A stretch of 64,000 bases of DNA from Fuerstiella sp. (GTDB lineage: Bacteria; Planctomycetota; Planctomycetia; Planctomycetales; Planctomycetaceae). Location of the stretch: contig JALHMY010000010.1 of the NCBI GenBank assembly GCA_022843805.1, positions 1 through 64,000 on the forward strand, read 5' to 3'. Position 1 is the first letter of the stretch. Each line of letters opens with the position of its first letter. The notes beneath the pieces were generated by a model. That model saw only the letters and a list, made by a program, of their open reading frames with translations. It made no database searches and was not told the DNA's origin. Shown piece after piece: positions 1 to 64,000 of this stretch. A program made the translations under genes and the position numbers.

Positions 1-100
1 CCTTCGTTTCGTGGGTTTGACACAAAACGAATACGTTGGCGCGTAACAGTATTTCAAGCCTAAAACTACCCAAATCACGCACTTGCCCGTCTTTTCACCA

Positions 101-154
101 TCCCAGCCTCGCCCTCCCGAAAAAACTCGGCTCGGCAGGAGCCTTGCCCTCCCG
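101..154. repeat. Intergenic GC-rich repeat (GGGAGGGCG family)
   Basis: Two partial copies of a short repeat whose core reads GCCTCGCCCTCCCG or GCCTTGCCCTCCCG, the second preceded by GGCTCGGCAGGA. The same core occurs at 11112-11229 in several orientations and at 46622-46650. No coding sense is seen here. It lies downstream of the rpsR terminator, so it is probably outside the rpsR transcript. Confidence 0.6.
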
Positions 155-176
155 TGAAAACGATTTTGCGGCTCGC

Positions 177-214
177 AAAAAACAAAAAAACCGGCACAAT
201 TTATGTGCCGGTTT
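177..214 (-). terminator. Rho-independent terminator of rpsR
   Basis: An 11-bp perfect stem (arms 188-198 and 204-214) with a 5-nt loop ATTTA. On the minus strand it is followed by a T-rich run interrupted by a single G. It sits about 50 bp downstream of the rpsR stop codon in the direction of transcription. Confidence 0.85.
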
Positions 215-264
215 CGATTTATGCGACGGTTTCGATGGATCCTGATTGTTCCCAGGCGTGCTGT

Positions 265-546
265 TTATTCCTCTGCCACATATGGCAGCAGTCCAATAAA
301 TCGAGCTCTCAGAACCGCTTTGCGGACCGCTCGCTGGTAAAGCGCAGTCGTGCCCGTCCGACGACGAGGAACGATACGACCTTCCCGGTCGATCAGGTTT
401 CTGAGCGTACGCAGATCCTTGTAATCCACATACACTGGACGTGGAACTTCACCATTCAGACAAAACTGGCACGTCATCTTCTTCTTTTTCAGACGTGCGC
501 GGCGTTTACGGAGCTTCTTCAGGTCAGCACGGGAAATCGTTGCCAT
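265..546 (-). CDS. rpsR: 30S ribosomal protein bS18
   Basis: Small-subunit ribosomal protein S18, which binds the 30S platform with S6. The 93-residue product has the family core: a basic N-terminus, a C-x2-C pair at about residues 26/29, [10 protein letters not shown], then [15 protein letters not shown] and a basic C-terminal helix ending RFIGLLPYV. The reading frame is open upstream to 609, but the ATG at 546 ([11 protein letters not shown]) gives a normal S18 length and is preferred over the longer form. A strong terminator follows. The usual neighbours rpsF, ssb and rplI are not beside it, so it appears to be a stand-alone gene here. The cysteine pair suggests the zinc-binding paralogue type, which is inference. 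Confidence 0.96.
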
Positions 547-776
547 GTAACTGCTTACAACCCTTCGACAATTCAAATACTGCGGGCAAAACCCCCGTCT
601 GGCCGGCAAAATTCATTATTCACCAGCCGCCCGTCGGACTGAAAGCGATGTTTCAGCGGGGAAAACGAAAACGCAGCATGATAGTTCGTCAAACCTGCCA
701 CGGCAACACAAACCGGACTTTCCCGATTCAGAACATGCCTGATTCTTTTCAGAGGTTCCAGGAACCCTGAAATTCC

Positions 777-1235
777 TTACAGCCCAGGATCCGCGGGATG
801 CCCAATACGGCCAGACAGAGGGCTTGACGAGGAAAGTGGGGCCATCGACATGTTTGCGGGTGCGACAATTCCCGACCCGGCTGCCGCTGTCGTCGGAAAC
901 ATCGTAGTGGCCGTGGCTTCGGAAAGGAACTTCCATCCTGTCAGATACCAGTCTTTCCCCAGAGTGTCACACCATCGCAATTCACAGCGAAAGCAAAGCG
1001 GGTTTCCGTGAATCGAATGAATCTGAACGAGCCCTATTGTGCCTGTTTCCAGCAAATGTTCGACAATCAGGCTGATTCCAACACTGGAAATATCCTTGGA
1101 AAAGGCTCGAATCGCAGGCCGATCGCCCATAAAGATCTGAATGGGACGGACAAAGGCGTGACGAGCCTCCGTTCGCCGGGCGGTACGGCGAACCGTTTGT
1201 GCTTCCAGCAGCAGACGCTCTATGTCTTCCTGCAT
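777..1235 (-). CDS. PilZ-domain protein
   Basis: Probable single-domain PilZ protein; the PilZ fold commonly binds cyclic di-GMP. The product has a leading helix (MQEDIERLLLEAQ), a basic stretch with paired arginines (RRTARRTEARHAFVRP), then DISSVGISL, which matches the PilZ D-x-S-x-x-G-[IL] signature, followed by a hydrophobic strand pattern ending in WYLTGWKFLS. The C-terminal 35 residues are low-complexity (Ala, Ser, Pro). The frame stays open to 1370, but ATG 1235 is preferred because a GGAAGG lies about 11 nt upstream and the protein then starts at the helix. Partner and process are unknown. It is transcribed toward rpsR, 230 bp away. Whether it binds c-di-GMP cannot be told by eye. Confidence 0.7.
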   Translation of the reverse strand: MQEDIERLLLEAQTVRRTARRTEARHAFVRPIQIFMGDRPAIRAFSKDISSVGISLIVEHLLETGTIGLVQIHSIHGNPLCFRCELRWCDTLGKDWYLTGWKFLSEATATTMFPTTAAAGSGIVAPANMSMAPLSSSSPLSGRIGHPADPGL

Positions 1236-1673
1236 TGGATTGATTGCCTTCCGGGCAGCATTGTCATGACAGGAATGCGGCAGTGGTCCGAAAATCTTCG
1301 CGACACTGGTCAGCCACAAAGATGAATTTTCAGTAAACTCTCTGACCGAATCGGAGCTTCTGCCAGACAATATGCCGGAAAAACATCTTTTGTGATTCAG
1401 TCTCTGAGAACATTGAAGGATTGTGCGGTTACCAGAGGTCGCCTGCCCTGCACAGTGTCGATCAAATTGGCAGAATCTGCGCCGATAAACCTTTCACTGC
1501 GATCCCCATTATCCGAATTTTCGTCACTCCTGATTTCACACGGGTCATGCCTGAACCCTGAAGTCCTGGAACATCCGTGATCCCGCGTTGGATCGCCGAG
1601 CGATCCAACGCAATCAAACACGCGCAGCGTACCCGTATGAAGCCACGAGTGCCTCAGAAGTCCCTGGGCCGAA
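1236..1673. other. Intergenic gap, alaS to PilZ gene
   Basis: No convincing gene is seen on either strand; short frames such as those at 1392-1580 and 1397-1621 have no recognisable composition or start signal. The gap holds the perfect hairpin at 1585-1611 just downstream of alaS and presumably the promoter of the PilZ gene. Confidence 0.6.
1585..1611. repeat. Perfect hairpin downstream of alaS
   Basis: Arms 1585-1595 and 1601-1611 are perfectly complementary over 11 bp, with a 5-nt loop CCGAG. It lies 63 bp downstream of the alaS stop codon. There is no T-run on either side, so it is either a processing/stability hairpin or an intergenic palindrome rather than a canonical intrinsic terminator. 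Confidence 0.6.
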
Positions 1674-4313
1674 TTATTTCATGAGCAGCTCTCTGAAACA
1701 GCTCGCACCTGCCAGCACTGCTTCATCCAGCTTTTCGACGAGTTTCGCACCCGCTTCTGCCATGTCCGGTCGTCCTCCGCCGCTGCCGCCAGCGACGAGT
1801 GCCGCCTGCTTGACAGCATTCCCGGCGTGCAGGTTTTTGTCTTTAACCAACGGCTTGCTGACCGCGGCAATCAGAGCCACCCTGCCGTCTATTTCGGCAC
1901 CCAGGACAACAGCAATGGGGCTGTGCTTGTCACGAAGCTGATCGACGTAGTCACGAAGCGCTTCCCGACTGACGCCTGACAGCTTTCTGGCAATAATTTT
2001 GACTCCCCCGACAGTTTCGGCTGTCTCTGCCAGTTCGCCGATCGCATCTGACACGACAGAGGCGGTTAATTCAGCAATCTGGCGATTGAGCGAACGCACT
2101 TCCTGTTGCAGAGCGTCCACTCGAGTGATCAGGTCGGCTGGCTGGGTGGCCTTCAGCTGACGCTGCAGCTGAGCAACCAGCTCGTCAGTTTCCCGGCCCT
2201 TTTGCAGAGCCTTTGGGCCTGTAATCGCCGTAATTCGGCGAACTCCCTTGGCGACTGGCTCTTCCGACGTAATCCTGCAGAGACCCACCTGTCCTGTATT
2301 CGAAAGGTGAGTTCCTCCGCAAAGTTCAATGCTGAAGTCTCCCATGGATACGACTCGGACCTCATCGGGATACTTTTCACCAAAGAGTGCCATTGCGCCC
2401 TTTTTGCGGGCCGCCTCAACAGGCAGCAGCTCCGTACTGACAGCAGCCCCGCGAGCGATGCGGTCATTGATGATGTCTTCGACCTGTCGGATTTCTTCCG
2501 CCGTTAATGCTCGCTTATGTGCAAAGTCGAAACGCAGAGCATCCTGTTCAACCCGTGAACCTCGCTGAGTGGCGTTTTCACCGATCACCCTGTGCAATGC
2601 ATGGTGCAGAATATGGGTGGCGGAATGAGCCCGGCGAATTCCGGATCGCCGATTCTCATCAGCGGACACAGTAACGACGTCCCCAACCGATAACGTACCC
2701 CGCCTTATCCGCACTTCATGAACAAACAGGGTTTGCTGGTGCTTTTGGGTGTCAGTGATTTCTCCTTCAAATGAAGCTGAAACAAGGCGGCCTGTATCGC
2801 CGACCTGCCCGCCCGATTCACCGTAACAGACGGTTTTATCAAGAACGACACCCACGGGCCCCGTGAACCCTTCCGGAACCTTCACGACTGACGCCTTGCT
2901 GACAATCAGTCCGGTGACACGAGCCTCTGTGGTCATCGAGTCATAGCCCAGAAACTGCGTGTCCCCTTTTTCCTTACGGATCATATCCAGAGGACCGGCG
3001 GCCATTACGCTGAGCGTGCGGGTACCACGGCTGATGGCTTCGTGCTCGTCCATCCGCTCACGAAATCGTGCCTGGTCAATTTTCAGCCCGCGATCTGCAG
3101 CGATGGCTTCGGTCAGTTCGATTAGAAAACCATCTTCCGTATGCAGAGTAAATGCATCGTCGCCGCTGATTGTCCCGCCGCCGGCGGCCTTCGCAGAATC
3201 GGCAAACCTGTCGAATCGTGCGAGTCCTCGTTCAATGGTGCCGAGGAACTGTTCCTCTTCTTCGCGGATCGAATTTTGTACACTGTCCACTGTCTCACAG
3301 ATATCCGGATAGGCGCCTTTCATGACGTCGATCACGGAGGGCACGAGCTGGTACAGAAAAGGATCTTTTTTCCCCAGCAAATAGCCTTCGAGAAGAGCGC
3401 GTCGAAGCAACTGGCGAACGACGTAATTCTCTTTCTCCTTATCCGGCATCACCCCTTCATGAACACAGAACGTGACCGCGCGGATATGGTCAGCAATTCG
3501 TCGAAGCGGACGGCCGGCCGACGAGTGAAATTCATATTTGTGGCCCACCACTTCGCCAGCCGCCTGACACAGCGGCTTTAGAACGTCGTTTTCGAAGTTG
3601 CTCAGCACGCCCTGCATCACTGCGGCGATTCTTTCCAGCCCCATTCCGGTATCAATGTTCTTGGAAGGGAGCGGACGAAGATTGTTCGGCGGGCTTCCCA
3701 CGCGATTAAACTGTGTGAACACCAGATTCCAGATTTCAACGTCCTTATCGGTGCCCGGAGGATGGTAAAAGATTTCGCTGCAGGGACCGCACACACCATC
3801 CGGACCCTCACTGGGGGCACTCGCAGGCCAGAAATTCTGATCTTCTTCCAGACATGCAATGCGCTCGGCCGGAAGGCCGATTTCGTTCTTCCAGAAATTG
3901 AACGCTTCTTCGTCAAACCCATGCTGGCCCTTGTAAACACTGACCGTCAGACGATCACCAGGCAGGCCCAGCCATTTCTTATCCGTCAAAAATTCCCAGG
4001 CCCAGTGAATCGCTTCGCGTTTGAAATAATCACCGAAAGAAAAGTTTCCAAGCATCTCGAAGAAAGTGTGGTGATAAGCAGTGACCCCAACATTGCTGAT
4101 ATCGCCCGTGCGCAGGCATTTCTGGCATGTGGTGGCCTTCGTGAATTCCAGTTTGCCGATCCCCAGGAATTCATTCTTGAACTGGTTCATTCCCGCCGGG
4201 GTGAACAATACCGTCGGGTCGTCCTTTGGCACCAGGACATCCGACGGCCGACGAATGCAGCCTTTGGATTCAAAGAACGACAGATATTTTTCACGCAATT
4301 CGTCGGTTTTCAT
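1674..4313 (-). CDS. alaS: Alanyl-tRNA synthetase
   Basis: Charges tRNA-Ala in the cytoplasm and hydrolyses mischarged Ser/Gly-tRNA-Ala. The 879-residue length is typical. The N-terminal class II catalytic core shows [10 protein letters not shown], the motif 2 region [11 protein letters not shown] followed by [17 protein letters not shown], and the motif 3 region [13 protein letters not shown]. The editing domain carries the zinc-binding H-x3-H of [11 protein letters not shown] at about residue 563 and CGGTH at about residue 665. The C-terminal DHHA1 domain has [13 protein letters not shown]. The ATG at 4313 opens directly into the conserved N-terminus. It follows recA on the same strand, but the recA terminator lies between them, so alaS probably has its own promoter within 4314-4421 or depends on read-through. 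Confidence 0.98.
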
Positions 4314-4421
4314 GACGTGTAATCACAGCGAGCAGGCACATGGAGACAAGGTCGAGACCACTGATTCAAAGGTGTCGAGGCAATAACCAGTCTGCCAGAC
4401 AGCCTTTTGCAGGTCGCCACC

Positions 4422-4462
4422 AAAAATAAAGACGCCAGCCGAAACAGATCGCTCGGCTGGCG
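4422..4462 (-). terminator. Rho-independent terminator of recA
   Basis: Arms 4433-4442 and 4453-4462 (CGCCAGCCGA and its complement) form a perfect 10-bp GC-rich stem with a 10-nt loop. On the minus strand this is followed by TCTTTATTTTT. It sits about 110 bp past the recA stop and about 110 bp before the alaS start. Confidence 0.9.
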
Positions 4463-4571
4463 GGAATTTAACGGACCATCATTGTTCGCAGAAGTGGAAC
4501 TCAAAGTTTTGCGGGCGATACAATGTCCGGGAAATTGTTCGGGAAAATAGCCCGCATATCCCCCAGATTCC

Positions 4572-5651
4572 TCATTCTTCTTCTGCCGGTTCGGCGGCTT
4601 CATCCGGAGCAGAAATGGCATTGGCAAGCGATTTCAGTTCCATCACCTTCAGTTTGATTTCATTTGTGATGGCTGGATTTTCCTCCAGATAAACTCGCGC
4701 GCGGTCCCTGCCCTGCCCCAGTTTGGTTCCGCCATAGCTGAACCAGCTGCCGCTTCGATCAATGATCTTGTTCTCAACGGCGAGGTCGACAAGGTCGGCC
4801 TCAAAACTGATGCCGTGCGTGTTGTACATGTCAAATTCCGCGACTCGAAATGGCGGTGCCACTTTATTCTTGACAATTTTCACCCGCATACGAATACCGA
4901 TCTGAGTTTCACCTTCCTTGATGGCACTCGCCCGACGCACGTCAACTCGGCAGGAACTGTAGAACTTGAGAGCCCTTCCGCCGGGGGTCGTCTCCGGGCT
5001 GCCAAACATGACTCCAATCTTTTCACGGATCTGATTGATGAAGATAACCGTGGTTTTCGCGCGGGAAATCACGCCCGTCAGCTTACGCATTGCCTGACTC
5101 ATCATGCGGGCCTGCAGGCCCACATGTGTATCGCCGATTTCCCCGTCAAGTTCGGCCTTGGGAACAAGTGCAGCCACCGAGTCAATGACAATAATATCAA
5201 CGGAGTTCGACTTAATCAGCATCTCGGCGATCTGAAGTCCTTCCTCGCCATAGGAAGGCTGACTGACCAGCAGTTCGTCAAGATTAACACCCAGTCGTCG
5301 AGCCCATGCCGGATCGAGAGCATGTTCCGCATCGACAAATGCAGCAATTCCTCCGTCGCGCTGAGCATTAGCAATGGCATGAAGGGCCAGTGTGGTCTTA
5401 CCGCTCGACTCCGGACCGTATAACTCAATGATTCGTCCCCTGGGAAAGCCTCGTCCTCCCAATGCAAGGTCCAGTGACAAGGCTCCTGTCGAAATTCCTG
5501 GAACGCCTGAGGACGAATCCGCAGAATCCAGTTTCATGATCGAGCCTTTGCCGAACATCTTCTCAATCTGGCCCAGCGCGTTATCCAGCAATGCCGAATG
5601 ATCGTCACCAGCCTTCTGAGGAACTGCCTTCGTCTTTGATTTAACAGCCAT
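4572..5651 (-). CDS. recA: Recombinase RecA
   Basis: ATP-dependent strand-exchange protein of homologous recombination and co-protease of the SOS response. From ATG 5651 the product has 359 residues, a normal RecA length. The Walker [10 protein letters not shown] lies at residues 79-87, the Walker B region reads [12 protein letters not shown] at about 150, the L2 loop region reads [16 protein letters not shown], and the C-terminus is acidic (EPAEEE). Two in-frame ATGs exist, at 5660 and 5651. The GGAAGG directly abuts the first but is 9 nt from the second, so 5651 is preferred. A perfect palindrome about 110 bp upstream (5761-5775) is a possible SOS operator. A terminator follows the gene. 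Confidence 0.98.
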
Positions 5652-5660
5652 CGAATACAT

Positions 5661-5666
5661 CCTTCC
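5661..5666 (-). promoter_or_regulatory. Shine-Dalgarno of recA (decides the start)
   Basis: GGAAGG on the minus strand. It touches the ATG at 5660 but is 9 nt from the ATG at 5651, which therefore has a workable spacing and is taken as the start. Confidence 0.7.
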
Positions 5667-5760
5667 AGTGAATTAAAAAAAACCAGTTGCAAGTCATGGT
5701 GCAGACGACCTCCGCGTTCTTCATCCACGGGGATGTCGCAGAGTCCAGGGCCGTTTTCGA

Positions 5761-5775
5761 ACAGGACGTTCCTGT
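5761..5775. promoter_or_regulatory. Palindrome upstream of recA, candidate LexA-type site
   Basis: ACAGGA-CGT-TCCTGT: 6-bp perfect arms with a 3-nt spacer, embedded in CGAACAGGACGTTCC, which faintly resembles the Gram-positive SOS box (CGAAC-N4-GTTCG) but with the wrong spacing. It lies about 110 bp before the recA start. No second copy was recognised in the window and no lexA gene is present, so the assignment is a guess from position. Confidence 0.3.
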
Positions 5776-5986
5776 GTCCTTGTCGGCAGAAAATGCTACG
5801 GCCTGGAATCCGGGAGGAATATAGTTAAACCAGGTTTTTCGGGGAACTTAGGACCCTGAAAATCTCCCTGGCTCGAAACTTTGTGCAATGAACGAACAAA
5901 ATTGTCGGGTCTCAACAGATTTGACTCAGCGATTCATACAACGAGCCCGGCTGAGAAAAGAACGTGTTTTGCAACCACAATTCTGC

Positions 5987-6565
5987 TTAAGCCAAACCCC
6001 GTAGCTGCAGCATTTCCAGATAAGAACGTCTTTCCGACTGAGTAAGCCCGAGTTGCGAGGCGAGCTGAAGGATGCAGTCGGTTGCCGCCTGACGTTCGCC
6101 GGGTTCGCAAAGGATTTCCAGCTCCACAAAGGGAGTCAGGTGTAAAACGTCGTCGAGGCTTACCACGACCTGTTTTTGCTCAAATAAGAGCTCGAAAACT
6201 CTGCGATTCTTGCGGACGCTGCCTGCCGGGGAGAACCCGAGAGCATTCAAGATTGATGTCAGTTTTTTCAAACTGTCTGTCGATTCACCGGATTCCAGAT
6301 CGCATTCAAGTTCGTCGCGGGTCTTTGTTAATCCATCCAGACGCGGACCTTTATAACATATCTGATACTTTGCGATCCGATCGTCACCGCAAATCGATCG
6401 GATCCGAAGTGCTTCATCCGAGGCATCCAGATCGCGGCACGGATGCTGAAAATAGAGGTCTTCCTGTTCGATCTTTTCGACAAAGCGAGCTGCAAATTTG
6501 CTGACCAGCAGGAACTCAAGCTGTCCGGGATTATTCGCGGGAAATTTTGCTTCAACTTCAAGCAT
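5987..6565 (-). CDS. CYTH-domain protein (CyaB/thiamine-triphosphatase type)
   Basis: Member of the CYTH superfamily, which hydrolyses or cyclises triphosphate substrates with divalent metal. The signature E-x-E-x-K is present at the N-terminus (EVEAKF, residues 3-8), followed by the usual pattern: QEDLYFQHP with a DEALRIR strand, YKGPR, the TKTRDELE acidic strand, LGF...VRKNRRVFEL, VSLDDV and FVELEI. These alternate charged residues line the tunnel in known members. The ATG at 6565 overlaps the stop codon of the DUF971 gene by 8 nt (ATGCTTGA), implying translational coupling. Earlier ATGs at 6631 and 6574 are possible but would put extra sequence before the strand. Substrate (ATP, thiamine triphosphate or inorganic triphosphate) cannot be assigned. 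Confidence 0.85.
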   Translation of the reverse strand: MLEVEAKFPANNPGQLEFLLVSKFAARFVEKIEQEDLYFQHPCRDLDASDEALRIRSICGDDRIAKYQICYKGPRLDGLTKTRDELECDLESGESTDSLKKLTSILNALGFSPAGSVRKNRRVFELLFEQKQVVVSLDDVLHLTPFVELEILCEPGERQAATDCILQLASQLGLTQSERRSYLEMLQLRGLA

Positions 6566-6875
6566 TCGCTTCATGTTCCAGTCGATGAGCCAGCTTTCGC
6601 AGATGATCCCAGGTAAACAGACCGGAATCATGAGTGTCCGACCAGCGGAACTTCAAAGCGTAATTGCCTGTGAGCGATACATCGAGAAGATCGATGTCTT
6701 CGGGCACGGAAGACGGATCCAGAATTCGTCGGCCGGTGAATTCGTCCACACAAACCGCGCAATGACAATCTCGCCGAACGGCCTGAAATGGAAGACTGGA
6801 GACATCGTTTGTGTCCCAGACAAGTTCAAGGATTCGTTTTTCGCGATGAACTCTGATATTCCTGGGAGACTGCAT
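6558..6875 (-). CDS. DUF971 domain protein
   Basis: Small protein of 105 residues made almost entirely of the DUF971 / gamma-butyrobetaine-hydroxylase N-terminal-like domain. The pattern seen is LELVWDTND, LPFQAVRRDCHCAVCVDE with a clustered C-x-C-x2-C, an ILDPSSVPEDIDLLDV linker, then NYALKFRWSDTHDSGLFTW ending in a short helix. The cysteine cluster suggests metal or Fe-S binding, consistent with proposals for this family in Fe-S protein maturation, but its role here is inference. The frame is open to 7010, which would overlap the divergent gene at 6994, so ATG 6875 is preferred. The downstream CYTH gene starts inside its last codons, so the two are one transcription unit. Confidence 0.8.
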   Translation of the reverse strand: MQSPRNIRVHREKRILELVWDTNDVSSLPFQAVRRDCHCAVCVDEFTGRRILDPSSVPEDIDLLDVSLTGNYALKFRWSDTHDSGLFTWDHLRKLAHRLEHEANA

Positions 6876-6993
6876 GAATCGGGGATTTTCAGTGAAACTG
6901 GTCTGTAGGGATCGGTTAAATTTGAGGTCAGCGTTCCATTGTTGCGGCCTGAACGTATCATGCAAGTCGGGAAGAGACGACAGAAACTGAATC

Positions 6994-9135
6994 GTGAGAA
7001 AACTGCACATGATTAGCTATGGACGGTCAGCGCTGAAAAGTTTCGCCAGCTTTTGTGTCGTCGCCAGCCTGATTGGCGGAGAATGCGGGACGTCCGTACA
7101 TGCTCTGGAGGATCCGCTGGGTGAAACTGTTCGTGCGGTCACTCAGCAGGTTGACGCCTCTGTTGTGCGGCTGAGACCGATTGGCGGAACGTTTTCTGCG
7201 GATTCCGGACTTCCTGGAGCGGCCCCGACAACTGGTCTGGTGATATCAGAAAACGGTGAGATTCTGACGAGTGCGTTTGCTCTTCAGGGCAATCCGCAAA
7301 CGGTCCTGGTTGAGCGAATTGACGGCAAGCGGTTTCCGGCTGAGATTGTGGCGACAGACTATCTGCGGCGTCTGGTCCTGCTGCGAACCAATGCGAATGA
7401 TATCGAATGGAAATCTCCGGGAGTGACGCCACGGGATGCTGTCCGAATTGGTCAGTGGTTAGTTGCAGTCGGTCGTTTTTATTCTTCGGAATCTTCCAAC
7501 ATCGCGGTTGGGATTGCGAGTGCGAGAAATCGTATTCATGGACTGGCTCTGCAGACAGACGCTCGTATTTCACCGATGAATTACGGAGGCCCTCTTGTTG
7601 ATTTGAATGGAAATGTGCACGGCATTCTTGTTCCTCTGTCTCCCAGCGCCGGCGATAACGCCAATGCGGGAGTCGAGTGGTACGATTCGGGAATTGGCTT
7701 CGCAATCCCCCTTCAGGATGCTCTTGAGTCTGCACAGAAACTCCGCACAGGTAAGGACCTGCACCCGGGAAAACTGGGAGTCAGCCTGAAAAGCAGCGGT
7801 CGATTTTCTGCGATCGTCCAGGTGGCTCGTACTCACCGGGGTGGTCCCTGTGATCTTGCGGGCATCAGGTCGGGTGACCGTATCATGGCGGTCAACGGAA
7901 TCTCTGTGGAAAGGCCCGCCATTCTGGAATCGGCCGTTGCTCGCACTTACGCAGGAGAAGTGCTGAAGATCGATATTCAGCGCGGGGAAGAACGACTGTC
8001 ATTTGATGTGGAACTGTCGGAGAAACTGCCAGCGCTGGAAATGGCATGGCTGGGGGTATTGCCGGTTCCCGTGATCCGTCGACCGGCCGCAGGTGAACTG
8101 CCGCCGGCAGGTGCCGAACAGATATTACAACCTCCGCAGTCCCCGGCGTCTCCCGAACAGAATGACAAAGACGAAGCAGGGAAAGAGCCGGGTGTTGAGG
8201 AATCACCAGACAAACCTCCGGGGCTTGAGGTCGTCGTTCTGGAAAAGGGCTCCGTCCGAGCAGCAGTGCCGGAATCGGTGATCCGGTTGTTGAGTGTGGA
8301 CAGTGTTCGAACGGATAGCGTCGGGGATCTGTTTGCAGCGATGAGTCGGTTGTCGCCCCTGCAAACTGTTCCGGTGACATACCTGCTTCCGGGCAATTCG
8401 GAGGAAAAGACCGTTTCGATTACCACAGCAAAAGTGCCCCTGGCGCCGGATACGATCACGTCGTCAGATTTACAGGCGGGGAAAAATCCGGAAGAGACTG
8501 GCCCGCCCGGAACCGATACATCCCCCGCTCGTCAGGAAATCGATATGGGTGACGCGGGAAAATGCATCGTTTTTTCTCCTCCGTCACAGGCGGATCGTCA
8601 GAGCGGACTTGTCATCCTTCTTTCTGCAGACATTCGATCTGAAGAAGCCGTTTTGCGACGCTGGAAGGATGTGATTCAGTCCCACGAACTGACCGTCATG
8701 ATTCCCGTCAACCCCGAGCAGACTGCGCTGACTGACGAGGATATCCCAATGATTGGGCAGGCGATGGGGCGAGTCATCACTCAGCTCCGAATCGACCGCA
8801 CGCGACTGGTGGTGGTTGCGGATTCTGCTCAGGCGGCAACTGCAAAATCGTTGCTGCTTTCGGAGCGATCACCTGTTCGAGGAGTGGCCATGGAATCCGG
8901 CTGGTTCCTTCCCGAAAAAGGATTTTCAATCAAAGGCACGGCGGCTCGCTGGGCTTTATTGCTGGAACCGGGGCGTGATCGACAGACTCAGTTACTCGCC
9001 ATACAGGCGGCGGCTGCATTAACCGATGCGGGTTTAAATGTGATTCAGGTCTCCCCGACAGATGACGCAGCGGAACCCCGGTTAGAGACAACAAAGAAAA
9101 TCGGCGACTGGACCCTTCTGATCAAATCTTTGTGA
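6994..9135 (+). CDS. Secreted trypsin-fold/PDZ protein with no catalytic triad, plus C-terminal hydrolase-like domain
   Basis: HtrA/DegP-like architecture in a 713-residue exported protein. A signal peptide is visible at about residues 10-37. A trypsin-like domain follows (about 45-240), then a PDZ domain (about 255-345, with AGIRSGDRIMAVNGI). Next come a Pro/Glu-rich linker (about 365-410) and a C-terminal domain (about 510-710) with an alternating strand/helix pattern resembling an alpha/beta hydrolase. The protease sites are all altered: where HtrA has GNSGGPL this protein has MNYGGPL (Tyr197 for Ser), the His region reads ILTSAFALQ, and the Asp region reads ATDYLRRLVLL. It is therefore probably not a protease; a chaperone, binding or regulatory role is inference. 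It is divergent from the DUF971 gene with a short shared upstream region. Confidence 0.8.
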   Translation: MRKLHMISYGRSALKSFASFCVVASLIGGECGTSVHALEDPLGETVRAVTQQVDASVVRLRPIGGTFSADSGLPGAAPTTGLVISENGEILTSAFALQGNPQTVLVERIDGKRFPAEIVATDYLRRLVLLRTNANDIEWKSPGVTPRDAVRIGQWLVAVGRFYSSESSNIAVGIASARNRIHGLALQTDARISPMNYGGPLVDLNGNVHGILVPLSPSAGDNANAGVEWYDSGIGFAIPLQDALESAQKLRTGKDLHPGKLGVSLKSSGRFSAIVQVARTHRGGPCDLAGIRSGDRIMAVNGISVERPAILESAVARTYAGEVLKIDIQRGEERLSFDVELSEKLPALEMAWLGVLPVPVIRRPAAGELPPAGAEQILQPPQSPASPEQNDKDEAGKEPGVEESPDKPPGLEVVVLEKGSVRAAVPESVIRLLSVDSVRTDSVGDLFAAMSRLSPLQTVPVTYLLPGNSEEKTVSITTAKVPLAPDTITSSDLQAGKNPEETGPPGTDTSPARQEIDMGDAGKCIVFSPPSQADRQSGLVILLSADIRSEEAVLRRWKDVIQSHELTVMIPVNPEQTALTDEDIPMIGQAMGRVITQLRIDRTRLVVVADSAQAATAKSLLLSERSPVRGVAMESGWFLPEKGFSIKGTAARWALLLEPGRDRQTQLLAIQAAAALTDAGLNVIQVSPTDDAAEPRLETTKKIGDWTLLIKSL

Positions 9136-9190
9136 TCGAAGCGGGAGGTGACAATCTCGTCGCACAACAAACTCCTGAGAGAGTTCTGAC

Positions 9191-9429
9191 AACGAGCGTG
9201 ATATCAGCCCGGCTACAGAAACTCTCATTGGCAGAAAAATTTCATTGGCAGAAAAATTTCCACGGATCGGAGTGGCAACGCCTTGTGGTAACCCCTGGCG
9301 ATTGAACTTGTCAGATGTCCTGTGTTTCACTGCGATTCATTTTTCTGTCCACAAAATTTTTCTGCCGAAATTGTGTTCACGGCCCCGCGCTGCGGTGCGT
9401 CCCAGTTTTCATCACGAAGCTCGGCCGAT
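9191..9429 (+). repeat. Direct repeat, copy 1 (about 240 bp)
   Basis: Nearly identical to 9479-9718, with only a few substitutions and one single-base length difference visible. It starts at AACGAGCGTGATATCAG and ends at CGAAGCTCGGCCGAT. The high identity suggests a recent tandem duplication of a unit with a 288-bp period. Confidence 0.9.
9230..9366 (+). mobile_element. MITE-like hairpin element, copy E1
   Basis: A 137-bp unit with perfect 13-bp terminal inverted repeats (GGCAGAAAAATTT / AAATTTTTCTGCC). The left end carries a second tandem copy of the motif. The right end has the polar subterminal sequence GCGATTCATTTTTCTGTCC. The same layout recurs at 9518, 62750 and 63288. No coding capacity. 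Confidence 0.65.
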
Positions 9430-9478
9430 GCTGTTTTATAGTCCCTTTGCCCCTGCCCTGATTCGTGCTCGTGCTCGA

Positions 9479-9718
9479 AACGAGCGTGATATCAGCCCGG
9501 CTACAGAAACTCTCATTGGCAGAAAAATTTCATTGGCAGAAAAATTTCCACGGATCGGAGTGGCAACGCCTTGTGGTAACCCCTGGCGATAGAACTTTGT
9601 CAGATGTCCGGTGTTTCACTGCGATTCATTTTTCTGTCCACAAAATTTTTCTGCCGAAATTGCGTTCACGGCCCCGCGCTGCGGTGCGTCCCAGTTTTCA
9701 TCACGAAGCTCGGCCGAT
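9479..9718 (+). repeat. Direct repeat, copy 2 (about 240 bp)
   Basis: Second copy of the repeat at 9191-9429, flanked by inverted CGTGCTCGTGCTC-type 13-mers that are not seen around copy 1. Confidence 0.9.
9518..9655 (+). mobile_element. MITE-like hairpin element, copy E2
   Basis: 138-bp copy of the E1 element with the same perfect 13-bp terminal inverted repeats. It lies inside the second copy of the larger repeat, so it probably multiplied with that repeat rather than by its own movement. Confidence 0.65.
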
Positions 9719-9929
9719 ACTGAGCACGAGCACGAAACGACAATTTCGCACAGAACCAAAATTCCTCACGTTTGCAGGGCAACAGGGAATCCGTGTGTTT
9801 TCAAAAAATGCGGTAAGTTCACCGATTAATCGGAATGTGTGAACCCGGTACAGGAGAATCCTGTCTCAAATGCGTATCGCAAACTTGAACCCTCAACCCA
9901 CACCGGATATCCTTAGCTCAGGTTGTTTT

Positions 9930-10004
9930 GGTGGCTATAGCTCAGTTGGTTAGAGCGCCAGATTGTGGTTCTGGATGTCGCCGGTTCAAATCCGGTTAGC
10001 CACC
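9930..10004 (+). tRNA. tRNA-His (anticodon GTG)
   Basis: Cloverleaf: acceptor arms 9931-9937 (GTGGCTA) and 9997-10003 (TAGCCAC), D-arm GCTCAGTTGGTTAGAGC, anticodon stem CCAGA/TCTGG around loop TTGTGGT, T-arm CCGGTTCAAATCCGG. The anticodon GTG reads His codons. The extra 5' G at 9930 opposite C at 10004 is the G-1:C73 pair typical of bacterial tRNA-His. CCA is not encoded. Confidence 0.97.
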
Positions 10005-10013
10005 CCTGCCTTT

Positions 10014-10045
10014 AACCCGTCAGTGTCAGCACTGACGGGTTTTTT
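10014..10045 (+). terminator. Rho-independent terminator of tRNA-His
   Basis: Perfect 12-bp stem (arms 10014-10025 and 10030-10041) with a 4-nt loop TCAG, followed by a T-run. It starts 10 nt past the tRNA. Confidence 0.92.
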
Positions 10046-10070
10046 GTTGCGCCGGATTGATGAATGACGA

Positions 10071-11093
10071 CTAATCGGCGTATCGCACCGGGTTCCAGTG
10101 CTGGGCAAGACTGCATAGTCTGTCGATCATTTCCGGGTCTTCGCTGCAGGCGACAATTCCCGGATATCGCAGCATTCCCGCACGAGTATCCATCCACAAC
10201 GTACCATAATGTACGGGTTGTCTGTTGTGCACCCATACGGCGTCTCCGCCTCGGATTCTGGCGATGTGCATGGAAACCGGGAAGTCATAGATGTTGGGCG
10301 AATGAATCAGACTGCCCCCATATTCACCTGTTGCCATCAGGGGATAAATACTGCCAGCCATTTCGTCGGATGTTCGACCCTGTAAACCGGTTCCATCCAC
10401 TTCTCTCGCTCGCTGAGCATCACGATCCTGGAAACCGATAAGATAAACGGCGCGGCCGAGCGGGTTTCGGCGACCTGTCAGATCGGGAAGTCCATCGAGA
10501 ACAGTACGAGCTGACTGGCCGGGATCATCGGGGCCACAGACAATTTTGTCCGGAGTCACTTCAACCCATGTCCCGTTCTCTCCCGTTTCAGGAGCATAGA
10601 CCAGCGAGTAGACCGGGCTGTTGTCATCGTGGAGATGGACGATGATGGAATAACCGTTCCCTGTTTTGTCGCGATACTGTTTAGTTCCATCAATGGGATC
10701 GATGGCGATTGCATACGGACTGGTGGAAGCAAAGCGAGCCATATCACCGGTCGATTCTTCTCCCTGAATGCGGCACTGGCGAAGTATCGGATCGGCATCG
10801 CGGAGTGCTGCGACAAGCAGTTCCTGAACAGAAAGATCAGCGAGTGTTAAGGCGTCGGTATTGGCATTACCCGACGATTTTCCTCCCACGGCGATGTTAA
10901 AGTGACGGAGTCGTCTGGCAACCGCCCCGCTCCAGCGAACGACCGGTGGAAGTGCCTGCTGCAGAACGCTGATGAGTTTCGATACATCCATGGCGGCGAT
11001 CTTTCGTATGGGGAGGTTTTGGAGCTGAGGAATATTTTCCGGGAAGTGTTTCCTGGGGACCTGTTTCTTAAGGCGATCGACAGTTGAAAACAT
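10071..11093 (-). CDS. Inositol-monophosphatase-superfamily phosphatase
   Basis: Metal-dependent sugar/nucleotide phosphatase fold. Seen motifs: the metal-binding GEEST at about residue 110, the family signature DPIDGTKQYRD, and a C-terminal NIYDFPVSMHI where IMPases usually have WD-x-AAG. The deviation and the K/Q after DGT are closer to the bisphosphate-nucleotidase (CysQ/HAL2) side of the family, but substrate cannot be fixed. The start at 11093 has AGGG six nt upstream; an internal ATG at 10991 (MDVSKL) is a possible alternative that removes 34 residues of unconserved sequence. It lies downstream of the mch and ATP-grasp genes on the same strand, separated by a repeat cluster, so a joint function with C1 metabolism is only a possibility. 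Confidence 0.82.
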   Translation of the reverse strand: MFSTVDRLKKQVPRKHFPENIPQLQNLPIRKIAAMDVSKLISVLQQALPPVVRWSGAVARRLRHFNIAVGGKSSGNANTDALTLADLSVQELLVAALRDADPILRQCRIQGEESTGDMARFASTSPYAIAIDPIDGTKQYRDKTGNGYSIIVHLHDDNSPVYSLVYAPETGENGTWVEVTPDKIVCGPDDPGQSARTVLDGLPDLTGRRNPLGRAVYLIGFQDRDAQRAREVDGTGLQGRTSDEMAGSIYPLMATGEYGGSLIHSPNIYDFPVSMHIARIRGGDAVWVHNRQPVHYGTLWMDTRAGMLRYPGIVACSEDPEMIDRLCSLAQHWNPVRYAD

Positions 11094-11111
11094 ACCAATC
11101 CCTGCGGCAGA

Positions 11112-11229
11112 TGGGAGGGCGAAGCTCCCGCTGAGCCGAAACTGGGAGGGCGGAGCTCCTGCTAACGGGAGGGCGAGGCTCCTGCCGAGCCGAGCTTTTA
11201 ACGGCTCAGCAGGAGCTTCGCCCTCCCGG
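11112..11229. repeat. Cluster of GGGAGGGCG repeats, three direct and one inverted
   Basis: Three direct copies of GGGAGGGCG(A/G)(A/G)GCTCC about 25-40 bp apart, ending in an inverted copy (GGAGCTTCGCCCTCCCG). The last two form a long stem including GGCTC(G/A)GC. The same family occurs at 101-154 and 46622-46650. It sits between the ATP-grasp gene and the phosphatase gene and could act as a processing or termination structure between them. Confidence 0.8.
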
Positions 11230-11259
11230 GAAAAAGATTTGCTGTTCGCCTAAGAACTC

Positions 11260-12150
11260 TCACTGGCCGACCGGGGCAGAGAATTCCAGCCATTCAAAAA
11301 ATTTCTCGGGAATGCAGACACCGCATGCCTGCTGTAATCCTCGCCAGCCCGGGACCGCATTGACTTCGATAACCAGTGGATTGCCATTCTGATCATACAT
11401 CAGATCGACTCCGGCAAATTGTGAGCCAGTGACAGCCGCCGCGCGAACTGCCAGCTGAAGCTCATTTTCTGTTGGAACATGTTTCGTACCGGTTCCGTTC
11501 TGAGAAATATTCGCGCGAAAGTCTCCCGGCTGTGGCGTGCGTTTCATTGAGCCCAGCAGCGATCCGTCCAGCAGCAGAATACGAATATCGAATCCTGGCC
11601 CCTGAACAAACTGCTGCAGATAAAGCACGGCCCCAAGTCGTTCGAGTGTTCTACAGGCGCGGAGGGCGAGTTCGGGATCAGAGACGCGAATAATGCCGCG
11701 TCCTTCTGCCCCAAACAGCGGCTTGATGACAACGTCACCTCCGAGCTGTTCGAATGCCACAAGTGCGGTTTCTGCTGTTTCACAGACAATTGTGGGAGGT
11801 ACCGGCAGACCAGCCAGTGATAATCGCTGTGTTGTGAGATACTTGTCGACCGCGCACTCCAGAGCTCGCGGCGAATTCAGAATTCGCACGCCCTGAGCCT
11901 CAAGCCCGGCGAGCAGGTCCATTCGTGCAATGACCTGCTCCAGGGTTCCTGGTGGCATGGTTCGCACGATCACCGCATCAAGTGAGAGCAGATTGATCTC
12001 GCCACAGCTCAGGCGAACCTGTCCCGTGTCGACCGCTGAGACGATCTCCTGGAACAGCAGAGGAACGATATTGTGTCCCCGTTCTGTGCCCGCTCTGCAG
12101 AGTTCACTGACATACCAGCTATCCTGATTACCAAACACCCCAATTTGCAT
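11260..12150 (-). CDS. RimK/MptN-type ATP-grasp glutamate ligase
   Basis: ATP-grasp enzyme of the alpha-L-glutamate ligase type, which adds glutamate to a carboxyl group. The 296 residues show SPRALECAVDKYLTTQRL at the start of the ATP-grasp domain, VVIKPLFGAEGRGIIRV as the glycine-rich ATP loop, LYLQQFVQG as the hinge, and the metal-binding end VIEVNAVPGWRGLQQACG. RimK modifies ribosomal S6; MptN glutamylates tetrahydromethanopterin or tetrahydrosarcinapterin. Position directly downstream of mch (110 bp) favours a pterin-cofactor or C1-linked role, which is inference from context. A GC-rich repeat cluster follows it. Confidence 0.85.
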   Translation of the reverse strand: MQIGVFGNQDSWYVSELCRAGTERGHNIVPLLFQEIVSAVDTGQVRLSCGEINLLSLDAVIVRTMPPGTLEQVIARMDLLAGLEAQGVRILNSPRALECAVDKYLTTQRLSLAGLPVPPTIVCETAETALVAFEQLGGDVVIKPLFGAEGRGIIRVSDPELALRACRTLERLGAVLYLQQFVQGPGFDIRILLLDGSLLGSMKRTPQPGDFRANISQNGTGTKHVPTENELQLAVRAAAVTGSQFAGVDLMYDQNGNPLVIEVNAVPGWRGLQQACGVCIPEKFFEWLEFSAPVGQ

Positions 12151-12260
12151 ATACGGTCCGTTCGCACTACCTCACACAACGTACTTCGTCGCGGCGGTAC
12201 TGACCATCATTCTGGAAAACTGCGACTGCAAAAACCCGTCGGGACATAATTCCCGTCACG

Positions 12261-13208
12261 TCACATCCCAAAAGACTCTCTCAGAAGCTCTGGCAGTTTG
12301 TGACCAAAACGGAAGGACCGACCGGACGTCAGGTTGTGGAAGATCACGACAGCCGGGCTGAACAGTGCCGGATCAAGTGCGTAGAAATCGTGATTCGCCG
12401 CCTTGAAGAGTGAAAGAAACGACTGACCGTGAGATGTGGAAGCCGAGGAAGGCACGAGCGGGCCGATGCGGTCGATCAGATCATCCTCACAGCGGACCCA
12501 CAGGTTCACGGTCGCTCCGTAGAGAATGGAGTCGTTTGTTCTGCCGATACCTTCCAGATCATTTCGGGCCACAGGTGGCAGCGGGGCTGTACCGTGTCCG
12601 CTGATCAGAGCGCCCATAGGAAAATGCAGCTCATGCAGCTTATGCAGCGCTGTTTCAACTGATCTCGCCACAACCTGCAGGTTGCCCGCCAGGGATGCTG
12701 TGGGAGCGACGGCAAGAATCAGATGACGATCCCGACCAATGGCAGAGCGAATCATGGCGATGGCGGATTCCGTGGGTAGCCTGGCAGACTCAAGAATCCC
12801 GACAGTTGCGTTGTGATCGTCAGGATCAGGCAAATGATCGAACAGAGGTTCTTTGCGAGCAAGGGATCTCATGGGGCCGGATCCCATCGCAAAATAATCA
12901 TCCGTCGCAATTTTCCAGCCTGCATACTGACTCATCAGGCAGGCTTCAACCGGATGATCGGTATGTACGATGACCTGCGGTACTTCGACGACGGAATTGT
13001 CGGCGGGTGCCAGCGTGACCGCAGCGGCGTCAGCAAGGCAAAGTCGCGCGAGCAGCAGTCCGGCGTCCAGTCCGCCATCGACCCGGACTCCAAAGTCCAG
13101 AAGTGTGGCTCCATCAGTCAGTGTGGAGGAGATTCGCAGTCGGTCGGCCTGAGCACGTGTGAACGTGGCTAGTTGTGAGGCTTGCTGGTTTAAATGAGTC
13201 AATCCCAT
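12261..13208 (-). CDS. mch: Methenyltetrahydromethanopterin cyclohydrolase
   Basis: Converts methenyl-H4MPT to formyl-H4MPT in the tetrahydromethanopterin-linked C1 pathway used for formaldehyde oxidation. The 315 residues match the family throughout: GATLLDFGVRVDGGLDAG, IVHTDHPVEACLMSQYAGW, FAMGSGPMRSLARKE, GILESARLPTE, VAPTASLAGNLQVVARSVE, ALHKLHELHFP, PPVARNDLEGIGRTNDSILY, PSSASTSHGQ and the end FRFGHKLPELLRESFGM. The frame is open to 13490, but ATG 13208 is chosen because GAGGAAA lies just upstream and the extra 94 residues are unlike the family. Planctomycetes are known to carry H4MPT-linked C1 genes; no other member except the adjacent ATP-grasp gene is in this window. Confidence 0.96.
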   Translation of the reverse strand: MGLTHLNQQASQLATFTRAQADRLRISSTLTDGATLLDFGVRVDGGLDAGLLLARLCLADAAAVTLAPADNSVVEVPQVIVHTDHPVEACLMSQYAGWKIATDDYFAMGSGPMRSLARKEPLFDHLPDPDDHNATVGILESARLPTESAIAMIRSAIGRDRHLILAVAPTASLAGNLQVVARSVETALHKLHELHFPMGALISGHGTAPLPPVARNDLEGIGRTNDSILYGATVNLWVRCEDDLIDRIGPLVPSSASTSHGQSFLSLFKAANHDFYALDPALFSPAVVIFHNLTSGRSFRFGHKLPELLRESFGM

Positions 13209-13213
13209 GGAAA

Positions 13214-13220
13214 TTTCCTC
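13214..13220 (-). promoter_or_regulatory. Shine-Dalgarno of mch (decides the start)
   Basis: GAGGAAA on the minus strand, with its end 5 nt before the ATG at 13208. It supports the short mch start over the longer open frame to 13490. Confidence 0.75.
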
Positions 13221-13535
13221 GGAGATGTGAAATTCCGTCGTTTCTGATCTGTCACGTATTATGTCGGGTTCGTGGCATGCCGTCGAGTAAGGCGGATTTG
13301 GCCGGAAAGTCCGTTTTTTTGAAATCGGAACGAACATCGAAGACAGATCCGATCGTTCGTAGTTGCAGGCCACCCGAGTGAAGTGAAATTGACCAAATCG
13401 GCTGTCTGAGACGTCAGGATGTGGAATTGACCTGGCATTATGGGTAGTTTTTGTGCAGTTGTTGGAATTTGCTGCCCGGTGCGTCTCCATTGAGCGTGGC
13501 CCTTGCGGCCCTGGTGATACCTGTCCGTAGCGGTC

Positions 13536-16034
13536 GTGTTCCGTCGTTTCCTGTCAGATGCAGGGTCCGAAAGCGTGCTCAGGACGATTCTTAGATTGTT
13601 TGTTTCAAACCGCAGGTCCCGCTGCCGAGTCCTGCCACGCCCATTGTCGGTGGAAGAATCACTCGAACTGCGTCAGGTGCTCAGCGCTGTAACGATTCAG
13701 CTGGCGGTGCATAAAGATACCACTATTTATGAATCCGGTATCGGCAATCTTTCCAACGGTAGTGGTCAGTATGTGGTGACGGGAGGGGAAGCCAGTGACG
13801 AGCAGGCTCGTCGTGGTTTGGTTGCCTTCGACCTTTCGTCGTCAGATATTCCGCAGGGCGCCGTTGTGATCGATGCCTCCCTGACACTGAATCTGGCGTT
13901 TTCCTACGGCGCTGCGTCAGGTGTTGATCTGTTTCGAGTGACTCGAGACTGGGGTGAAGCGGGTTCTGATGCCGATGCGAATGAGCTGGATGGCGCTCCG
14001 GCTCTGCAGTTTGATGCTACCTGGCTTTTTCGATTTTACGACGGTGCTGCATGGACTAATGCGGGCGGTGATTTTGTCCCCGGCACTTCAGCGTCGGTGA
14101 GCGTGACAGATGTGGGCGCGTATGAGTGGAACGGTGAAGGGCTGATTCGTGACGTTCAGCACTGGCTGGATAACCCTTCCGAGAACTTTGGATGGATACT
14201 GCTGGCTGCTTCCGATCAGCCAGGCAGCGTTAAGGGGTTCGAAAGCGGCGAGTCTCCTGTTTCCGTTCTGCGTCCGATGCTGGAGATCACTTATGAGACC
14301 CCTCTTCTGCCAACATTAGTAACGGGTCGCAGCTGGAACGATGCGAACGGCGACGGACTTCGTACGCCGCTGGCTGTGCAGGATCTGCGGCTGACTTTTC
14401 ATCAGGGGCGTTCACTCTTTAATGCTTACGGCGGCCGTGAATACTGGTATTTATCGGACGCCAATCGGTCCTGGTATTACCTGACCGAATCGGGTGAGCT
14501 GACTCGCTGGAGTGGCACACCCCGGCAGCTGACCGGAGTCAGAGTTGAGTCCCTGGATGCTCGCTTTTACTATCATCCTGAAAAACTGCTCGAAACCTCA
14601 GCGGCGCCAGAACCTTACCTGAACGGGACGGTGTTTGAACTGTTGAACTCCGACGGAGCTGTGGTCGCGACAACTCAATCCGGAGACATGGACCTGAATG
14701 ACGATGGATTCATCAGTCCGGAAACCGAACGCGGATGGTATCAGTTTGAAGTGACGACTGCGGGGCGATATCGTGTTCGCGCAGTGCCTGATTCAGGGGT
14801 CGCAGAAAGTGCCACATTGAAGTCCTCAGGGGCGGCCGAGGTCTGGCAGCTGAAGGAAACCCGCGGGCTGAAATTTCAGACATCCTGGTATGAGAATGTC
14901 GGATTTCGTGGCGAACGGTGGCTGAAGGCCACCACAGGATGGGTGTTTATTACTCCCGCCGGCGATGTGTATCAGTGGAGTGGCCGCTCCGGAACAAAAT
15001 CCAGGCCGGTGACCGGGACATGGATCACCAGTCTTGGTCAGGCCTATTACATGGATCCGTCGCTGATTTTGCTGGCAGCGGATCCGGCATTGCAGATTAC
15101 TGATCAGGCCTCTGCAGCCAGCGGGAATTTCGGTTTTTACGAGCCGGCAAAGATCAATGGTCGCACATGGAACGATCTGAACGGAGATGGTGTTCGAAGT
15201 CCTGACGCCTTCAGCACTGTTCGCCAGATCAGTCGGCCGATCAACGGCCCGACGGGAAATTTTACATGGTTTGAAGTCACTGGTGGTGACGCTTTCACTC
15301 CCGCCGAGAATCTCTACTTTTATGTTTCCGGTACTCAGCTGTTTCAGTGGAACCAGAATACGGGTGCGTCCAGTGTGTTTTCGCAGGTTTGGGGAGGCGG
15401 GACAGGGTCGCCGGCCGCGTTGCTTCAGTCTGCCTTTGCCACCGAAACATGGCTGAACGGAGTTGGCCTGGAACTGCTCGATCATCGGGGTTATGTGGTT
15501 GCCGAGACGCTTTCGTCAAACGTGGATCTGGACAACAATCAGCAGATCAGTCCGGCAACAGAAAGTGGCTGGTATTCATTTGCCGGCCTGATACCCGGCA
15601 CGTACTCGATCCGGATGGTCAGTCGATCCGGATGGCTGGCCAGTTCTCCTGCAGCGAATCCAGCTTTGCAGGAATTGAGCCGCACTTTGCAGAACGAACG
15701 GGGATTTAAGGCAGCCTCAACGGACTGGTACAATTTTGGCGGGCGACAGGAACGCTGGTTTCAGGACCGTCAGAATCAGTGGCACTTCATCCTTCCGGAT
15801 GGCACAATCATTCTGTGGGACAAATCCAGTGGCGGAAACAGCGGAGTTGCCCGAGGCAGTCAGGTCGCGCGTCTTTCTGGCAGCTTCTACGTGAATACCA
15901 CCCTGCTCTTCAGTCCTCAGCAGCCTGTTGTGTCGCTGAGCAGTGGAGACAGTCAGAGCGGACTGAACTTTGGAACGCTGAAAGTCGTGGACAGCATATT
16001 CAGCAGCCTTGAAGCCGACCTTCTGCTGCCCTGA
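13536..16034 (+). CDS. Planctomycete exported protein: DNRLRE-type domain plus two SdrD-B-like repeats
   Basis: An 832-residue surface or secreted protein starting at GTG. The N-terminus has an arginine-rich leader (about 1-34) and then VEESLELRQVLSA, the planctomycete export-leader pattern. Residues about 53-252 match the DNRLRE/CBM96-like layout (DTTIYESG..NLSNGSG, RRGLVAFDLS, ASLTLNL, a tryptophan-rich second half ending LRPMLEITYE). Two units then follow, starting GRSWNDANGDG at about 264 and GRTWNDLNGDG at about 542. Each has a sugar-pocket-like aromatic region and DLNDDGFIS or DLDNNQQIS loops resembling Ca-binding SdrD B-like modules. The two units are clearly an internal duplication. 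The ligand is unknown; carbohydrate or matrix attachment is plausible. A GC-rich repeat pair follows. Confidence 0.8.
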   Translation: MFRRFLSDAGSESVLRTILRLFVSNRRSRCRVLPRPLSVEESLELRQVLSAVTIQLAVHKDTTIYESGIGNLSNGSGQYVVTGGEASDEQARRGLVAFDLSSSDIPQGAVVIDASLTLNLAFSYGAASGVDLFRVTRDWGEAGSDADANELDGAPALQFDATWLFRFYDGAAWTNAGGDFVPGTSASVSVTDVGAYEWNGEGLIRDVQHWLDNPSENFGWILLAASDQPGSVKGFESGESPVSVLRPMLEITYETPLLPTLVTGRSWNDANGDGLRTPLAVQDLRLTFHQGRSLFNAYGGREYWYLSDANRSWYYLTESGELTRWSGTPRQLTGVRVESLDARFYYHPEKLLETSAAPEPYLNGTVFELLNSDGAVVATTQSGDMDLNDDGFISPETERGWYQFEVTTAGRYRVRAVPDSGVAESATLKSSGAAEVWQLKETRGLKFQTSWYENVGFRGERWLKATTGWVFITPAGDVYQWSGRSGTKSRPVTGTWITSLGQAYYMDPSLILLAADPALQITDQASAASGNFGFYEPAKINGRTWNDLNGDGVRSPDAFSTVRQISRPINGPTGNFTWFEVTGGDAFTPAENLYFYVSGTQLFQWNQNTGASSVFSQVWGGGTGSPAALLQSAFATETWLNGVGLELLDHRGYVVAETLSSNVDLDNNQQISPATESGWYSFAGLIPGTYSIRMVSRSGWLASSPAANPALQELSRTLQNERGFKAASTDWYNFGGRQERWFQDRQNQWHFILPDGTIILWDKSSGGNSGVARGSQVARLSGSFYVNTTLLFSPQQPVVSLSSGDSQSGLNFGTLKVVDSIFSSLEADLLLP

Positions 16035-16064
16035 TTCAGTATTTCTGTCCGCAATTTCCCCTCC

Positions 16065-16218
16065 CCTCCCCTCCCGCGGAGCGCAGCGGAGTGGGAGGGG
16101 TCGGCCGTCAGGCCGGGGGAGGGCCTCGCCGCGTGTTGCCCTCAACGCCGTCCCAATAACACGCTCGCCCCTCCGTTCCCCCGGCCCCCTCCCGATCTTG
16201 CTATCGCTCGATCGACCT
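16065..16218 (+). repeat. GC-rich direct repeat, copy 1
   Basis: About 150 bp starting CCCTCCCCTCCCGCGGAGCG. It contains the imperfect palindrome CTCCCGCGGAGCGCAGCGGAG and, further on, GGCCGTCAGGCCGGGG, and ends at CTCGATCGACC. It is repeated at 16270-16422. No gene is present between 16035 and 16496. Confidence 0.8.
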
Positions 16219-16269
16219 CCCCCAGCTTCGCTGGGAGAGGAGGTTTTAAATCCCTCCCCTCCCCACAAA

Positions 16270-16422
16270 ACCCTCCCCTCCCGCGGAGCGAAGCGGAGTG
16301 GGAGGGGTCGGCCGAAGGCCGGGGGAGGGCCTCGCCGCGTATTGCACAGAACGCCGTGCCAACAACACCCGCAACCCGCCTTTCACGATCCCCCTCCCGA
16401 TCTCGCCCCCTCTCGATCGACC
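16270..16422 (+). repeat. GC-rich direct repeat, copy 2
   Basis: Second copy of 16065-16218, same order of palindromes (CCCGCGGAGCGAAGCGGAG, GGCCGAAGGCCGGGGG) and the same CTCGATCGACC end, with scattered differences. It ends just before the terminator of the protease gene. Confidence 0.8.
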
Positions 16423-16427
16423 CGGTG

Positions 16428-16463
16428 AAAAAAAAGCCCGACACTCGGTGGCGAATGTCGGGC
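16428..16463 (-). terminator. Rho-independent terminator of the tail-specific protease gene
   Basis: Arms GCCCGACA (16436-16443) and TGTCGGGC (16456-16463), followed on the minus strand by eight T (16428-16435). It lies 33 bp beyond the stop codon of the gene at 16497. Confidence 0.9.
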
Positions 16464-16496
16464 CGTATGGTTTCATCTGCAGAAGTAAAGAACGGA

Positions 16497-18620
16497 TTAC
16501 TTGCCTTTCGGCTGAACCTGAGCCTGGGGCTGAGCCTGAAGGAGCTCGAGGTAATCCGTGGTGATATTCACCAGTTCACGGTTGTAGAAGTCATTCTTGA
16601 AGATGTCTTCCTTGCTGTCCGCGTTGCCTGCCTTTTTGATGACTTCTTCTTCTTCCTTCTGTTCCTGCTTTATGGCTTCTTCTTCCGCTTTCATGACGTT
16701 TTCATTAAGAGGAACGGTCTTGTCATTCTTGCGTTCCAGATAACGAGCGATCAGGCGGTTGATTCGTCCAAAATCTTTGTCTGCGGCCACTCGAGCTTCG
16801 CTGTTTCTTGCCAGAGTGGCAACCATGGCATCATTGACAAGCGAGGCAAATGGAGCGTAGCTTGCTCGGGTAATGCGATCGAAAGCGAGTGCATTTTCAA
16901 GTGAATCTTCGCCAATGTCACGATGATTCAGCAGTGACGGCAGCACGATGTCGGAAAGAACGCCCTTCGTCTGAGTACTGTCACCATTGACTCGATAGAA
17001 CTTGCTGATCGTCAGTTTCAGTGCTCCGCGTTCCTTAGCGAACAGTGAGCTGAGTCGACCGGCAGCAACATTCTCGACGTTTTGAACCGTTCCCTTGCCA
17101 TGAGTGGTCGCATCACCGACAACGATACCGCGGCGGTAATCCTTCATCGCTCCGGCGAAGATCTCTGATGCGGATGCAGACAGGCGATTGCAAACGACAA
17201 CTATGGGTTTACGCCAATACATTTCCTGATCTTCGTCTTCATAAGGAGTCACAGCATTCTCTGGTTCCTTAACCTGAACGACCGGACCTTTCGGGATGAA
17301 CAGTCCTGACACTTCAATTGCTTCCAGAAGTGCACCGCCGCCATTCCATCGAAGGTCAATAATCAGAATATCGACATTCTGCTGGCGGAATATTTCGAGC
17401 TGCTTTTTGACATCCCGACTGGTGCTCTTGAAATCACCACCAACAGAAGCCCCGCGAAAGTCGCGATAAAATGATGGGATGTTCAGGATACCGACTTTGG
17501 CTCTTTTGCCTTCAATCCATTCAGAAGACTCAATGACCTTGCCTTTGACTTCATCGTCTTCAATCTTGACAGTCGAACGGGTCAGTTCGATTTCTTCAAT
17601 GCTTCCCGATTCCTTCAGCAGCTGCAGCTTGACTTTGGTACCCTCAGGTCCGCGGATTTTGTCGACCACTTTGGTCAGTTTCATTTCGACCACATCAACA
17701 AAGGGACTAACGGCATCGGCGGAAACTCCGATGATCTTGTCACCCTTTATCAGACGCCCATCTGCTGCTGCGGCACCGCCATCAATGACATCTTCGACTA
17801 CGGTATAGCCTTCATCATACTTCAGACGGGCGCCAATGCCTTCCAGCTTCAGTTCCATCTGGATACGGAAGTCATTCAGAGTCTTGGGAGACATGTAGCT
17901 GGAGTGCGGGTCAAGGCAATGCGTCATGGAAGACAGATAAAGCTCCAGAATCTCATGAGGCTCTGTCTGTTCCATGAAAATTCGATTGGTGTGATATCGT
18001 TTATGCAGGCGTTTACGAGCTTCTGACAGGTCGTTTTTGGCCGTTTCACCTGGCTTCAGTTCCGATGTGTCCATTTTCAGCAGAAGGAGGTCGTACTTAA
18101 TTCGTTTTCGCCAGCGTTCGTCCAGTTCTGCCTCGTTCTCTGCCCAGGCGACTTCTTTGGGATCCCGAATCATCGTTTCGTCAACGGTAAAGTCATGTTC
18201 GGCATCGATCTGAGCGCCGATTTTTTCTTCCCGCTGAGCCATACGGGTTTGAAAGCGTTCGAACACCTGATTGGCAAAGTCGATATTCCCGGCGAGAATC
18301 TGATCATCCAGTGAGGTCTTTTGTTTTTCGAATTCGTCAATGTCTGACTTTAAAAAATAGACCTTCTGGGAGTCCCAGGTTTCGATGAATCGAGTCAGCA
18401 GTTTGGCCGAGAGGGTATCATCAATCGGAGGATGATTAATATGACGGGCCGACACCATGGTGGCAACCAGTTGAGCAGTTTTGCCATCATCTTCCGTCAG
18501 TACGGCTTTATTTTTTGCCGCTTCCTGAGCAAATGCATTCTGAGCAAACACCGTTCCGGCTGCCAGTAGCAATGCCGCCAAAGCGAACGAAGATTTGCCG
18601 GAAATCAGCTTTGCTTTCAT
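16497..18620 (-). CDS. Tail-specific (C-terminal processing) protease, Prc/Tsp type, S41
   Basis: Periplasmic serine/lysine protease that degrades or trims proteins from the C-terminus. A signal peptide is visible (basic start, hydrophobic core, AFAQ cut region). The 707 residues have the Prc layout: helical N-terminal domain to about 230, PDZ domain at about 245-330 (LIKGDKIIGVSADAVSP), S41 core at about 360-560 with catalytic Ser in SASASEIFAGA (about residue 480) and Lys in HGKGTVQ (about 506), and a Glu/Lys-rich C-terminal DUF3340-like tail. Start: ATGs at 18629, 18626 and 18620. GGAAGGG ends 10 nt before 18620 and abuts the first two, so 18620 is chosen. Expected partners are adaptor lipoproteins, none seen nearby. 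Confidence 0.93.
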   Translation of the reverse strand: MKAKLISGKSSFALAALLLAAGTVFAQNAFAQEAAKNKAVLTEDDGKTAQLVATMVSARHINHPPIDDTLSAKLLTRFIETWDSQKVYFLKSDIDEFEKQKTSLDDQILAGNIDFANQVFERFQTRMAQREEKIGAQIDAEHDFTVDETMIRDPKEVAWAENEAELDERWRKRIKYDLLLLKMDTSELKPGETAKNDLSEARKRLHKRYHTNRIFMEQTEPHEILELYLSSMTHCLDPHSSYMSPKTLNDFRIQMELKLEGIGARLKYDEGYTVVEDVIDGGAAAADGRLIKGDKIIGVSADAVSPFVDVVEMKLTKVVDKIRGPEGTKVKLQLLKESGSIEEIELTRSTVKIEDDEVKGKVIESSEWIEGKRAKVGILNIPSFYRDFRGASVGGDFKSTSRDVKKQLEIFRQQNVDILIIDLRWNGGGALLEAIEVSGLFIPKGPVVQVKEPENAVTPYEDEDQEMYWRKPIVVVCNRLSASASEIFAGAMKDYRRGIVVGDATTHGKGTVQNVENVAAGRLSSLFAKERGALKLTISKFYRVNGDSTQTKGVLSDIVLPSLLNHRDIGEDSLENALAFDRITRASYAPFASLVNDAMVATLARNSEARVAADKDFGRINRLIARYLERKNDKTVPLNENVMKAEEEAIKQEQKEEEEVIKKAGNADSKEDIFKNDFYNRELVNITTDYLELLQAQPQAQVQPKGK

Positions 18621-18971
18621 GCCCATCATTCCCTTCCACAGAGATTCGCTGAAACATCAACAGGAAAATGGCTGACTGCGAAACAGGTCCGCCAACCGTC
18701 TATCCTAGACCACCCGTTATATCCAGGGCAAGACGACTCAACCGTAATAATGCTTGAAAATTCCGATCCCCGGTACATTGGAGCCTGGAAACTTCAGGGA
18801 TTTTGCGTTTCCCTGATTCAAATCCGCACGGCGTCCCAACTTCACCGGAGTCCAGGATTCATGGAAACCCGGCATCGCAGCCAGGATTCGTTTTACTTTT
18901 GTTGACAGTTGCCTTGCAAAGGTCAAGCCGGAATGGCATTGTCAAAAAATTGTTTTCGCTGGCGGGGAAAT
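18621..18971. other. Intergenic gap
   Basis: Apart from the protease ribosome-binding site nothing was recognised: no repeat of the families seen elsewhere, no strong hairpin, no credible frame. Confidence 0.5.
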
Positions 18972-20318
18972 TCAACGGGGCAATGGGAGGGCCGGCCGAA
19001 CTGGCCGCAAAGTCAACGTGCGAAGAATCCGTTCGGCTGCGTCGCCAAATGTCGCCTCATCCGATTTGGCATGGGAAAAAATGATGTGAAACTGCTCGCC
19101 TCCCGAATGTGTACAAAGATAGTAGTCCCAGAGAATTGTTTTTGCTGTAGTTTCACTGATCGCACGCACAAGGTGAAAACGCCAGCCGTTTTGTTCGGGA
19201 ATGACCTTCGTATCTGCGATTACGGCCTGTCGCGTCGCCAGCGCCATCTGAACTTCATCGCGAAATTTTGCATCCGGAGTAAATTCACCCGGCGGAAGTT
19301 TGGCGGCGGGGATGATATTACACTGACCGATCAGACTTCCGTTGTGCAGCATTCGCAGCATCACCAGCTGGGAAGTCTCGTGGAAAAGATGCCACTCCCG
19401 GCCGTGCAGCAGCAACAGTCGCCATGGCGTAGGCAGGGTTAGCAGAAGACTGCTTTCCGCTGGCAGTGTTTCCGGAAGTTCATCCGGAAGATCTGCCTCC
19501 TGGGCAAGTGGAGCCTGTGACCACTGAACGTCGGCTGTGACGTCAAGCCCGGGACTGACGGTCCCTGGTGAACGTTTCTCCCGGAGTGTACTTTTCAGCG
19601 ACGTGATGACACGGGTCATTCGATTCACGGTGAGCTGACCATCCAGCGACACACTGGACGCTGAACCATTGACCGCGCCTTCGGCTTTTCCATCGAATCG
19701 AATGATGGCTGTGGAATCTGTCAGTTCGGCGAGATGGCAGGTAACGGACTGACTCACCGCAGCCTCCATACCGACCAGCCGGGGAACGACCCAGCTCTCA
19801 GCATTCCATTTTTCATCGTTCGAGCCAAGTGTTCGGGCTGGCAGCAATCCTGCGGCCACCAGCGGATCGAAAGGCAGCTGAAGCAAATCAACCTGTTGAC
19901 GTGAAAGGTGGACATCAGTGCTGAGATGCATCAAAGTTGTATCGGTACCATACACCTGCAGCAGGCGATGTGACTGCGGCAGCTGAACCTTTGTTCGATG
20001 ATCAGGCCCCACCAGCGTATCAACCGCTGCGGTTTGAAACCTTCGATAAGCTCGAAGAGAAAAAGGTCCCGTCAGCTGAGATCGAAACTGTCGCTGATCA
20101 AAGTCGAATTCCGCATCGGACGACACTTTCAGCTCGGTGGTTCCATCATCTGCCGGAGTGATGATTTTTCCTCGAATCGCCACGGTATAGTGAATTTTGG
20201 CTGTGCGATCATCAGCAATTGCTGCATGCAGATCAACGTCGGCCGCGGCTGCGGTCTGAATGCCGGCCAGATTGTTGCCAGCGAGCGGGCCGCTGAAAAA
20301 CCAGGTCAGAAGCAGCAT
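18972..20318 (-). CDS. Secreted protein of unknown function
   Basis: Not recognised. From ATG 20318 (AGGG six nt upstream) the product has 448 residues and opens with a clear signal peptide (MLLLTWFFSGPLAG, then an Ala-rich cut region). The mature part is rich in beta-type alternation and Thr/Ser, has no cysteine cluster, no repeat and no other membrane segment. A middle stretch (GKAEGAVNGSASSVSLDG, then LTVNRMTRVITSLKSTLREK) resembles the strand pattern of lipid-carrier-like barrels, but this is weak. The frame is open to 20468; the longer start lacks a ribosome-binding site. It follows the mnmG region divergently and precedes the protease gene on the same strand. Confidence 0.7.
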   Translation of the reverse strand: MLLLTWFFSGPLAGNNLAGIQTAAAADVDLHAAIADDRTAKIHYTVAIRGKIITPADDGTTELKVSSDAEFDFDQRQFRSQLTGPFSLRAYRRFQTAAVDTLVGPDHRTKVQLPQSHRLLQVYGTDTTLMHLSTDVHLSRQQVDLLQLPFDPLVAAGLLPARTLGSNDEKWNAESWVVPRLVGMEAAVSQSVTCHLAELTDSTAIIRFDGKAEGAVNGSASSVSLDGQLTVNRMTRVITSLKSTLREKRSPGTVSPGLDVTADVQWSQAPLAQEADLPDELPETLPAESSLLLTLPTPWRLLLLHGREWHLFHETSQLVMLRMLHNGSLIGQCNIIPAAKLPPGEFTPDAKFRDEVQMALATRQAVIADTKVIPEQNGWRFHLVRAISETTAKTILWDYYLCTHSGGEQFHIIFSHAKSDEATFGDAAERILRTLTLRPVRPALPLPR

Positions 20319-20706
20319 AGCGACCCTGAAACCGGAAAACCTCACATTTGATCGCCGGGGATCCCTGCCCGGTAATGGACTGGTGCAGTTGGACCACAGG
20401 CAGACGGCTTCGAAATCAAATTGTTTCTCTGCGCCTGTTGTGTATACACTTTGCGGGGTTCCATTCATCTGGCGGAAGACTCCCTTCGCTCGTCCTGATC
20501 CGGGAAATTATCGGGAAAGACCTGACGGACTGAGTGTGACGCGATCCGGTTGGCGAAGTCAAGGTGGACTGCTGATTTCATTGTGGGGCTGACTTCCAGC
20601 CTTTTCATTTCATAAATCCCGTGTTTCCTGAAACAATAGCGGGCAGATCAAAACGTAATCGTCTGCTGTTTGAAGTTTGCCAGCTTTTTTGGGTTCAGGT
20701 TGATTC

Positions 20707-22518
20707 ATGTCTTCTGGTTTCAGTTATGACTTTGACGTGGTTGTCGTCGGCGCCGGACATGCGGGGACAGAAGCAGCGCTGGCTGCTGCCCGTATGGGAG
20801 CGCGTACCGCACTTCTGACAATGAATTGCGACACCGTCGGGCAGATGAGCTGTAATCCGGCGATTGGGGGAGTGGCGAAGGGACAAATCGTTCGTGAAAT
20901 CGATGCACTTGGCGGCGAAATGGGTCGAGTCATTGATGCAACTGGCATCCATTTTCGGATGCTGAATTCCGGCAAGGGCCCTGCAATGCACAGCCCTCGG
21001 GCTCAGGCTGATAAAAAGGCGTATCAGTTTGAGATGAAGCATCGTGTTGAGCTTCAGGAAAACCTCAGTCTTCGTCAGGAAACAGTGGAAGCCATTGAAA
21101 CGGAGCATGGCAAAGTCACCGGAATTCGCGTGTCAGGTGATGCTGTTTACCGGGCAGGAGCCGTGGTGCTCACGACCGGCACCTTCCTGAAAGCCATCAT
21201 GCATACGGGTGAGGCAAAGGCGGAAGGTGGTCGAGCGGGAGATAAGGCGGCTCATGGTGTTTCCGGTTCGCTGAAAGCACTTGGCATTGAGCTGCGGAGG
21301 TTTAAAACAGGTACCCCTGCCCGTTTGAACGGTCGGACGATCGACTTTTCCCGCTGTGAACCTCAGCCCGGTGATCAGAATCCACAGCCGTTCTCCTATA
21401 TGACGGATCGAATTGCTCAGACTCAGATTTCCTGCTACCTGACATCCACCACACCGGAAATGCATCGGATCATTCGAGCCAATCTTCATCGAGCACCAAT
21501 GTATTCCGGGCAGATCCAGTCGACCGGACCGCGATACTGCCCGTCGATTGAAGACAAAGTTGTGCGTTTTGCAGAAAAGGAAACACATCAGATCTTTCTT
21601 GAACCGGAAGGCAGAAATACGCAGGAAGTTTACTGCAACGGCATTTCAACCAGCCTGCCTCGTGATGTTCAGGATCAGATCATTCGGCTGATTCCAGGAT
21701 GTGAACGTGCAGAGATCACGCGATATGGCTATGCGGTGGAATACGACTTTGCTCCACCCACTCAGCTGCATCCGACTTTGGAAACCCGTGCTGTCGAGGG
21801 GCTGTATTTTGCCGGCCAGATCAATGGAACGACGGGTTACGAGGAAGCGGCTGGCCAGGGACTGCTGGCGGGAATCAATGCTGCTTTAAAGCTGCAAAGT
21901 CGCGGTCCGCTTGTGCTGGATCGCAGTAACGCCTATCTGGGTGTGCTGATTGACGACCTCGTCACAAAAGGCGTGGATGAGCCCTACCGCATGTTCACAT
22001 CTCGTGCGGAATATCGATTGCTGCTGCGACAGGACAATGCCGACCGCCGACTGACTCCTCTGGGCATTCAGCTGGGTTGTGTGACAGCAGAACGTGCAGA
22101 GCGATTTCGGGAGTATGAGCGGGAAATCCAGCGAGGCCAGGAGGCACTTCTGAAATATCGTTCGCAGGGCCAGTCACTTGAGGAATGGCTGCGACGTCCT
22201 CATGAAGGCTGGGAGCAGCTTTACACCATCTTTCCGCAGCTTGAAGAACTGAAACTGTCCGAACGAGCGCGAGAACAGCTGAAAATTGAAACTCAGTATG
22301 CCGGGTACATTCGTCGGCAGGAGTCGGAGATCGCGCGGCTGCAAAAGGTTGAGTCGGTGCGAATTCCGGACACCTTTGATTTTCTTAAAGTCACCCAGCT
22401 GCGTCATGAGGCCCGTGAGAAGTTGACAAGACTTCGACCGACAACGGTTGGTCAGGCGAGTCGGGTGAGCGGAATTACGCCAGCGGATATCGCCGTGCTG
22501 ATGTTCTATCTGAATTAA
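20707..22518 (+). CDS. mnmG: tRNA uridine-5-carboxymethylaminomethyl modification enzyme MnmG
   Basis: FAD protein that with MnmE makes cmnm5U34 in tRNAs. The 603 residues carry the dinucleotide-binding VVVGAGHAGTEAALAAARMG at about residues 10-29, the family blocks NCDTVGQMSCNPAIGGVAKG, RAQADKKAYQ, GTFLKAIMHTGE, RFKTGTPARL, PRYCPSIEDKVVRF, FLEPEGR and the C-terminal GITPADIAVLM helical end. ATG 20707 has CAGG seven nt upstream. No mnmE is nearby. A 555-bp gap follows. Confidence 0.98.
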   Translation: MSSGFSYDFDVVVVGAGHAGTEAALAAARMGARTALLTMNCDTVGQMSCNPAIGGVAKGQIVREIDALGGEMGRVIDATGIHFRMLNSGKGPAMHSPRAQADKKAYQFEMKHRVELQENLSLRQETVEAIETEHGKVTGIRVSGDAVYRAGAVVLTTGTFLKAIMHTGEAKAEGGRAGDKAAHGVSGSLKALGIELRRFKTGTPARLNGRTIDFSRCEPQPGDQNPQPFSYMTDRIAQTQISCYLTSTTPEMHRIIRANLHRAPMYSGQIQSTGPRYCPSIEDKVVRFAEKETHQIFLEPEGRNTQEVYCNGISTSLPRDVQDQIIRLIPGCERAEITRYGYAVEYDFAPPTQLHPTLETRAVEGLYFAGQINGTTGYEEAAGQGLLAGINAALKLQSRGPLVLDRSNAYLGVLIDDLVTKGVDEPYRMFTSRAEYRLLLRQDNADRRLTPLGIQLGCVTAERAERFREYEREIQRGQEALLKYRSQGQSLEEWLRRPHEGWEQLYTIFPQLEELKLSERAREQLKIETQYAGYIRRQESEIARLQKVESVRIPDTFDFLKVTQLRHEAREKLTRLRPTTVGQASRVSGITPADIAVLMFYLN

Positions 22519-23073
22519 AAGTAAGCGTTTTTTTCGCGATTTTTTCGCAGATCTGAGGCCGCTCAACCCCCACAGCCTCCCACAATCGCCAGTTCGCCGT
22601 CCGTAATTCAGGCAAATTGCGCAAGAAAACTGCCGTTGACGGTCTTTGGCGAATAGATACAATCGGACGAGTTGAGGAGTGGCAGAGTTGAGGGAACGTC
22701 AAGAACTCGAAGCGATTCAGGAACTTGCGTTGACATCAGGTTTGCCCAAATCATCGATTCTGCTGAATGGGATTTCGGGAGCAGTGGGGCAGAATTGGAC
22801 AGGAACGAAGTTGACCTGATTGAAGTAGACCTGATCAAAGTGAAATGGTGCGGAGACAGAGTTTAGTTTCCGCAGGATTTCGGCGCCTAACAGCGTGTTG
22901 AGAAGAGTAAACTCAGTTTAAGCGATTCTGGTGATTCATTGGCCAGTCGTGATGGACGAGGATCTTTTTTTAGCAACCTTCCAAGCGTCACGGACGGCGT
23001 CCGGCAAGCTGTCGGACGATGAATTGTCGCAACCCTGCGGCTCATCGCTTTTCCACAGAACGGATTGTGTTAC
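22519..23073. other. Intergenic gap after mnmG
   Basis: No gene recognised. A short direct repeat GTTGACCTGATTGAAGTAGACCTGAT (two half-copies of GACCTGAT) occurs around 22810-22835. A long minus-strand frame crossing 22936-23754 is the antisense shadow of the HTH-receiver gene. Confidence 0.5.
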
Positions 23074-23652
23074 ATGAAGACAGTGTTCACGACGGGTGAA
23101 GCGGCCAAAATCTGCAAAGTGAGTCAGCAGACGATTATTCGCTGCTTTGACTCCGGACAGCTGAAAGGTTTCCGCGTCCCGGGTTCCCGTTTTCGTCGCA
23201 TTCCTCGCGACGTTCTCTACAAGTTTATGAAAGAGAACGGGATTCCAACGGACGCACTGGAGAGTGGTCGCCGCAAGGCCCTGATTGTTGACGACGACGA
23301 AGAGCTGGTGGAACTGATCACCGACGCGCTCGAAGCAGATGGTCGTTTTGAGGTACGAACGGCCAACAATGGTTTCGACGCGGGGATGATGGTGAAAGAG
23401 TACCATCCGGATATCATCGTGCTGGATGTGATGCTTCCGGATATCAATGGGAAGGAAGTCTGCCAGCGAGTACGAAGTGATTCCACTCTGGATGATGTTC
23501 GGATTATCTGCATCAGCGGTATGGTTGAGCAGCACCGGATTCAGGATCTGAGAGCGGCCGGCGCCAACCATTTTCTGCAAAAGCCGTTCGAAGTTGATGA
23601 TCTGATTGAAAATATCTGTCGACTGCTGGATATCGAGCAGCTGACGGCCTGA
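23074..23652 (+). CDS. Excisionase-type HTH fused to a receiver domain
   Basis: Response regulator with an unusual order: DNA-binding domain first, receiver second. Residues 6-45 form a MerR/excisionase-type helix-turn-helix (FTTGEAAKICKVSQQTIIR, GFRVPGSRFRRIPR). The receiver (about 67-188) has acidic pocket residues DDD73-75, phospho-acceptor Asp118 (IIVLDVMLPD), Ser148 (CISGM) and Lys170 (FLQKPF), so it looks fully active. The frame opens with TTG at 23065; ATG 23074 (MKTVFTTGEA) is preferred because the domain starts there. A histidine kinase gene starts 7 nt after its stop, so the pair is one operon and probably one two-component system. The DNA target is unknown. Confidence 0.88.
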   Translation: MKTVFTTGEAAKICKVSQQTIIRCFDSGQLKGFRVPGSRFRRIPRDVLYKFMKENGIPTDALESGRRKALIVDDDEELVELITDALEADGRFEVRTANNGFDAGMMVKEYHPDIIVLDVMLPDINGKEVCQRVRSDSTLDDVRIICISGMVEQHRIQDLRAAGANHFLQKPFEVDDLIENICRLLDIEQLTA

Positions 23653-23659
23653 GTGTAAT

Positions 23660-24991
23660 GTGGCAGCGGTTGTTCTGAGACAACCGCTGTTTTCACTGAC
23701 GATCTTCCTGAGACCCGTGGTGCCGTTGACGAATCCCTCCTCGCTGAACAACAATGATCCGTTCCTTTATCAGTTGCTTGCAGCACTGGTAGCGGGGACG
23801 GGCCATGACGCTGCCTGTTGTCTGATCGCGGAGTGCTGGGTGCGGATCGGTGATATTGCTGCGCTCACTCTGATCAGCCCGGCAACTCCAGCGGTGTTGC
23901 AGATCACTCGCTGTTCCCGTGAGCAAAAGCGTGCTGACGAGAAGCGTGCTGACGAGAAGCGTACAGGGAGCAGGCGGCCTGAAAATCCTGAAGGTGCAGT
24001 CAGAAGTTCCGGTGGGATCGGTGTCACGGTTCAGCAGACTCAGGTGGTGGAGTCTTACGCTTCGATCATGGATGCTGAGGCCGTATTGCAGATTGCTCCG
24101 GTTGATTCGCAGCATTCCGAACGGCAGGTGTTGCTGTGGCCCGACCTGCTGACAGCGGTGGTGGTCGAAGAGTCATCTCCGGCGTCGGACGATACGCCCG
24201 ATCGAAATACTCGTACGAAGTTGCTGGAGCAGATCAGTCGAACTCTGATTGCACAGGCATCAGACCATCCGATCATATTCCCGCGAGCGGTCCAGCTGGA
24301 AGCGATGGCGGAGTTTGCCGCCGGTGCCGGACATGAAATCAACAATCCGCTTGCAAGTATCATCGGACAAACTCAGCTGCTGCTCAGAAGTGAACCGGGC
24401 ATCGATCGTCGGCAGGCTCTGGAAACGATTGGTGCTCAGGCATGGCGGATTCGTGATATGATTGGCAACGCGATGCTCTTTGCCCGTCCTCCTGTCCCAC
24501 AAATCACGTCACTGGATCTGATTGCGGTTTGCCGTGAAGCGGTGGAGAAGACATCGGCGAATCACGTGGTTGGCGATGTGATCGTGGAATTTCGAAGCCC
24601 GCAGTCTCAATTATTCGCTGAAGCAGACAAATCGCAGATGTTCACTCTGATCAGCCAGCTGGTGAGGAATGCGATTGAGGCAATGCTGATCAGCGAATCG
24701 AATGGAACCGTGTCGGTGGTGCTGAAATCGAGCCGACGACGGCACGCGGCCGAACTGATTGTCAGCGACTCAGGTCCGGGAGTCGAAGATCCGATCGTTC
24801 GTAAGCACATGTTCGATCCGTTTTATTCCGGTCGGCAGGCGGGGCGAGGTCTGGGATTTGGACTCAGCCTTTGTGCACAGATCGTTCGTCAGCATCATGG
24901 ACTGTTGCTGCACTATCCTCCGGCGGGGCGTGGAGCAGAATTTCATGTGGCTCTTCCGCTGAGGCATGAGATACCTGCTGGCACGGCGTGA
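23660..24991 (+). CDS. Soluble sensor histidine kinase
   Basis: Kinase of the HTH-receiver pair. The catalytic half is intact: H-box AAGAGHEINNPLASIIG (NtrB-type), N-box LVRNAIEAM, G1 DSGPGV, F-box MFDPFYSG and G2 GLGFGLSLC. The first 210 residues match no sensor domain I know and contain no membrane segment. They include a short repeat of 15 bp giving KRADEKRADEKR at about residues 92-103 in a low-complexity linker. The start is GTG 23660, seven nt after the regulator's stop; the true start could be further in because the first 25 residues look unconserved. It is most likely a cytoplasmic sensor acting on the upstream regulator. Confidence 0.87.
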   Translation: MAAVVLRQPLFSLTIFLRPVVPLTNPSSLNNNDPFLYQLLAALVAGTGHDAACCLIAECWVRIGDIAALTLISPATPAVLQITRCSREQKRADEKRADEKRTGSRRPENPEGAVRSSGGIGVTVQQTQVVESYASIMDAEAVLQIAPVDSQHSERQVLLWPDLLTAVVVEESSPASDDTPDRNTRTKLLEQISRTLIAQASDHPIIFPRAVQLEAMAEFAAGAGHEINNPLASIIGQTQLLLRSEPGIDRRQALETIGAQAWRIRDMIGNAMLFARPPVPQITSLDLIAVCREAVEKTSANHVVGDVIVEFRSPQSQLFAEADKSQMFTLISQLVRNAIEAMLISESNGTVSVVLKSSRRRHAAELIVSDSGPGVEDPIVRKHMFDPFYSGRQAGRGLGFGLSLCAQIVRQHHGLLLHYPPAGRGAEFHVALPLRHEIPAGTA

Positions 24992-25314
24992 GCATCCAAT
25001 GTCAGCGACTCCGTGATTCTGTCCCGACGCCGTCCGCAGAACTCCATCGAATACTTAAATTTGTAATGAAATTCTTTTGGAAGTTCATGAGGTCTTTGCA
25101 GGTGCATGTTTGGAACTCGCTGGTTGTTGAGGTGACGGATCAGTATGATTTTGTGCTACTGCTGCATCTCGCCTCAGGTTGCAGCTCGCCTCAGGGAGTG
25201 GGCAGCTGTAAAACGGGGAGAATCGGTCACTGGTGAATAAGGTCCTGAGTGATACGAGTCAGGTCGCACCATTGGTGGCAGTACTGGTGACACTATAAAA
25301 ACGAAGAGCTAAGT
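24992..25314. other. Intergenic gap before the GT39 gene
   Basis: No gene recognised. A short tandem duplication (GCCTCAGGTTGCAGCTCGCCTCAGG, period about 17) is visible at about 25170-25195. Confidence 0.45.
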
Positions 25315-26961
25315 GTGTCTGTGACCTCAAATTCGGTGGCCTCGTCTGGTAAGCCTGTTCCTGTGGAGATGGCCGATCCGGACAATCGACGAGGACGGAT
25401 ACTGCGACTGGCTGCAGTCGTCAGCAGTCTGTTGCTGATGGTTCCATTGTGGTCAGCCGGTCCGCTGGCACTGGATGAGCATGGATCGTACTGGATTATT
25501 GATTCAGATTTGCCCGGCAGTTCGCTGCAGCGCAGTCTGAACTATGCCGCGATTCCGCCTTTATCGGGATGGATGCAGCAAATCTCGCTGACCATCCTTG
25601 GCAAGTCAGAATTTGCTTTCCGAATTCCATCAGCGTTTTGTGCCGTAATGGCTGTACTGGTGATTTTTGAAGTGGGCAGAATTGCCGGAGGCAGTCTTTG
25701 TGGAGGCCTTGCGGCGCTGTTGCTTGCATGGCATTGCGAAGCCATGGATGAAGTCCGAATCGCTCGATGTTACGGGCTTGTCCTGCTGATGTCTTCTCTG
25801 CTGTTGTACGCCACACTGAGCTGGCTGAATTCACTGAACTCGGTCTGGCGGGGAATCGTATGGGGCGTGGTCGCGGGCGGACTGCTCTGGACTCACTATA
25901 CTTCGGTGTTTTTGGTTGTTTTTTGTGGACTGGCACTGTTGGTGAGCTGCTTTGCCCGGGATCTGCGTTCGCGTCCCCGCCCGAAGGGCATGCTGACCGG
26001 GATCGGGGTGGGAATTGCTCTTAGTCTTCCGCTCGTGCCATCCGTATTGCGATTGCAGGAATGGAGTGAATTCTTAAATTTTTCACCAGCCAGTCCGTCG
26101 CTGCTCAGCTCGTTTGGATCGTTCTGGTGGGCAGGATTACCGGCGGGAATGATGGTATGTCTGATCGTCGGTCGAAAGACAGGCAGTGCCTTTCGTTTCA
26201 GGCGGCGGGAACTGTTTCTGATGGCCGCCTGTTCGTTGCTTCCAATTGCCATTCTTGCTTTTCTGGCGGCAGGTCCGTCATCAAGCCTGGCAAATCCTCG
26301 TTACCGGGTGGCATTCGCCCCTGCCGGTGTCTGCATGGCCGCTCTGATACTGACATCGCTGAGGGACCGGCGGGGTGCCATATCGGGTGCGGCTGTTCTG
26401 CTGGTGGTGTCGTGGGGTCTGTCACCGCTGTATCCGTGGCAGCTGGGACGTCTTGGGCAACCGACGGACACGGACTGGTATCATTTGAATCGATATCTGG
26501 CGGAGCATTCCGTTGAGGGGGAACCGATTTTTGTTCAGGGCGGGCTGGCTGAAGCGGGACTGTTCAGCAACTATGCTGATGATCGGCTGTTTATGGAGTA
26601 TGTGGCCTGTCGGGTGAGTCGATTTTATCTGGAGGCTTCGCATCCCCGCTATGCTCTGCCGATTTTCTGGAGCCCTGCAACAAGAACCAGTGGATTTCTT
26701 CGGGAGCTGATTGGAGGCTGGCAGGAGCCCAACCGTCGATTCTGGGTGGCCTGTGCGACCGACACTGATCTGAATCGGGATTCATTGCCGCATGTGCAGC
26801 AGATCGCTGGCGATTCCGGATTTTCCGTAATCGATCAGCAGACATGGCCGCATGCCGTGCTGATCTGTTATCAGCGAAATGTCGATTCGAACTCTGTAAT
26901 TCCTGAATTACCAGGGCAAAGTGACACCATGCGAGGGCAGTCGGGGAAAGATTCTGAATGA
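25315..26961 (+). CDS. Membrane glycosyltransferase, GT39/ArnT-like
   Basis: Integral membrane transferase that uses a lipid-phosphate sugar donor. The 548 residues show a first membrane helix at about 30-50, then the luminal ALDEHGSYW, where the Asp-Glu pair is the usual catalytic motif of this family. Eight to ten further hydrophobic segments follow up to about residue 375, and a soluble C-terminal domain of about 170 residues completes it. The start is GTG. The next gene, a methyltransferase, starts in the ATGA overlap at its stop, so both belong to one surface-glycan or lipid-glycan unit. A second GT39-like gene lies at 53020. Confidence 0.8.
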   Translation: MSVTSNSVASSGKPVPVEMADPDNRRGRILRLAAVVSSLLLMVPLWSAGPLALDEHGSYWIIDSDLPGSSLQRSLNYAAIPPLSGWMQQISLTILGKSEFAFRIPSAFCAVMAVLVIFEVGRIAGGSLCGGLAALLLAWHCEAMDEVRIARCYGLVLLMSSLLLYATLSWLNSLNSVWRGIVWGVVAGGLLWTHYTSVFLVVFCGLALLVSCFARDLRSRPRPKGMLTGIGVGIALSLPLVPSVLRLQEWSEFLNFSPASPSLLSSFGSFWWAGLPAGMMVCLIVGRKTGSAFRFRRRELFLMAACSLLPIAILAFLAAGPSSSLANPRYRVAFAPAGVCMAALILTSLRDRRGAISGAAVLLVVSWGLSPLYPWQLGRLGQPTDTDWYHLNRYLAEHSVEGEPIFVQGGLAEAGLFSNYADDRLFMEYVACRVSRFYLEASHPRYALPIFWSPATRTSGFLRELIGGWQEPNRRFWVACATDTDLNRDSLPHVQQIAGDSGFSVIDQQTWPHAVLICYQRNVDSNSVIPELPGQSDTMRGQSGKDSE

Positions 26962-28079
26962 ACCAGCCATCCGGCGATTCCTGCGAACAGTCTTATCTTC
27001 TTTATACTCAGCCGGTTGAGCGGGCCGAAAAATCGCCAGCTGCTGGAAAAGCGGTTAAAGAGTATCCGGGGGCTGACAGCAGGGGCGAAGTTGACACGGA
27101 TCCCTGTGAGGTCTGTGGATCAAAGCGTGCCCGCGTGCTCTATACGCTTCCTGGCACTCGATTTCTGACTGTTCAGTGCACTCATTGCCAGCTGGGATCA
27201 CTGTGGCCGAAACCGGAACTGCAGGAATTGATCGGGTTCTATCCGGAACATTATTATGGCAATGATGGCAGGAAATTTTCGTTGATCGTCGAATGGCTTG
27301 TCAGGGTAGTCGGTGCGAGACATTCGCGCTTCTTTGCCGGTTTGATGCCAAAAGAAGGTCGTGTTCTGGATGTGGGCTGCGGTCGTGGGATCACCCTCCA
27401 CGCACTGATGCGCATGGGATTTCAAACTTATGGTTTCGAAGTCAGCTCGGCGGCGGTCGAAGGCGTCGACAGTGGAATTCAGATTCGCGTGGGAGAGTCA
27501 TTGCAGGACGCTGCGTTTCCCGATGACTTCTTCGACGAAGTGATGTTGTGGCATGTACTCGAACACATCCCTGCGCCGGCTGCCACCATGGCGGAAGTTT
27601 GCCGGATTCTGAAACCCGGTGGTGTCGTGATTGTTGCGGTTCCGAATTTTTCAAGCTGGCAGGCTCGCTGGTGCGGCCCGTCCTGGTTTCACCTCGATCC
27701 GCCCAGACACCTTTATCATTTCCCACTGAGAGGTCTAAAGCGGCTGCTCGAGAACGCAGGATTTCAGTGTCAGTCGGAACATCACTTCAGCCTGCGTCAG
27801 AATCCATTTGGATGGATTCAAAGCATACTGAATTTGTGTCCGTGGCTGCCTCGCAATGGACTTTACGCTGTGCTGCACCGGCTGGGAAATCGACGTCCGC
27901 CCTTTACGCTGGCGATTCGGCTTCAGCTGTGGGCGTTGTGTGGGCTTCTGGCCCCGATTTCCCTTGTGCTGAGTGTGATTGCCGCAATTTGTCGACAGGG
28001 AGCAACCGTCCATGTTGTCGCCCGTCGACCCAGGACAGAATCTCCTTCTGACGCCCGTCGGACAGTCATCCGATCCTGA
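26958..28079 (+). CDS. SAM-dependent methyltransferase with N-terminal zinc ribbon
   Basis: Residues about 50-80 carry CEVCGSK and, 26 residues on, CTHCQLG, a four-cysteine zinc-binding start common in sugar or surface-polymer methyltransferases. The Rossmann methyltransferase domain follows: motif I VLDVGCGRG at about 135, then a post-I acidic FEVSS, DEVMLWHVLEHI, and LKPGGVVIVAVPN. A C-terminal amphipathic/hydrophobic stretch (about 320-350, LWALCGLLAPISLVLSVIAAIC) suggests membrane attachment. It overlaps the upstream glycosyltransferase gene by 4 nt (ATGA), so it is translationally coupled. The acceptor substrate is unknown, probably a glycan or lipid-linked sugar. Confidence 0.83.
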   Translation: MNQPSGDSCEQSYLLYTQPVERAEKSPAAGKAVKEYPGADSRGEVDTDPCEVCGSKRARVLYTLPGTRFLTVQCTHCQLGSLWPKPELQELIGFYPEHYYGNDGRKFSLIVEWLVRVVGARHSRFFAGLMPKEGRVLDVGCGRGITLHALMRMGFQTYGFEVSSAAVEGVDSGIQIRVGESLQDAAFPDDFFDEVMLWHVLEHIPAPAATMAEVCRILKPGGVVIVAVPNFSSWQARWCGPSWFHLDPPRHLYHFPLRGLKRLLENAGFQCQSEHHFSLRQNPFGWIQSILNLCPWLPRNGLYAVLHRLGNRRPPFTLAIRLQLWALCGLLAPISLVLSVIAAICRQGATVHVVARRPRTESPSDARRTVIRS

Positions 28080-28323
28080 TGAATCCCGATTTCGGGAAGA
28101 ATCGCTAGAAAAATTCCTGCCGATTCAGACGGTTCAGATCGGACCCTCTTTTCCGGTAAAGGCGTTCGAATTGCAGCAATCCTGCCTGCCAGACGGGACT
28201 CGTGTTGTCTTACTGCAACAACCAGCCGGGAATTTGCCGACTTTCCCTTTCGTCGACGGCAGACGTGATTAACAATTTGTGTTTTACGGACGGTAAAATA
28301 GAAAACTCTGAGAGCTTTTAACG

Positions 28324-29349
28324 ATGAGCCAGCCGCGTTTGCAGGGCATTTTTACTCCCAACCTTGTTCCTTATCTGCCAAATGGCGACATCAATGAGGG
28401 CGAGTTGCGTCGTTATGTTGACTGGCTGATTGAACGGGGGGTACATGGTTTGTATCCCAACGGTTCAACCGGCGAGTTTACTCGATTTACGCCTGAGGAG
28501 CGTCGACGCATTCTGGCGATTATCGCCGATCAGGTAAAAGGTCGGGTTCCCATTCTGGCGGGTGCCGCGGAAGCGAATGTCAAAGAGACACTTGCAGCCT
28601 GTGAATACTACGCATCGCTCGGAATCAGGGCCGTCGCGATTGTGGCCCCTTTTTACTACAAGCTGAGCCCGGCTTCGGTGTACGCCTATTTTCGTGAGAT
28701 TGGTCGAAATACGCCAATCGACGTGACTTTGTACAATATTCCGATGTTTGCCAGTCCGATCGATGTTCCCACGATTCGACGGCTGTCAGAAGAGTGTGAA
28801 CGTATTGTGGCCATCAAGGATTCGTCAGGTGACATTCCTCACATGATTCGAATGATTCAGGCGGTCAAGCCGAATCGTCCTGAATTCGCGTTTCTGACCG
28901 GCTGGGATGCTGCGCTGATGCCGATGTTGCTGGCGGGCTGTGACGGCGGTACAAACGCCAGCTCGGGCGTAGTTCCGGAGCTGACTCGAAAACTGTACGA
29001 TCTGACCACAACTTATCAGATTGATGCGGCTCGAAACGTTCAGTACGACCTGATTCGTCTGTTTGACACCATGATTTATTCGGCCGAGTTTCCGGAGGGA
29101 TTCCGTGCGGCGGTGCAGCTGCGCGGATTCAATATGGGTCGGGGACGCCAGCCGCTCTCTGACGAACAGAACACCGATCTGTCGACACTCAGCCGCGAAC
29201 TGCAGTGCATGCTTTCTGCACATGGTTATACCGACCAGCCGGTGGGTGGTTGCCCGATTGACAAGTCTGTCACGTCAGCTGATGCCGCGGAAGTGTCGGC
29301 GATCGTGCAGCAGGTGGTTGCCGAGCTGAAGGGTCGGGGACTGCTGTAA
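28324..29349 (+). CDS. DapA-family (dihydrodipicolinate synthase/N-acetylneuraminate lyase) aldolase
   Basis: Class I aldolase of the DHDPS family. Seen: GSTGEF (substrate carboxylate loop), LYNIP with the catalytic Tyr, and AIKDSSGD with the Schiff-base Lys. The length (341) exceeds the usual ~295, with about 45 extra C-terminal residues. The loop residues do not single out lysine biosynthesis, so a sugar-acid aldolase (N-acetylneuraminate or KDG type) is as likely as DapA itself; no other lysine gene is nearby. It stands 245 bp downstream of the methyltransferase gene and its start has a GAGAG about 11 nt upstream. Confidence 0.85.
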
Positions 29350-29552
29350 GACCTGACGTCGATTCAAAGTCCGGAAGAGTTCTGGAGACTGGTCTTAAGT
29401 GGCCTCTGATTGCTCAGACTCAGCATGACAGGTGCTGGAACAGGGACCGTGCAGGCAAGTGAAATCTGCCGGTCCTTTTATGACAGCGCCGAGTGTGCTA
29501 CTGTGCTGCGACGTTTTGCGAAGTCAAAAAGTCAGTAGTGCAGAGGTATCGA

Positions 29553-30350
29553 GTGAGCGGACTTGACGAACAGCCGGAAGTTCTGGAGTTATGGCTGCAG
29601 GCGGCGGCTGAAGCAGCTCGGATTGGCGGCCGCATATTGCAGGAATGGATGGGGCGATTTTCCGTCAGGGAAAAGAGCCGGGCGAATCTGGTGACCGAAG
29701 CGGATGAGGCGTCACAAGCCGCGATTGTCAGTTACCTGTCAGGCCGATTTCCCGATTACGGATTCCTTGGCGAAGAGAATCTGAGTCAGCGTCGAACACC
29801 ACAGGACGCGTTCTGGATCATTGATCCTCTGGACGGTACGACAAACTACGTTCATGGATTCCCTTACTACGCAGTATCCATTGCGCTGTATTGGCAGGAG
29901 AAGCTCCAGGTTGGCGTGATTTTTGATCCAACTCGGGATGAAATGTTTTCTGCGTCCGCCGGGCGCGGCGCATTTCTGAATGGACAGCGTCTGACAACCA
30001 GTGGTGAGACGGAAGTTGGTCGGGCAATGGCGATGGCCAGCCTGCCGATTGCTCCGGATCCCGAGAATCCGGCGGTGCAGCGATTTCTCAGAGCCCTTCC
30101 AAAGATGCAGGCCGTTCAGCGAACCGGTTCAGCGGCTCTGAATCTGGCCTATGTGGCGGCGGGAAGGATTGATGCGTTCTGGTCGACAAGTCTGCACGCC
30201 TGGGACGTGGCTGCCGGTGTGATCCTGATCCAGGAAGCCGGCGGAACTGTTACAGGCCTTGCAGGCGAACCAGTCGACATTTTCCGTTCAAGTGTGCTGG
30301 GCGCCAGCAGTCATCCCCTTCATCGCGATCTCTGTCGCCTTTTGGGCTGA
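29553..30350 (+). CDS. Inositol-1-monophosphatase family protein (SuhB-like)
   Basis: Classic IMPase: GEENLS at about residue 75, the signature IIDPLDGTTNYVHGFPYY at about 90, and the C-terminal WDVAAGVILIQEAGG. All metal ligands are visible. From GTG 29553 the protein has 265 residues, the usual size; AGAGG lies seven nt upstream, which is why I prefer it to the upstream in-frame GTGs at 29493 and 29538. The substrate may be myo-inositol phosphate or a nucleotide/fructose phosphate. It is the second IMPase-fold gene in the window and the closer of the two to canonical SuhB. Confidence 0.9.
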   Translation: MSGLDEQPEVLELWLQAAAEAARIGGRILQEWMGRFSVREKSRANLVTEADEASQAAIVSYLSGRFPDYGFLGEENLSQRRTPQDAFWIIDPLDGTTNYVHGFPYYAVSIALYWQEKLQVGVIFDPTRDEMFSASAGRGAFLNGQRLTTSGETEVGRAMAMASLPIAPDPENPAVQRFLRALPKMQAVQRTGSAALNLAYVAAGRIDAFWSTSLHAWDVAAGVILIQEAGGTVTGLAGEPVDIFRSSVLGASSHPLHRDLCRLLG

Positions 30351-30443
30351 ACACTTCACGCCACTTCTCCAGACGGCAATTAGCGCGTAAACTACCAGCG
30401 TGATGTTCGATCGACGTAATCAGGAACCCCTTACGAATGGTGG

Positions 30444-33400
30444 TTGAGTGTGGGGCGTCAAAGGACACAAAACAAAGCGGTTGCCGCAAGGTATCTGCTG
30501 CTGCTGTTAATGGTTGCCTTTCCTGCTGGCGATGCCGTGCCAGCATTGGCACAGCTGGCGCCCGCGTTACAGGATTCAACTCGCAGAAGTGAGCCTGTTC
30601 CAGGCAGTAATGTCGTTAACGGAGTCTCCGCAAATGGCGGCAGACCGGTCGCTCAGACGAGCGATGGAAATGCTCAGACCGGAAATGCTGAGACCGGAGA
30701 AGGTGAGCTTTTGCTGCGGACGGGCAATGGTGAGCTCGTTCCTTTAGGCGACTTGCTGGGAGTTGATTATCGCAGTGTGGTTGATGAGATGCTGAAGCGA
30801 GTGCAGCAGCAGCTGAGTGTGCCGTCGTGGAGATTTTCCCGACTGGAACTGACGGGCGAGGTATCTCGGGATGTGCTGACGCTGGCTGCCGAACTGACGA
30901 TCAGTGTGGAACGTGATCATGAATGGGTGACGGTACCGGTTGCATTCAGTGATCTGCATATTGACGATATCGCTCATGAGGCGGATTCAGAGCATGGTCG
31001 GGCGATTCCGGAGACGTCCGATCCGACGAAGAAGCGATGGCATCTTTATGGGGCGGGAATTCATCGGATTCGGCTGAAACTGATCGGGAAAACGCGGCCT
31101 CAGTCCACAGTTGGTCATTCTCTGAACCTCGATCTTCCCAGTGCAACGATTTCACATGCCATGATTCGATTCATGGCTCCGGTGGAATTGAAACTTCCTC
31201 CTGAAACGGTTCAGAAGATCACGCAGTCAGATACGGGAGCAACGGCAGTTGAGTTTTGGGGGCTTACTCCCAGCTTCAGTATGAGCTGGGTGGAAGTTGT
31301 GCCTCAGGTAACCCGAAAACCGGTGATCCAGGTTCAGAACAACCGCATGAAGCTGGACCTGAATTCGATTCCGGTCACCCTTTCCGGAACTCAGGCAGTT
31401 CAGATCAGCGGCAGCCCCGTCAATGAACTGACGATCCTGTTCCCGGCAGGTTTTCAGCTGCTGGAGGTGACTGCTTTGAATCAGGCGGATGATTCAGTGC
31501 TGAGTGGTTTTGAGGTGACGTCGGTTCCAACCGGATCGAGTGCGGTTATTCGACTGTCGGGGCCGATGGAAGGAATCCTGAAGCTGAATTTTGAGCTTGA
31601 GCTTGTCAATCGAACGTTTCCGCAGGACATCGTGTTCCGAATCCCGGTAGTGCGTGACGCTAATGTTCAGTCCGGGGATCTGGATATTGGAATTCCTCCC
31701 GGGTTGCTGATGCAGACTCGCATTGAAGGCGCACAGCGCAAACGAGTTGCGTCGGAGACGGATATCAATGTCCAGGCGACGGCATTTCGGCTGCGTTCTG
31801 TGGATTCCGTAGTCGTGCTTCACGTTGAGGAAATTCAGGCGCAGTATGCGGTGTCACCGGAAATGGTGTTTGAACCGGATGCGGAGAACGTGCTGATGAC
31901 AGTGCGGTTTCCGGTAAATGTCCTTACCGGTTCATTGCTGGATTTGAAAGTGAAGTGGCCCGGTTTCAGCGGAGGCAGCTGGCAGATGCTGCCAGGAACA
32001 ACTCTTTTGATTTCAGACAAGCAGAGTCTGCCATTGTCACAGGAACAGGATGCTCAGACGCCGGACTCCTTTAAGCTGACATTTCCGGAGCGTCAGTCGG
32101 GACAGTTTCGCGTGGAGTTTAAAGCATTCGCACCCATAACATCGCTGCGTCCTGCGGGAGCAGCGTTGATTTGCCCGAGTGTTGAATCGCGTGAAAGTGA
32201 ACCGATCATTGTGACGACGATCGAATCCGATACCTATTCACTGCAGCCGATCAACGCGGAAACTTCGCGGCCTTTGCAAACGGCCCCGTTTCAGAGTGCA
32301 GCGATTGCCGAGGCGGCATCACGAAACCGAAATGCTCAGGCATGGCTGCACAATCAGCCGGAGGAACCACTGAGCCTGGATTTGATTCGGCAGGCACCTT
32401 CCGTAACGACGGCGATGGTTGTCGGTCTGATTCCGCGGGAGGCGGGAATTGAAGTTCACGAAGACATTACGTTTCAGATTGAGCATAGTGAATTGTCCGC
32501 GCTGGGCTTTATCGTTCCAGAGGGTGTGCAGCCTTCGGTTTCGATGGCTGGCGAAACGGAACGGCTGCGGGCTACCATGGATTCAACGACCAGCTGGAGT
32601 TTCCGGCTCCCGACGTCCCGGAGGGGCACGGTACGGGTCTCAGTTGATTATCTCTGGCAGGTCGACCGGAAAGACACTGACGACGATCTGACTCTGGAAC
32701 TGCCTTTGGTGCTTCCTCAGCCGCAAACCTCGGAAATGACTCGCTGCGAAGTTGGCACCAGTGTCACTTCCGGGCTGCGAGTGAAGGATGAACAGAACTG
32801 GAGTCCAGTTTTCTCTGATCGGTTTGAGGCGGCATGGCTTATCGAAGGCCCTGCGTCGTCAGTTCCGGTGCGATGGCAGAGGTCCGTTTCTCTGAATTCG
32901 GGCGGTTCACCCATTTTTCTGATTAGTCGTACAAGACTGACGGTTTCGGAAGTCTCTACGACCACAGTGGCGGTTTTTGAGAACGGCGGAAAGCAGTTCA
33001 GTTTCGTTTTGCCTGAAAACGTGAAGCCGGTATCGATTCTGGTGAATGGTCGAACATTGAAGGATACCGGAGGAAAGATTTATCGGGCTGCGGCTGGGCC
33101 ATTTGTGCGATGGCAGGTATCACTGGGAGACAGCGATGCGAAGTCGTCTGCTCCTGCGGTGATCCCGGTGTCCGGTGGTGTCGTGCAGAATACGTCCCCG
33201 GCCGAGTCAGATCCTTCCGGTCTGGCAGTGATCGTGGAAATTCAGTGCCGTGAGAGAATTGAACGAACATCTTCACTTTTTGAACGAGCTGTTTTTCATC
33301 GACCTGTCTTTGAACAGACAGGGTTGCCGGCGCCTTCGATCTGGATGTTCGAATCACAGAATGAATTTCGAACGATCAGTCGCAGCCGGGTGCAGACATC

Positions 33401-33980
33401 TTTGTCGGGTGTGCAGCAGTTGTGGATGTCGGCTGGCTCGCGGGCATCGGAGATAGAGTCAAAGGTGGCCGCTATATTAACGCCTTACCCGGCATCGCTG
33501 CAGTCGCGGCTGCGAGATAAGATCGATGACTGGACATCGATCGAGCACCGTCAGGATCTTTTCTTTTCAATGAGTGACGCCGGACCATTGTCGGTTTATC
33601 TGATTCCTGGTGTCTCGCTGCTGCTTGTGAGTGCCGGAGTTTGTGCTGCATTCTTTGGAGTTATGTGTCTGCTTCGACTGCCATCACTGGCTGTCCCTTT
33701 GCTGTTCATTGTTGCTGCGGTTCCAGCCATGTATCTGGTAATACCGGAGTGGACGATACTGTTAAGCCCGTATGCCGGCGTGGGTATCGTTTTGGGAATA
33801 GTTTCCCTGACTTTTCAGAGGATGGGAACGGTTCGACTGCGGTTTCCGGGACGCGGACGTGCCGGGGAAATGCTGACGATTTTTGGATATACCGGATTTT
33901 TGTCGGGGACATCGTCAGTGGTGCAGTCTGACGCGGATGGTCCTGCTGTTACAGAGTCATCAGCCCTGTCAGCTCGATAA
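30444..33980 (+). CDS. Giant exported membrane-anchored protein, unit A
   Basis: Not recognised as a named family. About 1,178 residues from TTG 30444 (GTG 30450 would shorten it by two). A signal peptide is visible (ARYLLLLLMVAFPAG, then ALAQ). The bulk (about 60-1040) has the even spacing of a long beta-rich extracytoplasmic protein, with few cysteines. A recurring sub-pattern G-x-x-[FV]-x-[LIF]-x-LP-x-x-[VI]-x-P near residue 850 (GGKQFSFVLPENVKP) recurs in the next protein. Three to four hydrophobic helices follow at about 1048-1123, then a short charged tail. It lies 64 bp upstream of an even larger relative and is followed on the same strand by an ABC-2 transporter. No catalytic motif was found. 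Confidence 0.85.
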   Translation: MSVGRQRTQNKAVAARYLLLLLMVAFPAGDAVPALAQLAPALQDSTRRSEPVPGSNVVNGVSANGGRPVAQTSDGNAQTGNAETGEGELLLRTGNGELVPLGDLLGVDYRSVVDEMLKRVQQQLSVPSWRFSRLELTGEVSRDVLTLAAELTISVERDHEWVTVPVAFSDLHIDDIAHEADSEHGRAIPETSDPTKKRWHLYGAGIHRIRLKLIGKTRPQSTVGHSLNLDLPSATISHAMIRFMAPVELKLPPETVQKITQSDTGATAVEFWGLTPSFSMSWVEVVPQVTRKPVIQVQNNRMKLDLNSIPVTLSGTQAVQISGSPVNELTILFPAGFQLLEVTALNQADDSVLSGFEVTSVPTGSSAVIRLSGPMEGILKLNFELELVNRTFPQDIVFRIPVVRDANVQSGDLDIGIPPGLLMQTRIEGAQRKRVASETDINVQATAFRLRSVDSVVVLHVEEIQAQYAVSPEMVFEPDAENVLMTVRFPVNVLTGSLLDLKVKWPGFSGGSWQMLPGTTLLISDKQSLPLSQEQDAQTPDSFKLTFPERQSGQFRVEFKAFAPITSLRPAGAALICPSVESRESEPIIVTTIESDTYSLQPINAETSRPLQTAPFQSAAIAEAASRNRNAQAWLHNQPEEPLSLDLIRQAPSVTTAMVVGLIPREAGIEVHEDITFQIEHSELSALGFIVPEGVQPSVSMAGETERLRATMDSTTSWSFRLPTSRRGTVRVSVDYLWQVDRKDTDDDLTLELPLVLPQPQTSEMTRCEVGTSVTSGLRVKDEQNWSPVFSDRFEAAWLIEGPASSVPVRWQRSVSLNSGGSPIFLISRTRLTVSEVSTTTVAVFENGGKQFSFVLPENVKPVSILVNGRTLKDTGGKIYRAAAGPFVRWQVSLGDSDAKSSAPAVIPVSGGVVQNTSPAESDPSGLAVIVEIQCRERIERTSSLFERAVFHRPVFEQTGLPAPSIWMFESQNEFRTISRSRVQTSLSGVQQLWMSAGSRASEIESKVAAILTPYPASLQSRLRDKIDDWTSIEHRQDLFFSMSDAGPLSVYLIPGVSLLLVSAGVCAAFFGVMCLLRLPSLAVPLLFIVAAVPAMYLVIPEWTILLSPYAGVGIVLGIVSLTFQRMGTVRLRFPGRGRAGEMLTIFGYTGFLSGTSSVVQSDADGPAVTESSALSAR

Positions 33981-34044
33981 AGCCCTGCACCGCATTGAGT
34001 TTCAGACTGCTGAGAGTGCGAATCACTCGCCGCCCGGAAAATTC

Positions 34045-37000
34045 ATGTACGCTGCCCTCTTAATACTGTCGACATTTTTTCAGACATCTGTTGTTCAGAC
34101 GTCGGCTGGCGAAAACCTTCCGGCTTCCGGCGGCCAGATGGTCGTTCCCGCACGTCTTATGGAAGGCGTGCCCGCAGGAGACAGTGCTTCACGTCTGCAG
34201 GTTAGAGAAGTCGACCTTGACCAGCTTCGATCTCTGCTGACTCCGGGCAGTTACATTCCAATGCCATACGACTTGCTCGGATCACTTGCAGAGGCAGTGG
34301 AACAGGACCCACTCCCTGCCGGTGTATCCGATCCTCCTCGTATTCGCCACGTTCGTTATCAGGCCGTTCTGGTTGAAAATCGGTTGCAGGATGGCAGCCT
34401 GGAAATGGATCTGGAATCTCAGAATGTTACTCGGCAAAGCGAACCGCTGCTACTGGGTCGTACCAGTCTTCAGCAGCTTCGGATTTTGGATGGCGACGGA
34501 GAAGCAACCATTGGGGCGGATCGACAGCGACGATTATTTCTGCTCAATCCGGATACAGCTCGCAGGTGGAAAGGCACATGGTCTGCAGAAGGCATGGTGA
34601 CGGGTGACTTTGTAACGTTTCGCCTGGATTTGCCTCCGGCGATAACAAGCCAGTTCACTGTGGTTACACCGGCACTCGTTCAGGTCAGCAGTTCGAATGG
34701 GCTGGTTCTGAGCCCACAGCAGGAAGGTGAACTGCTGCGGTGGAGAATTTTTCCAAATGTGGCCAGTCGCGTGACGCTGACCTGTCGAACTCGCCGTATT
34801 GCTGCCGCTGGCACCGTCTTTTCACTTGCGGATGTCTCTTCGGTACATGCGGTGGCCGGTGATTCACTGTCGTCTCGCTGGACGATGAGTCTGCCCGCTG
34901 AGTTGCAGGGACGAAACGTATTCGTGGTTGACGTTCCCACAACAGCACGAATTATTGATGTTCTGATGAATGAGAACCAGCCGCTGGAATGGTCTTCCGC
35001 GCAGCATGGTGATGTTCAGCAGCTGCGCCTCGTACTGCCACCGGTATCAAGTCCGACCGCTATTTCGATTCTTGCCGTATCCGTCTGGCCGCAGTCCGAC
35101 GTACTTTCCATACCAATTCTGACGCCGCGTACATGGGAACGTCGTGGTACACCGGACTCGGGACCAATTCTTTTGCCGGCGTCACAGATACGTCTGACGG
35201 TTCCTCCGGGAATTGATCTGGATGGATGGACGCTGAAGGGAATTCAGGAACGTGATGTGATCGCAGGGCCGGATAATTCACGGACTTTTCAGCTGGTACG
35301 GTACGGTCCCGATGCTTCCGCTGAGGCTCGTTTTTCCACCAGTCAGGCGCGTCTGCTGAGCTCCATTGTGACAGTACTGGACGCTTCAGGAAGACTTGCG
35401 AATGCTCGTTGTTTTATCAGTGTTCGATGTGAGGAATCGGCAGTCGTTGAGCTTGCCTGGCCGGTATCTGCCGGATGGGACGTGATCGCTGCCCGATATA
35501 CGTCGAGTGGTCGGTCGCTGTTTTTCGAGTTTTCGGAATCGGATTCGGTTCAGGGTGAAGCAAAATTGCTGGTTCATCTGCCAGAAACTCTTGAACCTCA
35601 GTCAAGTCGCATCATCGATATTCAGTTCCAGCAGTCAGAATGGCCGCAGGGAACACGTGCGCGACTGCCACTGCGACTGACCCCGGCACCCGCTGAACCC
35701 GCACAGCGTGAATTACTGATCGTTTCTCCGGGAGCCCAGCAGTCTTCAACCTCCGGCAGACTGTGGCGCAATCGCGGACGTGTACTCCCGCAGGAAACCG
35801 TGAAGCAGCAGTATCCATGGATTCCGGAGATGATTTCCCTTGCAAACAGCGTGGTTTATGAATTGTCCCCTGATGAGAATTTGGGAAGTGAGGGTGGCGA
35901 AGAGTCGAATTTGGAGTCGTCTGACGAGTTCGATGAGCAGACCTCCGGCCCTGTTGTGACCTATCAGGCCAGCAGGGAAAAGGAGATCGTTCGTGAATCT
36001 GCCGTATTCGTGATTCCCGCGAGGAATATCACCAGCGAAGTGCTGGAATTTCAAATCGGAACTGAGAATTCGACAGACAGCGATTCCCTTTCGACTGAGG
36101 TCATGGCCGGTCTGATGAAGTGGACCGTCAATAGTCAGCCTGTCATTGCCACTCGCATCGAGTCTCAGCCACAGAATCCTGACGTACAGCGATGGGTGAT
36201 TCCCATCACACGGCTTCCGGATCCGGATTCGGATGTCACGATCTCGTTTGAAACGCAGCGGTCAACAGGGGAGTCGTTTCTGGCCATGCTGCCGTTCCCC
36301 CAGGGAGCGGGCGTGCCGACCGGACATCTGGAGCTTGTTCAGCCGTCCGTCGGCGCTATGGTGGTCGACGGCCTTACCGAAATGTCGCCGTCTCGCGGGG
36401 ATGGCTCCGCGAGCACCGGTCAAAGTCGCTATTTTCGTCTCCCCGAAGCTCCCGCAGATCTGAGAATCCGAATTGAGCGAATCCAGACACTGAGACAGGG
36501 GGAAGTCATTGATACTCATGTGTTTCATCTGATCGAAGACCGAGATACGACGATTGTGCATGATGTGATGGCGATTGCCCGCCTTCGTCGACCCGGAAAT
36601 CGGGTAACCATTCCTCTGTCACTTCCCAAAGATGTTCAGCCCGTGGCATTTGTTGATGGAAGTCGGGTTCAGTTAATCAGCAGTGCGGACCAGTTGTTGC
36701 TGCCGCTTCCCACAAAACAGGACGAATGTCATGTGATCCTGCTTTGGAGACAGGAGATTGGAAAACATTCGCTGATGACGACGGAAGTGCCGCTGTCGAC
36801 ACTTTTTCAGCCTGAGAATCAGGCCGAACAAAGCACTCACCATCTTTTGGTTGCTTCTGACCTGGAGCTGCTGAGTCCGGGGGTCACGTGGGCGGCCACT
36901 GTTCATGTGGATGCTATGGAGATGCTGCCGGAGAATCGATCCTACACAGCTCCGCTGGTCAGTACGGAAGGATCGACGATGATGACCGTAATGACCGCCC

Positions 37001-40000
37001 CTCGAGGTTTTCTTGCCCGCTGGGAACTGGCATCTTCAACCGGCTGGCAGCATAGAACACTGGCCACCTCCAGTCTCGAAGCGACGACAATCAGTGTGCG
37101 AGTCAGTTCGCTCAGCATTCGGCGAGCACTTCAGTATGCTGCCATCCTGGTATCGCTGACAGCCTGCAGCGTGCTGTTACCGCTGATCACCCGATTTCGA
37201 CGACCGCTGGCCGTCTTTCTGCTGCTTCTGGCTGGCAGTCGTCTGCTTATTTCATCAGTTGCTGCTGATGCTCTCATCTGCGGGACATTCTGGGGGCTCT
37301 GTGGAGGTTTCATTCTGTCATTTGTCTTTTGTTGGCGTCCGCTTCCCCGGCCATCGCTGAAACCGGTTTCGGCCATCGTCGTCAGTAGCCTGCTGATGTT
37401 TTCGTCGGCGGTCAGCGGCCAGGAAAAAACGGCTCAGCCAGTCAATCGGTCGGAGCCTTTGTCCGTGACCTCCTTCAAACCGCAGGCTTCCGATGGTACT
37501 CCTGAGATACCGCAGGTACTGGTCCTGAAAAACGGAGACCTCAAACCGGACCTGATTCATGTTCATGACAGTCTTTACAGGAAGTGGAAATCGCTTCAGC
37601 AAAACGTTTCATCAAGTCCTCAGGTGGTTGTGACCAGACAAAGTGTGCGCATCAGGGCGGACTCCATCGCTTCGGTCGAGGCAGAGTTGCTGATGGATGT
37701 TGCTGTAGCCACAAGTGATCGGACAAGCGTTCTGGAAATTCCATTGAATGGAACCCGCCTGGTGGAATGTTCAATTGATGGGGAGGTGGTGCTGCCGATC
37801 GCGGGCGACAATGATTCTGTACTCATCCCGATTCCGGGGGTTGTGCTTGTTCCGTTTCATAAACTGAGTGTCGATGAAGGAACTGACTTGCCGATGACAG
37901 CCGGTATCATGGAGCCGGGACCATCACTGAGCTGGGATATCCATAAAATCGAGTGTCGGCTTCGACCACTGGTTGTCCGACAGGCGAATGCCATGCAGTT
38001 TCGGCTGCCGGCTTTGCCATGCCCGTCAACAACTCTTTCTGTGGACAGCGAGAGTTCGTTTGTCAGACGAGCGTTTGTCAGAACGGGTTCCGGAGTTTTA
38101 CAGTGGTCTCCTTCGGATGGACTCGTACCGCTGAGCAGTATTCAGCTGGCAGATGGGCTGGAAGTACGACTGTTTTCGGATGAACAGCAGCCTGAGCCTG
38201 GCAATATCCCCGGAATTCAGGTGCTCGCATTGTGTGAAATGTCGTCCGGTCAGCAACTCCTGACGTGTGTTTGTCAGTTTAGTCAATGGAATCCTCTGGT
38301 TCACAATATCCGCATCCGGATACCGGAGGGATATCGGCTGATTACCGTATCGAGCAGCAGTGTGGCCGAATTATTCTGGTCAGTGCGCGATGGGACAGCC
38401 GACCTGCAGCTGAATGATCTGAACACAGACAGCTTTGAAGTTGAAATGAAACTGCTTTGCGAAGCACCGGTGGAACCTCAGCAACATCGGGTAAAAATGG
38501 CAGAACTTGGCCTCGTCGCCGGTTGTCGTCGATCTGAAAATGCGTGGGTGGCTGTCCGAACGACGCCGGAGTTTTCCATCCAGCCAGTGGGCAATGATGT
38601 TCGATCCGGGATCCCTGCTTCAGAAGTGCCCGCTGTTTTCGCCGGGTGGCTCCGTCGATCGGATGCCGTGTTTCTGGTTCCGTCGAATTCTCCTGAGCTT
38701 ACGTTGCACCTGGTACCAAGGACGTCGTACAGCGAAGTCCGGGTGGCTACGGCCGTGGAGTGTGAAGAGGGCTGGATAGACTGGACTTACACGGCAGACA
38801 TCGAAACGGCCGTTTTGAATCGGTTTCGCCATCAGATGATTGTTGATCCTTCCATTGAGATAACCGATGTTCAGGTGTTTGCGGGTGAAGCGAATCGCCT
38901 GGACAAGCGATATCGACGAGGTGATCGGCTGACGATTTTGCTGAAGGAAGGGACAATCGGTTTGTATCGTCTGATTGTCCGCGGACGTCAGATGATCCCT
39001 CAGGATGAGTCCGAAATTCGATTGCGCTGCCCACAGCTGCCGGACGTGCAGATTCTGGAGTCGTCGCTGACGATCGTTGATAACAGTCAGTCGGGATTCA
39101 TACTTGCCGATACAGGCAAGGCGGTGCCGGACCGGCGTCTGCCGCCTAATCAGATTCTGACTCCCGGACTATCCATGCGTTTCCAGATAATTGACGAAGA
39201 AGATCCGATTGTGCTGCAGCGCAGAAGCCTTTCGGCGAGAGATGCATCACTTGCCGTGATTCGCCATGAGGATCGCGCGATGGTGCTTCTGCAGATTCAC
39301 GATTTTCCGGCAGCTGCCGATGCTGACAGGATGCTGTTCTCTTCGGATGTCGTTTTCCTGGAACCACCCCGTATCCTGCTGAATGGGCAGCAGAGAAACA
39401 CAGTTCGTACTGGAAATGAGTTTCGCTGGATTGAAGCGGAGTCGCCCGAAAACGGCACGCTGCTGACGGCGTGCTGGACAGTTCCGCTGAGAGCCGACAT
39501 GGTGGACAGTGAAAACCAGCTTGTCCCCCTGCCCCGATTTTCCTTCGATCTGAAATGGAAGCAATCCGTTGTATCGGAGACTCTGTCGCTCTCTGAAGAA
39601 ACAGATCAGAGCTCTCAGGAGGCCTTGAAGTCGTTCTCGCCTCTGACTGAGCCGGATGTTCCTGCCCCATCCGAAAGCGGTCGTACGGCCGGCCGTTTCG
39701 AATGGGTTTCAAAAGCGCTGGAGAAGCTGGAAATCGAAGATGTGCCATCCAGCGTCTCGTGGCGTTCAATGGAGTTGTCGCCAGCCTCGGGACCGGCGAA
39801 TGCGGTTCTTCCGGGGGCTCTTCCCGAGCCCGTCCCGGAGCCCGCCGCGCGATCTACCCCTGTGATCGTTGCCGATACAATGCTTCTGGTTTCACCACAC
39901 CAGTCGGCTGTCGCGGAGACAACATTGTTCGTGTTTGCACCTCAGGCTGGCACGCGCGTCACGTTGCAGATTCCCAGAGAAACAATTGTGACGCATGTGG

Positions 40001-40830
40001 AGACCGACCGACCAGTTCGATGGGACACCGCAAGTCGGAATCGTCTTACGCTTGATCCAAAAGAGCCGATGACAACGATACGCCTGCGTTGGCTCAGTGA
40101 ACGCGCCACCGGGTCCATGTTTGTGACAAAGCTTAAATTCTCTCCCCCTCTGCCTGACAGTCCTGGACTGCACCATCTGATCACAGTGCGGGCTGCCGAT
40201 GGTGGCGCCTCTTATCTGCAGAGGCCCTCAGCAAGTATGAACCGTGAAAAATTTCGCCAGAGGCTGTTTGAATGCCTGCAGGAAGGGTTTCGGCAACTGT
40301 CGGCAAGTAAGGTGAATGGAGAGCTTTCTGAACTCGTGAACATTGACGACTCTTCCGGGAAAACACTCAATACGTCCGGGGATCCCGATGCCAGTCATCT
40401 TGTGGAGGAACGCGTGCAGGAAATTATGAATCGCCTTTCACAGTCCCATCAGAGTTTCCTTGTGTCGGCCCGGCCGGAAGCAGCGAAGGATGAAGATTCT
40501 GCCGAGGGTCTTGCTTCCGGACCCGGAACGTGGCGAATATATGCCGGTCCGTTCAGTTCCGCGGCCGCGGAAACAGTATCTGCTGATGTATCCGGGGCTG
40601 TATCAGTGATGATTCGTCGGATTCCGCCATTTTCTACAGTGCTGGCCAGTGTTGTCGCGATCGCGATCGCCCTTGTCTCGTTTGTCGGCAGAAATGAATC
40701 CGGTTCCCTGACTGACATCTCTGAGCCTGCAGTAGCTGAAGATCTTAGCGGCAGTGCTCTGTCCGCCACACGAGTGCAGTCTCAGGAGCAGCTGGCCTCG
40801 AATTCTGCCTCAGGTGATTCCCGGCAATAG
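34045..40830 (+). CDS. Giant exported protein, two fused units (B and C)
   Basis: About 2,261 residues. The frame opens at 33883 inside the previous gene, but ATG 34045 starts a signal peptide (MYAALLILSTFFQ) with GGAAAA three nt upstream and is preferred. Unit B (about 20-1020) is beta-rich and carries GNRVTIPLSLPKDVQPVAF at about 850. A cluster of four hydrophobic segments lies at about 1028-1122, the last ending in VVSSLLMFSSAVSGQ, which resembles an internal signal peptide. Unit C follows (about 1125-2190) with AGTRVTLQIPRETIVTHV at about 1968 and a final helix at about 2195-2214 (STVLASVVAIAIALVSFVG). The motif and the layout match unit A, so the protein looks like two A-type proteins joined. 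No enzyme signature was seen. Confidence 0.85.
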   Translation: MYAALLILSTFFQTSVVQTSAGENLPASGGQMVVPARLMEGVPAGDSASRLQVREVDLDQLRSLLTPGSYIPMPYDLLGSLAEAVEQDPLPAGVSDPPRIRHVRYQAVLVENRLQDGSLEMDLESQNVTRQSEPLLLGRTSLQQLRILDGDGEATIGADRQRRLFLLNPDTARRWKGTWSAEGMVTGDFVTFRLDLPPAITSQFTVVTPALVQVSSSNGLVLSPQQEGELLRWRIFPNVASRVTLTCRTRRIAAAGTVFSLADVSSVHAVAGDSLSSRWTMSLPAELQGRNVFVVDVPTTARIIDVLMNENQPLEWSSAQHGDVQQLRLVLPPVSSPTAISILAVSVWPQSDVLSIPILTPRTWERRGTPDSGPILLPASQIRLTVPPGIDLDGWTLKGIQERDVIAGPDNSRTFQLVRYGPDASAEARFSTSQARLLSSIVTVLDASGRLANARCFISVRCEESAVVELAWPVSAGWDVIAARYTSSGRSLFFEFSESDSVQGEAKLLVHLPETLEPQSSRIIDIQFQQSEWPQGTRARLPLRLTPAPAEPAQRELLIVSPGAQQSSTSGRLWRNRGRVLPQETVKQQYPWIPEMISLANSVVYELSPDENLGSEGGEESNLESSDEFDEQTSGPVVTYQASREKEIVRESAVFVIPARNITSEVLEFQIGTENSTDSDSLSTEVMAGLMKWTVNSQPVIATRIESQPQNPDVQRWVIPITRLPDPDSDVTISFETQRSTGESFLAMLPFPQGAGVPTGHLELVQPSVGAMVVDGLTEMSPSRGDGSASTGQSRYFRLPEAPADLRIRIERIQTLRQGEVIDTHVFHLIEDRDTTIVHDVMAIARLRRPGNRVTIPLSLPKDVQPVAFVDGSRVQLISSADQLLLPLPTKQDECHVILLWRQEIGKHSLMTTEVPLSTLFQPENQAEQSTHHLLVASDLELLSPGVTWAATVHVDAMEMLPENRSYTAPLVSTEGSTMMTVMTAPRGFLARWELASSTGWQHRTLATSSLEATTISVRVSSLSIRRALQYAAILVSLTACSVLLPLITRFRRPLAVFLLLLAGSRLLISSVAADALICGTFWGLCGGFILSFVFCWRPLPRPSLKPVSAIVVSSLLMFSSAVSGQEKTAQPVNRSEPLSVTSFKPQASDGTPEIPQVLVLKNGDLKPDLIHVHDSLYRKWKSLQQNVSSSPQVVVTRQSVRIRADSIASVEAELLMDVAVATSDRTSVLEIPLNGTRLVECSIDGEVVLPIAGDNDSVLIPIPGVVLVPFHKLSVDEGTDLPMTAGIMEPGPSLSWDIHKIECRLRPLVVRQANAMQFRLPALPCPSTTLSVDSESSFVRRAFVRTGSGVLQWSPSDGLVPLSSIQLADGLEVRLFSDEQQPEPGNIPGIQVLALCEMSSGQQLLTCVCQFSQWNPLVHNIRIRIPEGYRLITVSSSSVAELFWSVRDGTADLQLNDLNTDSFEVEMKLLCEAPVEPQQHRVKMAELGLVAGCRRSENAWVAVRTTPEFSIQPVGNDVRSGIPASEVPAVFAGWLRRSDAVFLVPSNSPELTLHLVPRTSYSEVRVATAVECEEGWIDWTYTADIETAVLNRFRHQMIVDPSIEITDVQVFAGEANRLDKRYRRGDRLTILLKEGTIGLYRLIVRGRQMIPQDESEIRLRCPQLPDVQILESSLTIVDNSQSGFILADTGKAVPDRRLPPNQILTPGLSMRFQIIDEEDPIVLQRRSLSARDASLAVIRHEDRAMVLLQIHDFPAAADADRMLFSSDVVFLEPPRILLNGQQRNTVRTGNEFRWIEAESPENGTLLTACWTVPLRADMVDSENQLVPLPRFSFDLKWKQSVVSETLSLSEETDQSSQEALKSFSPLTEPDVPAPSESGRTAGRFEWVSKALEKLEIEDVPSSVSWRSMELSPASGPANAVLPGALPEPVPEPAARSTPVIVADTMLLVSPHQSAVAETTLFVFAPQAGTRVTLQIPRETIVTHVETDRPVRWDTASRNRLTLDPKEPMTTIRLRWLSERATGSMFVTKLKFSPPLPDSPGLHHLITVRAADGGASYLQRPSASMNREKFRQRLFECLQEGFRQLSASKVNGELSELVNIDDSSGKTLNTSGDPDASHLVEERVQEIMNRLSQSHQSFLVSARPEAAKDEDSAEGLASGPGTWRIYAGPFSSAAAETVSADVSGAVSVMIRRIPPFSTVLASVVAIAIALVSFVGRNESGSLTDISEPAVAEDLSGSALSATRVQSQEQLASNSASGDSRQ

Positions 40831-40957
40831 TCCCAAACGGTCTGTTTGCCGGTATTCCTGGTTTGCTTTTTGCCGGTTCCAGTATTGAATAAAAGAATCG
40901 CCATTCGCCGCAATCTATAAGCTCTTTCCCTGATGCCGTGCAGAACCGTGTTCAACT

Positions 40958-41860
40958 ATGTCAGTGATTTGTACAAAAAATCTGAGTCGCCAGTATGGCG
41001 GTCGACGGGGAATACAGGATGTTAATCTGCAAATCGGGGAGGGTGAGATTTTCGGTTTTCTCGGGCCGAATGGTGCGGGTAAAACGACGACAATCCGGCT
41101 CCTCCTTGGTTTCCTGAAACCCGGTTCAGGATCCGCTGCGATTTTTCAGCGGGATTGCTGGTCAGACAGTCCTGAGATTAAACAGTACACGGGCTATGTT
41201 CCCGGAGATGTGCGGCTTTACCCATGGCTCACGACTCGCAAGGCCCTTCGTATTGTCGGAAAGATCCGAAATCAGGACTTGATGCCGGAGGGTGGCCGTC
41301 TCGCTGAACGATTTCGACTTGAGCTCGATCTGCCTGTTCGAAAGATGTCCCGCGGCAATCGTCAAAAAGTTGCGATCGTACTGGCTCTGGCTCATCGCCC
41401 CCGTCTTGCCATTCTTGACGAGCCCACGTCCGGTCTGGATCCGTTAATGCAGGATACTTTGTGTCAGTGCCTGAGGGAAATGGCGAACGAAGGGCGGACG
41501 GTGGTTTTTTCCAGCCACACACTCAGTGAGGTGGAAAGTCTTTGTGATCGAGTCTGCATGATTCGCGACGGACGAATCGTTGTTGATGAAAGTCTCGAGT
41601 CACTGAAGAAGCGAGCGCCTCGGCAAATCTCTGTGATGCTTCCGGATTCCGCAGCCGCGGCTTCGATTTCGTGGCCTGACTTTATGAAGGTGAAACAAAT
41701 CCGCGGATCGTTTTGCCACCTGGAAATGGTTGGACCTTCACCCGATTTTCTTCGATGGGCAGCCACTCAGGATTTCAGAGATGTCACCATCGGACTTCCC
41801 AGCCTCGATGTGCTCTTCAGAGAGTTCTACGACCTGTCACCCTCTGCGGAGTCTGAATAG
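40958..41860 (+). CDS. ABC transporter ATP-binding protein (ABC-2 type)
   Basis: Nucleotide-binding subunit of an ABC-2 exporter, 300 residues. Walker A FLGPNGAGKTTTIRLL at about 33-48, signature RKMSRGNRQKVAIVLAL (SRGNR in place of SGGQ, as in many ABC-2 ATPases), Walker B RLAILDEPTSGLDPLM, and the switch histidine in VFSSHTLSEVE. The C-terminal ~90 residues are the usual variable dimerisation part. The permease gene starts at its last nucleotide, so the two are coupled. It is 127 bp downstream of the giant-protein gene on the same strand with no terminator seen between them, which suggests but does not prove a link. Confidence 0.95.
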   Translation: MSVICTKNLSRQYGGRRGIQDVNLQIGEGEIFGFLGPNGAGKTTTIRLLLGFLKPGSGSAAIFQRDCWSDSPEIKQYTGYVPGDVRLYPWLTTRKALRIVGKIRNQDLMPEGGRLAERFRLELDLPVRKMSRGNRQKVAIVLALAHRPRLAILDEPTSGLDPLMQDTLCQCLREMANEGRTVVFSSHTLSEVESLCDRVCMIRDGRIVVDESLESLKKRAPRQISVMLPDSAAAASISWPDFMKVKQIRGSFCHLEMVGPSPDFLRWAATQDFRDVTIGLPSLDVLFREFYDLSPSAESE

Positions 41861-42831
41861 TGCGAGGCCTGCTGACAAAAATCTTTGTTGAGGTACGGTG
41901 GCCTGTGCTGCTGTTTGGTCTGGGAATGTCTCTGATCATGGGACTCCTAACCATGCTGCTGCCCAAAGTTCTGGGGGACATTCATCGCCTCTTCGAACGT
42001 ATGTCATTCATCAAGCCGCTGATTACCGCCCTGCTTGGTGTGGATCCCGGCGAACGAATGACGGCGGGCATGTCACAGGCCTTTCTCTGGGTTCATCCAA
42101 CGGTCCTGACGCTGATGTGGGTACATGAAGTGATGTTCTGCACTCGAGTTCCCGCGGGTGAAGTGGATCGCGGCACAATTGACTTTCTGCTGAGCCTGCC
42201 GGTGTCCCGGTGGAAGGTTTTTATGGCTGAAACGATCGGCTGGCTTTGTTCCGGTCTGTTTATACTTGTCAGCGGGTTCAGCGGCCATCTGCTTGCTTCC
42301 GTTTTCGTCCGTCCGGAAATGCGGCCAGCAATGCTGACAACCTTTTATGTGATGACCAATCTGTTCGCTGTCTATCTGGCTGTGGGAGGATTTGCATTCC
42401 TCATTTCGGCCTGCAGTGACCGCCGCGGCAGAGCAACCGGTGTGGTCTTCGCTGTTCTGCTGGCATCGTTCTTACTCAATTTTCTTGCGCAGTTCTGGGA
42501 TCCGTTTACAGCCACGACTCCGACTTCCAGCGTGTTTCCCGGGATACCTGGTTCAGCAGATGCACTCCCTGAGGCGGCAGTGAATCCTCTGCCTGGGTTT
42601 ATGAGAGACGGTTTGGCTGATACGGCGAGTTCCTCAGGGCAGATCTCTGTTCCTCAGAAAACAGGATTCAGCCTGGCCACGATCAGTGTGATGGATTATT
42701 ACCGCCCGGCAATCATCATTCAGTCCGGAAAATTTCCGGCGGCAGATGTCGGACTCTTACTTGCCATTGCTGTCGTCACATGGACTCTTGCCGGCATCAT
42801 TTTCCGTCGCCGCAGCATCTGTACTGTATAG
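41860..42831 (+). CDS. ABC-2 type permease
   Basis: Membrane subunit of the exporter, 323 residues, GTG start overlapping the ATPase stop by 1 nt. About six hydrophobic segments: residues 15-37, 72-90, 115-140, 160-185, 195-215 and, after a periplasmic loop of about 75 residues (217-290, rich in Pro/Ser/Gly), 295-315. The stretch RGTIDFLLSLPVSRWKVF is the classic cytoplasmic coupling helix of ABC-2 permeases (DxxTxxxLLxxPxSR). Substrate unknown; polymer or lipid export, or a role in membrane insertion of the neighbouring giant proteins, are both open. Confidence 0.93.
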   Translation: MRGLLTKIFVEVRWPVLLFGLGMSLIMGLLTMLLPKVLGDIHRLFERMSFIKPLITALLGVDPGERMTAGMSQAFLWVHPTVLTLMWVHEVMFCTRVPAGEVDRGTIDFLLSLPVSRWKVFMAETIGWLCSGLFILVSGFSGHLLASVFVRPEMRPAMLTTFYVMTNLFAVYLAVGGFAFLISACSDRRGRATGVVFAVLLASFLLNFLAQFWDPFTATTPTSSVFPGIPGSADALPEAAVNPLPGFMRDGLADTASSSGQISVPQKTGFSLATISVMDYYRPAIIIQSGKFPAADVGLLLAIAVVTWTLAGIIFRRRSICTV

Positions 42832-43013
42832 CAGCTTTGCAGCACAGTCCCGGAGACGAAGTTGAGTGCCGAACGATCGGCTGAATCCGATTTGCCGAAC
42901 ACGCTGGTTTGGCTGTAACACCGGTCTACAGTTTTGACTTGTGCGGCAGGAGTTTGAGCTCGCGTTCGCCCGGAAAAACTGCCGGTTACGGATTGACGAA
43001 GCTCAAGGACTCC

Positions 43014-43057
43014 GTCCATAATACCGCCAGAAAAATACATTTGGCGGTATTATGGAC
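43014..43057 (+). promoter_or_regulatory. Operator palindrome of the abiEi gene
   Basis: Perfect 16-bp inverted repeat (GTCCATAATACCGCCA at 43014-43029 and its complement at 43042-43057) with a 12-nt spacer. The right arm includes the ATG of the antitoxin gene at 43052 and its GGCGG ribosome-binding site. AbiEi proteins are known to autorepress by binding inverted repeats in their own promoter; here binding would also cover the translation start. Confidence 0.8.
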
Positions 43058-43672
43058 GACATTAAATCAGCTCAATCGGCTATCAGGCGTGCAGAATCTG
43101 TCTTCCAGCGGAAAGGCGGGCTGCTGCGCATGTCGGACGCAGTTCGGGCGGGAGTCCACCGCGATACGCTCCGAGTGATGGTTGAGCGAGGAGATCTGGA
43201 GAAACTCAGCCGAGGACTTTACCGTCTCATCGATTCACCAACGCCAATGTATCCGGATCTGGCGGCGGTTGCTGTCAAGGTTCCTGACGGGGTCATCTGT
43301 CTTATCTCAGCACTGGCCTACCACGAACTGACAACGCAGATTCCGCATGAGGTTTATCTGGCGATTGACCGCAACAGCGAGCCACCCCGAATGGACTTCC
43401 CGCCAGTCCGCACATTTCGGTTCAGCGGTACGGCTTTTGCGGAAGGAGTTGAGCGGCACAAAGTCAACTCAGTGACACTGCGAGTGTACTCGCGAGAAAA
43501 AACGATTGCCGACTGCTTCAAGTTCCGGAGCAAGGTGGGTCTCGACACGTGTGTTGAGGCACTGCGACGGTATCGGGAGTCGCGTGGATTCAATCCTGAT
43601 GTTCTGCTTCGATACGCTGCGATCTGTCGCGTGAAACAGGTGATGCGTCCGTACATTGAGGCCGTGTTATGA
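43052..43672 (+). CDS. AbiEi-type antitoxin/transcriptional autoregulator
   Basis: Antitoxin of a type IV AbiE system, which counters the nucleotidyltransferase toxin AbiEii and represses its operon. The 206 residues show the N-terminal winged-helix (GLLRMSDAVRAGVHRDTLRVM, ERGDLEKLSRGLYRL) and the C-terminal antitoxin domain with VPDGVICLISALAYHELTTQ, REKTIADCFKFRSKVGLD and ALRRYRESRGFNPDVLL, all matching the family. Its ATG lies inside the right arm of a perfect operator palindrome. The next gene overlaps it by ATGA, as in AbiE operons, but is only 23 codons long. It is therefore an orphan antitoxin, possibly kept as a regulator or as protection against incoming AbiEii. Confidence 0.9.
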   Translation: MDDIKSAQSAIRRAESVFQRKGGLLRMSDAVRAGVHRDTLRVMVERGDLEKLSRGLYRLIDSPTPMYPDLAAVAVKVPDGVICLISALAYHELTTQIPHEVYLAIDRNSEPPRMDFPPVRTFRFSGTAFAEGVERHKVNSVTLRVYSREKTIADCFKFRSKVGLDTCVEALRRYRESRGFNPDVLLRYAAICRVKQVMRPYIEAVL

Positions 43673-43740
43673 CGGAACGGAAGATTACGAATCTCCCCGC
43701 ATCGATCCGGCAACGACTGCTCCAGTTCGCGCCGTGCTGA
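43669..43740 (+). pseudogene. Truncated AbiEii toxin start
   Basis: ATG overlaps the antitoxin stop (ATGA). Twenty-three codons read MTERKITNLPASIRQRLLQF and then APC and a stop. NLPASIRQRLL is the conserved opening of AbiEii toxins. The nucleotidyltransferase body is absent; transposase-like debris follows instead, so the toxin has been lost by deletion or insertion. Confidence 0.75.
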
Positions 43741-43764
43741 AATGCTGCGATATAGCTAATTCCT

Positions 43765-44058
43765 TCAGGGGCAGATTTTCACCCGCAAATTCGTGGCGGT
43801 TTTGACCGCGCGATGACAGTGACCGCCTCGGGGACGAATGCCTTCAGACTTTACACCTTTGGTGCTGCCGTTGCGACGCCTGATTCGCTGGAAGAAATGT
43901 CCTGGCGGACCTGTCTGACGCGAGTACTGCTGCGCCGCCTGAACCAGCATGGTCCGCGCGGTCGAGTTGCCGTGTAGTCCCGGGCCTTGAAAACGGCCAG
44001 TCCGGAGCTGCGTGGCGATGAGCAGATTCGCAGAAAAAGCCGGAGAACACGGCAGCAA
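43765..44058 (-). pseudogene. Transposase remnant, possibly IS110/IS116 type
   Basis: A minus-strand frame contains HGNSTARTMLVQAAQQYSRQ and then FFQRIRRRNGSTKG, which resembles the conserved C-terminal part of IS110/IS116-family transposases (G-N-x-x-AR-x-LV-x-AA). After this the frame loses the expected sequence, and the upstream part is split into another frame. No start, no DEDD motif and no element ends are visible. The family name is a guess from pattern; that it is broken is clear. Confidence 0.4.
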
Positions 44059-44282
44059 GCCGATCAGGCCGATAAAAAAGCGTCGGCGTGTACGAGGCCA
44101 CGAGGAGTCTTAACAACACTCAAGGCCAGCAGCAGCGAATACACGGTGGCGACGAGATTCCTCATGATGCATGCCACCGCGGACTACAGAGCGACGACTC
44201 TCTTCACTCCAGACTGGCCCCGACCGGCAACGCCGTGAAGGATTTCTGTCAGCAAATACGGTGACCTCTCTGGTGGCCAGAT

Positions 44283-44553
44283 GATGTCCGTTTTCCAACC
44301 CCGACAGGGGTTTCACAACAAAGCCTGGGGTCGCCGTGAACACGGCGCACCCCAGGAAAAACACAGGAAAATGCGATTGAACCCCAACGGGGTTCCACAA
44401 CACGATGAACGATCGATCACAGCCTTGTGGAACCCTTTCAGGGTTCGGGGCGAACGAACATCACGAACCTGGGGTGTGCCGCTTCGCGTCGACCCCAGGC
44501 TTTGTTGTGAAACCCGTTCCGGGTTAAATCGCAATGTTTTCACTCAAAAAAAT
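44283..44553 (+). repeat. Palindrome-rich element, left copy
   Basis: About 270 bp. It contains in order the hairpins AACCCCGACAGGGGTTT, CCTGGGG...CCCCAGG (with inner GCCGTGAACACGGC), AACCCCAACGGGGTT, AACCCTTTCAGGGTT, CCTGGGG...CCCCAGG and AACCCGTTCCGGGTT. The two outer units are themselves inverted copies of each other. A second copy lies in opposite orientation at 47076-47353. Confidence 0.9.
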
Positions 44554-44716
44554 CCTTCACGGCGTTGCCCGACCGGCCTCGTGCCGGTTGAGCCCAGGTT
44601 TGGAAACTACAGCGGCGAAACCTAAAACCTGCGTCACCCTATCCCCGCCCGCGATGTTCGTGGCAATGCTCCGCGGGAGGCTCCTCCTGTGCCGCAGGCG
44701 AACAGACTCGAGTGCG

Positions 44717-46006
44717 TCAACGGTTGCCAGGTCGTCTGAAATATAGCAGGAAAATCACCGTAACTAACCCCAGCGATAGCGCTGGAATCCAAAAACGCCT
44801 GGCCCAGCCACGAAGACGGCCTATTGCACCAGGGTGGTATACTTCACCATAGTCACACAGTCGTTCGATCGTATCTCCGCTCACCAGGTAGGCCACTCGC
44901 CGCTCTTCATCCAGGACGAGGTCGCCGTCCTTCAGGCCCAGCGCCCGATAGCCGAAATCATCGCTCACCGGCACATTAACTGAAGATTCGCCCAGCGATG
45001 CTTCGATCTGTGTAGTAGGCAGTTTCGACGCACCGTTTCCATAGACGATATGAGAACAGTGATTGGGAAGGTAGACCCCTTCGTACTGCTGCCACGAAGT
45101 CGCTATTACGGATACAGGGCCGTTGTCAGCTGACAACATCGAGCTTGCGACCACGTTGTATCCTGCTTGTGGAGAAAACACCCAGTACGCAGCAATTTGT
45201 CCAGTTCCAGGATTACCTGGGAGTGGAAACTTCAGCCGATACCAGAGACCACTGTCACCGCGTGATGTTTCGACAATCAGAGCATCAAAGGGAGATCCGG
45301 GGTCGGCCAGACGGGAGGCATACAACTCAAATTGCTCCCAAACTGTCTGTTCTCCGTTGGCATTAAAGAACAGTCTTGGATCCAGTAAACTACCAAAACC
45401 GCCCTCTTGTCGCGCATCCTCCGGAGACTCTCGGAGAGCAGATGGCTTCTGCGTTGCCTGAGGCCACCCCGAGACCACCGAACGCGTCGATGGCGCGTCT
45501 TTGTACCCAAAGCGGATGTAGTCATCGGGAGCGACCACCGAGCGATAATCGGCAGGACGAACATCCGGTATCTCTACTAATTCATACTTATCCGTGGTAA
45601 ATGTGGCAAACTTTGTTGAGTCCATCTCTCGGAACACCCTGTCTTCCTCAAAGTCGATAGAGAATCGGAACTTGATTGTCGTCTCTGCCATCAAGTCTTT
45701 CGAGCAGTTATCAGGAAGGCGGGGCTTGAAACGTGCCACAAACTTCTCACTCCAATAATCTCTCCGTTGCACTTCATATTCACCTTTCCATGTGCGTATC
45801 TTTTCAGCGTTGTCTTTCACTTGTGTGCCTATGAATCGCAATATCTCCGGGCGTTCGGACGCTGCTACCGCTGTCCAGTCCTGGCCTTCGTGCGTTGGGT
45901 CCGAAATGTCCTGGAACTGACCCTTGTCTGCACGGAGTGACGTGGGCTCGAACGCAATCGTGACGACGATAAGCAGGAGCGGGCTCAAGAGACAACTTCG
46001 TTTCAT
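44717..46006 (-). CDS. Secreted, C-terminally membrane-anchored protein of unknown function
   Basis: Not recognised. The 429 residues begin with a signal peptide (MKRSCLLSPLLLIVVTIAF) and end in a single hydrophobic helix (about residues 404-422, FWIPALSLGLVTVIFLLYF) followed by RRPGNR, so the protein is probably held in the membrane with its body outside. The body has beta-type alternation and a strand pattern faintly like lipoprotein-carrier folds (FRFSIDFEEDRVFREMDS). It is the only intact gene in the 3.07-kb interval between the two inverted palindrome-rich elements. Confidence 0.75.
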   Translation of the reverse strand: MKRSCLLSPLLLIVVTIAFEPTSLRADKGQFQDISDPTHEGQDWTAVAASERPEILRFIGTQVKDNAEKIRTWKGEYEVQRRDYWSEKFVARFKPRLPDNCSKDLMAETTIKFRFSIDFEEDRVFREMDSTKFATFTTDKYELVEIPDVRPADYRSVVAPDDYIRFGYKDAPSTRSVVSGWPQATQKPSALRESPEDARQEGGFGSLLDPRLFFNANGEQTVWEQFELYASRLADPGSPFDALIVETSRGDSGLWYRLKFPLPGNPGTGQIAAYWVFSPQAGYNVVASSMLSADNGPVSVIATSWQQYEGVYLPNHCSHIVYGNGASKLPTTQIEASLGESSVNVPVSDDFGYRALGLKDGDLVLDEERRVAYLVSGDTIERLCDYGEVYHPGAIGRLRGWARRFWIPALSLGLVTVIFLLYFRRPGNR

Positions 46007-46339
46007 GGCGACAGTCTTTCTCTAACGGATGCCCTGAGCCTCTTGCGATGCTAAAGGCACCAGGCCGTTGGTGGATGTGTTGCTGCAGTGGGAAACATTC
46101 TGCAATTTAGGCGAACACTTATTGCATCAGGCAACAGATCTTTTCGAAAATACGAGGCTCACGACAAGGACTTAGAGGTTACCACACGTCTATCTCACGG
46201 AAAGAGCCAGGAAACTCACGGAAGGAGCCACGGACGTCTAAGGGTAAGTAACGGTCGAAGCCACCGCAAGTGCAGCACAAGTCGAAGAGCCTTCCTTCGC
46301 AGCATGATAAGCGTAGACGATTCGACACACGGAATCTTA

Positions 46340-46560
46340 AGCGTAGAAAGACGGTGAAGGCGAAGTTGCCGCTCACCGGGAAGATGGCCATTCTGGTGAC
46401 GTCGATGGCTGGCGTGCCGGATGCTCGGATGGCATTCCGACTTTCCATCATCATGGCGGGCATGATGGTGGCCGATGACCGTCGAGTTGCCGCGGCATGG
46501 TTTTCTGCTGCCGGAGTAAAGGGCCAGCTGGGAATGATTTTTCTGGAATCGGAACGTGTG
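46340..46560 (+). pseudogene. N-terminal transposase fragment (DDE, IS4/IS701-like)
   Basis: The frame shows LPLTGKMAILVTSMAGVPDA, then RMAFRLSIIMAGMMVADDRR and VAAAWFSAAGVKG, which looks like the opening of DDE transposases of the IS4/IS701 group found in planctomycetes. The expected continuation is missing; the frame ends in repeat sequence and no catalytic Asp/Glu region is present. Start unclear. Confidence 0.45.
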
Positions 46561-46621
46561 ACTGCTGGCCTTTGTTTTGATTGGCTTTGTTGGTTGTTTG
46601 GGGATCACTTGCGGCGCGTGA

Positions 46622-46650
46622 TCGGCTCGGCGGGAGCCTCGCCCTCCCGG
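46622..46650 (+). repeat. GGGAGGGCG-family repeat
   Basis: CGGCTCGGCGGGAGCCTCG then CCCTCCCGG: a single copy of the family at 101-154 and 11112-11229, here directly after the transposase fragment. Confidence 0.7.
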
Positions 46651-46765
46651 GTCTTCAGCGTGCCGTAGCCACGACGGCCACGTGGTATGTCAGTTGTGTG
46701 AAGCTATCCACGATGGCTCTTGTGCTGTCGCCGCTTCGCGGCTGAACGTATAGGGATGCATCGGC

Positions 46766-46957
46766 CTGCGGGCTGACGCCCGCAGCTACATGGTGTCGCG
46801 GCTTCGCCGCTGGGAATCGCAGCAAAGCGATGCCCGGTTGCGTCGTGATGAAGTCGACGGATTTCGTGACGAAGCCATAAAACAATTGAATCCCGATAGG
46901 ACGTGGAGATTCAATCGCGAAGCGATGACAGCATGTAGCCGTGGGCGTCAGCCCACG
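46766..46957. repeat. Group of short intergenic hairpins
   Basis: Three small palindromes: CTGCGGGCTGACGCCCGCAG at about 46766-46785, GCGGCTTCGCCGC at about 46799-46811, and CCGTGGGCGTCAGCCCACGG at about 46938-46957. The first and third have the same loop tetranucleotide on opposite strands (TGAC/GTCA), so they are probably one family. No gene lies here. Confidence 0.75.
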
Positions 46958-47075
46958 GATTGATTGTGCGACAAATCGGGGAGCCGTGGAACGGCGGCAG
47001 CGGGAACCGCCTGTCGCGTCTTCACCGATGTGGCCGACTGACGCATCCAGGGAGTCAGCCCAACGCTGTGAATCG

Positions 47076-47353
47076 CTTTTTTTGAGTGAAAACAGTGCGA
47101 TTCAACCCGGAACGGGTTTCACAACAAAGCCTGGGGTCGACGTGAAGCGGCGCACCCCAGGTTCGTGATGTTCGGTCGCTCCGAACTCCGAACCCTGAAA
47201 GGGTTCCACAAAGCAACGATCGATCGATAATCGAGCTGTCGAACCCCGTTGGGGTTCAATCGCATTTTCCTGTTCTTTTCCTGGGGTACGCCGTGTTCAC
47301 GGCGTCCCCAGGCTTTGTTATGCAACCCATGTCGGGGTTGGAAAACGGACATC
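47076..47353 (-). repeat. Palindrome-rich element, right copy (inverted)
   Basis: Reverse-complement copy of 44283-44553, matching it over nearly its whole length with scattered substitutions and a few short indels, including the same six hairpins and the same ATGTCCGTTTTCCAACC and TTTTCACTCAAAAAAA ends. Confidence 0.9.
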
Positions 47354-47380
47354 GTGTGAACACCAGAGAGGCCGCCATGT

Positions 47381-47511
47381 TTACTGCTGGAAATACTTCA
47401 CAGCGCTGACCAGCCCCGGATCGCTGTCGGCCGCATCACGCGACTCCTGTTCAGGCAGCGTTACGTCGAGGATACCCGAAGGGAACTCCGCGTGGCGCAA
47501 TGGCGTTCAGT
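47381..47511 (-). pseudogene. C-terminal gene fragment of unknown origin
   Basis: Minus-strand frame ending in TAA at 47381, reading LRHAEFPSGILDVTLPEQES, then RDAADSDPGLVSAVKYFQQ and the stop. Its composition is protein-like, unlike the surrounding repeats, and no start is present: upstream it runs into the 47512-47568 hairpins. I do not recognise the family. Confidence 0.35.
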
Positions 47512-47568
47512 GCGGCAGTCCACAGCAGGCTGTGGACTGGCAAGCGGCAGCAGGCTGCCGCAGTCCAG
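47512..47568. repeat. Double hairpin with CAGG loops
   Basis: Two adjacent perfect stems: arms 47516-47525/47530-47539 (CAGTCCACAG) and 47544-47550/47555-47561 (GCGGCAG). Both have the loop CAGG. Confidence 0.8.
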
Positions 47569-47597
47569 GGGACATGGAGCAGACCCTTTTTCTCTGT

Positions 47598-48149
47598 TTA
47601 TTCCTGACGGGGCTTGCTGATGACGTTGGCCGAGGTGATTGTGGCGGGCGGATTGGGGACATCCCGCTGGTCCGTTGGCAGGTTTCCGATCGTGCGGACT
47701 ACGTTCATACTGGCTTCATCGGCCGTTCGTCCGAACGCTGTATACTTCCCGTCCAGATGACGGTGGGTTCCAAGGCAGATAAAGAACTGGGATCCCGCAG
47801 AATTGGGATCGTCTGTTCGGGCCATGGAAAGAACGCCCGCCACATGTGGAGTCTTGTTGAATTCCGCCTTGATTGTGTAGCCTGGACCGCCCGTCCCCTT
47901 GCCTTCCGGACAGCCACCCTGAATCATGAAACCTTCGATAACGCGGTGAAAGCGGACTCCGTTGTAGAATCCGATCTTCGTCAGGCCAATCATGTTTGCA
48001 CAATGTCCCGGTGCATCATCAGGCAGCAGATCAAGCAGAATTCGTCCGTGGTTCGTGTTCAGTTCAATCTGATAATCATTGGCCACAAAATCAATGTCTT
48101 TAAGCGCGGCCGTGACTTCGGGCTGGCGATTACTGGGCATCCTGAGCAT
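47598..48149 (-). CDS. Cyclophilin-type peptidyl-prolyl cis-trans isomerase
   Basis: Protein-folding enzyme. The 183-residue product has the full cyclophilin set: FYNGVRFHRVIEGFMIQGGC (catalytic Arg and Phe/Met/Gln), GTGGPGYTIKAE, GVLSMARTDDPNSAGSQFFI with the catalytic Gln and Phe, and HLDGKYTAFGR. There is no signal peptide, so it is cytoplasmic. Two in-frame ATGs at 48149 and 48140 are both possible and neither has a clear ribosome-binding site. It is 90 bp downstream of prfC on the same strand and may be co-transcribed with it. Confidence 0.95.
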   Translation of the reverse strand: MLRMPSNRQPEVTAALKDIDFVANDYQIELNTNHGRILLDLLPDDAPGHCANMIGLTKIGFYNGVRFHRVIEGFMIQGGCPEGKGTGGPGYTIKAEFNKTPHVAGVLSMARTDDPNSAGSQFFICLGTHRHLDGKYTAFGRTADEASMNVVRTIGNLPTDQRDVPNPPATITSANVISKPRQE

Positions 48150-48239
48150 CCGATAATAAGAGAGAAACGAGTGATCAGCGAAACATGGCGAATTCTGCGA
48201 CGAAACGCAAGAAAGTTCGTCCGTACAAATTACCGAAAT

Positions 48240-49883
48240 TTATTTCTCTGAAGAGTTCTTTCCTGAGGGACTTGTCGTCCGGAATCGCATGGACAAAAAC
48301 TCCCATTCGGGATTCTGTCGTTCACAGTGCTGTGCTTCCCAGTCGGACAAAAAGAGCACGGCCTGCTGATTGTACTGATCAGTGACCAGACGGCTTGAGG
48401 ACAGCAGCTGCAATTCGGATTTGCAGCCTGGCTTTGGAATAACCCAGCGTGCCACCTTATAGTTCAGCCATCGTACTTCTGTTTCCGTGTCGTATTCGGA
48501 CTGAAGACGAAACTTGACGACGTCGAACTGCAGCTCACCGACGGCCGCCATGATGTTCTGCCGCTGAGCGGTTTGTGGACTGTTGAATAGCTGAATGGCG
48601 CCCTCTTCCATTAGCTGAGAGAGTCCCCGTTCGAACTGCTTTCGCCTGGATGTGTCCGTGCAGATCATCGTGGCAAAAAACTCGGGGGAAAACTGCGGCA
48701 GTGATTCAAAATTGACGGGCGGCCCTTCGCAGATCGTATCACCGAGGTGAAATTCTCCGGGGTTTACCAGACCAATAATGTCGCCGGGATACGCTTCCTC
48801 CATCGTTTCTCTGTCCTGACCGAACAGTTTATGGGCACGTCGCAGTTTGATCTTTCGTCCTGTTCGAGGATGAAAAACTTCCATTTCCCGTCGGAACTTT
48901 CCTGAGCAGACTCGCACGAACGCCACTCGATCCCGATGCCGCGGGTCAAGGTTGGCCTGAATCTTAAAAACAAATCCGGAGAACTCGGGACGCGTTGATG
49001 GAATGATTCCCACATCGCTGTTGCGATCCCGCGGTGGTGGGCACAGTTTCAAAAATCCTTTCAGAAACTGTTCAACACCATAGTTGGTGAGCGCGCTGCC
49101 AAAGAAGACGGGTGAAATCTCGCCGTTCAGGAAACGATCCCGTTCGTACGTGGCCCCCGCCGAACCCACTAGTTCCACTTCTTCCTGCGCCTGAGCCAAA
49201 ATGCCCTGAGGCATGTCCGCATCCTGAATCTCATCCAGCGGCACGGAACGGAACCCCAGTCGGTGCAGGTTGTCTCGTTCCTCAAACAGATCGGCGATTC
49301 GAGTTTCCAGATTAATAACACCTCTGAACTCAAATCCGGTCCCCAGCGGCCAGTTAACCGGCACAGGAACAATACCCAGTCTGTTTTCAATGTCGGCCAG
49401 TACGTTGAGTGTTTCTTTTCCTGGTCTGTCGACCTTGTTGACGAAGGTGAGTACCGGAATTTTGCGAATGCGGCAGACGTTGAAAAGCTTTTCCGTCTGG
49501 CTCTCCACACCATTGGCAAGGTCAATCACCATCACTGCGCAGTCGGCAGCGACAAGCGTACGGTAGGTGTCCTCGCTGAAGTCGTGGTGCCCCGGAGTAT
49601 CCAGAAGATTGACCTGACAATTGTCATATTCAAAAGTCAGTACAGTCGAGCTGACTGAAATTCCTCGCTGCTTTTCCAGTGCCATCCAGTCGGAGGTGGC
49701 TGACTTCTGAGTCTTTCGTCCCCGAACGGCTCCGGCGACTTCAATACAGCCTCCGTAAAGCAGCAACTTTTCCGTCAGCGTTGTCTTACCGGCATCGGGG
49801 TGCGAAATAATGGCAAATGTTCGTCGTCGAGCAGCCTCGCGAGCGACTTCAGGATCAGAAACAATAGCGGTACTGGCACTCAT
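48240..49883 (-). CDS. prfC: Peptide chain release factor 3
   Basis: GTPase that recycles RF1/RF2 from the ribosome after termination. From ATG 49883 the product has 547 residues, close to the usual length (about 530). The GTPase motifs are present: Walker A SHPDAGKTTLTEK, G2 region with RGISVSSTV, G3 DTPGHHDFSEDTYR and G4 NKVDRPGK. The RF3-specific C-terminal domains follow (PQFSPEFFATM, GLSQLMEEGAIQLF, AAVGELQFDVVKFRLQSEY). The frame is open to 49961; the short start is chosen because the family begins at that point. No strong ribosome-binding site is seen for either. Confidence 0.97.
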   Translation of the reverse strand: MSASTAIVSDPEVAREAARRRTFAIISHPDAGKTTLTEKLLLYGGCIEVAGAVRGRKTQKSATSDWMALEKQRGISVSSTVLTFEYDNCQVNLLDTPGHHDFSEDTYRTLVAADCAVMVIDLANGVESQTEKLFNVCRIRKIPVLTFVNKVDRPGKETLNVLADIENRLGIVPVPVNWPLGTGFEFRGVINLETRIADLFEERDNLHRLGFRSVPLDEIQDADMPQGILAQAQEEVELVGSAGATYERDRFLNGEISPVFFGSALTNYGVEQFLKGFLKLCPPPRDRNSDVGIIPSTRPEFSGFVFKIQANLDPRHRDRVAFVRVCSGKFRREMEVFHPRTGRKIKLRRAHKLFGQDRETMEEAYPGDIIGLVNPGEFHLGDTICEGPPVNFESLPQFSPEFFATMICTDTSRRKQFERGLSQLMEEGAIQLFNSPQTAQRQNIMAAVGELQFDVVKFRLQSEYDTETEVRWLNYKVARWVIPKPGCKSELQLLSSSRLVTDQYNQQAVLFLSDWEAQHCERQNPEWEFLSMRFRTTSPSGKNSSEK

Positions 49884-50106
49884 CGATTTGACTTGGAACT
49901 GCAGAAAGAGGACAGAAACACGAAAAATGGAATGAACGGTCCCCAATTCGGCCGGATCCACTCAATCTCATGCTGAGTGATACGCGGACAGCCCGAGAAA
50001 CACAACCAGCGGGCAGATGAGACAGCCTGCAAGGGAAAAATCACCCTCCCAGGCGTTCTCACAAGGAAATGGCGTTAGTGTTCTTAGACGCTGTCAGATA
50101 ATAAGT

Positions 50107-50156
50107 GTCGCCTTTTGCTCCGCAAAAGAACGCTTTTTCGCGGAGCGAAAAGCGAC
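50107..50156. repeat. Nested hairpin downstream of the MFS gene
   Basis: Outer arms GTCGC (50107-50111) and GCGAC (50152-50156) enclose CTTTTGCTCCGCAAAAG and GCTTTTTCGCGGAGCGAAAAGC, whose GCTCCGC/GCGGAGC also pair with each other. It lies 75 bp past the stop of the MFS gene (minus strand) and could stabilise or end that transcript; no T-run follows. Confidence 0.7.
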
Positions 50157-50230
50157 TATGGCGGAAACTTATTGTTTTCCAGGTTCCTTGTCGACGAAAC
50201 ATCTCAATGGTTTATATCGACCGTTGTCCG

Positions 50231-51610
50231 TCAGTCACCTTTTTTCCTGGGCCAGAGCAGTGCCAGTGCGACAAATCCGGCCACGGGAGCGAGCCCCACC
50301 ATCAGGAGGCCCAGGTCGTAGCTTTTTTGCTCCTGAATGTAAGTTCCCAAATGCGCCTGAAACGAACCGGTGATAACCCAGCCTACCGCAGCCAGTGCGC
50401 CGGAAAATGTTCCCATGTGCTTTGTGGACAATTCCTGAATCAGTGAATAGTAGAACGGATGCAGTCCCAGAATTCCGGCACCTGCCACATACAACAGGAA
50501 AATCATCAGCTTGCCGCTACCCACAAAGGGAACCAGAGCCCCACAGCCGGTCAGAAGTACGAAAAGGAAAAAACCGAAGACTCTGGCCCCGTGAACGGTC
50601 CATCCTCGCGCTGCCAGCTGGGCAACCAGCACTCCCGAAAAGAAACACCCAACATCTGACGCGATAAAGTAGCCGGACATGGCGCCACGAGTTGCCAGTT
50701 TCGAATACCCGTGAAAGTCCTGCAAAAACAGAGCCAGCCACGCTCGAAGAAACTGCCAGCTGATTGTCAGCGTTGTGACAATGATCACCAGCGTGATCAG
50801 CTTGCGAATCAGCACCGAACGCGGTTCAGATGCCTTCAGTGCAGCTTCCGCTGAGTGTGAACTGTCTGAACCGGGATCAGTTCGCGGCAACCGCAGAGGT
50901 TGTCTGCCGATCAGCATAAACCAGAGCGGCACCCAGAAGAGCCCGGCAACGCCAATCGACCAGAACGAGAATTCCCATGTCTGCCCTGCACGCTCAGCCG
51001 CTTCCACGTACAGCGGCACAATAATTGCGCCAATGGAAGCACCGCTTTGCAGGATGCCGTTTCCCAGGGTTCGCTGCTTCGCTACGAGAACAGCTCGTAC
51101 GGTCAGCAAGGCACATGGCCAGTGACCAGCTTCACACAGTCCCAGAACAATACGGCAGATCAGCAGCCAGTGATAAACGCCGGTGCCGGGTTCATCCCCC
51201 GGCTTTTCCAGAAGTTTGGTGACCCACTCCTGTCCGGCCATTGAAGTGGCAATTCCGGCAACTGACCAGCCGGTGAGTACTGCGGGATACAGAATTCGCG
51301 GCCCATACCGATCGGCGAGCCAGCCAAACAGCAGGCCTCCCAGAGCGAACGAATAACTGAAGTACTTTTCAATAGTACCAATTCGTGACTCATTTAAATT
51401 CAGCTCTGTTTTGAGCGTTGGCAGAGTGACCGCCAGTGCCTGCCGGTCCATATAATTCAGGAGCGTTGCCACAAGCAGCACAAAACAGATGGCCCACGGC
51501 CACATCGGTCCATGTTCATGCAATGCAGGTTCCGGCAATGCCAGCGCCGAGGTCGGCGTCGGTTCAGTGGGTTTAAACGGATTGCTGCTGTCGGAATGCT
51601 GTTCGCTCAC
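50231..51610 (-). CDS. MFS transporter, anion:cation symporter (hexuronate/ExuT-like) group
   Basis: Twelve-helix major facilitator of 459 residues. Seen: NYMDRQALAVTLPTLK in helix 1, the loop 2-3 motif A GWLADRYGPR, LCEAGHWPCAL in helix 4 and IGAIIVPLYV in helix 5, the set typical of the ACS family that includes hexuronate and glucarate transporters. Start is GTG 51610, overlapping the creatininase stop by 4 nt (GTGA), so the two are translationally coupled. Substrate is unknown; coupling to a creatininase-family amidohydrolase suggests import of a sugar acid or an amide/N-containing compound. Confidence 0.9.
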   Translation of the reverse strand: MSEQHSDSSNPFKPTEPTPTSALALPEPALHEHGPMWPWAICFVLLVATLLNYMDRQALAVTLPTLKTELNLNESRIGTIEKYFSYSFALGGLLFGWLADRYGPRILYPAVLTGWSVAGIATSMAGQEWVTKLLEKPGDEPGTGVYHWLLICRIVLGLCEAGHWPCALLTVRAVLVAKQRTLGNGILQSGASIGAIIVPLYVEAAERAGQTWEFSFWSIGVAGLFWVPLWFMLIGRQPLRLPRTDPGSDSSHSAEAALKASEPRSVLIRKLITLVIIVTTLTISWQFLRAWLALFLQDFHGYSKLATRGAMSGYFIASDVGCFFSGVLVAQLAARGWTVHGARVFGFFLFVLLTGCGALVPFVGSGKLMIFLLYVAGAGILGLHPFYYSLIQELSTKHMGTFSGALAAVGWVITGSFQAHLGTYIQEQKSYDLGLLMVGLAPVAGFVALALLWPRKKGD

Positions 51611-52368
51611 AGGTCCCAGCCAATCCCGTCCCAGCCGGCAATGCGTTCCAGAAACTCCGTGACACCGGTGGCAAATACACCGAACAATGCTTCACCCTTT
51701 GTCGCCGTTGCGACAGAAGCACTGCCGATGTGGCCAGGCTCGCTGCGATCACCCATCGTCCAGCCCCGATATCCGGGAGATGCACCCGTTCCAAAGGGAA
51801 TATCCGGAACCAGGTCCAGATCTCCCACAACCAGTTCAGGGCGGAGGGCCAGCATCATTGATGTTTCCCACTCGCACGCGTGTCCCATCTGCTGCTGGTG
51901 CAGGCCAGCGATTTCGTCGCACGGTTTCGCCGAATCCCAGTACGTGAGCGCGGCCAGCATCAGGTCTTTTCGGTCACGATACTTCTGCCTCAGTTCAAAC
52001 AGGGCCTGCTGGGATGGCGTTGTGTTGCCGCCATGCCCGTTAATGAATACCAGTCTTCGAAATCCATGAGCGAGGAAATTTTCGCAGAGATCCTGCAGAA
52101 GATTCAGATAATTGCGAGGTGATGCTGATAAGGTTCCCGGCATATCCAGATGGTGATGAGAGTTCCCCAGCCATTGCAAAGGTGCAAAGAGGACTTTCGA
52201 AGCGATTGGACGCTGCTGCACGCGACGCATGATCTCTCCCAGCAGCAGGCTGTCCGTAAACAGCGGCATATGACGACCGTGCTGCTCAAGCGCGGCAATC
52301 GGGAAAACAATCGGAGTGTTGCGGTCCAGAGCATCAACCTGGGGCCACGTCATTTCAAACAGATTCAT
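51607..52368 (-). CDS. Creatininase-family amidohydrolase
   Basis: Binuclear-metal amidohydrolase fold. The 253 residues carry the family marks: PIAALEQHGRHMPLFTDSLL (Glu and His ligands), LGNSHHHLDMPGT, FINGHGGNTTPSQ and GHACEWETSMML with the last metal Glu. Family members hydrolyse creatinine, formamide-type pterin or flavin intermediates, and mycofactocin precursors, so the substrate is open. It is the upstream gene of a two-gene unit with the MFS transporter (overlap GTGA). No creatine-pathway gene is near. Confidence 0.9.
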   Translation of the reverse strand: MNLFEMTWPQVDALDRNTPIVFPIAALEQHGRHMPLFTDSLLLGEIMRRVQQRPIASKVLFAPLQWLGNSHHHLDMPGTLSASPRNYLNLLQDLCENFLAHGFRRLVFINGHGGNTTPSQQALFELRQKYRDRKDLMLAALTYWDSAKPCDEIAGLHQQQMGHACEWETSMMLALRPELVVGDLDLVPDIPFGTGASPGYRGWTMGDRSEPGHIGSASVATATKGEALFGVFATGVTEFLERIAGWDGIGWDL

Positions 52369-52679
52369 GGGCGGGTTCTTTAGGCTGGGCAGAAAAGAAA
52401 GCGGGTGTCGATCTGTTGTATAAAACCTGATCAGACCGCGGAGGACCTGACATTCGAGTCAAATCTTTCTGGTCTTCTCTTCGGATAACTGACCAAATGG
52501 TCTGCCTTGAATGCTAAGCAATTTCGAATGCAATTGCGACGAAGCCAACAACCTGCCGCCAAAATATCTGTTCCGAATTTCGGCCGAATTTTCCGCGCAG
52601 TCCCGTTTTTATGATTGGACTGCTGTAGAAATTCCACGTCGTCTATGGGCTGATCTGTAATCTGCCGGGGAAGAAATCG
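52369..52679. other. Intergenic gap
   Basis: Divergent region between the creatininase gene (minus) and the small membrane-protein gene (plus), presumably holding both promoters. No repeat or further gene recognised. Confidence 0.5.
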
Positions 52680-52964
52680 ATGGCTGATCTCACGAATCCG
52701 ACTGCGATCCGGATCAAGGGAATCCTGTTCCTGCTGCTCGGCACAATCGCGTCAGCATTGCTGCTTCTCAAGGCCCCGGACATTTCGATCGCAATCCTGC
52801 ACGGTGTTTCAATTTGGGCCTTTTGCCGCTTTTACTACTTTGCTTTTTACGTCATTCAGCATTATGTGGATTCCTCGTATCGCTTCGCCGGTCTGTTTTC
52901 CTTCATGCGTTATGCAGTTGCAAAAAAAAGTTGTCGCCAGGAATCGGTTTCACATTCGCCATAG
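52680..52964 (+). CDS. Small membrane protein of unknown function
   Basis: Ninety-four residues with two hydrophobic helices at about 13-31 and 36-60 and a short basic C-terminus. The start ATG 52680 has a strong GGGGAAG seven nt upstream, which is the main reason to accept so small a gene. No family recognised. It converges on the GT39 gene that ends at 53020. Confidence 0.6.
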   Translation: MADLTNPTAIRIKGILFLLLGTIASALLLLKAPDISIAILHGVSIWAFCRFYYFAFYVIQHYVDSSYRFAGLFSFMRYAVAKKSCRQESVSHSP

Positions 52965-53019
52965 TCGGGCGCCCTCCCCCGGACAGACGCTACTCATCCC
53001 GCTGTGTACGATCCTGCAG

Positions 53020-54597
53020 TCACTGATCACGATGCCTGTATCGATAAATTTCACAGTAGCAGGCAAACAGATCGTCTTTGACTCCCATCGTGCTGATCAG
53101 ATCCAGCGGCAGTCCTGCCGTCAGATTTGTGTCGATCGCAGCCCGGCTGACCACCAGATAATCGCAGCGAAAATCTTCGAGTCGCAGATAGTTTTTGTTA
53201 CCGGTTGCCAGAAGCACGTTCCGGTTTTTCACAACAAAATCAAAAACGAATTGTGTATCCACCGCGACGACCGCTTTTTCCGGGAGAGAATCCATCAGTC
53301 TTTTGGCAAATACAGGGGCGTTGTAGTCAGGATTGTTTCGCTGTCGGATGAGTACAGCAACGGTCCGCAATCCTGATCCTGGAACCATACTCAGCACCAG
53401 CAGCAGACCAATGGCTGCCACGGCTGTTCGACGCATCAGCACCGGCCTCCATCGGGAAGATAACCTGATGATACGCCCTGTCAGCTCATCGACAAACATC
53501 CCTGTTGGCACAAACATGAACGCAGCCGAATATCCCCAATACCCGAATACCGGATGATGCGGACCAATGATGACACACATCAGATAAATGGATGACCATG
53601 CCAGCAGACAGACAGTCAGCCCCGTCCGATTTCCTCTGCGGAAAGTTAAGGCCGTCATCACCACCAGCGGGACGAATGTCAGAAGTGACTGCCACGGTCC
53701 AATATGCGCAATCATGCCATCCGGTATCAGCCAGTGATAACGGATGGATTCCCAGGGAAACAGGATGCGTTCCGATAAACTGCCTCCTGCACCGCTCAGA
53801 AACTGATTGGAAAACTGAACACGAAATGCTTCGGGTTCTCGCAAAATCAGTGGCAGCCAGAGGCCGGCCACCAAAATGGAAATCATCGCCAGCAACAGAG
53901 GCAGTCGGACCCGGTTCCAGCCGGTTGACGCAAGACCCACCCAGAAGGCCATTTGAATTGCGTACACGATGGCAAATGGATGAGTAAGTCCACCCAGTCC
54001 GATGCAGATTCCGGCGCCGACGAGCCAACCGTAACGACGAACCTGCGTCCAGCGAAAGATCATCACAATTCCGGAAACTCCGAATGCCGAACACAGCATG
54101 TCGGGCCTGGCGCTCGTCGCGGGAAAAAGAAACCAGCGAGATAATGAGAACAACAGTATTGCCCAGACCGCGGCCCTGTATCGTCCTGTCGCAGCCACTG
54201 TCAGGTGATACACCAGCATCAGGACCACAACACCGGCGACTGCAGATGCAAGTCTGCCGGTACCATAAACATCCGGCAGAAACGCGTAAAACAGAGCCTG
54301 GAAATAGAAATACGCAGGAGGCTCAGAATACAGCTCTTTATCTGCCTTAAAGAAGATGGATTCAAGATGACGCGCCGGCAGATGGGGCATTTTGGGAGAA
54401 CCGTGGCGAAGGACTTCAAGCCCCGGAATCGCATAACAGTCTTCGTCCTGCCCGCCGGGCTGCAGATACATTACCGGCAGCCGCAGCAGCAGGAAACCAG
54501 CACAGACGAAGGCCAGCAGGTACACCGACATCCTGCCGGAAATATCCGGCAGGATCTGCTGGCCTGACACTTCCTGTAAGCTGGCTTCACCCGCCAT
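53020..54597 (-). CDS. Membrane glycosyltransferase, GT39/ArnT-like (second)
   Basis: A 525-residue polytopic transferase. After helix 1 (about 26-45) comes the luminal QPGGQDEDCYAIPG with the acidic pair expected of GT39/GT83 enzymes, then SEPPAYFYFQ, which matches the family's second luminal motif (E/D-x-PP-x-Y). At least nine more hydrophobic segments follow, and a soluble C-terminal domain of about 100 residues. It transfers a sugar from a lipid-phosphate carrier to an outer-surface acceptor; the acceptor is unknown. It stands alone between a small membrane-protein gene and the RlmN-family gene. Confidence 0.82.
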   Translation of the reverse strand: MAGEASLQEVSGQQILPDISGRMSVYLLAFVCAGFLLLRLPVMYLQPGGQDEDCYAIPGLEVLRHGSPKMPHLPARHLESIFFKADKELYSEPPAYFYFQALFYAFLPDVYGTGRLASAVAGVVVLMLVYHLTVAATGRYRAAVWAILLFSLSRWFLFPATSARPDMLCSAFGVSGIVMIFRWTQVRRYGWLVGAGICIGLGGLTHPFAIVYAIQMAFWVGLASTGWNRVRLPLLLAMISILVAGLWLPLILREPEAFRVQFSNQFLSGAGGSLSERILFPWESIRYHWLIPDGMIAHIGPWQSLLTFVPLVVMTALTFRRGNRTGLTVCLLAWSSIYLMCVIIGPHHPVFGYWGYSAAFMFVPTGMFVDELTGRIIRLSSRWRPVLMRRTAVAAIGLLLVLSMVPGSGLRTVAVLIRQRNNPDYNAPVFAKRLMDSLPEKAVVAVDTQFVFDFVVKNRNVLLATGNKNYLRLEDFRCDYLVVSRAAIDTNLTAGLPLDLISTMGVKDDLFACYCEIYRYRHRDQ

Positions 54598-54669
54598 AAC
54601 AACATCCTTTGGACTGAATGACGAACACGGTTTACCTTTTGACGATCGTCTCTGATTTCTGTCTGGTAG

Positions 54670-55704
54670 TCAGTTTACAGTTGGACTTCTGCGGTTTTCT
54701 TTTCTGACCAGCTGGCCGCAGGCGGCCGAGATGTCGGCCCCAAGAGAATACCGAATGGTGACTTTTAGCCCGGCGGCCTTCAGAGTTGCGGAAAAGGCCC
54801 TGATTGCCTCCGGCTCGCTTCCTTCGAGGTGTGGGGCGTCCTCAATCGGGTTGAATGGAATCAGATTGATGTGAACGCTGAGCCCCTGGACCCATTCGGC
54901 AAGTTCCTGAGCCTGATGGATTCGATCGTTGCGGTTCTTCAGCATCAGATATTCAATCATCAAAGGAGCATTTTGTAAGCGATTCACTTCTGCAATCGCA
55001 TGTTTCAAATCTGGTAACGAATACCTTGAGGCCAGGGGAATAATGGCCTTGCGAATTTCCGGATCAACACTGTGCAGACTAAGCGCCTGCCTGACCTGAG
55101 GAAACCGATTCGCAAATCGTATCATGGCTTTCGGAATGCCAACCGTCGATACCAGCAGACTGGCTGGAGATCGATTAAACTGACGCACATCAGTCAGCGT
55201 TTCGATGACTTCAGCCAGGTTTCGCTCGTTGTGAAATGGTTCACCCATTCCCATAAAGACGATATTGTGCAGTTGCCTTCGTTCGCTGGTCAGAATCTGA
55301 CCAGCCTGCAGGACCTGGTCGAGTATCTGAGAGGCGGACAGGTTTTGAGCGATTCCCATATGACCTGTCGCACAGAATTCGCACGCTGCCGCACAGCCAA
55401 TCTGACTGGAAACACACAGTGTTGTTCGGCCTGATGCAATTCGCAGTATGACGGATTCGATCAGCATACCGGCATCCGTTCGAAACAGCAGCTTTGTCGC
55501 CCCATCGAGGTCTGAATCAATCCGCTGATACAGTTCGAGGCAGTGCAGGACGAGTTGCGGAGCGTATGGGAAATCAGCGATGACGACCTCGTCGGACAGA
55601 AACTGTTTCAACAGCCGATTGCGCAGTCGACGAATCGAGTTATGATCCAGTGACCGTTCTTTCCTGAATTCATCCAAAGCGGATGCATTATAGATACTTG
55701 TCAT
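54670..55704 (-). CDS. Radical SAM rRNA methyltransferase, RlmN/Cfr family
   Basis: Enzyme of the family that methylates A2503 of 23S rRNA (RlmN at C2, Cfr at C8). The 344-residue product has the radical SAM cluster motif QIGCAAACEFCATG (C-x3-C-x2-C), the substrate-handling stretch LHNIVFMGMGEPFHNERN, VSTVGIPKAMIRFA, QALSLHSVDP, HINLIPFNPIEDAP and the C-terminal catalytic Cys in GADISAACGQL. The start is probably ATG 55704, two nt after the stop of the hydantoinase gene; ATG 55713 overlapping that stop is an alternative. It is short for RlmN (usually ~370) and could be a divergent paralogue, so I do not assign the symbol. Confidence 0.85.
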   Translation of the reverse strand: MTSIYNASALDEFRKERSLDHNSIRRLRNRLLKQFLSDEVVIADFPYAPQLVLHCLELYQRIDSDLDGATKLLFRTDAGMLIESVILRIASGRTTLCVSSQIGCAAACEFCATGHMGIAQNLSASQILDQVLQAGQILTSERRQLHNIVFMGMGEPFHNERNLAEVIETLTDVRQFNRSPASLLVSTVGIPKAMIRFANRFPQVRQALSLHSVDPEIRKAIIPLASRYSLPDLKHAIAEVNRLQNAPLMIEYLMLKNRNDRIHQAQELAEWVQGLSVHINLIPFNPIEDAPHLEGSEPEAIRAFSATLKAAGLKVTIRYSLGADISAACGQLVRKENRRSPTVN

Positions 55705-55705
55705 A

Positions 55706-58700
55706 TTACACATTCGTCCGTGTGTTCGGATCGGAAGGTGTTCCATAGCCGCCGCCCCCTGGCGTTTCAATCCGCAGACGAGTTCCGGCCGTCACAATTT
55801 CACTGAATGCCCCGCCGATATCCGTAAATTCTGTATCGGTCGGCCGCTGAAGCAGATTCAGCCCTGGCTGGCCGCATTCCCCGCCTTCAATTCCCCACGG
55901 CCGGAGCGTACGGCGCTGTGACAGGATGCTGAGCTTCACGTCCTGCAGAAACTCAATTTCCCGTATAATCCCGTGCCCTCCCCGATGGCGCCCTGCTCCG
56001 CCCGAATCGGGACGAATACCGAACCGGTGCAGTCTTACCGGATAACGCTGCTCCAGAATTTCCGGATCAGTCAGCCGGGTATTCGTCATGTGTGTGTGTA
56101 CCGCATCCGCTCCCTGAGCGGATGACGTTGCTCCAGCGCCGCCCCCAATCGTTTCGTAGTAACCAAACGTCTCGTTTCCAAACGTCAGGTTATTCATTGT
56201 GCCCTGACTTGCGGCAGCCATTCCGAGGGCACCGAACAGAACGTCCACAATTCGCTGAGATGTTTCCACATTTCCACCCACGATCGCGGGTGTGGATTCA
56301 GGAGAATCTCCTTCCGGGGGATTAAGCAGTCCACTGGGAATGATTAACCTGATCGGAGCAAGAACTCCGGCGTTCAATGGAACATTCTGCTTCAAAAAGC
56401 ATCGCAATGTGTACAGCACGGCAGCCGTTGTGATGGCGCGATTGGCATTCAGATTACCCGGATGCGTGCCGCCGGTCCCCGTGAAATCGATCGTTGCTTC
56501 GCTGCCGCTGCGAGTGATTTTAACGACGACGGGTGTGCCGTCATCCAGAGCATCTTCAAACGACCACTGAGTATCGGGAAGTCTCTCCAGAACAGTTTTC
56601 ATTCGTTGTGAGGAAGCCAGCAGGATCTGCTTCATATAGTGCAGAACCGTGGAAGCAGAGTGACGTTGTACCTGCTCCTGCAGCAGTCGGACGCCGCACG
56701 CATTGGCCGCGACCTGTGCCGCAAGGTCAGCCATGTTGTCTGCAACAGAACGACTGGGAAAAGGACCGGACAGGAGCAGCCGGGTGATTTCGTCCTCTCG
56801 GGATTCTCCTGCTGCGACCAGTTTCTGACTTCGAATCAGAACGCCTTCCTCTGCCAGACACCGCGAAAAAGGTGGCATACTGCCCGGTACAATGCCTCCA
56901 ATTTCCGCATGATGAGCTCGACTGGCCACATAGAATTCAGGTCGCTCGTGCGAAGATTCTGCGACAAACACCGGAGTGACGACAGTGACATCCGGCAGGT
57001 GAGAACCACCACGGAACGGATCGTTGGTGACATACACGTCGCCGGACCTCATATCCCGATGATCATGCATAATGGATCGCACCGTTTCACTCATCGCTCC
57101 CAGATGCACTGGAACATGGGGAGCATTCACGACGAGCTGTCCGTCTGAATCAAACACTGCGCAGCTGAAATCCAGTCGCTCTCGTACGTTTGTGGAGATT
57201 GCAGTCCTGCGAAGCATTTCTCCCATCTGCTCGGCAATTGAAGTGAACTGATTGCCAAAGACTTCCAGAAGTACAGGATCCGGCGTATTATCCACCGGGC
57301 TCGTCAGCCCGTCCGGATTTCGGATATCGGTTTCGGACCATATTGTTTGCAGCAGAAGACTGCCATTGTCTGTCAGCTGAGCAGACCAGCCGGGTTCCAC
57401 ACAGATCGTCGATGCCGGTTCGCAGACGATCGCCGGGCCTGTAACTGGTAATCCCGCTTTGAGGTTCTGCCAGGAATAGACTGGTGTCTGATGATGCCCA
57501 TCGTGAAACCAGGTGACGGCTATCCGTTCCACCGGCGTCGTTGTTTCTGGCTGGTCGTCATGATTCGAACGTTGCGGATTAAGTTCGCGCTGATTCGGCG
57601 ATTCGGAAAACACGGCAGGCCGGTCTGCTGGCCAGGATGGACCGACTGGCATGGCCTGCGAATCGGTGGGCAGGTTTCGTCCAATGGCCTCAGCCGTCAC
57701 ACTCGCAATTTCCACCGAACGTTTTGGACGCAGATATCCGAACTGCTGACGATGCCGCTCTTCAAACGCATCACGCAGCGATTTCACAGAACTTCCGGTG
57801 ACGGACAGGCCGGATTCGGTACCCGCATAACGCAGTTCGAAGGTGAACCGAACAGGCAGGATTGCTTCCGGGAACAAACCCTGCTGGCTCAGTTCATTCC
57901 GAGTCTCTGAAGCCATTCGATTGAGGTCGGGTTGCAGGGCCGCAAGCGTCTCTTCTGTGAGAGTTTGCAGCACACTGATCTGGCGAATCGCGCGGATGTC
58001 AGCCTGACCCATTCCCCATGCACTCAGAATCCCCGCGAAGGGATGGATCAGCACGCTTCGAATGCCAAGACTGCCCGCGACGCTGCAGGCATGCTGCCCA
58101 CCGGCGCCTCCAAAACTGACAAGCACGTAATCCAAAGGATCGTAGCCTTTGGCGATGGAGACCCTGCGAATGGCGTGCACCATATTGTCGTCGGCGATGC
58201 GAATCAGCCCGGCAGCAAGTTGATGCAGGGTCATGGTTTCCTCACATGCCCCGTGTTCCAGCATGGTCTGACGCAGTTCAGCCAGCCGCTCGTCCACTGC
58301 CTTCACATCCAGTGCAAAGGGGAAATGATCGGGCAGAATGCGACCGAGGAACAGATTCAGATCGCTGATCGTGAGTGGACCACCGCGTCCATAACATGCG
58401 GGGCCCGGGTCGGCTCCGGCACTTTGCGGTCCCACAAACAATCGCGTGCCATCAAAGCCGCAGATGCTGCCGCCACCAGCTGCGACAGTTTCTATGGCGA
58501 GCACTGGCGTCATAATCCGAACACCCGCCTTTGTTGTTTCCTGTTCGTACTCAAACCGGCCGTCGAAACGGGCGACATCTGTGCTGGTGCCTCCCATGTC
58601 AAATCCGATCGCCCGCTGAAAACCTTCCTGTTCGGCAGCGGCCGAGAAGCCCACAATTCCTCCGGCCGGGCCCGATAAGACGCAGTCTCGTCCCCGGAAC

Positions 58701-59761
58701 TGATGGCTGTCAATCAGTCCCCCCGACGATGTCATCACCTGAATCACACTGTCCGGAAGATGCTGGCGAAGAGCATTCAGATAGTCTCGAAGAACCGGAT
58801 TAAGGTACGCATCGAGCAGCGTTGTGTCACATCGCGGGACAAACCGAATCAGAGGGGAAACCTCCGAGGAACGGCTGATTTCGTCAAAACCTGCACTTAG
58901 CGTGATTGCTTCGATCAGGCGTTCGTGGCAGTCGTTGCGAAAGGCATTCATCAGACAGATCGCCACGGAAGCAAACCCGTCACGGCGCAGCGAAACCAGC
59001 CTGTCATGCAGAGTTTTACTCGCAGTCTGCGTTACTTCAGAAGCCGCCTCGTGCGAATTCAATTGATCCATCACGGAGTCATAACAGGATTCCGTATCGA
59101 GGGGTTTCAGAACGAGGCCGCTCGCATCGATTCTTTCCGTAACTTCGATCACCTGTTCGAAAAGAGGAACAGGCTTAACAATGTTCAGGGCAAACAGTTC
59201 GGGCCGCGACTGATTTCCGATCAGCGGTACATCCGCAAATCCACGGGTCGTGATGAGCACCGTTCGTGCACCGGTGCGGGTCAGCAGAGCATTGGTACCG
59301 CGAGTGGTCCCAAAGCGCAGACGTACTGACGGACACGGCATGTTCGGTTCCAGCCTCATGAGCCAGCGGATTGCCAGGACAGGAGCAGGGATTCCACAGT
59401 CCAGCTGATAGCGTCTGCCGGCGAACTCCACAGATCCGGTGAACTGTTTCCCTTCAGGTGACGTGATGGTTTTGTGGGTCAGTGTCAAACAGCCGGTGCG
59501 GCAGTCGAACTGGTGGACACGGGCTGAGCAGACAGGTTGTCCGCCGTCATTCAGTACAGTGATGAGCGAGCCCACCCAAAAGTTCTCCGGATCGTTGGTT
59601 CGAGCCGGATCGATGATGCACAGCGTCGTCGATTCTTCATTTGCCCTGCCAGTCACGACACCCGAGCTGAGTGTTTTATGCTGTAACAGGTTTCCCTGTG
59701 GGTCGATGGCGATGCAATCTGTAAACGTACCACCCACATCAAGCCAGAACTGCCATTTCAC
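55706..59761 (-). CDS. Fused hydantoinase A/B (5-oxoprolinase-like)
   Basis: ATP-dependent amidohydrolase with both subunits in one chain of 1,351 residues, as in 5-oxoprolinase. The HyuA half (about 1-800) has [15 protein letters not shown] at the N-terminus, [36 protein letters not shown] and [18 protein letters not shown]. The HyuB half (about 820-1340) has [56 protein letters not shown] and the end [13 protein letters not shown]. Compared with the usual HyuA there is an insertion of about 105 residues after residue 40, before [11 protein letters not shown]. The start is GTG 59761 and may overlap a short upstream frame by GTGA. Substrate may be 5-oxoproline or a hydantoin. Confidence 0.93.
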
Positions 59762-59970
59762 TGTTTTTTCCGTGTGCAGATGAGAAAGCCGCTGGGTTCA
59801 TTCAACGTTATTGTGGGGAGCGGCTGACCCCTCTGCAGCTGTAGACGACGCAGCTTTTTCGGTTTTTTCGGTTTCGGCAACTGCTCAGGGTGTAATTGCT
59901 GGAATCCTGGCAGGTAAATCCTCCCAAAGTAGCCGTCGCTCTCCGAGCGACGAACTGCGATTCGCGTCAT
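59758..59970 (-). CDS. Possible small basic protein upstream of the hydantoinase gene
   Basis: A 70-codon frame rich in Lys/Arg/Pro (PKPKKPKKLRRLQLQRG) whose stop overlaps the GTG of the hydantoinase gene by GTGA. The overlap geometry is the only support: there is no clear ribosome-binding site and no family. It may be a leader peptide, or chance. Low confidence. Confidence 0.2.
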   Translation of the reverse strand: MTRIAVRRSESDGYFGRIYLPGFQQLHPEQLPKPKKPKKLRRLQLQRGQPLPTITLNEPSGFLICTRKKQ

Positions 59971-60320
59971 TGCTTTTAGGCGATCGGCAAGATAAGGATT
60001 TACCGAAGAGAAAACTCGTTTAACCCGTGGCCGAAAGGCCAGTCCCGGACAAGCACCTGACAGTCCATTTTTCCCGGAAAGACCATTGATTCGGATGTTT
60101 TGGAAGCAGAACGCCCGGCTGGCGTCAGGAAATGGCAGGATCCGGAACCGACTGAATCGTCAAATCGATGCTTGTTTTGTATAGTAGAATTGATTGTCGT
60201 ACGCCCACGTATCTTCTGAGTGCTTTCAGAAGAAGGACGGAAATACGTCACAAACAGTGGTAAAGAATCAGATTCAGCTGTGAAAATGAGTTGTTGGTTT
60301 GTGCACAAAGGTCATAAAAC
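59762..60320. other. Intergenic gap, hydantoinase to NtrC-like gene
   Basis: Divergent region of about 560 bp. It contains a small palindrome GTCGCTCTCCGAGCGAC at about 59935-59951 and a hairpin CTTCTGAGTGCTTTCAGAAG near 60210. No sigma-54 promoter (TGGC-N8-TGC) was recognised. Apart from the doubtful 70-codon frame at 59758-59970 no gene is seen. Confidence 0.5.
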
Positions 60321-61661
60321 GTGTCCGGAATTATTTTTCAGCGCAAGTCGATTTTGATTGTTGAAGATGAGCAGATTATTCGGGAAACCCTGGCCGAGTT
60401 CCTTCAGGGTGAAGGTTACGAAGTTCGTGCGACCGGAACCGTAACCGAAGCACTCAACATCGCCCGGGAACGGGATTACGATGTTGCCATTTGCGACGTT
60501 CAGCTGCCCGACGGTGATGGTGTCAAGCTGCTGCGACAACTGCATCGCATCAATCCGGGAATTTTTGTGCTGGTGATTTCTGCCTACGCAACGGTCGAAA
60601 ATGCGGTCGAAGCATTCACTGCCGGCGCTTTTGACTATCTCGTAAAACCTGTCCGTTTCGAAGAACTCACGAATCGCCTGCAGCGCCTGTTTAAGTTTCA
60701 GGACCTGTACGGTGAAAATCAGCGGCTGCGTAAAGATCTCGCCCGAAGCGCGGGCTTTGATCAGATTGTTGGTTCCAGCGCAATGCTGCAGAACACTCTG
60801 AGAACCATTCGTAAAGTGGCGGCAACAAATTCCAACGTGTTACTGGTCGGTGAGACGGGAACCGGAAAAGAACTGTTTGCCCGGGAAATTCATCTGGCTG
60901 GTCCGAATAAGGATGAAAAGTTTTTTGCCATCAGCTGTGGGACTCGACCGGTAGAAATGCTGGAGTCGCAGCTGTTCGGCGTGGAAAATGGACAGCCCGG
61001 TGTCTTTCGCACCGCTGGAACCGGCACTGTTTTCCTGGACGAGATTGCTCAGCTGCCACCTGGTACACAGTCAGAGCTGCTGCGTGCCATTGAGTATCAG
61101 CAGGTCATGCCTGTCGGCGGAACTGAAGCCGTGAAAGTGCATGCTCGAATTATCGCCGCAACGTCGCGTGATCTCAATCACGAAGTCGCTGAAGGCAATT
61201 TTCAGGAAGATCTGTTTTATCGGCTGGACGGGGTCAAGATTCGCATTCCACCTCTTCGCGAACGACTGGACGATATCCCGGAACTCGTCGAGTATTTCAT
61301 TACGCGACATCGGGATGCGATGGGTAAACGCGTGACCGGTGCCACCAGTGACACCATTCGTACGCTGATGGCCGCACACTGGAAAGGTAACGTTCGACAG
61401 CTGGACAATGCGATTGAACGGGCTGTCATGATGTGTGAGGGAGAAGAAATTCAGCCATCTGATCTTCCTCCGGATCTGCTCGGTATGGGCTCATCCCTGC
61501 CTGATACCGATGATCTGCGGTCTGCACTGCGTCACTATGAACGGCTGCACATTACGCGGGTGCTGAAGCAGTGTCCGGACAAAAAAGAGGCGGCTCGCAG
61601 GCTCAAACTGGGGCTCTCCAGTTTGTATCGCAAGATCGAAGAACTAAAAATCGAACTGTAG
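60321..61661 (+). CDS. NtrC-like response regulator lacking the GAFTGA loop
   Basis: Receiver, AAA+ and Fis-type HTH in one protein of 446 residues. The receiver is intact (Asp59 in AICDVQLPDGDG, LVKPV for Lys). The AAA+ domain keeps Walker A GETGTGKE at about 176-183, Walker B VFLDEIAQLP, the sensor region AATSRDLN, FYRLDGVKIRIPPLRERLDDI and GNVRQLDNAIERA. At about 218-242, where sigma-54 activators read LFGHEKGAFTGA, it reads LFGVENGQPGVFRTAGTGTV: the loop that contacts sigma-54 is shortened and GAFTGA is absent. The C-terminal HTH (ALRHYERLHITRVLKQC..KKEAARRLKLGLSSLYRKI) is intact. GTG start with AAAGG nine nt upstream. It may act on sigma-70 promoters or as an ATPase switch. Confidence 0.9.
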   Translation: MSGIIFQRKSILIVEDEQIIRETLAEFLQGEGYEVRATGTVTEALNIARERDYDVAICDVQLPDGDGVKLLRQLHRINPGIFVLVISAYATVENAVEAFTAGAFDYLVKPVRFEELTNRLQRLFKFQDLYGENQRLRKDLARSAGFDQIVGSSAMLQNTLRTIRKVAATNSNVLLVGETGTGKELFAREIHLAGPNKDEKFFAISCGTRPVEMLESQLFGVENGQPGVFRTAGTGTVFLDEIAQLPPGTQSELLRAIEYQQVMPVGGTEAVKVHARIIAATSRDLNHEVAEGNFQEDLFYRLDGVKIRIPPLRERLDDIPELVEYFITRHRDAMGKRVTGATSDTIRTLMAAHWKGNVRQLDNAIERAVMMCEGEEIQPSDLPPDLLGMGSSLPDTDDLRSALRHYERLHITRVLKQCPDKKEAARRLKLGLSSLYRKIEELKIEL

Positions 61662-61706
61662 TGTGCTCCTGCTGAACTCCTCTCATTTAAAACAGACGTC
61701 ATCATC

Positions 61707-62153
61707 GTGAATATTGAAGAAATCAAAAGGTGTATTCCTCACCGTGATCCGTTTTTGTGGCTGGATGAAGTCACTGAAATCAGTGACCGTCACATTGTTG
61801 CAAAGAAGTTTCTGTCGGCCGATCTGCCGGTATTTCAGGGACATTATCCCGGGTTTCCGGTTTTTCCCGGTGTGCTGCAGTGCGAAGCCTGTTTTCAGGC
61901 GTCCGCCGTTCTGATCTCTCGAATTGTGGAAACGGCAGAGGGCGAAGTGCCTGTGGTGACTCGTCTGAGTAACACGCAGTTTCGCCGAATGATTCGACCG
62001 GATGAAACCATCGAACTTCACGTCGAGCTGACTGAGCGACTTGGCAAAGCCTTCTATCTTAAGGGAAAGGTGATGGTCGACGGAAAGGTCACAGCCCGAC
62101 TGGAATTCGTCTGTACTGCAACCGCCGTCGGGGCGGAAACATCGGTCGGCTGA
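61707..62153 (+). CDS. FabZ-like hot-dog dehydratase
   Basis: Probable 3-hydroxyacyl-[ACP] dehydratase. The 148 residues form a single hot-dog domain with the FabZ signature GHYPGFPVFPGVLQCEA (His and Glu of the active site; canonical FabZ reads HFPGxPVMPGV), an N-terminal IPHRDPFLWLDEV matching the family's IPHRYPFLLVDRV, and a C-terminal GKAFYLKGKVMVDGKVTARLEF strand set. Start is GTG 61707. It may be a specialised paralogue, because no fatty-acid or lipid-A gene (lpxA, lpxD) is adjacent; it lies 45 bp downstream of the NtrC-like gene and could share its transcript. Confidence 0.88.
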   Translation: MNIEEIKRCIPHRDPFLWLDEVTEISDRHIVAKKFLSADLPVFQGHYPGFPVFPGVLQCEACFQASAVLISRIVETAEGEVPVVTRLSNTQFRRMIRPDETIELHVELTERLGKAFYLKGKVMVDGKVTARLEFVCTATAVGAETSVG

Positions 62154-62269
62154 TATTCGCGTCGGGCTCGCAGAATCTCCTGGATGTCAAATCGTTCAAT
62201 GATCGCACAGTGTGGTCGCTTGTCAGCATCAGGCACTGTGCTGCGCTGTCACAGCCGTCATATTGTACG

Positions 62270-62456
62270 GTTCTGCCCGAAATGAAGTACGCGACCCAGG
62301 ACGAAGCGAATGAAACAGCAATGCAAAAAAAAGGTGGAGAAACAATGGCATCGTCCGTATTGGACACTCAGGCAGTCATTGCTCGACGAGTTCTTCAGAA
62401 CGATCAGCGGCTGGACCTCAGAAATTATAAGCGTTCATCAGTGTTCATTAGCGGTT
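62270..62456 (+). repeat. Direct repeat, copy A
   Basis: Starts GGTTCTGCCCGAAATGAAGT, passes through GAAGCGAATGAAACAGC and ATGGCATCGTCCGTATTGGA, and ends at GTGTTCATTAGCGGT. The same order occurs at 62990-63270. Confidence 0.8.
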
Positions 62457-62670
62457 TAAACAACGATTCCGATCCTCGCACTTCGTTTCGCGAAGAACCC
62501 AATTTATCTGCCTCATAATTTTTCTGCCAACCTGCGTCTGCCCGCTCAAACGGCAGAACAGTGGCTCAAGATTCCTGTGAAACTCGCTTCGACCGTTGCA
62601 GCGCGAATGATGTGCACGCCGGCGAACCGAAAGAGCGTTGGTGAGATTCATCCGTGATATCCGCGGTTCA

Positions 62671-62698
62671 TTTTTAACCACAGATAACACAGATGAAA
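62671..62698 (+). repeat. CACAGAT-type repeat, left copy
   Basis: Contains TTTTTAACCACAGATAACAC and then AGATGAA. An inverted counterpart lies at 62951-62988, so the two could form a long hairpin enclosing element E3. Confidence 0.7.
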
Positions 62699-62749
62699 CG
62701 CAGGAATTTCTGATGTGTGTCGCCGGGACGCAGACGCATTTCGATCTTT

Positions 62750-62870
62750 GGCAGAAAGATTTTTTGGGCAGAAAAATTTGGGGAGCCCGGAAGAGCAGTT
62801 TGGCAGATGGCATCGCCGAACCTCCCGCATTCGTCTGCGATTCATTTTTCTGCCCTGAAATTTTTCTGCC
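62750..62870 (+). mobile_element. MITE-like hairpin element, copy E3
   Basis: 121-bp copy with ends GGCAGAAAGATTT and AAATTTTTCTGCC (one mismatch), a second GGCAGAAAAATTT at 62767, and the polar right subterminal GCGATTCATTTTTCTGCC. The centre differs from E1, E2 and E4. Confidence 0.6.
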
Positions 62871-62950
62871 AAATTCGACTTCCGGAAGTGGGTAACAAAC
62901 GGCTCAGCGCCCATTACGGTGTGCCCACGTCACGCATAAGACATCCGTGC

Positions 62951-62988
62951 GATTCATCTGTGTTCTCTGTGCTATCTGTGGTTAAAAA
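62951..62988 (-). repeat. CACAGAT-type repeat, right copy (inverted)
   Basis: Contains GATTCATCTGTG, TCTCTGTGCT and ATCTGTGGTTAAAAA: the reverse complement of 62671-62698 with one extra internal unit. Confidence 0.7.
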
Positions 62989-62989
62989 G

Positions 62990-63270
62990 GTTCTGCACGC
63001 AATCAAGTGCGCGACCCAGGCAGAAGCGAATGAAACAGCGAGGGATCTCCATGGCCGGACCTTAGCGTCAGGCAAACAGGGAACCGGGAGAAGCCATGAG
63101 TTTCAACCGCTGATGAACGCTCATGAACGCTGATCAATGCAAAAAAGTTGGAGAAACAATGGCATCGTCCGTATTGGACACTCAGGCAGTCATTGCTCGA
63201 CGAGGTCTTCGGGACGAGCAGCGGATGGAACTTAGAAACCATTAGCGTTCATGAGTGTTCATTAGCGGTC
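62990..63270 (+). repeat. Direct repeat, copy B, with a 96-bp insertion
   Basis: Matches copy A (62270-62456) in two blocks, 62990-63040 and 63137-63270, separated by 63041-63136, which copy A lacks. The inserted part ends with CAACCGCTGATGAACGCTCA and TGAACGCTGATC, which is complementary to the repeat's own end GCGTTCATGAGTGTTCATTA. Confidence 0.75.
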
Positions 63271-63287
63271 CACCGGAACAAAGATTG

Positions 63288-63420
63288 GGCAGAAAAATTT
63301 CAGGACAGAAAGATGAATCGCAAAAAGAGTGAGAGATGGGCGGCGAGTTCACCTGACAATGCCTGGTCACACCGTTCTTCCATTCCGTTCAAATTTTTCT
63401 GCCAAAGAAATGTTTCTGCC
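63288..63420 (-). mobile_element. MITE-like hairpin element, copy E4 (minus orientation)
   Basis: 133-bp copy, opposite in orientation to E1-E3. Its left edge here carries the polar subterminal sequence in reverse (GGACAGAAAGATGAATCGC at 63303-63321) and its right edge the doubled motif (AAATTTTTCTGCC at 63391 and AAATGTTTCTGCC at 63408). Confidence 0.6.
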
Positions 63421-63547
63421 GAAAATTGTCCGCTCGCCCACACAGCGGAACATGGCTCTCCATTCCTGCAAGACCTGAGATGGCCGTGAGAAATGCTGTT
63501 GCGGTTCAATCAACCTGTGACTGATGCCCGTCTTACCGCTCGGCGGC

Positions 63548-64000
63548 TTACTGCTCCGCGATGGTTTCTTCCCAGTCATCCGTTCGAAATGGGGAAGCGG
63601 GAAGGTCGGCCGAGTTGCAGAGACTGACCTGGGGATTACTGGCCCAGGCATAGCGAACGCTGGCGGGTTCCGGAATTGCATCATGCCATACGATCACCTT
63701 GTCGCCTTCGATACGGACATTAGCCCATTCGAATTTTTTATCGGGTCCGGCAATGGCGAAGCCTTTGGGGCTGTCACCACGGAATCTAAGCCCGCTTCCG
63801 GTATGGTCAAAAGTTAGTATCAGTCGGTTTTCTTCCTTCGTGGCTGAACGAAAAACTGGTCCCATAGCGATCAGGTCTTTGCCGTAGACCGATGCAAGTG
63901 CCCATTGAGCGAGTCGGCTGCCAACGTCCTGTTTATTCCGGGGGTGAATATCATGCTCTTCACCCAGATCAATGGTTACGGCCATACCGGAATTCGGGAT
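63548..64000 (-). CDS. Sialate O-acetylesterase-like protein, C-terminal part (cut by window edge)
   Basis: The minus frame is open to the right edge, so only the C-terminal ~150 residues are present. PNSGMAVTIDLGEEHDIHP followed by RNKQDVGSRLA matches the sialic-acid-specific 9-O-acetylesterase/SGNH family, in which D-x-x-H (here in EEHDIHP) carries the catalytic Asp and His. The rest is the C-terminal beta domain (GSGLRFRGDSPKGFAIAGPD, IVWHDAIPEPASVRYAW) typical of these enzymes. The nucleophile Ser region and any signal peptide lie beyond the window. Probably a secreted carbohydrate esterase. Confidence 0.85.
   Translation of the reverse strand: MPNSGMAVTIDLGEEHDIHPRNKQDVGSRLAQWALASVYGKDLIAMGPVFRSATKEENRLILTFDHTGSGLRFRGDSPKGFAIAGPDKKFEWANVRIEGDKVIVWHDAIPEPASVRYAWASNPQVSLCNSADLPASPFRTDDWEETIAEQ

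Follow-up and report, generated by a model that had tools for sequence, protein, structure and literature searches.

The window, i.e., the whole 64-kb stretch of DNA that was analysed, comes from a genome of 172 contigs and 9.2 Mb in total, and carries two forward-strand genes, here called A and BC. Gene A encodes a single unit laid out as a signal peptide, a beta-rich periplasmic part of about 1000 residues, and three C-terminal membrane helices. BC is the longest open reading frame (ORF) within the window (33883–40830); an ATG at 34045 is the likely start, which gives a protein of 2261 residues holding two units, B and C. Judged by their predicted signal peptides and helices, A and BC both look secreted. 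A scan of Pfam and NCBIfam assigned neither protein of the window to a family above the curated cut-offs, and no description of an A/BC family was found in the portion of the literature covered by our searches. Planctomycetota are known for their unusual cell envelope, and the family is of interest as one that is conserved over much of this phylum with no Pfam or NCBIfam name found for it. The features are as follows, all on the forward strand (+).

29493–30350 (+): gene for a SuhB-like inositol monophosphatase, upstream of A (Pfam Inositol_P, 5.6e-65)
30444–33980 (+): gene A, 1178 codons from a TTG start, a single unit; 26 relatives in the family
30444–30551 (+): N-terminal signal peptide of A, predicted from sequence; ALA before Q37, hydrophobic core at aa 18–36
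30711–31319 (+): A domain 1, aa 90–292; collinear partners are B 67–230 and C 76–280
31341–31853 (+): A domain 2, repeated module, aa 300–470; HHalign probability 97.9 against domain 3 and 95.7 against domain 4
31839–32393 (+): A domain 3, repeated module, aa 466–650; lies within the ribophorin I match (466–819)
32367–32897 (+): A domain 4, repeated module, aa 642–818; best-predicted part of A, matching the M1 aminopeptidase N-domain
32985–33029 (+): motif of the sequence-only reading in A, GGKQFSFVLPENVKP, aa 848–862
33579–33809 (+): three membrane helices of A, aa 1046–1122; layout kept by relatives
34045–40830 (+): gene BC, 2261 aa, two units in a single reading frame
34045–37419 (+): B unit, BC aa 1–1125; aligned to A by HHalign; AlphaFold2 model with ribophorin I as best match
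36595–36642 (+): the same motif in B, GNRVTIPLSLPKDVQP
37135–37329 (+): three terminal membrane helices of B, BC aa 1031–1095, from hydrophobicity and the layout of relatives
37354–37419 (+): signal peptide inside BC with which C begins, SLKPVSAIVVSSLLMFSSAVSG; cleavage predicted at VSG/QEK, following BC aa 1125
37420–40830 (+): C unit, mature part, BC aa 1126–2261; aligned to A by HHalign
39946–39990 (+): the same motif in C, AGTRVTLQIPRETIV
40630–40686 (+): C-terminal membrane helix of C, BC aa 2196–2214

Relationship of units A, B and C

A reading of the DNA letters alone (the sequence-only reading) had taken A, B and C to be products of duplication followed by fusion of two copies, and pointed to a short segment near the end of each. 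The three quoted segments are present at 32985, 36595 and 39946, at most 3 nt from where they had been placed, and each is followed by hydrophobic helices, three in A, three in B and one in C. The pattern written for them, beginning G-x-x-[VF], matches literally in A, but B and C are only loose fits, and an F-x-L-x-L-P pattern claimed as common to the units is found a single time in BC and is absent from A. Taken by itself, the motif is weak evidence of kinship. Resemblance of A, B and C merely as beta-rich, proline-bearing proteins of separate ancestry would agree with a literal motif confined to A, and with the single-sequence BLASTP comparisons among the units of the window, in which nothing was significant (best E 0.21).

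The profile comparisons, a check that the sequence-only reading had itself proposed, oppose such a chance likeness. With profiles of A (26 proteins) and of BC (21 proteins), HHalign aligned A with B over 882 columns (probability 99.9, E 9e-33), A with C over 806 columns (probability 99.9, E 6e-32), and B with C over 468 columns confined to the first half, 68–565 (probability 99.4, E 3e-21). These values are far above those of the reversed templates (probability 0.2–3.1) and of 15 column shuffles (probability at most 0.1), and the motif prolines share one aligned column (A P857, B P861, and C P877 in C numbering). In the L116 locus of genome G114, three separate adjacent genes of 1128, 1237 and 1138 aa stand in a row, and BLASTP relates their products with 27% identity over 946 columns for A and B (2e-83), 23% over 946 columns for A and C (3e-70), and 27% over 928 columns for B and C (6e-62). 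Three separate unit genes are likewise found in G068 (L118), and in outer genomes the A profile directly matches genes of the B-like and C-like kinds. Accidental likeness among beta-rich proteins is ruled out by the HHalign controls and the L116 alignments, and with the aligned prolines, the A-profile matches and the tree described below also standing against it, we give it next to no weight. That A, B and C share ancestry along the greater part of their length, and that B and C are fused, we regard as practically certain. Because the units are unfused in L116 and L118 and the tree groups them by position, duplication appears to have come first, with BC as a fusion that may elsewhere have been split; the proposed duplication and fusion of two copies thus finds support in the profiles, the unfused loci and the tree. 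In the L116 genes, a hydrophobic strand ending in P looks like a counterpart of the motif, with a V-D-G or similar turn about 10 residues later in the BLASTP alignments.

A second level of repetition is nested inside the units. Domains 2, 3 and 4 of A are mutually related (HHalign probabilities 97.9, 95.7 and 95.3; 0.1–0.2 when shuffled), and domain 1 matches them weakly (probability 16–59), its kinship being doubtful. The partners of the A domains in B and C are collinear except for domain 4, whose best partner in B/C is the equivalent of domain 2. These matches show each A-type unit to hold at least three related predicted modules of about 170 aa each. The module seems to have been repeated within a unit first, and the whole unit to have been triplicated afterwards. 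Neither the nested repeats nor the internal signal peptide had been noticed in the sequence-only reading.

Distribution and gene arrangement

Searches with the single proteins matched A in 22 of 59 relatives and BC likewise in 22 of 59, the names of the relatives including Planctomycetaceae, Planctomicrobium and Schlesneria; by its profile, an A-like gene is present in 102 of the 294 Planctomycetota genomes sampled. The locus survey comprised 69 loci, 15 of them cut by the end of a contig or stretch and 54 uncut, with classes assigned by length only. At 36 of the 54 uncut loci, one gene with a single unit precedes one gene with two units. The others have three single genes (two loci), the series 1+2+1, 1+3 or 2+1 (one locus each), two single genes (five), one double gene (five) or one single gene (three). 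The single-gene loci L123 and L137 have an adjoining gene of more than 2100 aa, beyond the reach of the unit profiles, and the double-gene locus L062 begins near the edge of the stretch taken. A and BC adjoin, often with a 4-nt overlap, which speaks for coupling of the two genes. Some outer genomes have two units only, so that a strict trio is not universal.

A quick tree was built on 97 units, drawn from 32 loci that we chose among the 69; it has many long branches and its branching details are unsure. The A, B and C rows nevertheless group by position, with 6 label changes against 47.5 in shuffles. One clade unites the window with relatives from the same family and from two more families of the class, and a second holds the outer-phylum loci together with second copies. 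B and C are sisters in the clade of the window (SH-aLRT 90).

The genome of the window has a second, diverged A + BC copy, L107 (G000:C110:1-20000, positions 9032–20000), with products of 1344 aa and at least 2321 aa, which groups with the outer-phylum loci in the tree. Fourth units occur at L125 (1597–5457) and L144 (13164–16723), and nest with the B and the A of their own lineages, respectively; by this placement they are probable recent further duplications. At L056 (3458–9408, minus strand) the BC region consists of a 1418-aa ORF and a 565-aa ORF with a 4-nt overlap, and a Pfam search with the 565-aa protein gave no match. At L052 (7528–12384, minus strand) a gene for a PQQ/BamB-like beta-propeller stands after A in place of BC. 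Pfam matches to TgpA_N were seen in 2 of 26 A proteins.

The B/C junction

The three helices of B are followed by an extra hydrophobic stretch that ends AVSG, and then by QEK. Signal-peptidase-like sites were counted by a simple rule, a hydrophobic core after which [AVSGTLI]-x-[AG] comes no more than 13 residues on, with Q, E or D next. The rule was drawn up with the sequences already viewed and should not be taken for a trained predictor; by it, a site is present at the junction in 19 of 21 close-relative BC proteins, as compared with 15 of 132 other hydrophobic cores. At N-terminal signal peptides the same rule finds a site in 21 of 26 A and 12 of 21 B proteins. Among outer and paralogous fused ORFs, a set unused in setting the rule but with sequences viewed before the count, the junction has a site in 17 of 23; the count at other cores is 12 of 139. 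This set contains ORFs of 1750–3300 aa; the two-unit loci L133, L135, L136 and L146 were left out together with L132, as were L120 and L129 (ORF start far upstream), and L143, devoid of a helix cluster, was counted as a miss. Fisher tests gave 4e-13 and 2e-11, p values that overstate the effect since the relatives are not independent; several genomes supply two loci each, e.g., those of the window and L107. The unfused C gene of L116 has its own N-terminal signal peptide, VRA/EES. The counts show the fused BC to keep a predicted signal peptide with a signal-peptidase-I-like site between B and C.

Three readings of the junction can be weighed. Separate translation of C from an internal start codon would suit a unit that has its own signal peptide, like a separate gene, but an in-frame start with a ribosome site was found near the junction in 4 of 32 cases, which is the random rate (80 of 640 stretches), and none of the starts was ATG. 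These counts rule out a separate start codon for C, and the reading is very improbable. Since there is a signal peptide at the junction and no extra start codon, BC looks like a polyprotein. The helix preceding C could instead be an uncut signal anchor, so that BC stays one chain, a two-ectodomain membrane protein with four helices in its middle. Such an anchor would thread C outward without a cut too, and by the rule a strict site is missing from 2 of the 21 fused proteins in the first set and from 6 of the 23 in the second. Against this stands the strict small-x-small sequence before Q, E or D at the large majority of junctions in both sets and at few other cores; a never-cut anchor would have no reason to keep a cleavage site. 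We consider the uncut chain doubtful, and cleavage of a BC polyprotein into B and C by signal peptidase I quite probable from the pattern of conserved residues.

A comparable arrangement is that of FbcH of Bradyrhizobium, a cytochrome b/c1 precursor that is reportedly a bacterial polyprotein split by signal peptidase. In both cases a single reading frame encodes two exported membrane proteins with an internal signal peptide separating them. BC differs in that its halves are homologues of one another and of gene A upstream, it has no relation to cytochromes, and its cleavage is predicted. A literature search for split polyproteins of the FbcH type found nothing. A bacterial fusion with a conserved signal peptide in its interior would be a simple and testable case of two membrane proteins delivered in equal dose.

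Predicted fold and possible role

AlphaFold2 models of A and B were built separately from 7 and 6 sequences, respectively, and are of low confidence, with mean pLDDT of 49.9 for A and 47.6 for B and pTM of about 0.3; A 650–770 is better modelled, most of its ten-residue blocks having pLDDT 70–86. Comparison of predicted folds was another check named in the sequence-only reading, and in Foldseek the two models have the same best PDB match, ribophorin I/Ost1 (E 3.7e-9 for A and 1.3e-8 for B), with integrins and M1 aminopeptidases ranking below it in the lists for both. As A and B are without BLASTP similarity yet have the same best match, a common fold, and its kind, are supported. VIA-align superimposed A on ribophorin I with Z 13.5 over 323 residues and an rmsd of 21.6, to which domain orientation may contribute, and B with Z 14.1 over 316 residues and an rmsd of 8.1. 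The N-domain of M1 aminopeptidase was matched by A 652–812 (Z 11.7, rmsd 3.9, 155 residues) and by B 217–393 (Z 13.4, rmsd 3.3, 156 residues). As modelled, A and B thus resemble M1 aminopeptidases and LTA4 hydrolase in the N-terminal saddle-like beta domain of these enzymes; a search of A and BC for HExxH and GxMEN found neither, and in the absence of a catalytic motif M1 peptidase activity was rejected.

The likeness of the A and B models to ribophorin I is one of fold only. As modelled, A and B share with ribophorin I/Ost1 the tandem M1-N-like beta domains, and they too have a membrane anchor on the C-terminal side, but each unit has three or more modules where ribophorin I/Ost1 has two, the units form a homologous set of three, and sequence profiles do not match. 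The Ribophorin_I profile (PF04597) had no match in any of the 21 genomes searched with an E limit of 10, a Pfam search of 26 A proteins and 9 outer units returned no Ribophorin_I, and profile searches of the PDB for sequence relatives of the units gave none below E 0.049. With Ost1 as the best fold match of A and B, the units might be thought of as accessory subunits of a bacterial oligosaccharyltransferase, as Ost1 is in the ER. Ost1 serves STT3, however, and STT3 was not found in the genome of the window in a search of 294 Planctomycetota genomes. It is present in 17 of these, all outside the class of the window, and only G070 and G124 have both STT3 and A (17 and 102 genomes, respectively). 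Together with the Ribophorin_I result, this makes the oligosaccharyltransferase role hardly credible. A further likeness is that to chain T of 7w72, a human GPI transamidase, which we take to be PIG-T; Foldseek lists it for both models (E 1.9e-4 and 1e-3), but the match is weak, with TM-scores of 0.07–0.16. Bacteria are not known to have a GPI system.

What is new here is the conserved junction signal peptide in BC, and the ribophorin I/Ost1-like fold of the A and B models. A and BC belong to a real family that has no name and is widespread among Planctomycetota; its fold, judged from the low-confidence models, is of a kind already known, and its conserved layout as a probable polyprotein is unusual. 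We propose that early in Planctomycetota a single gene was tripled that encoded a beta-rich protein, exported and anchored in the membrane. B and C would be translated as one chain: B would cross the membrane, its closing three helices would bring its end to the cytoplasmic side, and the internal signal peptide of C would enter the export machinery anew. Signal peptidase I would then cut, and the cut would release B and C in equal numbers. Side by side, A, B and C could form a hetero-oligomeric scaffold on the periplasmic side of the inner membrane and may hold or present other envelope proteins. The building blocks of the scaffold would be domains arranged in tandem, with the fold of ribophorin I/Ost1 and of the M1-aminopeptidase N-domain but lacking catalytic residues. 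Triplication, a BC polyprotein and a periplasmic scaffold make the best overall explanation, to which we assign a probability of roughly 0.6. Taken separately, a role as three-subunit periplasmic scaffold is likely, and the odds that A, B and C join in one complex are about even.

If the fold assignment is true, it would bear on the origin of parts of the ER complexes. An earlier search found no prokaryotic relatives of Ost1 or of other non-catalytic subunits (PMC4973528), and tandem domains of the Ost1 kind in bacteria would then have been missed by it. We suggest only tentatively that the family is a widespread bacterial counterpart of the ER-lumen Ost1 and PIG-T, as a three-subunit M1-N-like scaffold that supplies two subunits via a polyprotein cut by signal peptidase and is wired to ECF/vWA genes in some lineages.

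Links to neighbouring genes depend on the lineage, and suggest a role in the envelope. The SuhB-like gene is at the same upstream place in 16 of 67 loci, a DegP-like protease-cluster gene is nearby in 8 loci, and a BacA/UppP gene is convergent downstream in 6. At six outer loci (L127, L128, L133, L135, L137 and L146), an ECF sigma gene, a gene for a vWA membrane protein and the units follow in this order, the first two directly upstream of the units. The vWA protein of these loci has one helix near residue 100–150 and a vWF_A/VWA/YfbK_C part beyond it, and an N-terminal zf-HC2 domain reaches E 0.01 in four of the six. A-B-C could on this basis be the receptor or effector of surface signalling in which an ECF sigma factor is paired with an anti-sigma protein that spans the membrane and has its vWA part outside. 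The arrangement is limited to 6 of 67 loci, however; the window and its close relatives have the SuhB-like gene in that place, other outer loci have unrelated neighbours, and we regard the signalling role as unlikely. An ABC-transporter pair lies downstream of BC at 40958–42831; among the loci compared, relatives of the pair are near the units only in L042 (G001), and it was rejected as a functional partner.

Other neighbours include a block of RcpC/CpaB-like and prepilin peptidase genes, of the Flp/Tad pilus type, near the units in four to five relatives (L042, L044, L054, L056 and L141). In the window, an AbiEi_4 antitoxin-like gene (PF13338, 3.4e-10) is located at 43052–43672, downstream of the ABC-transporter pair, and the A and B parts of a hydantoinase/oxoprolinase are fused in a 1351-aa protein encoded on the minus strand at 55706–59761.
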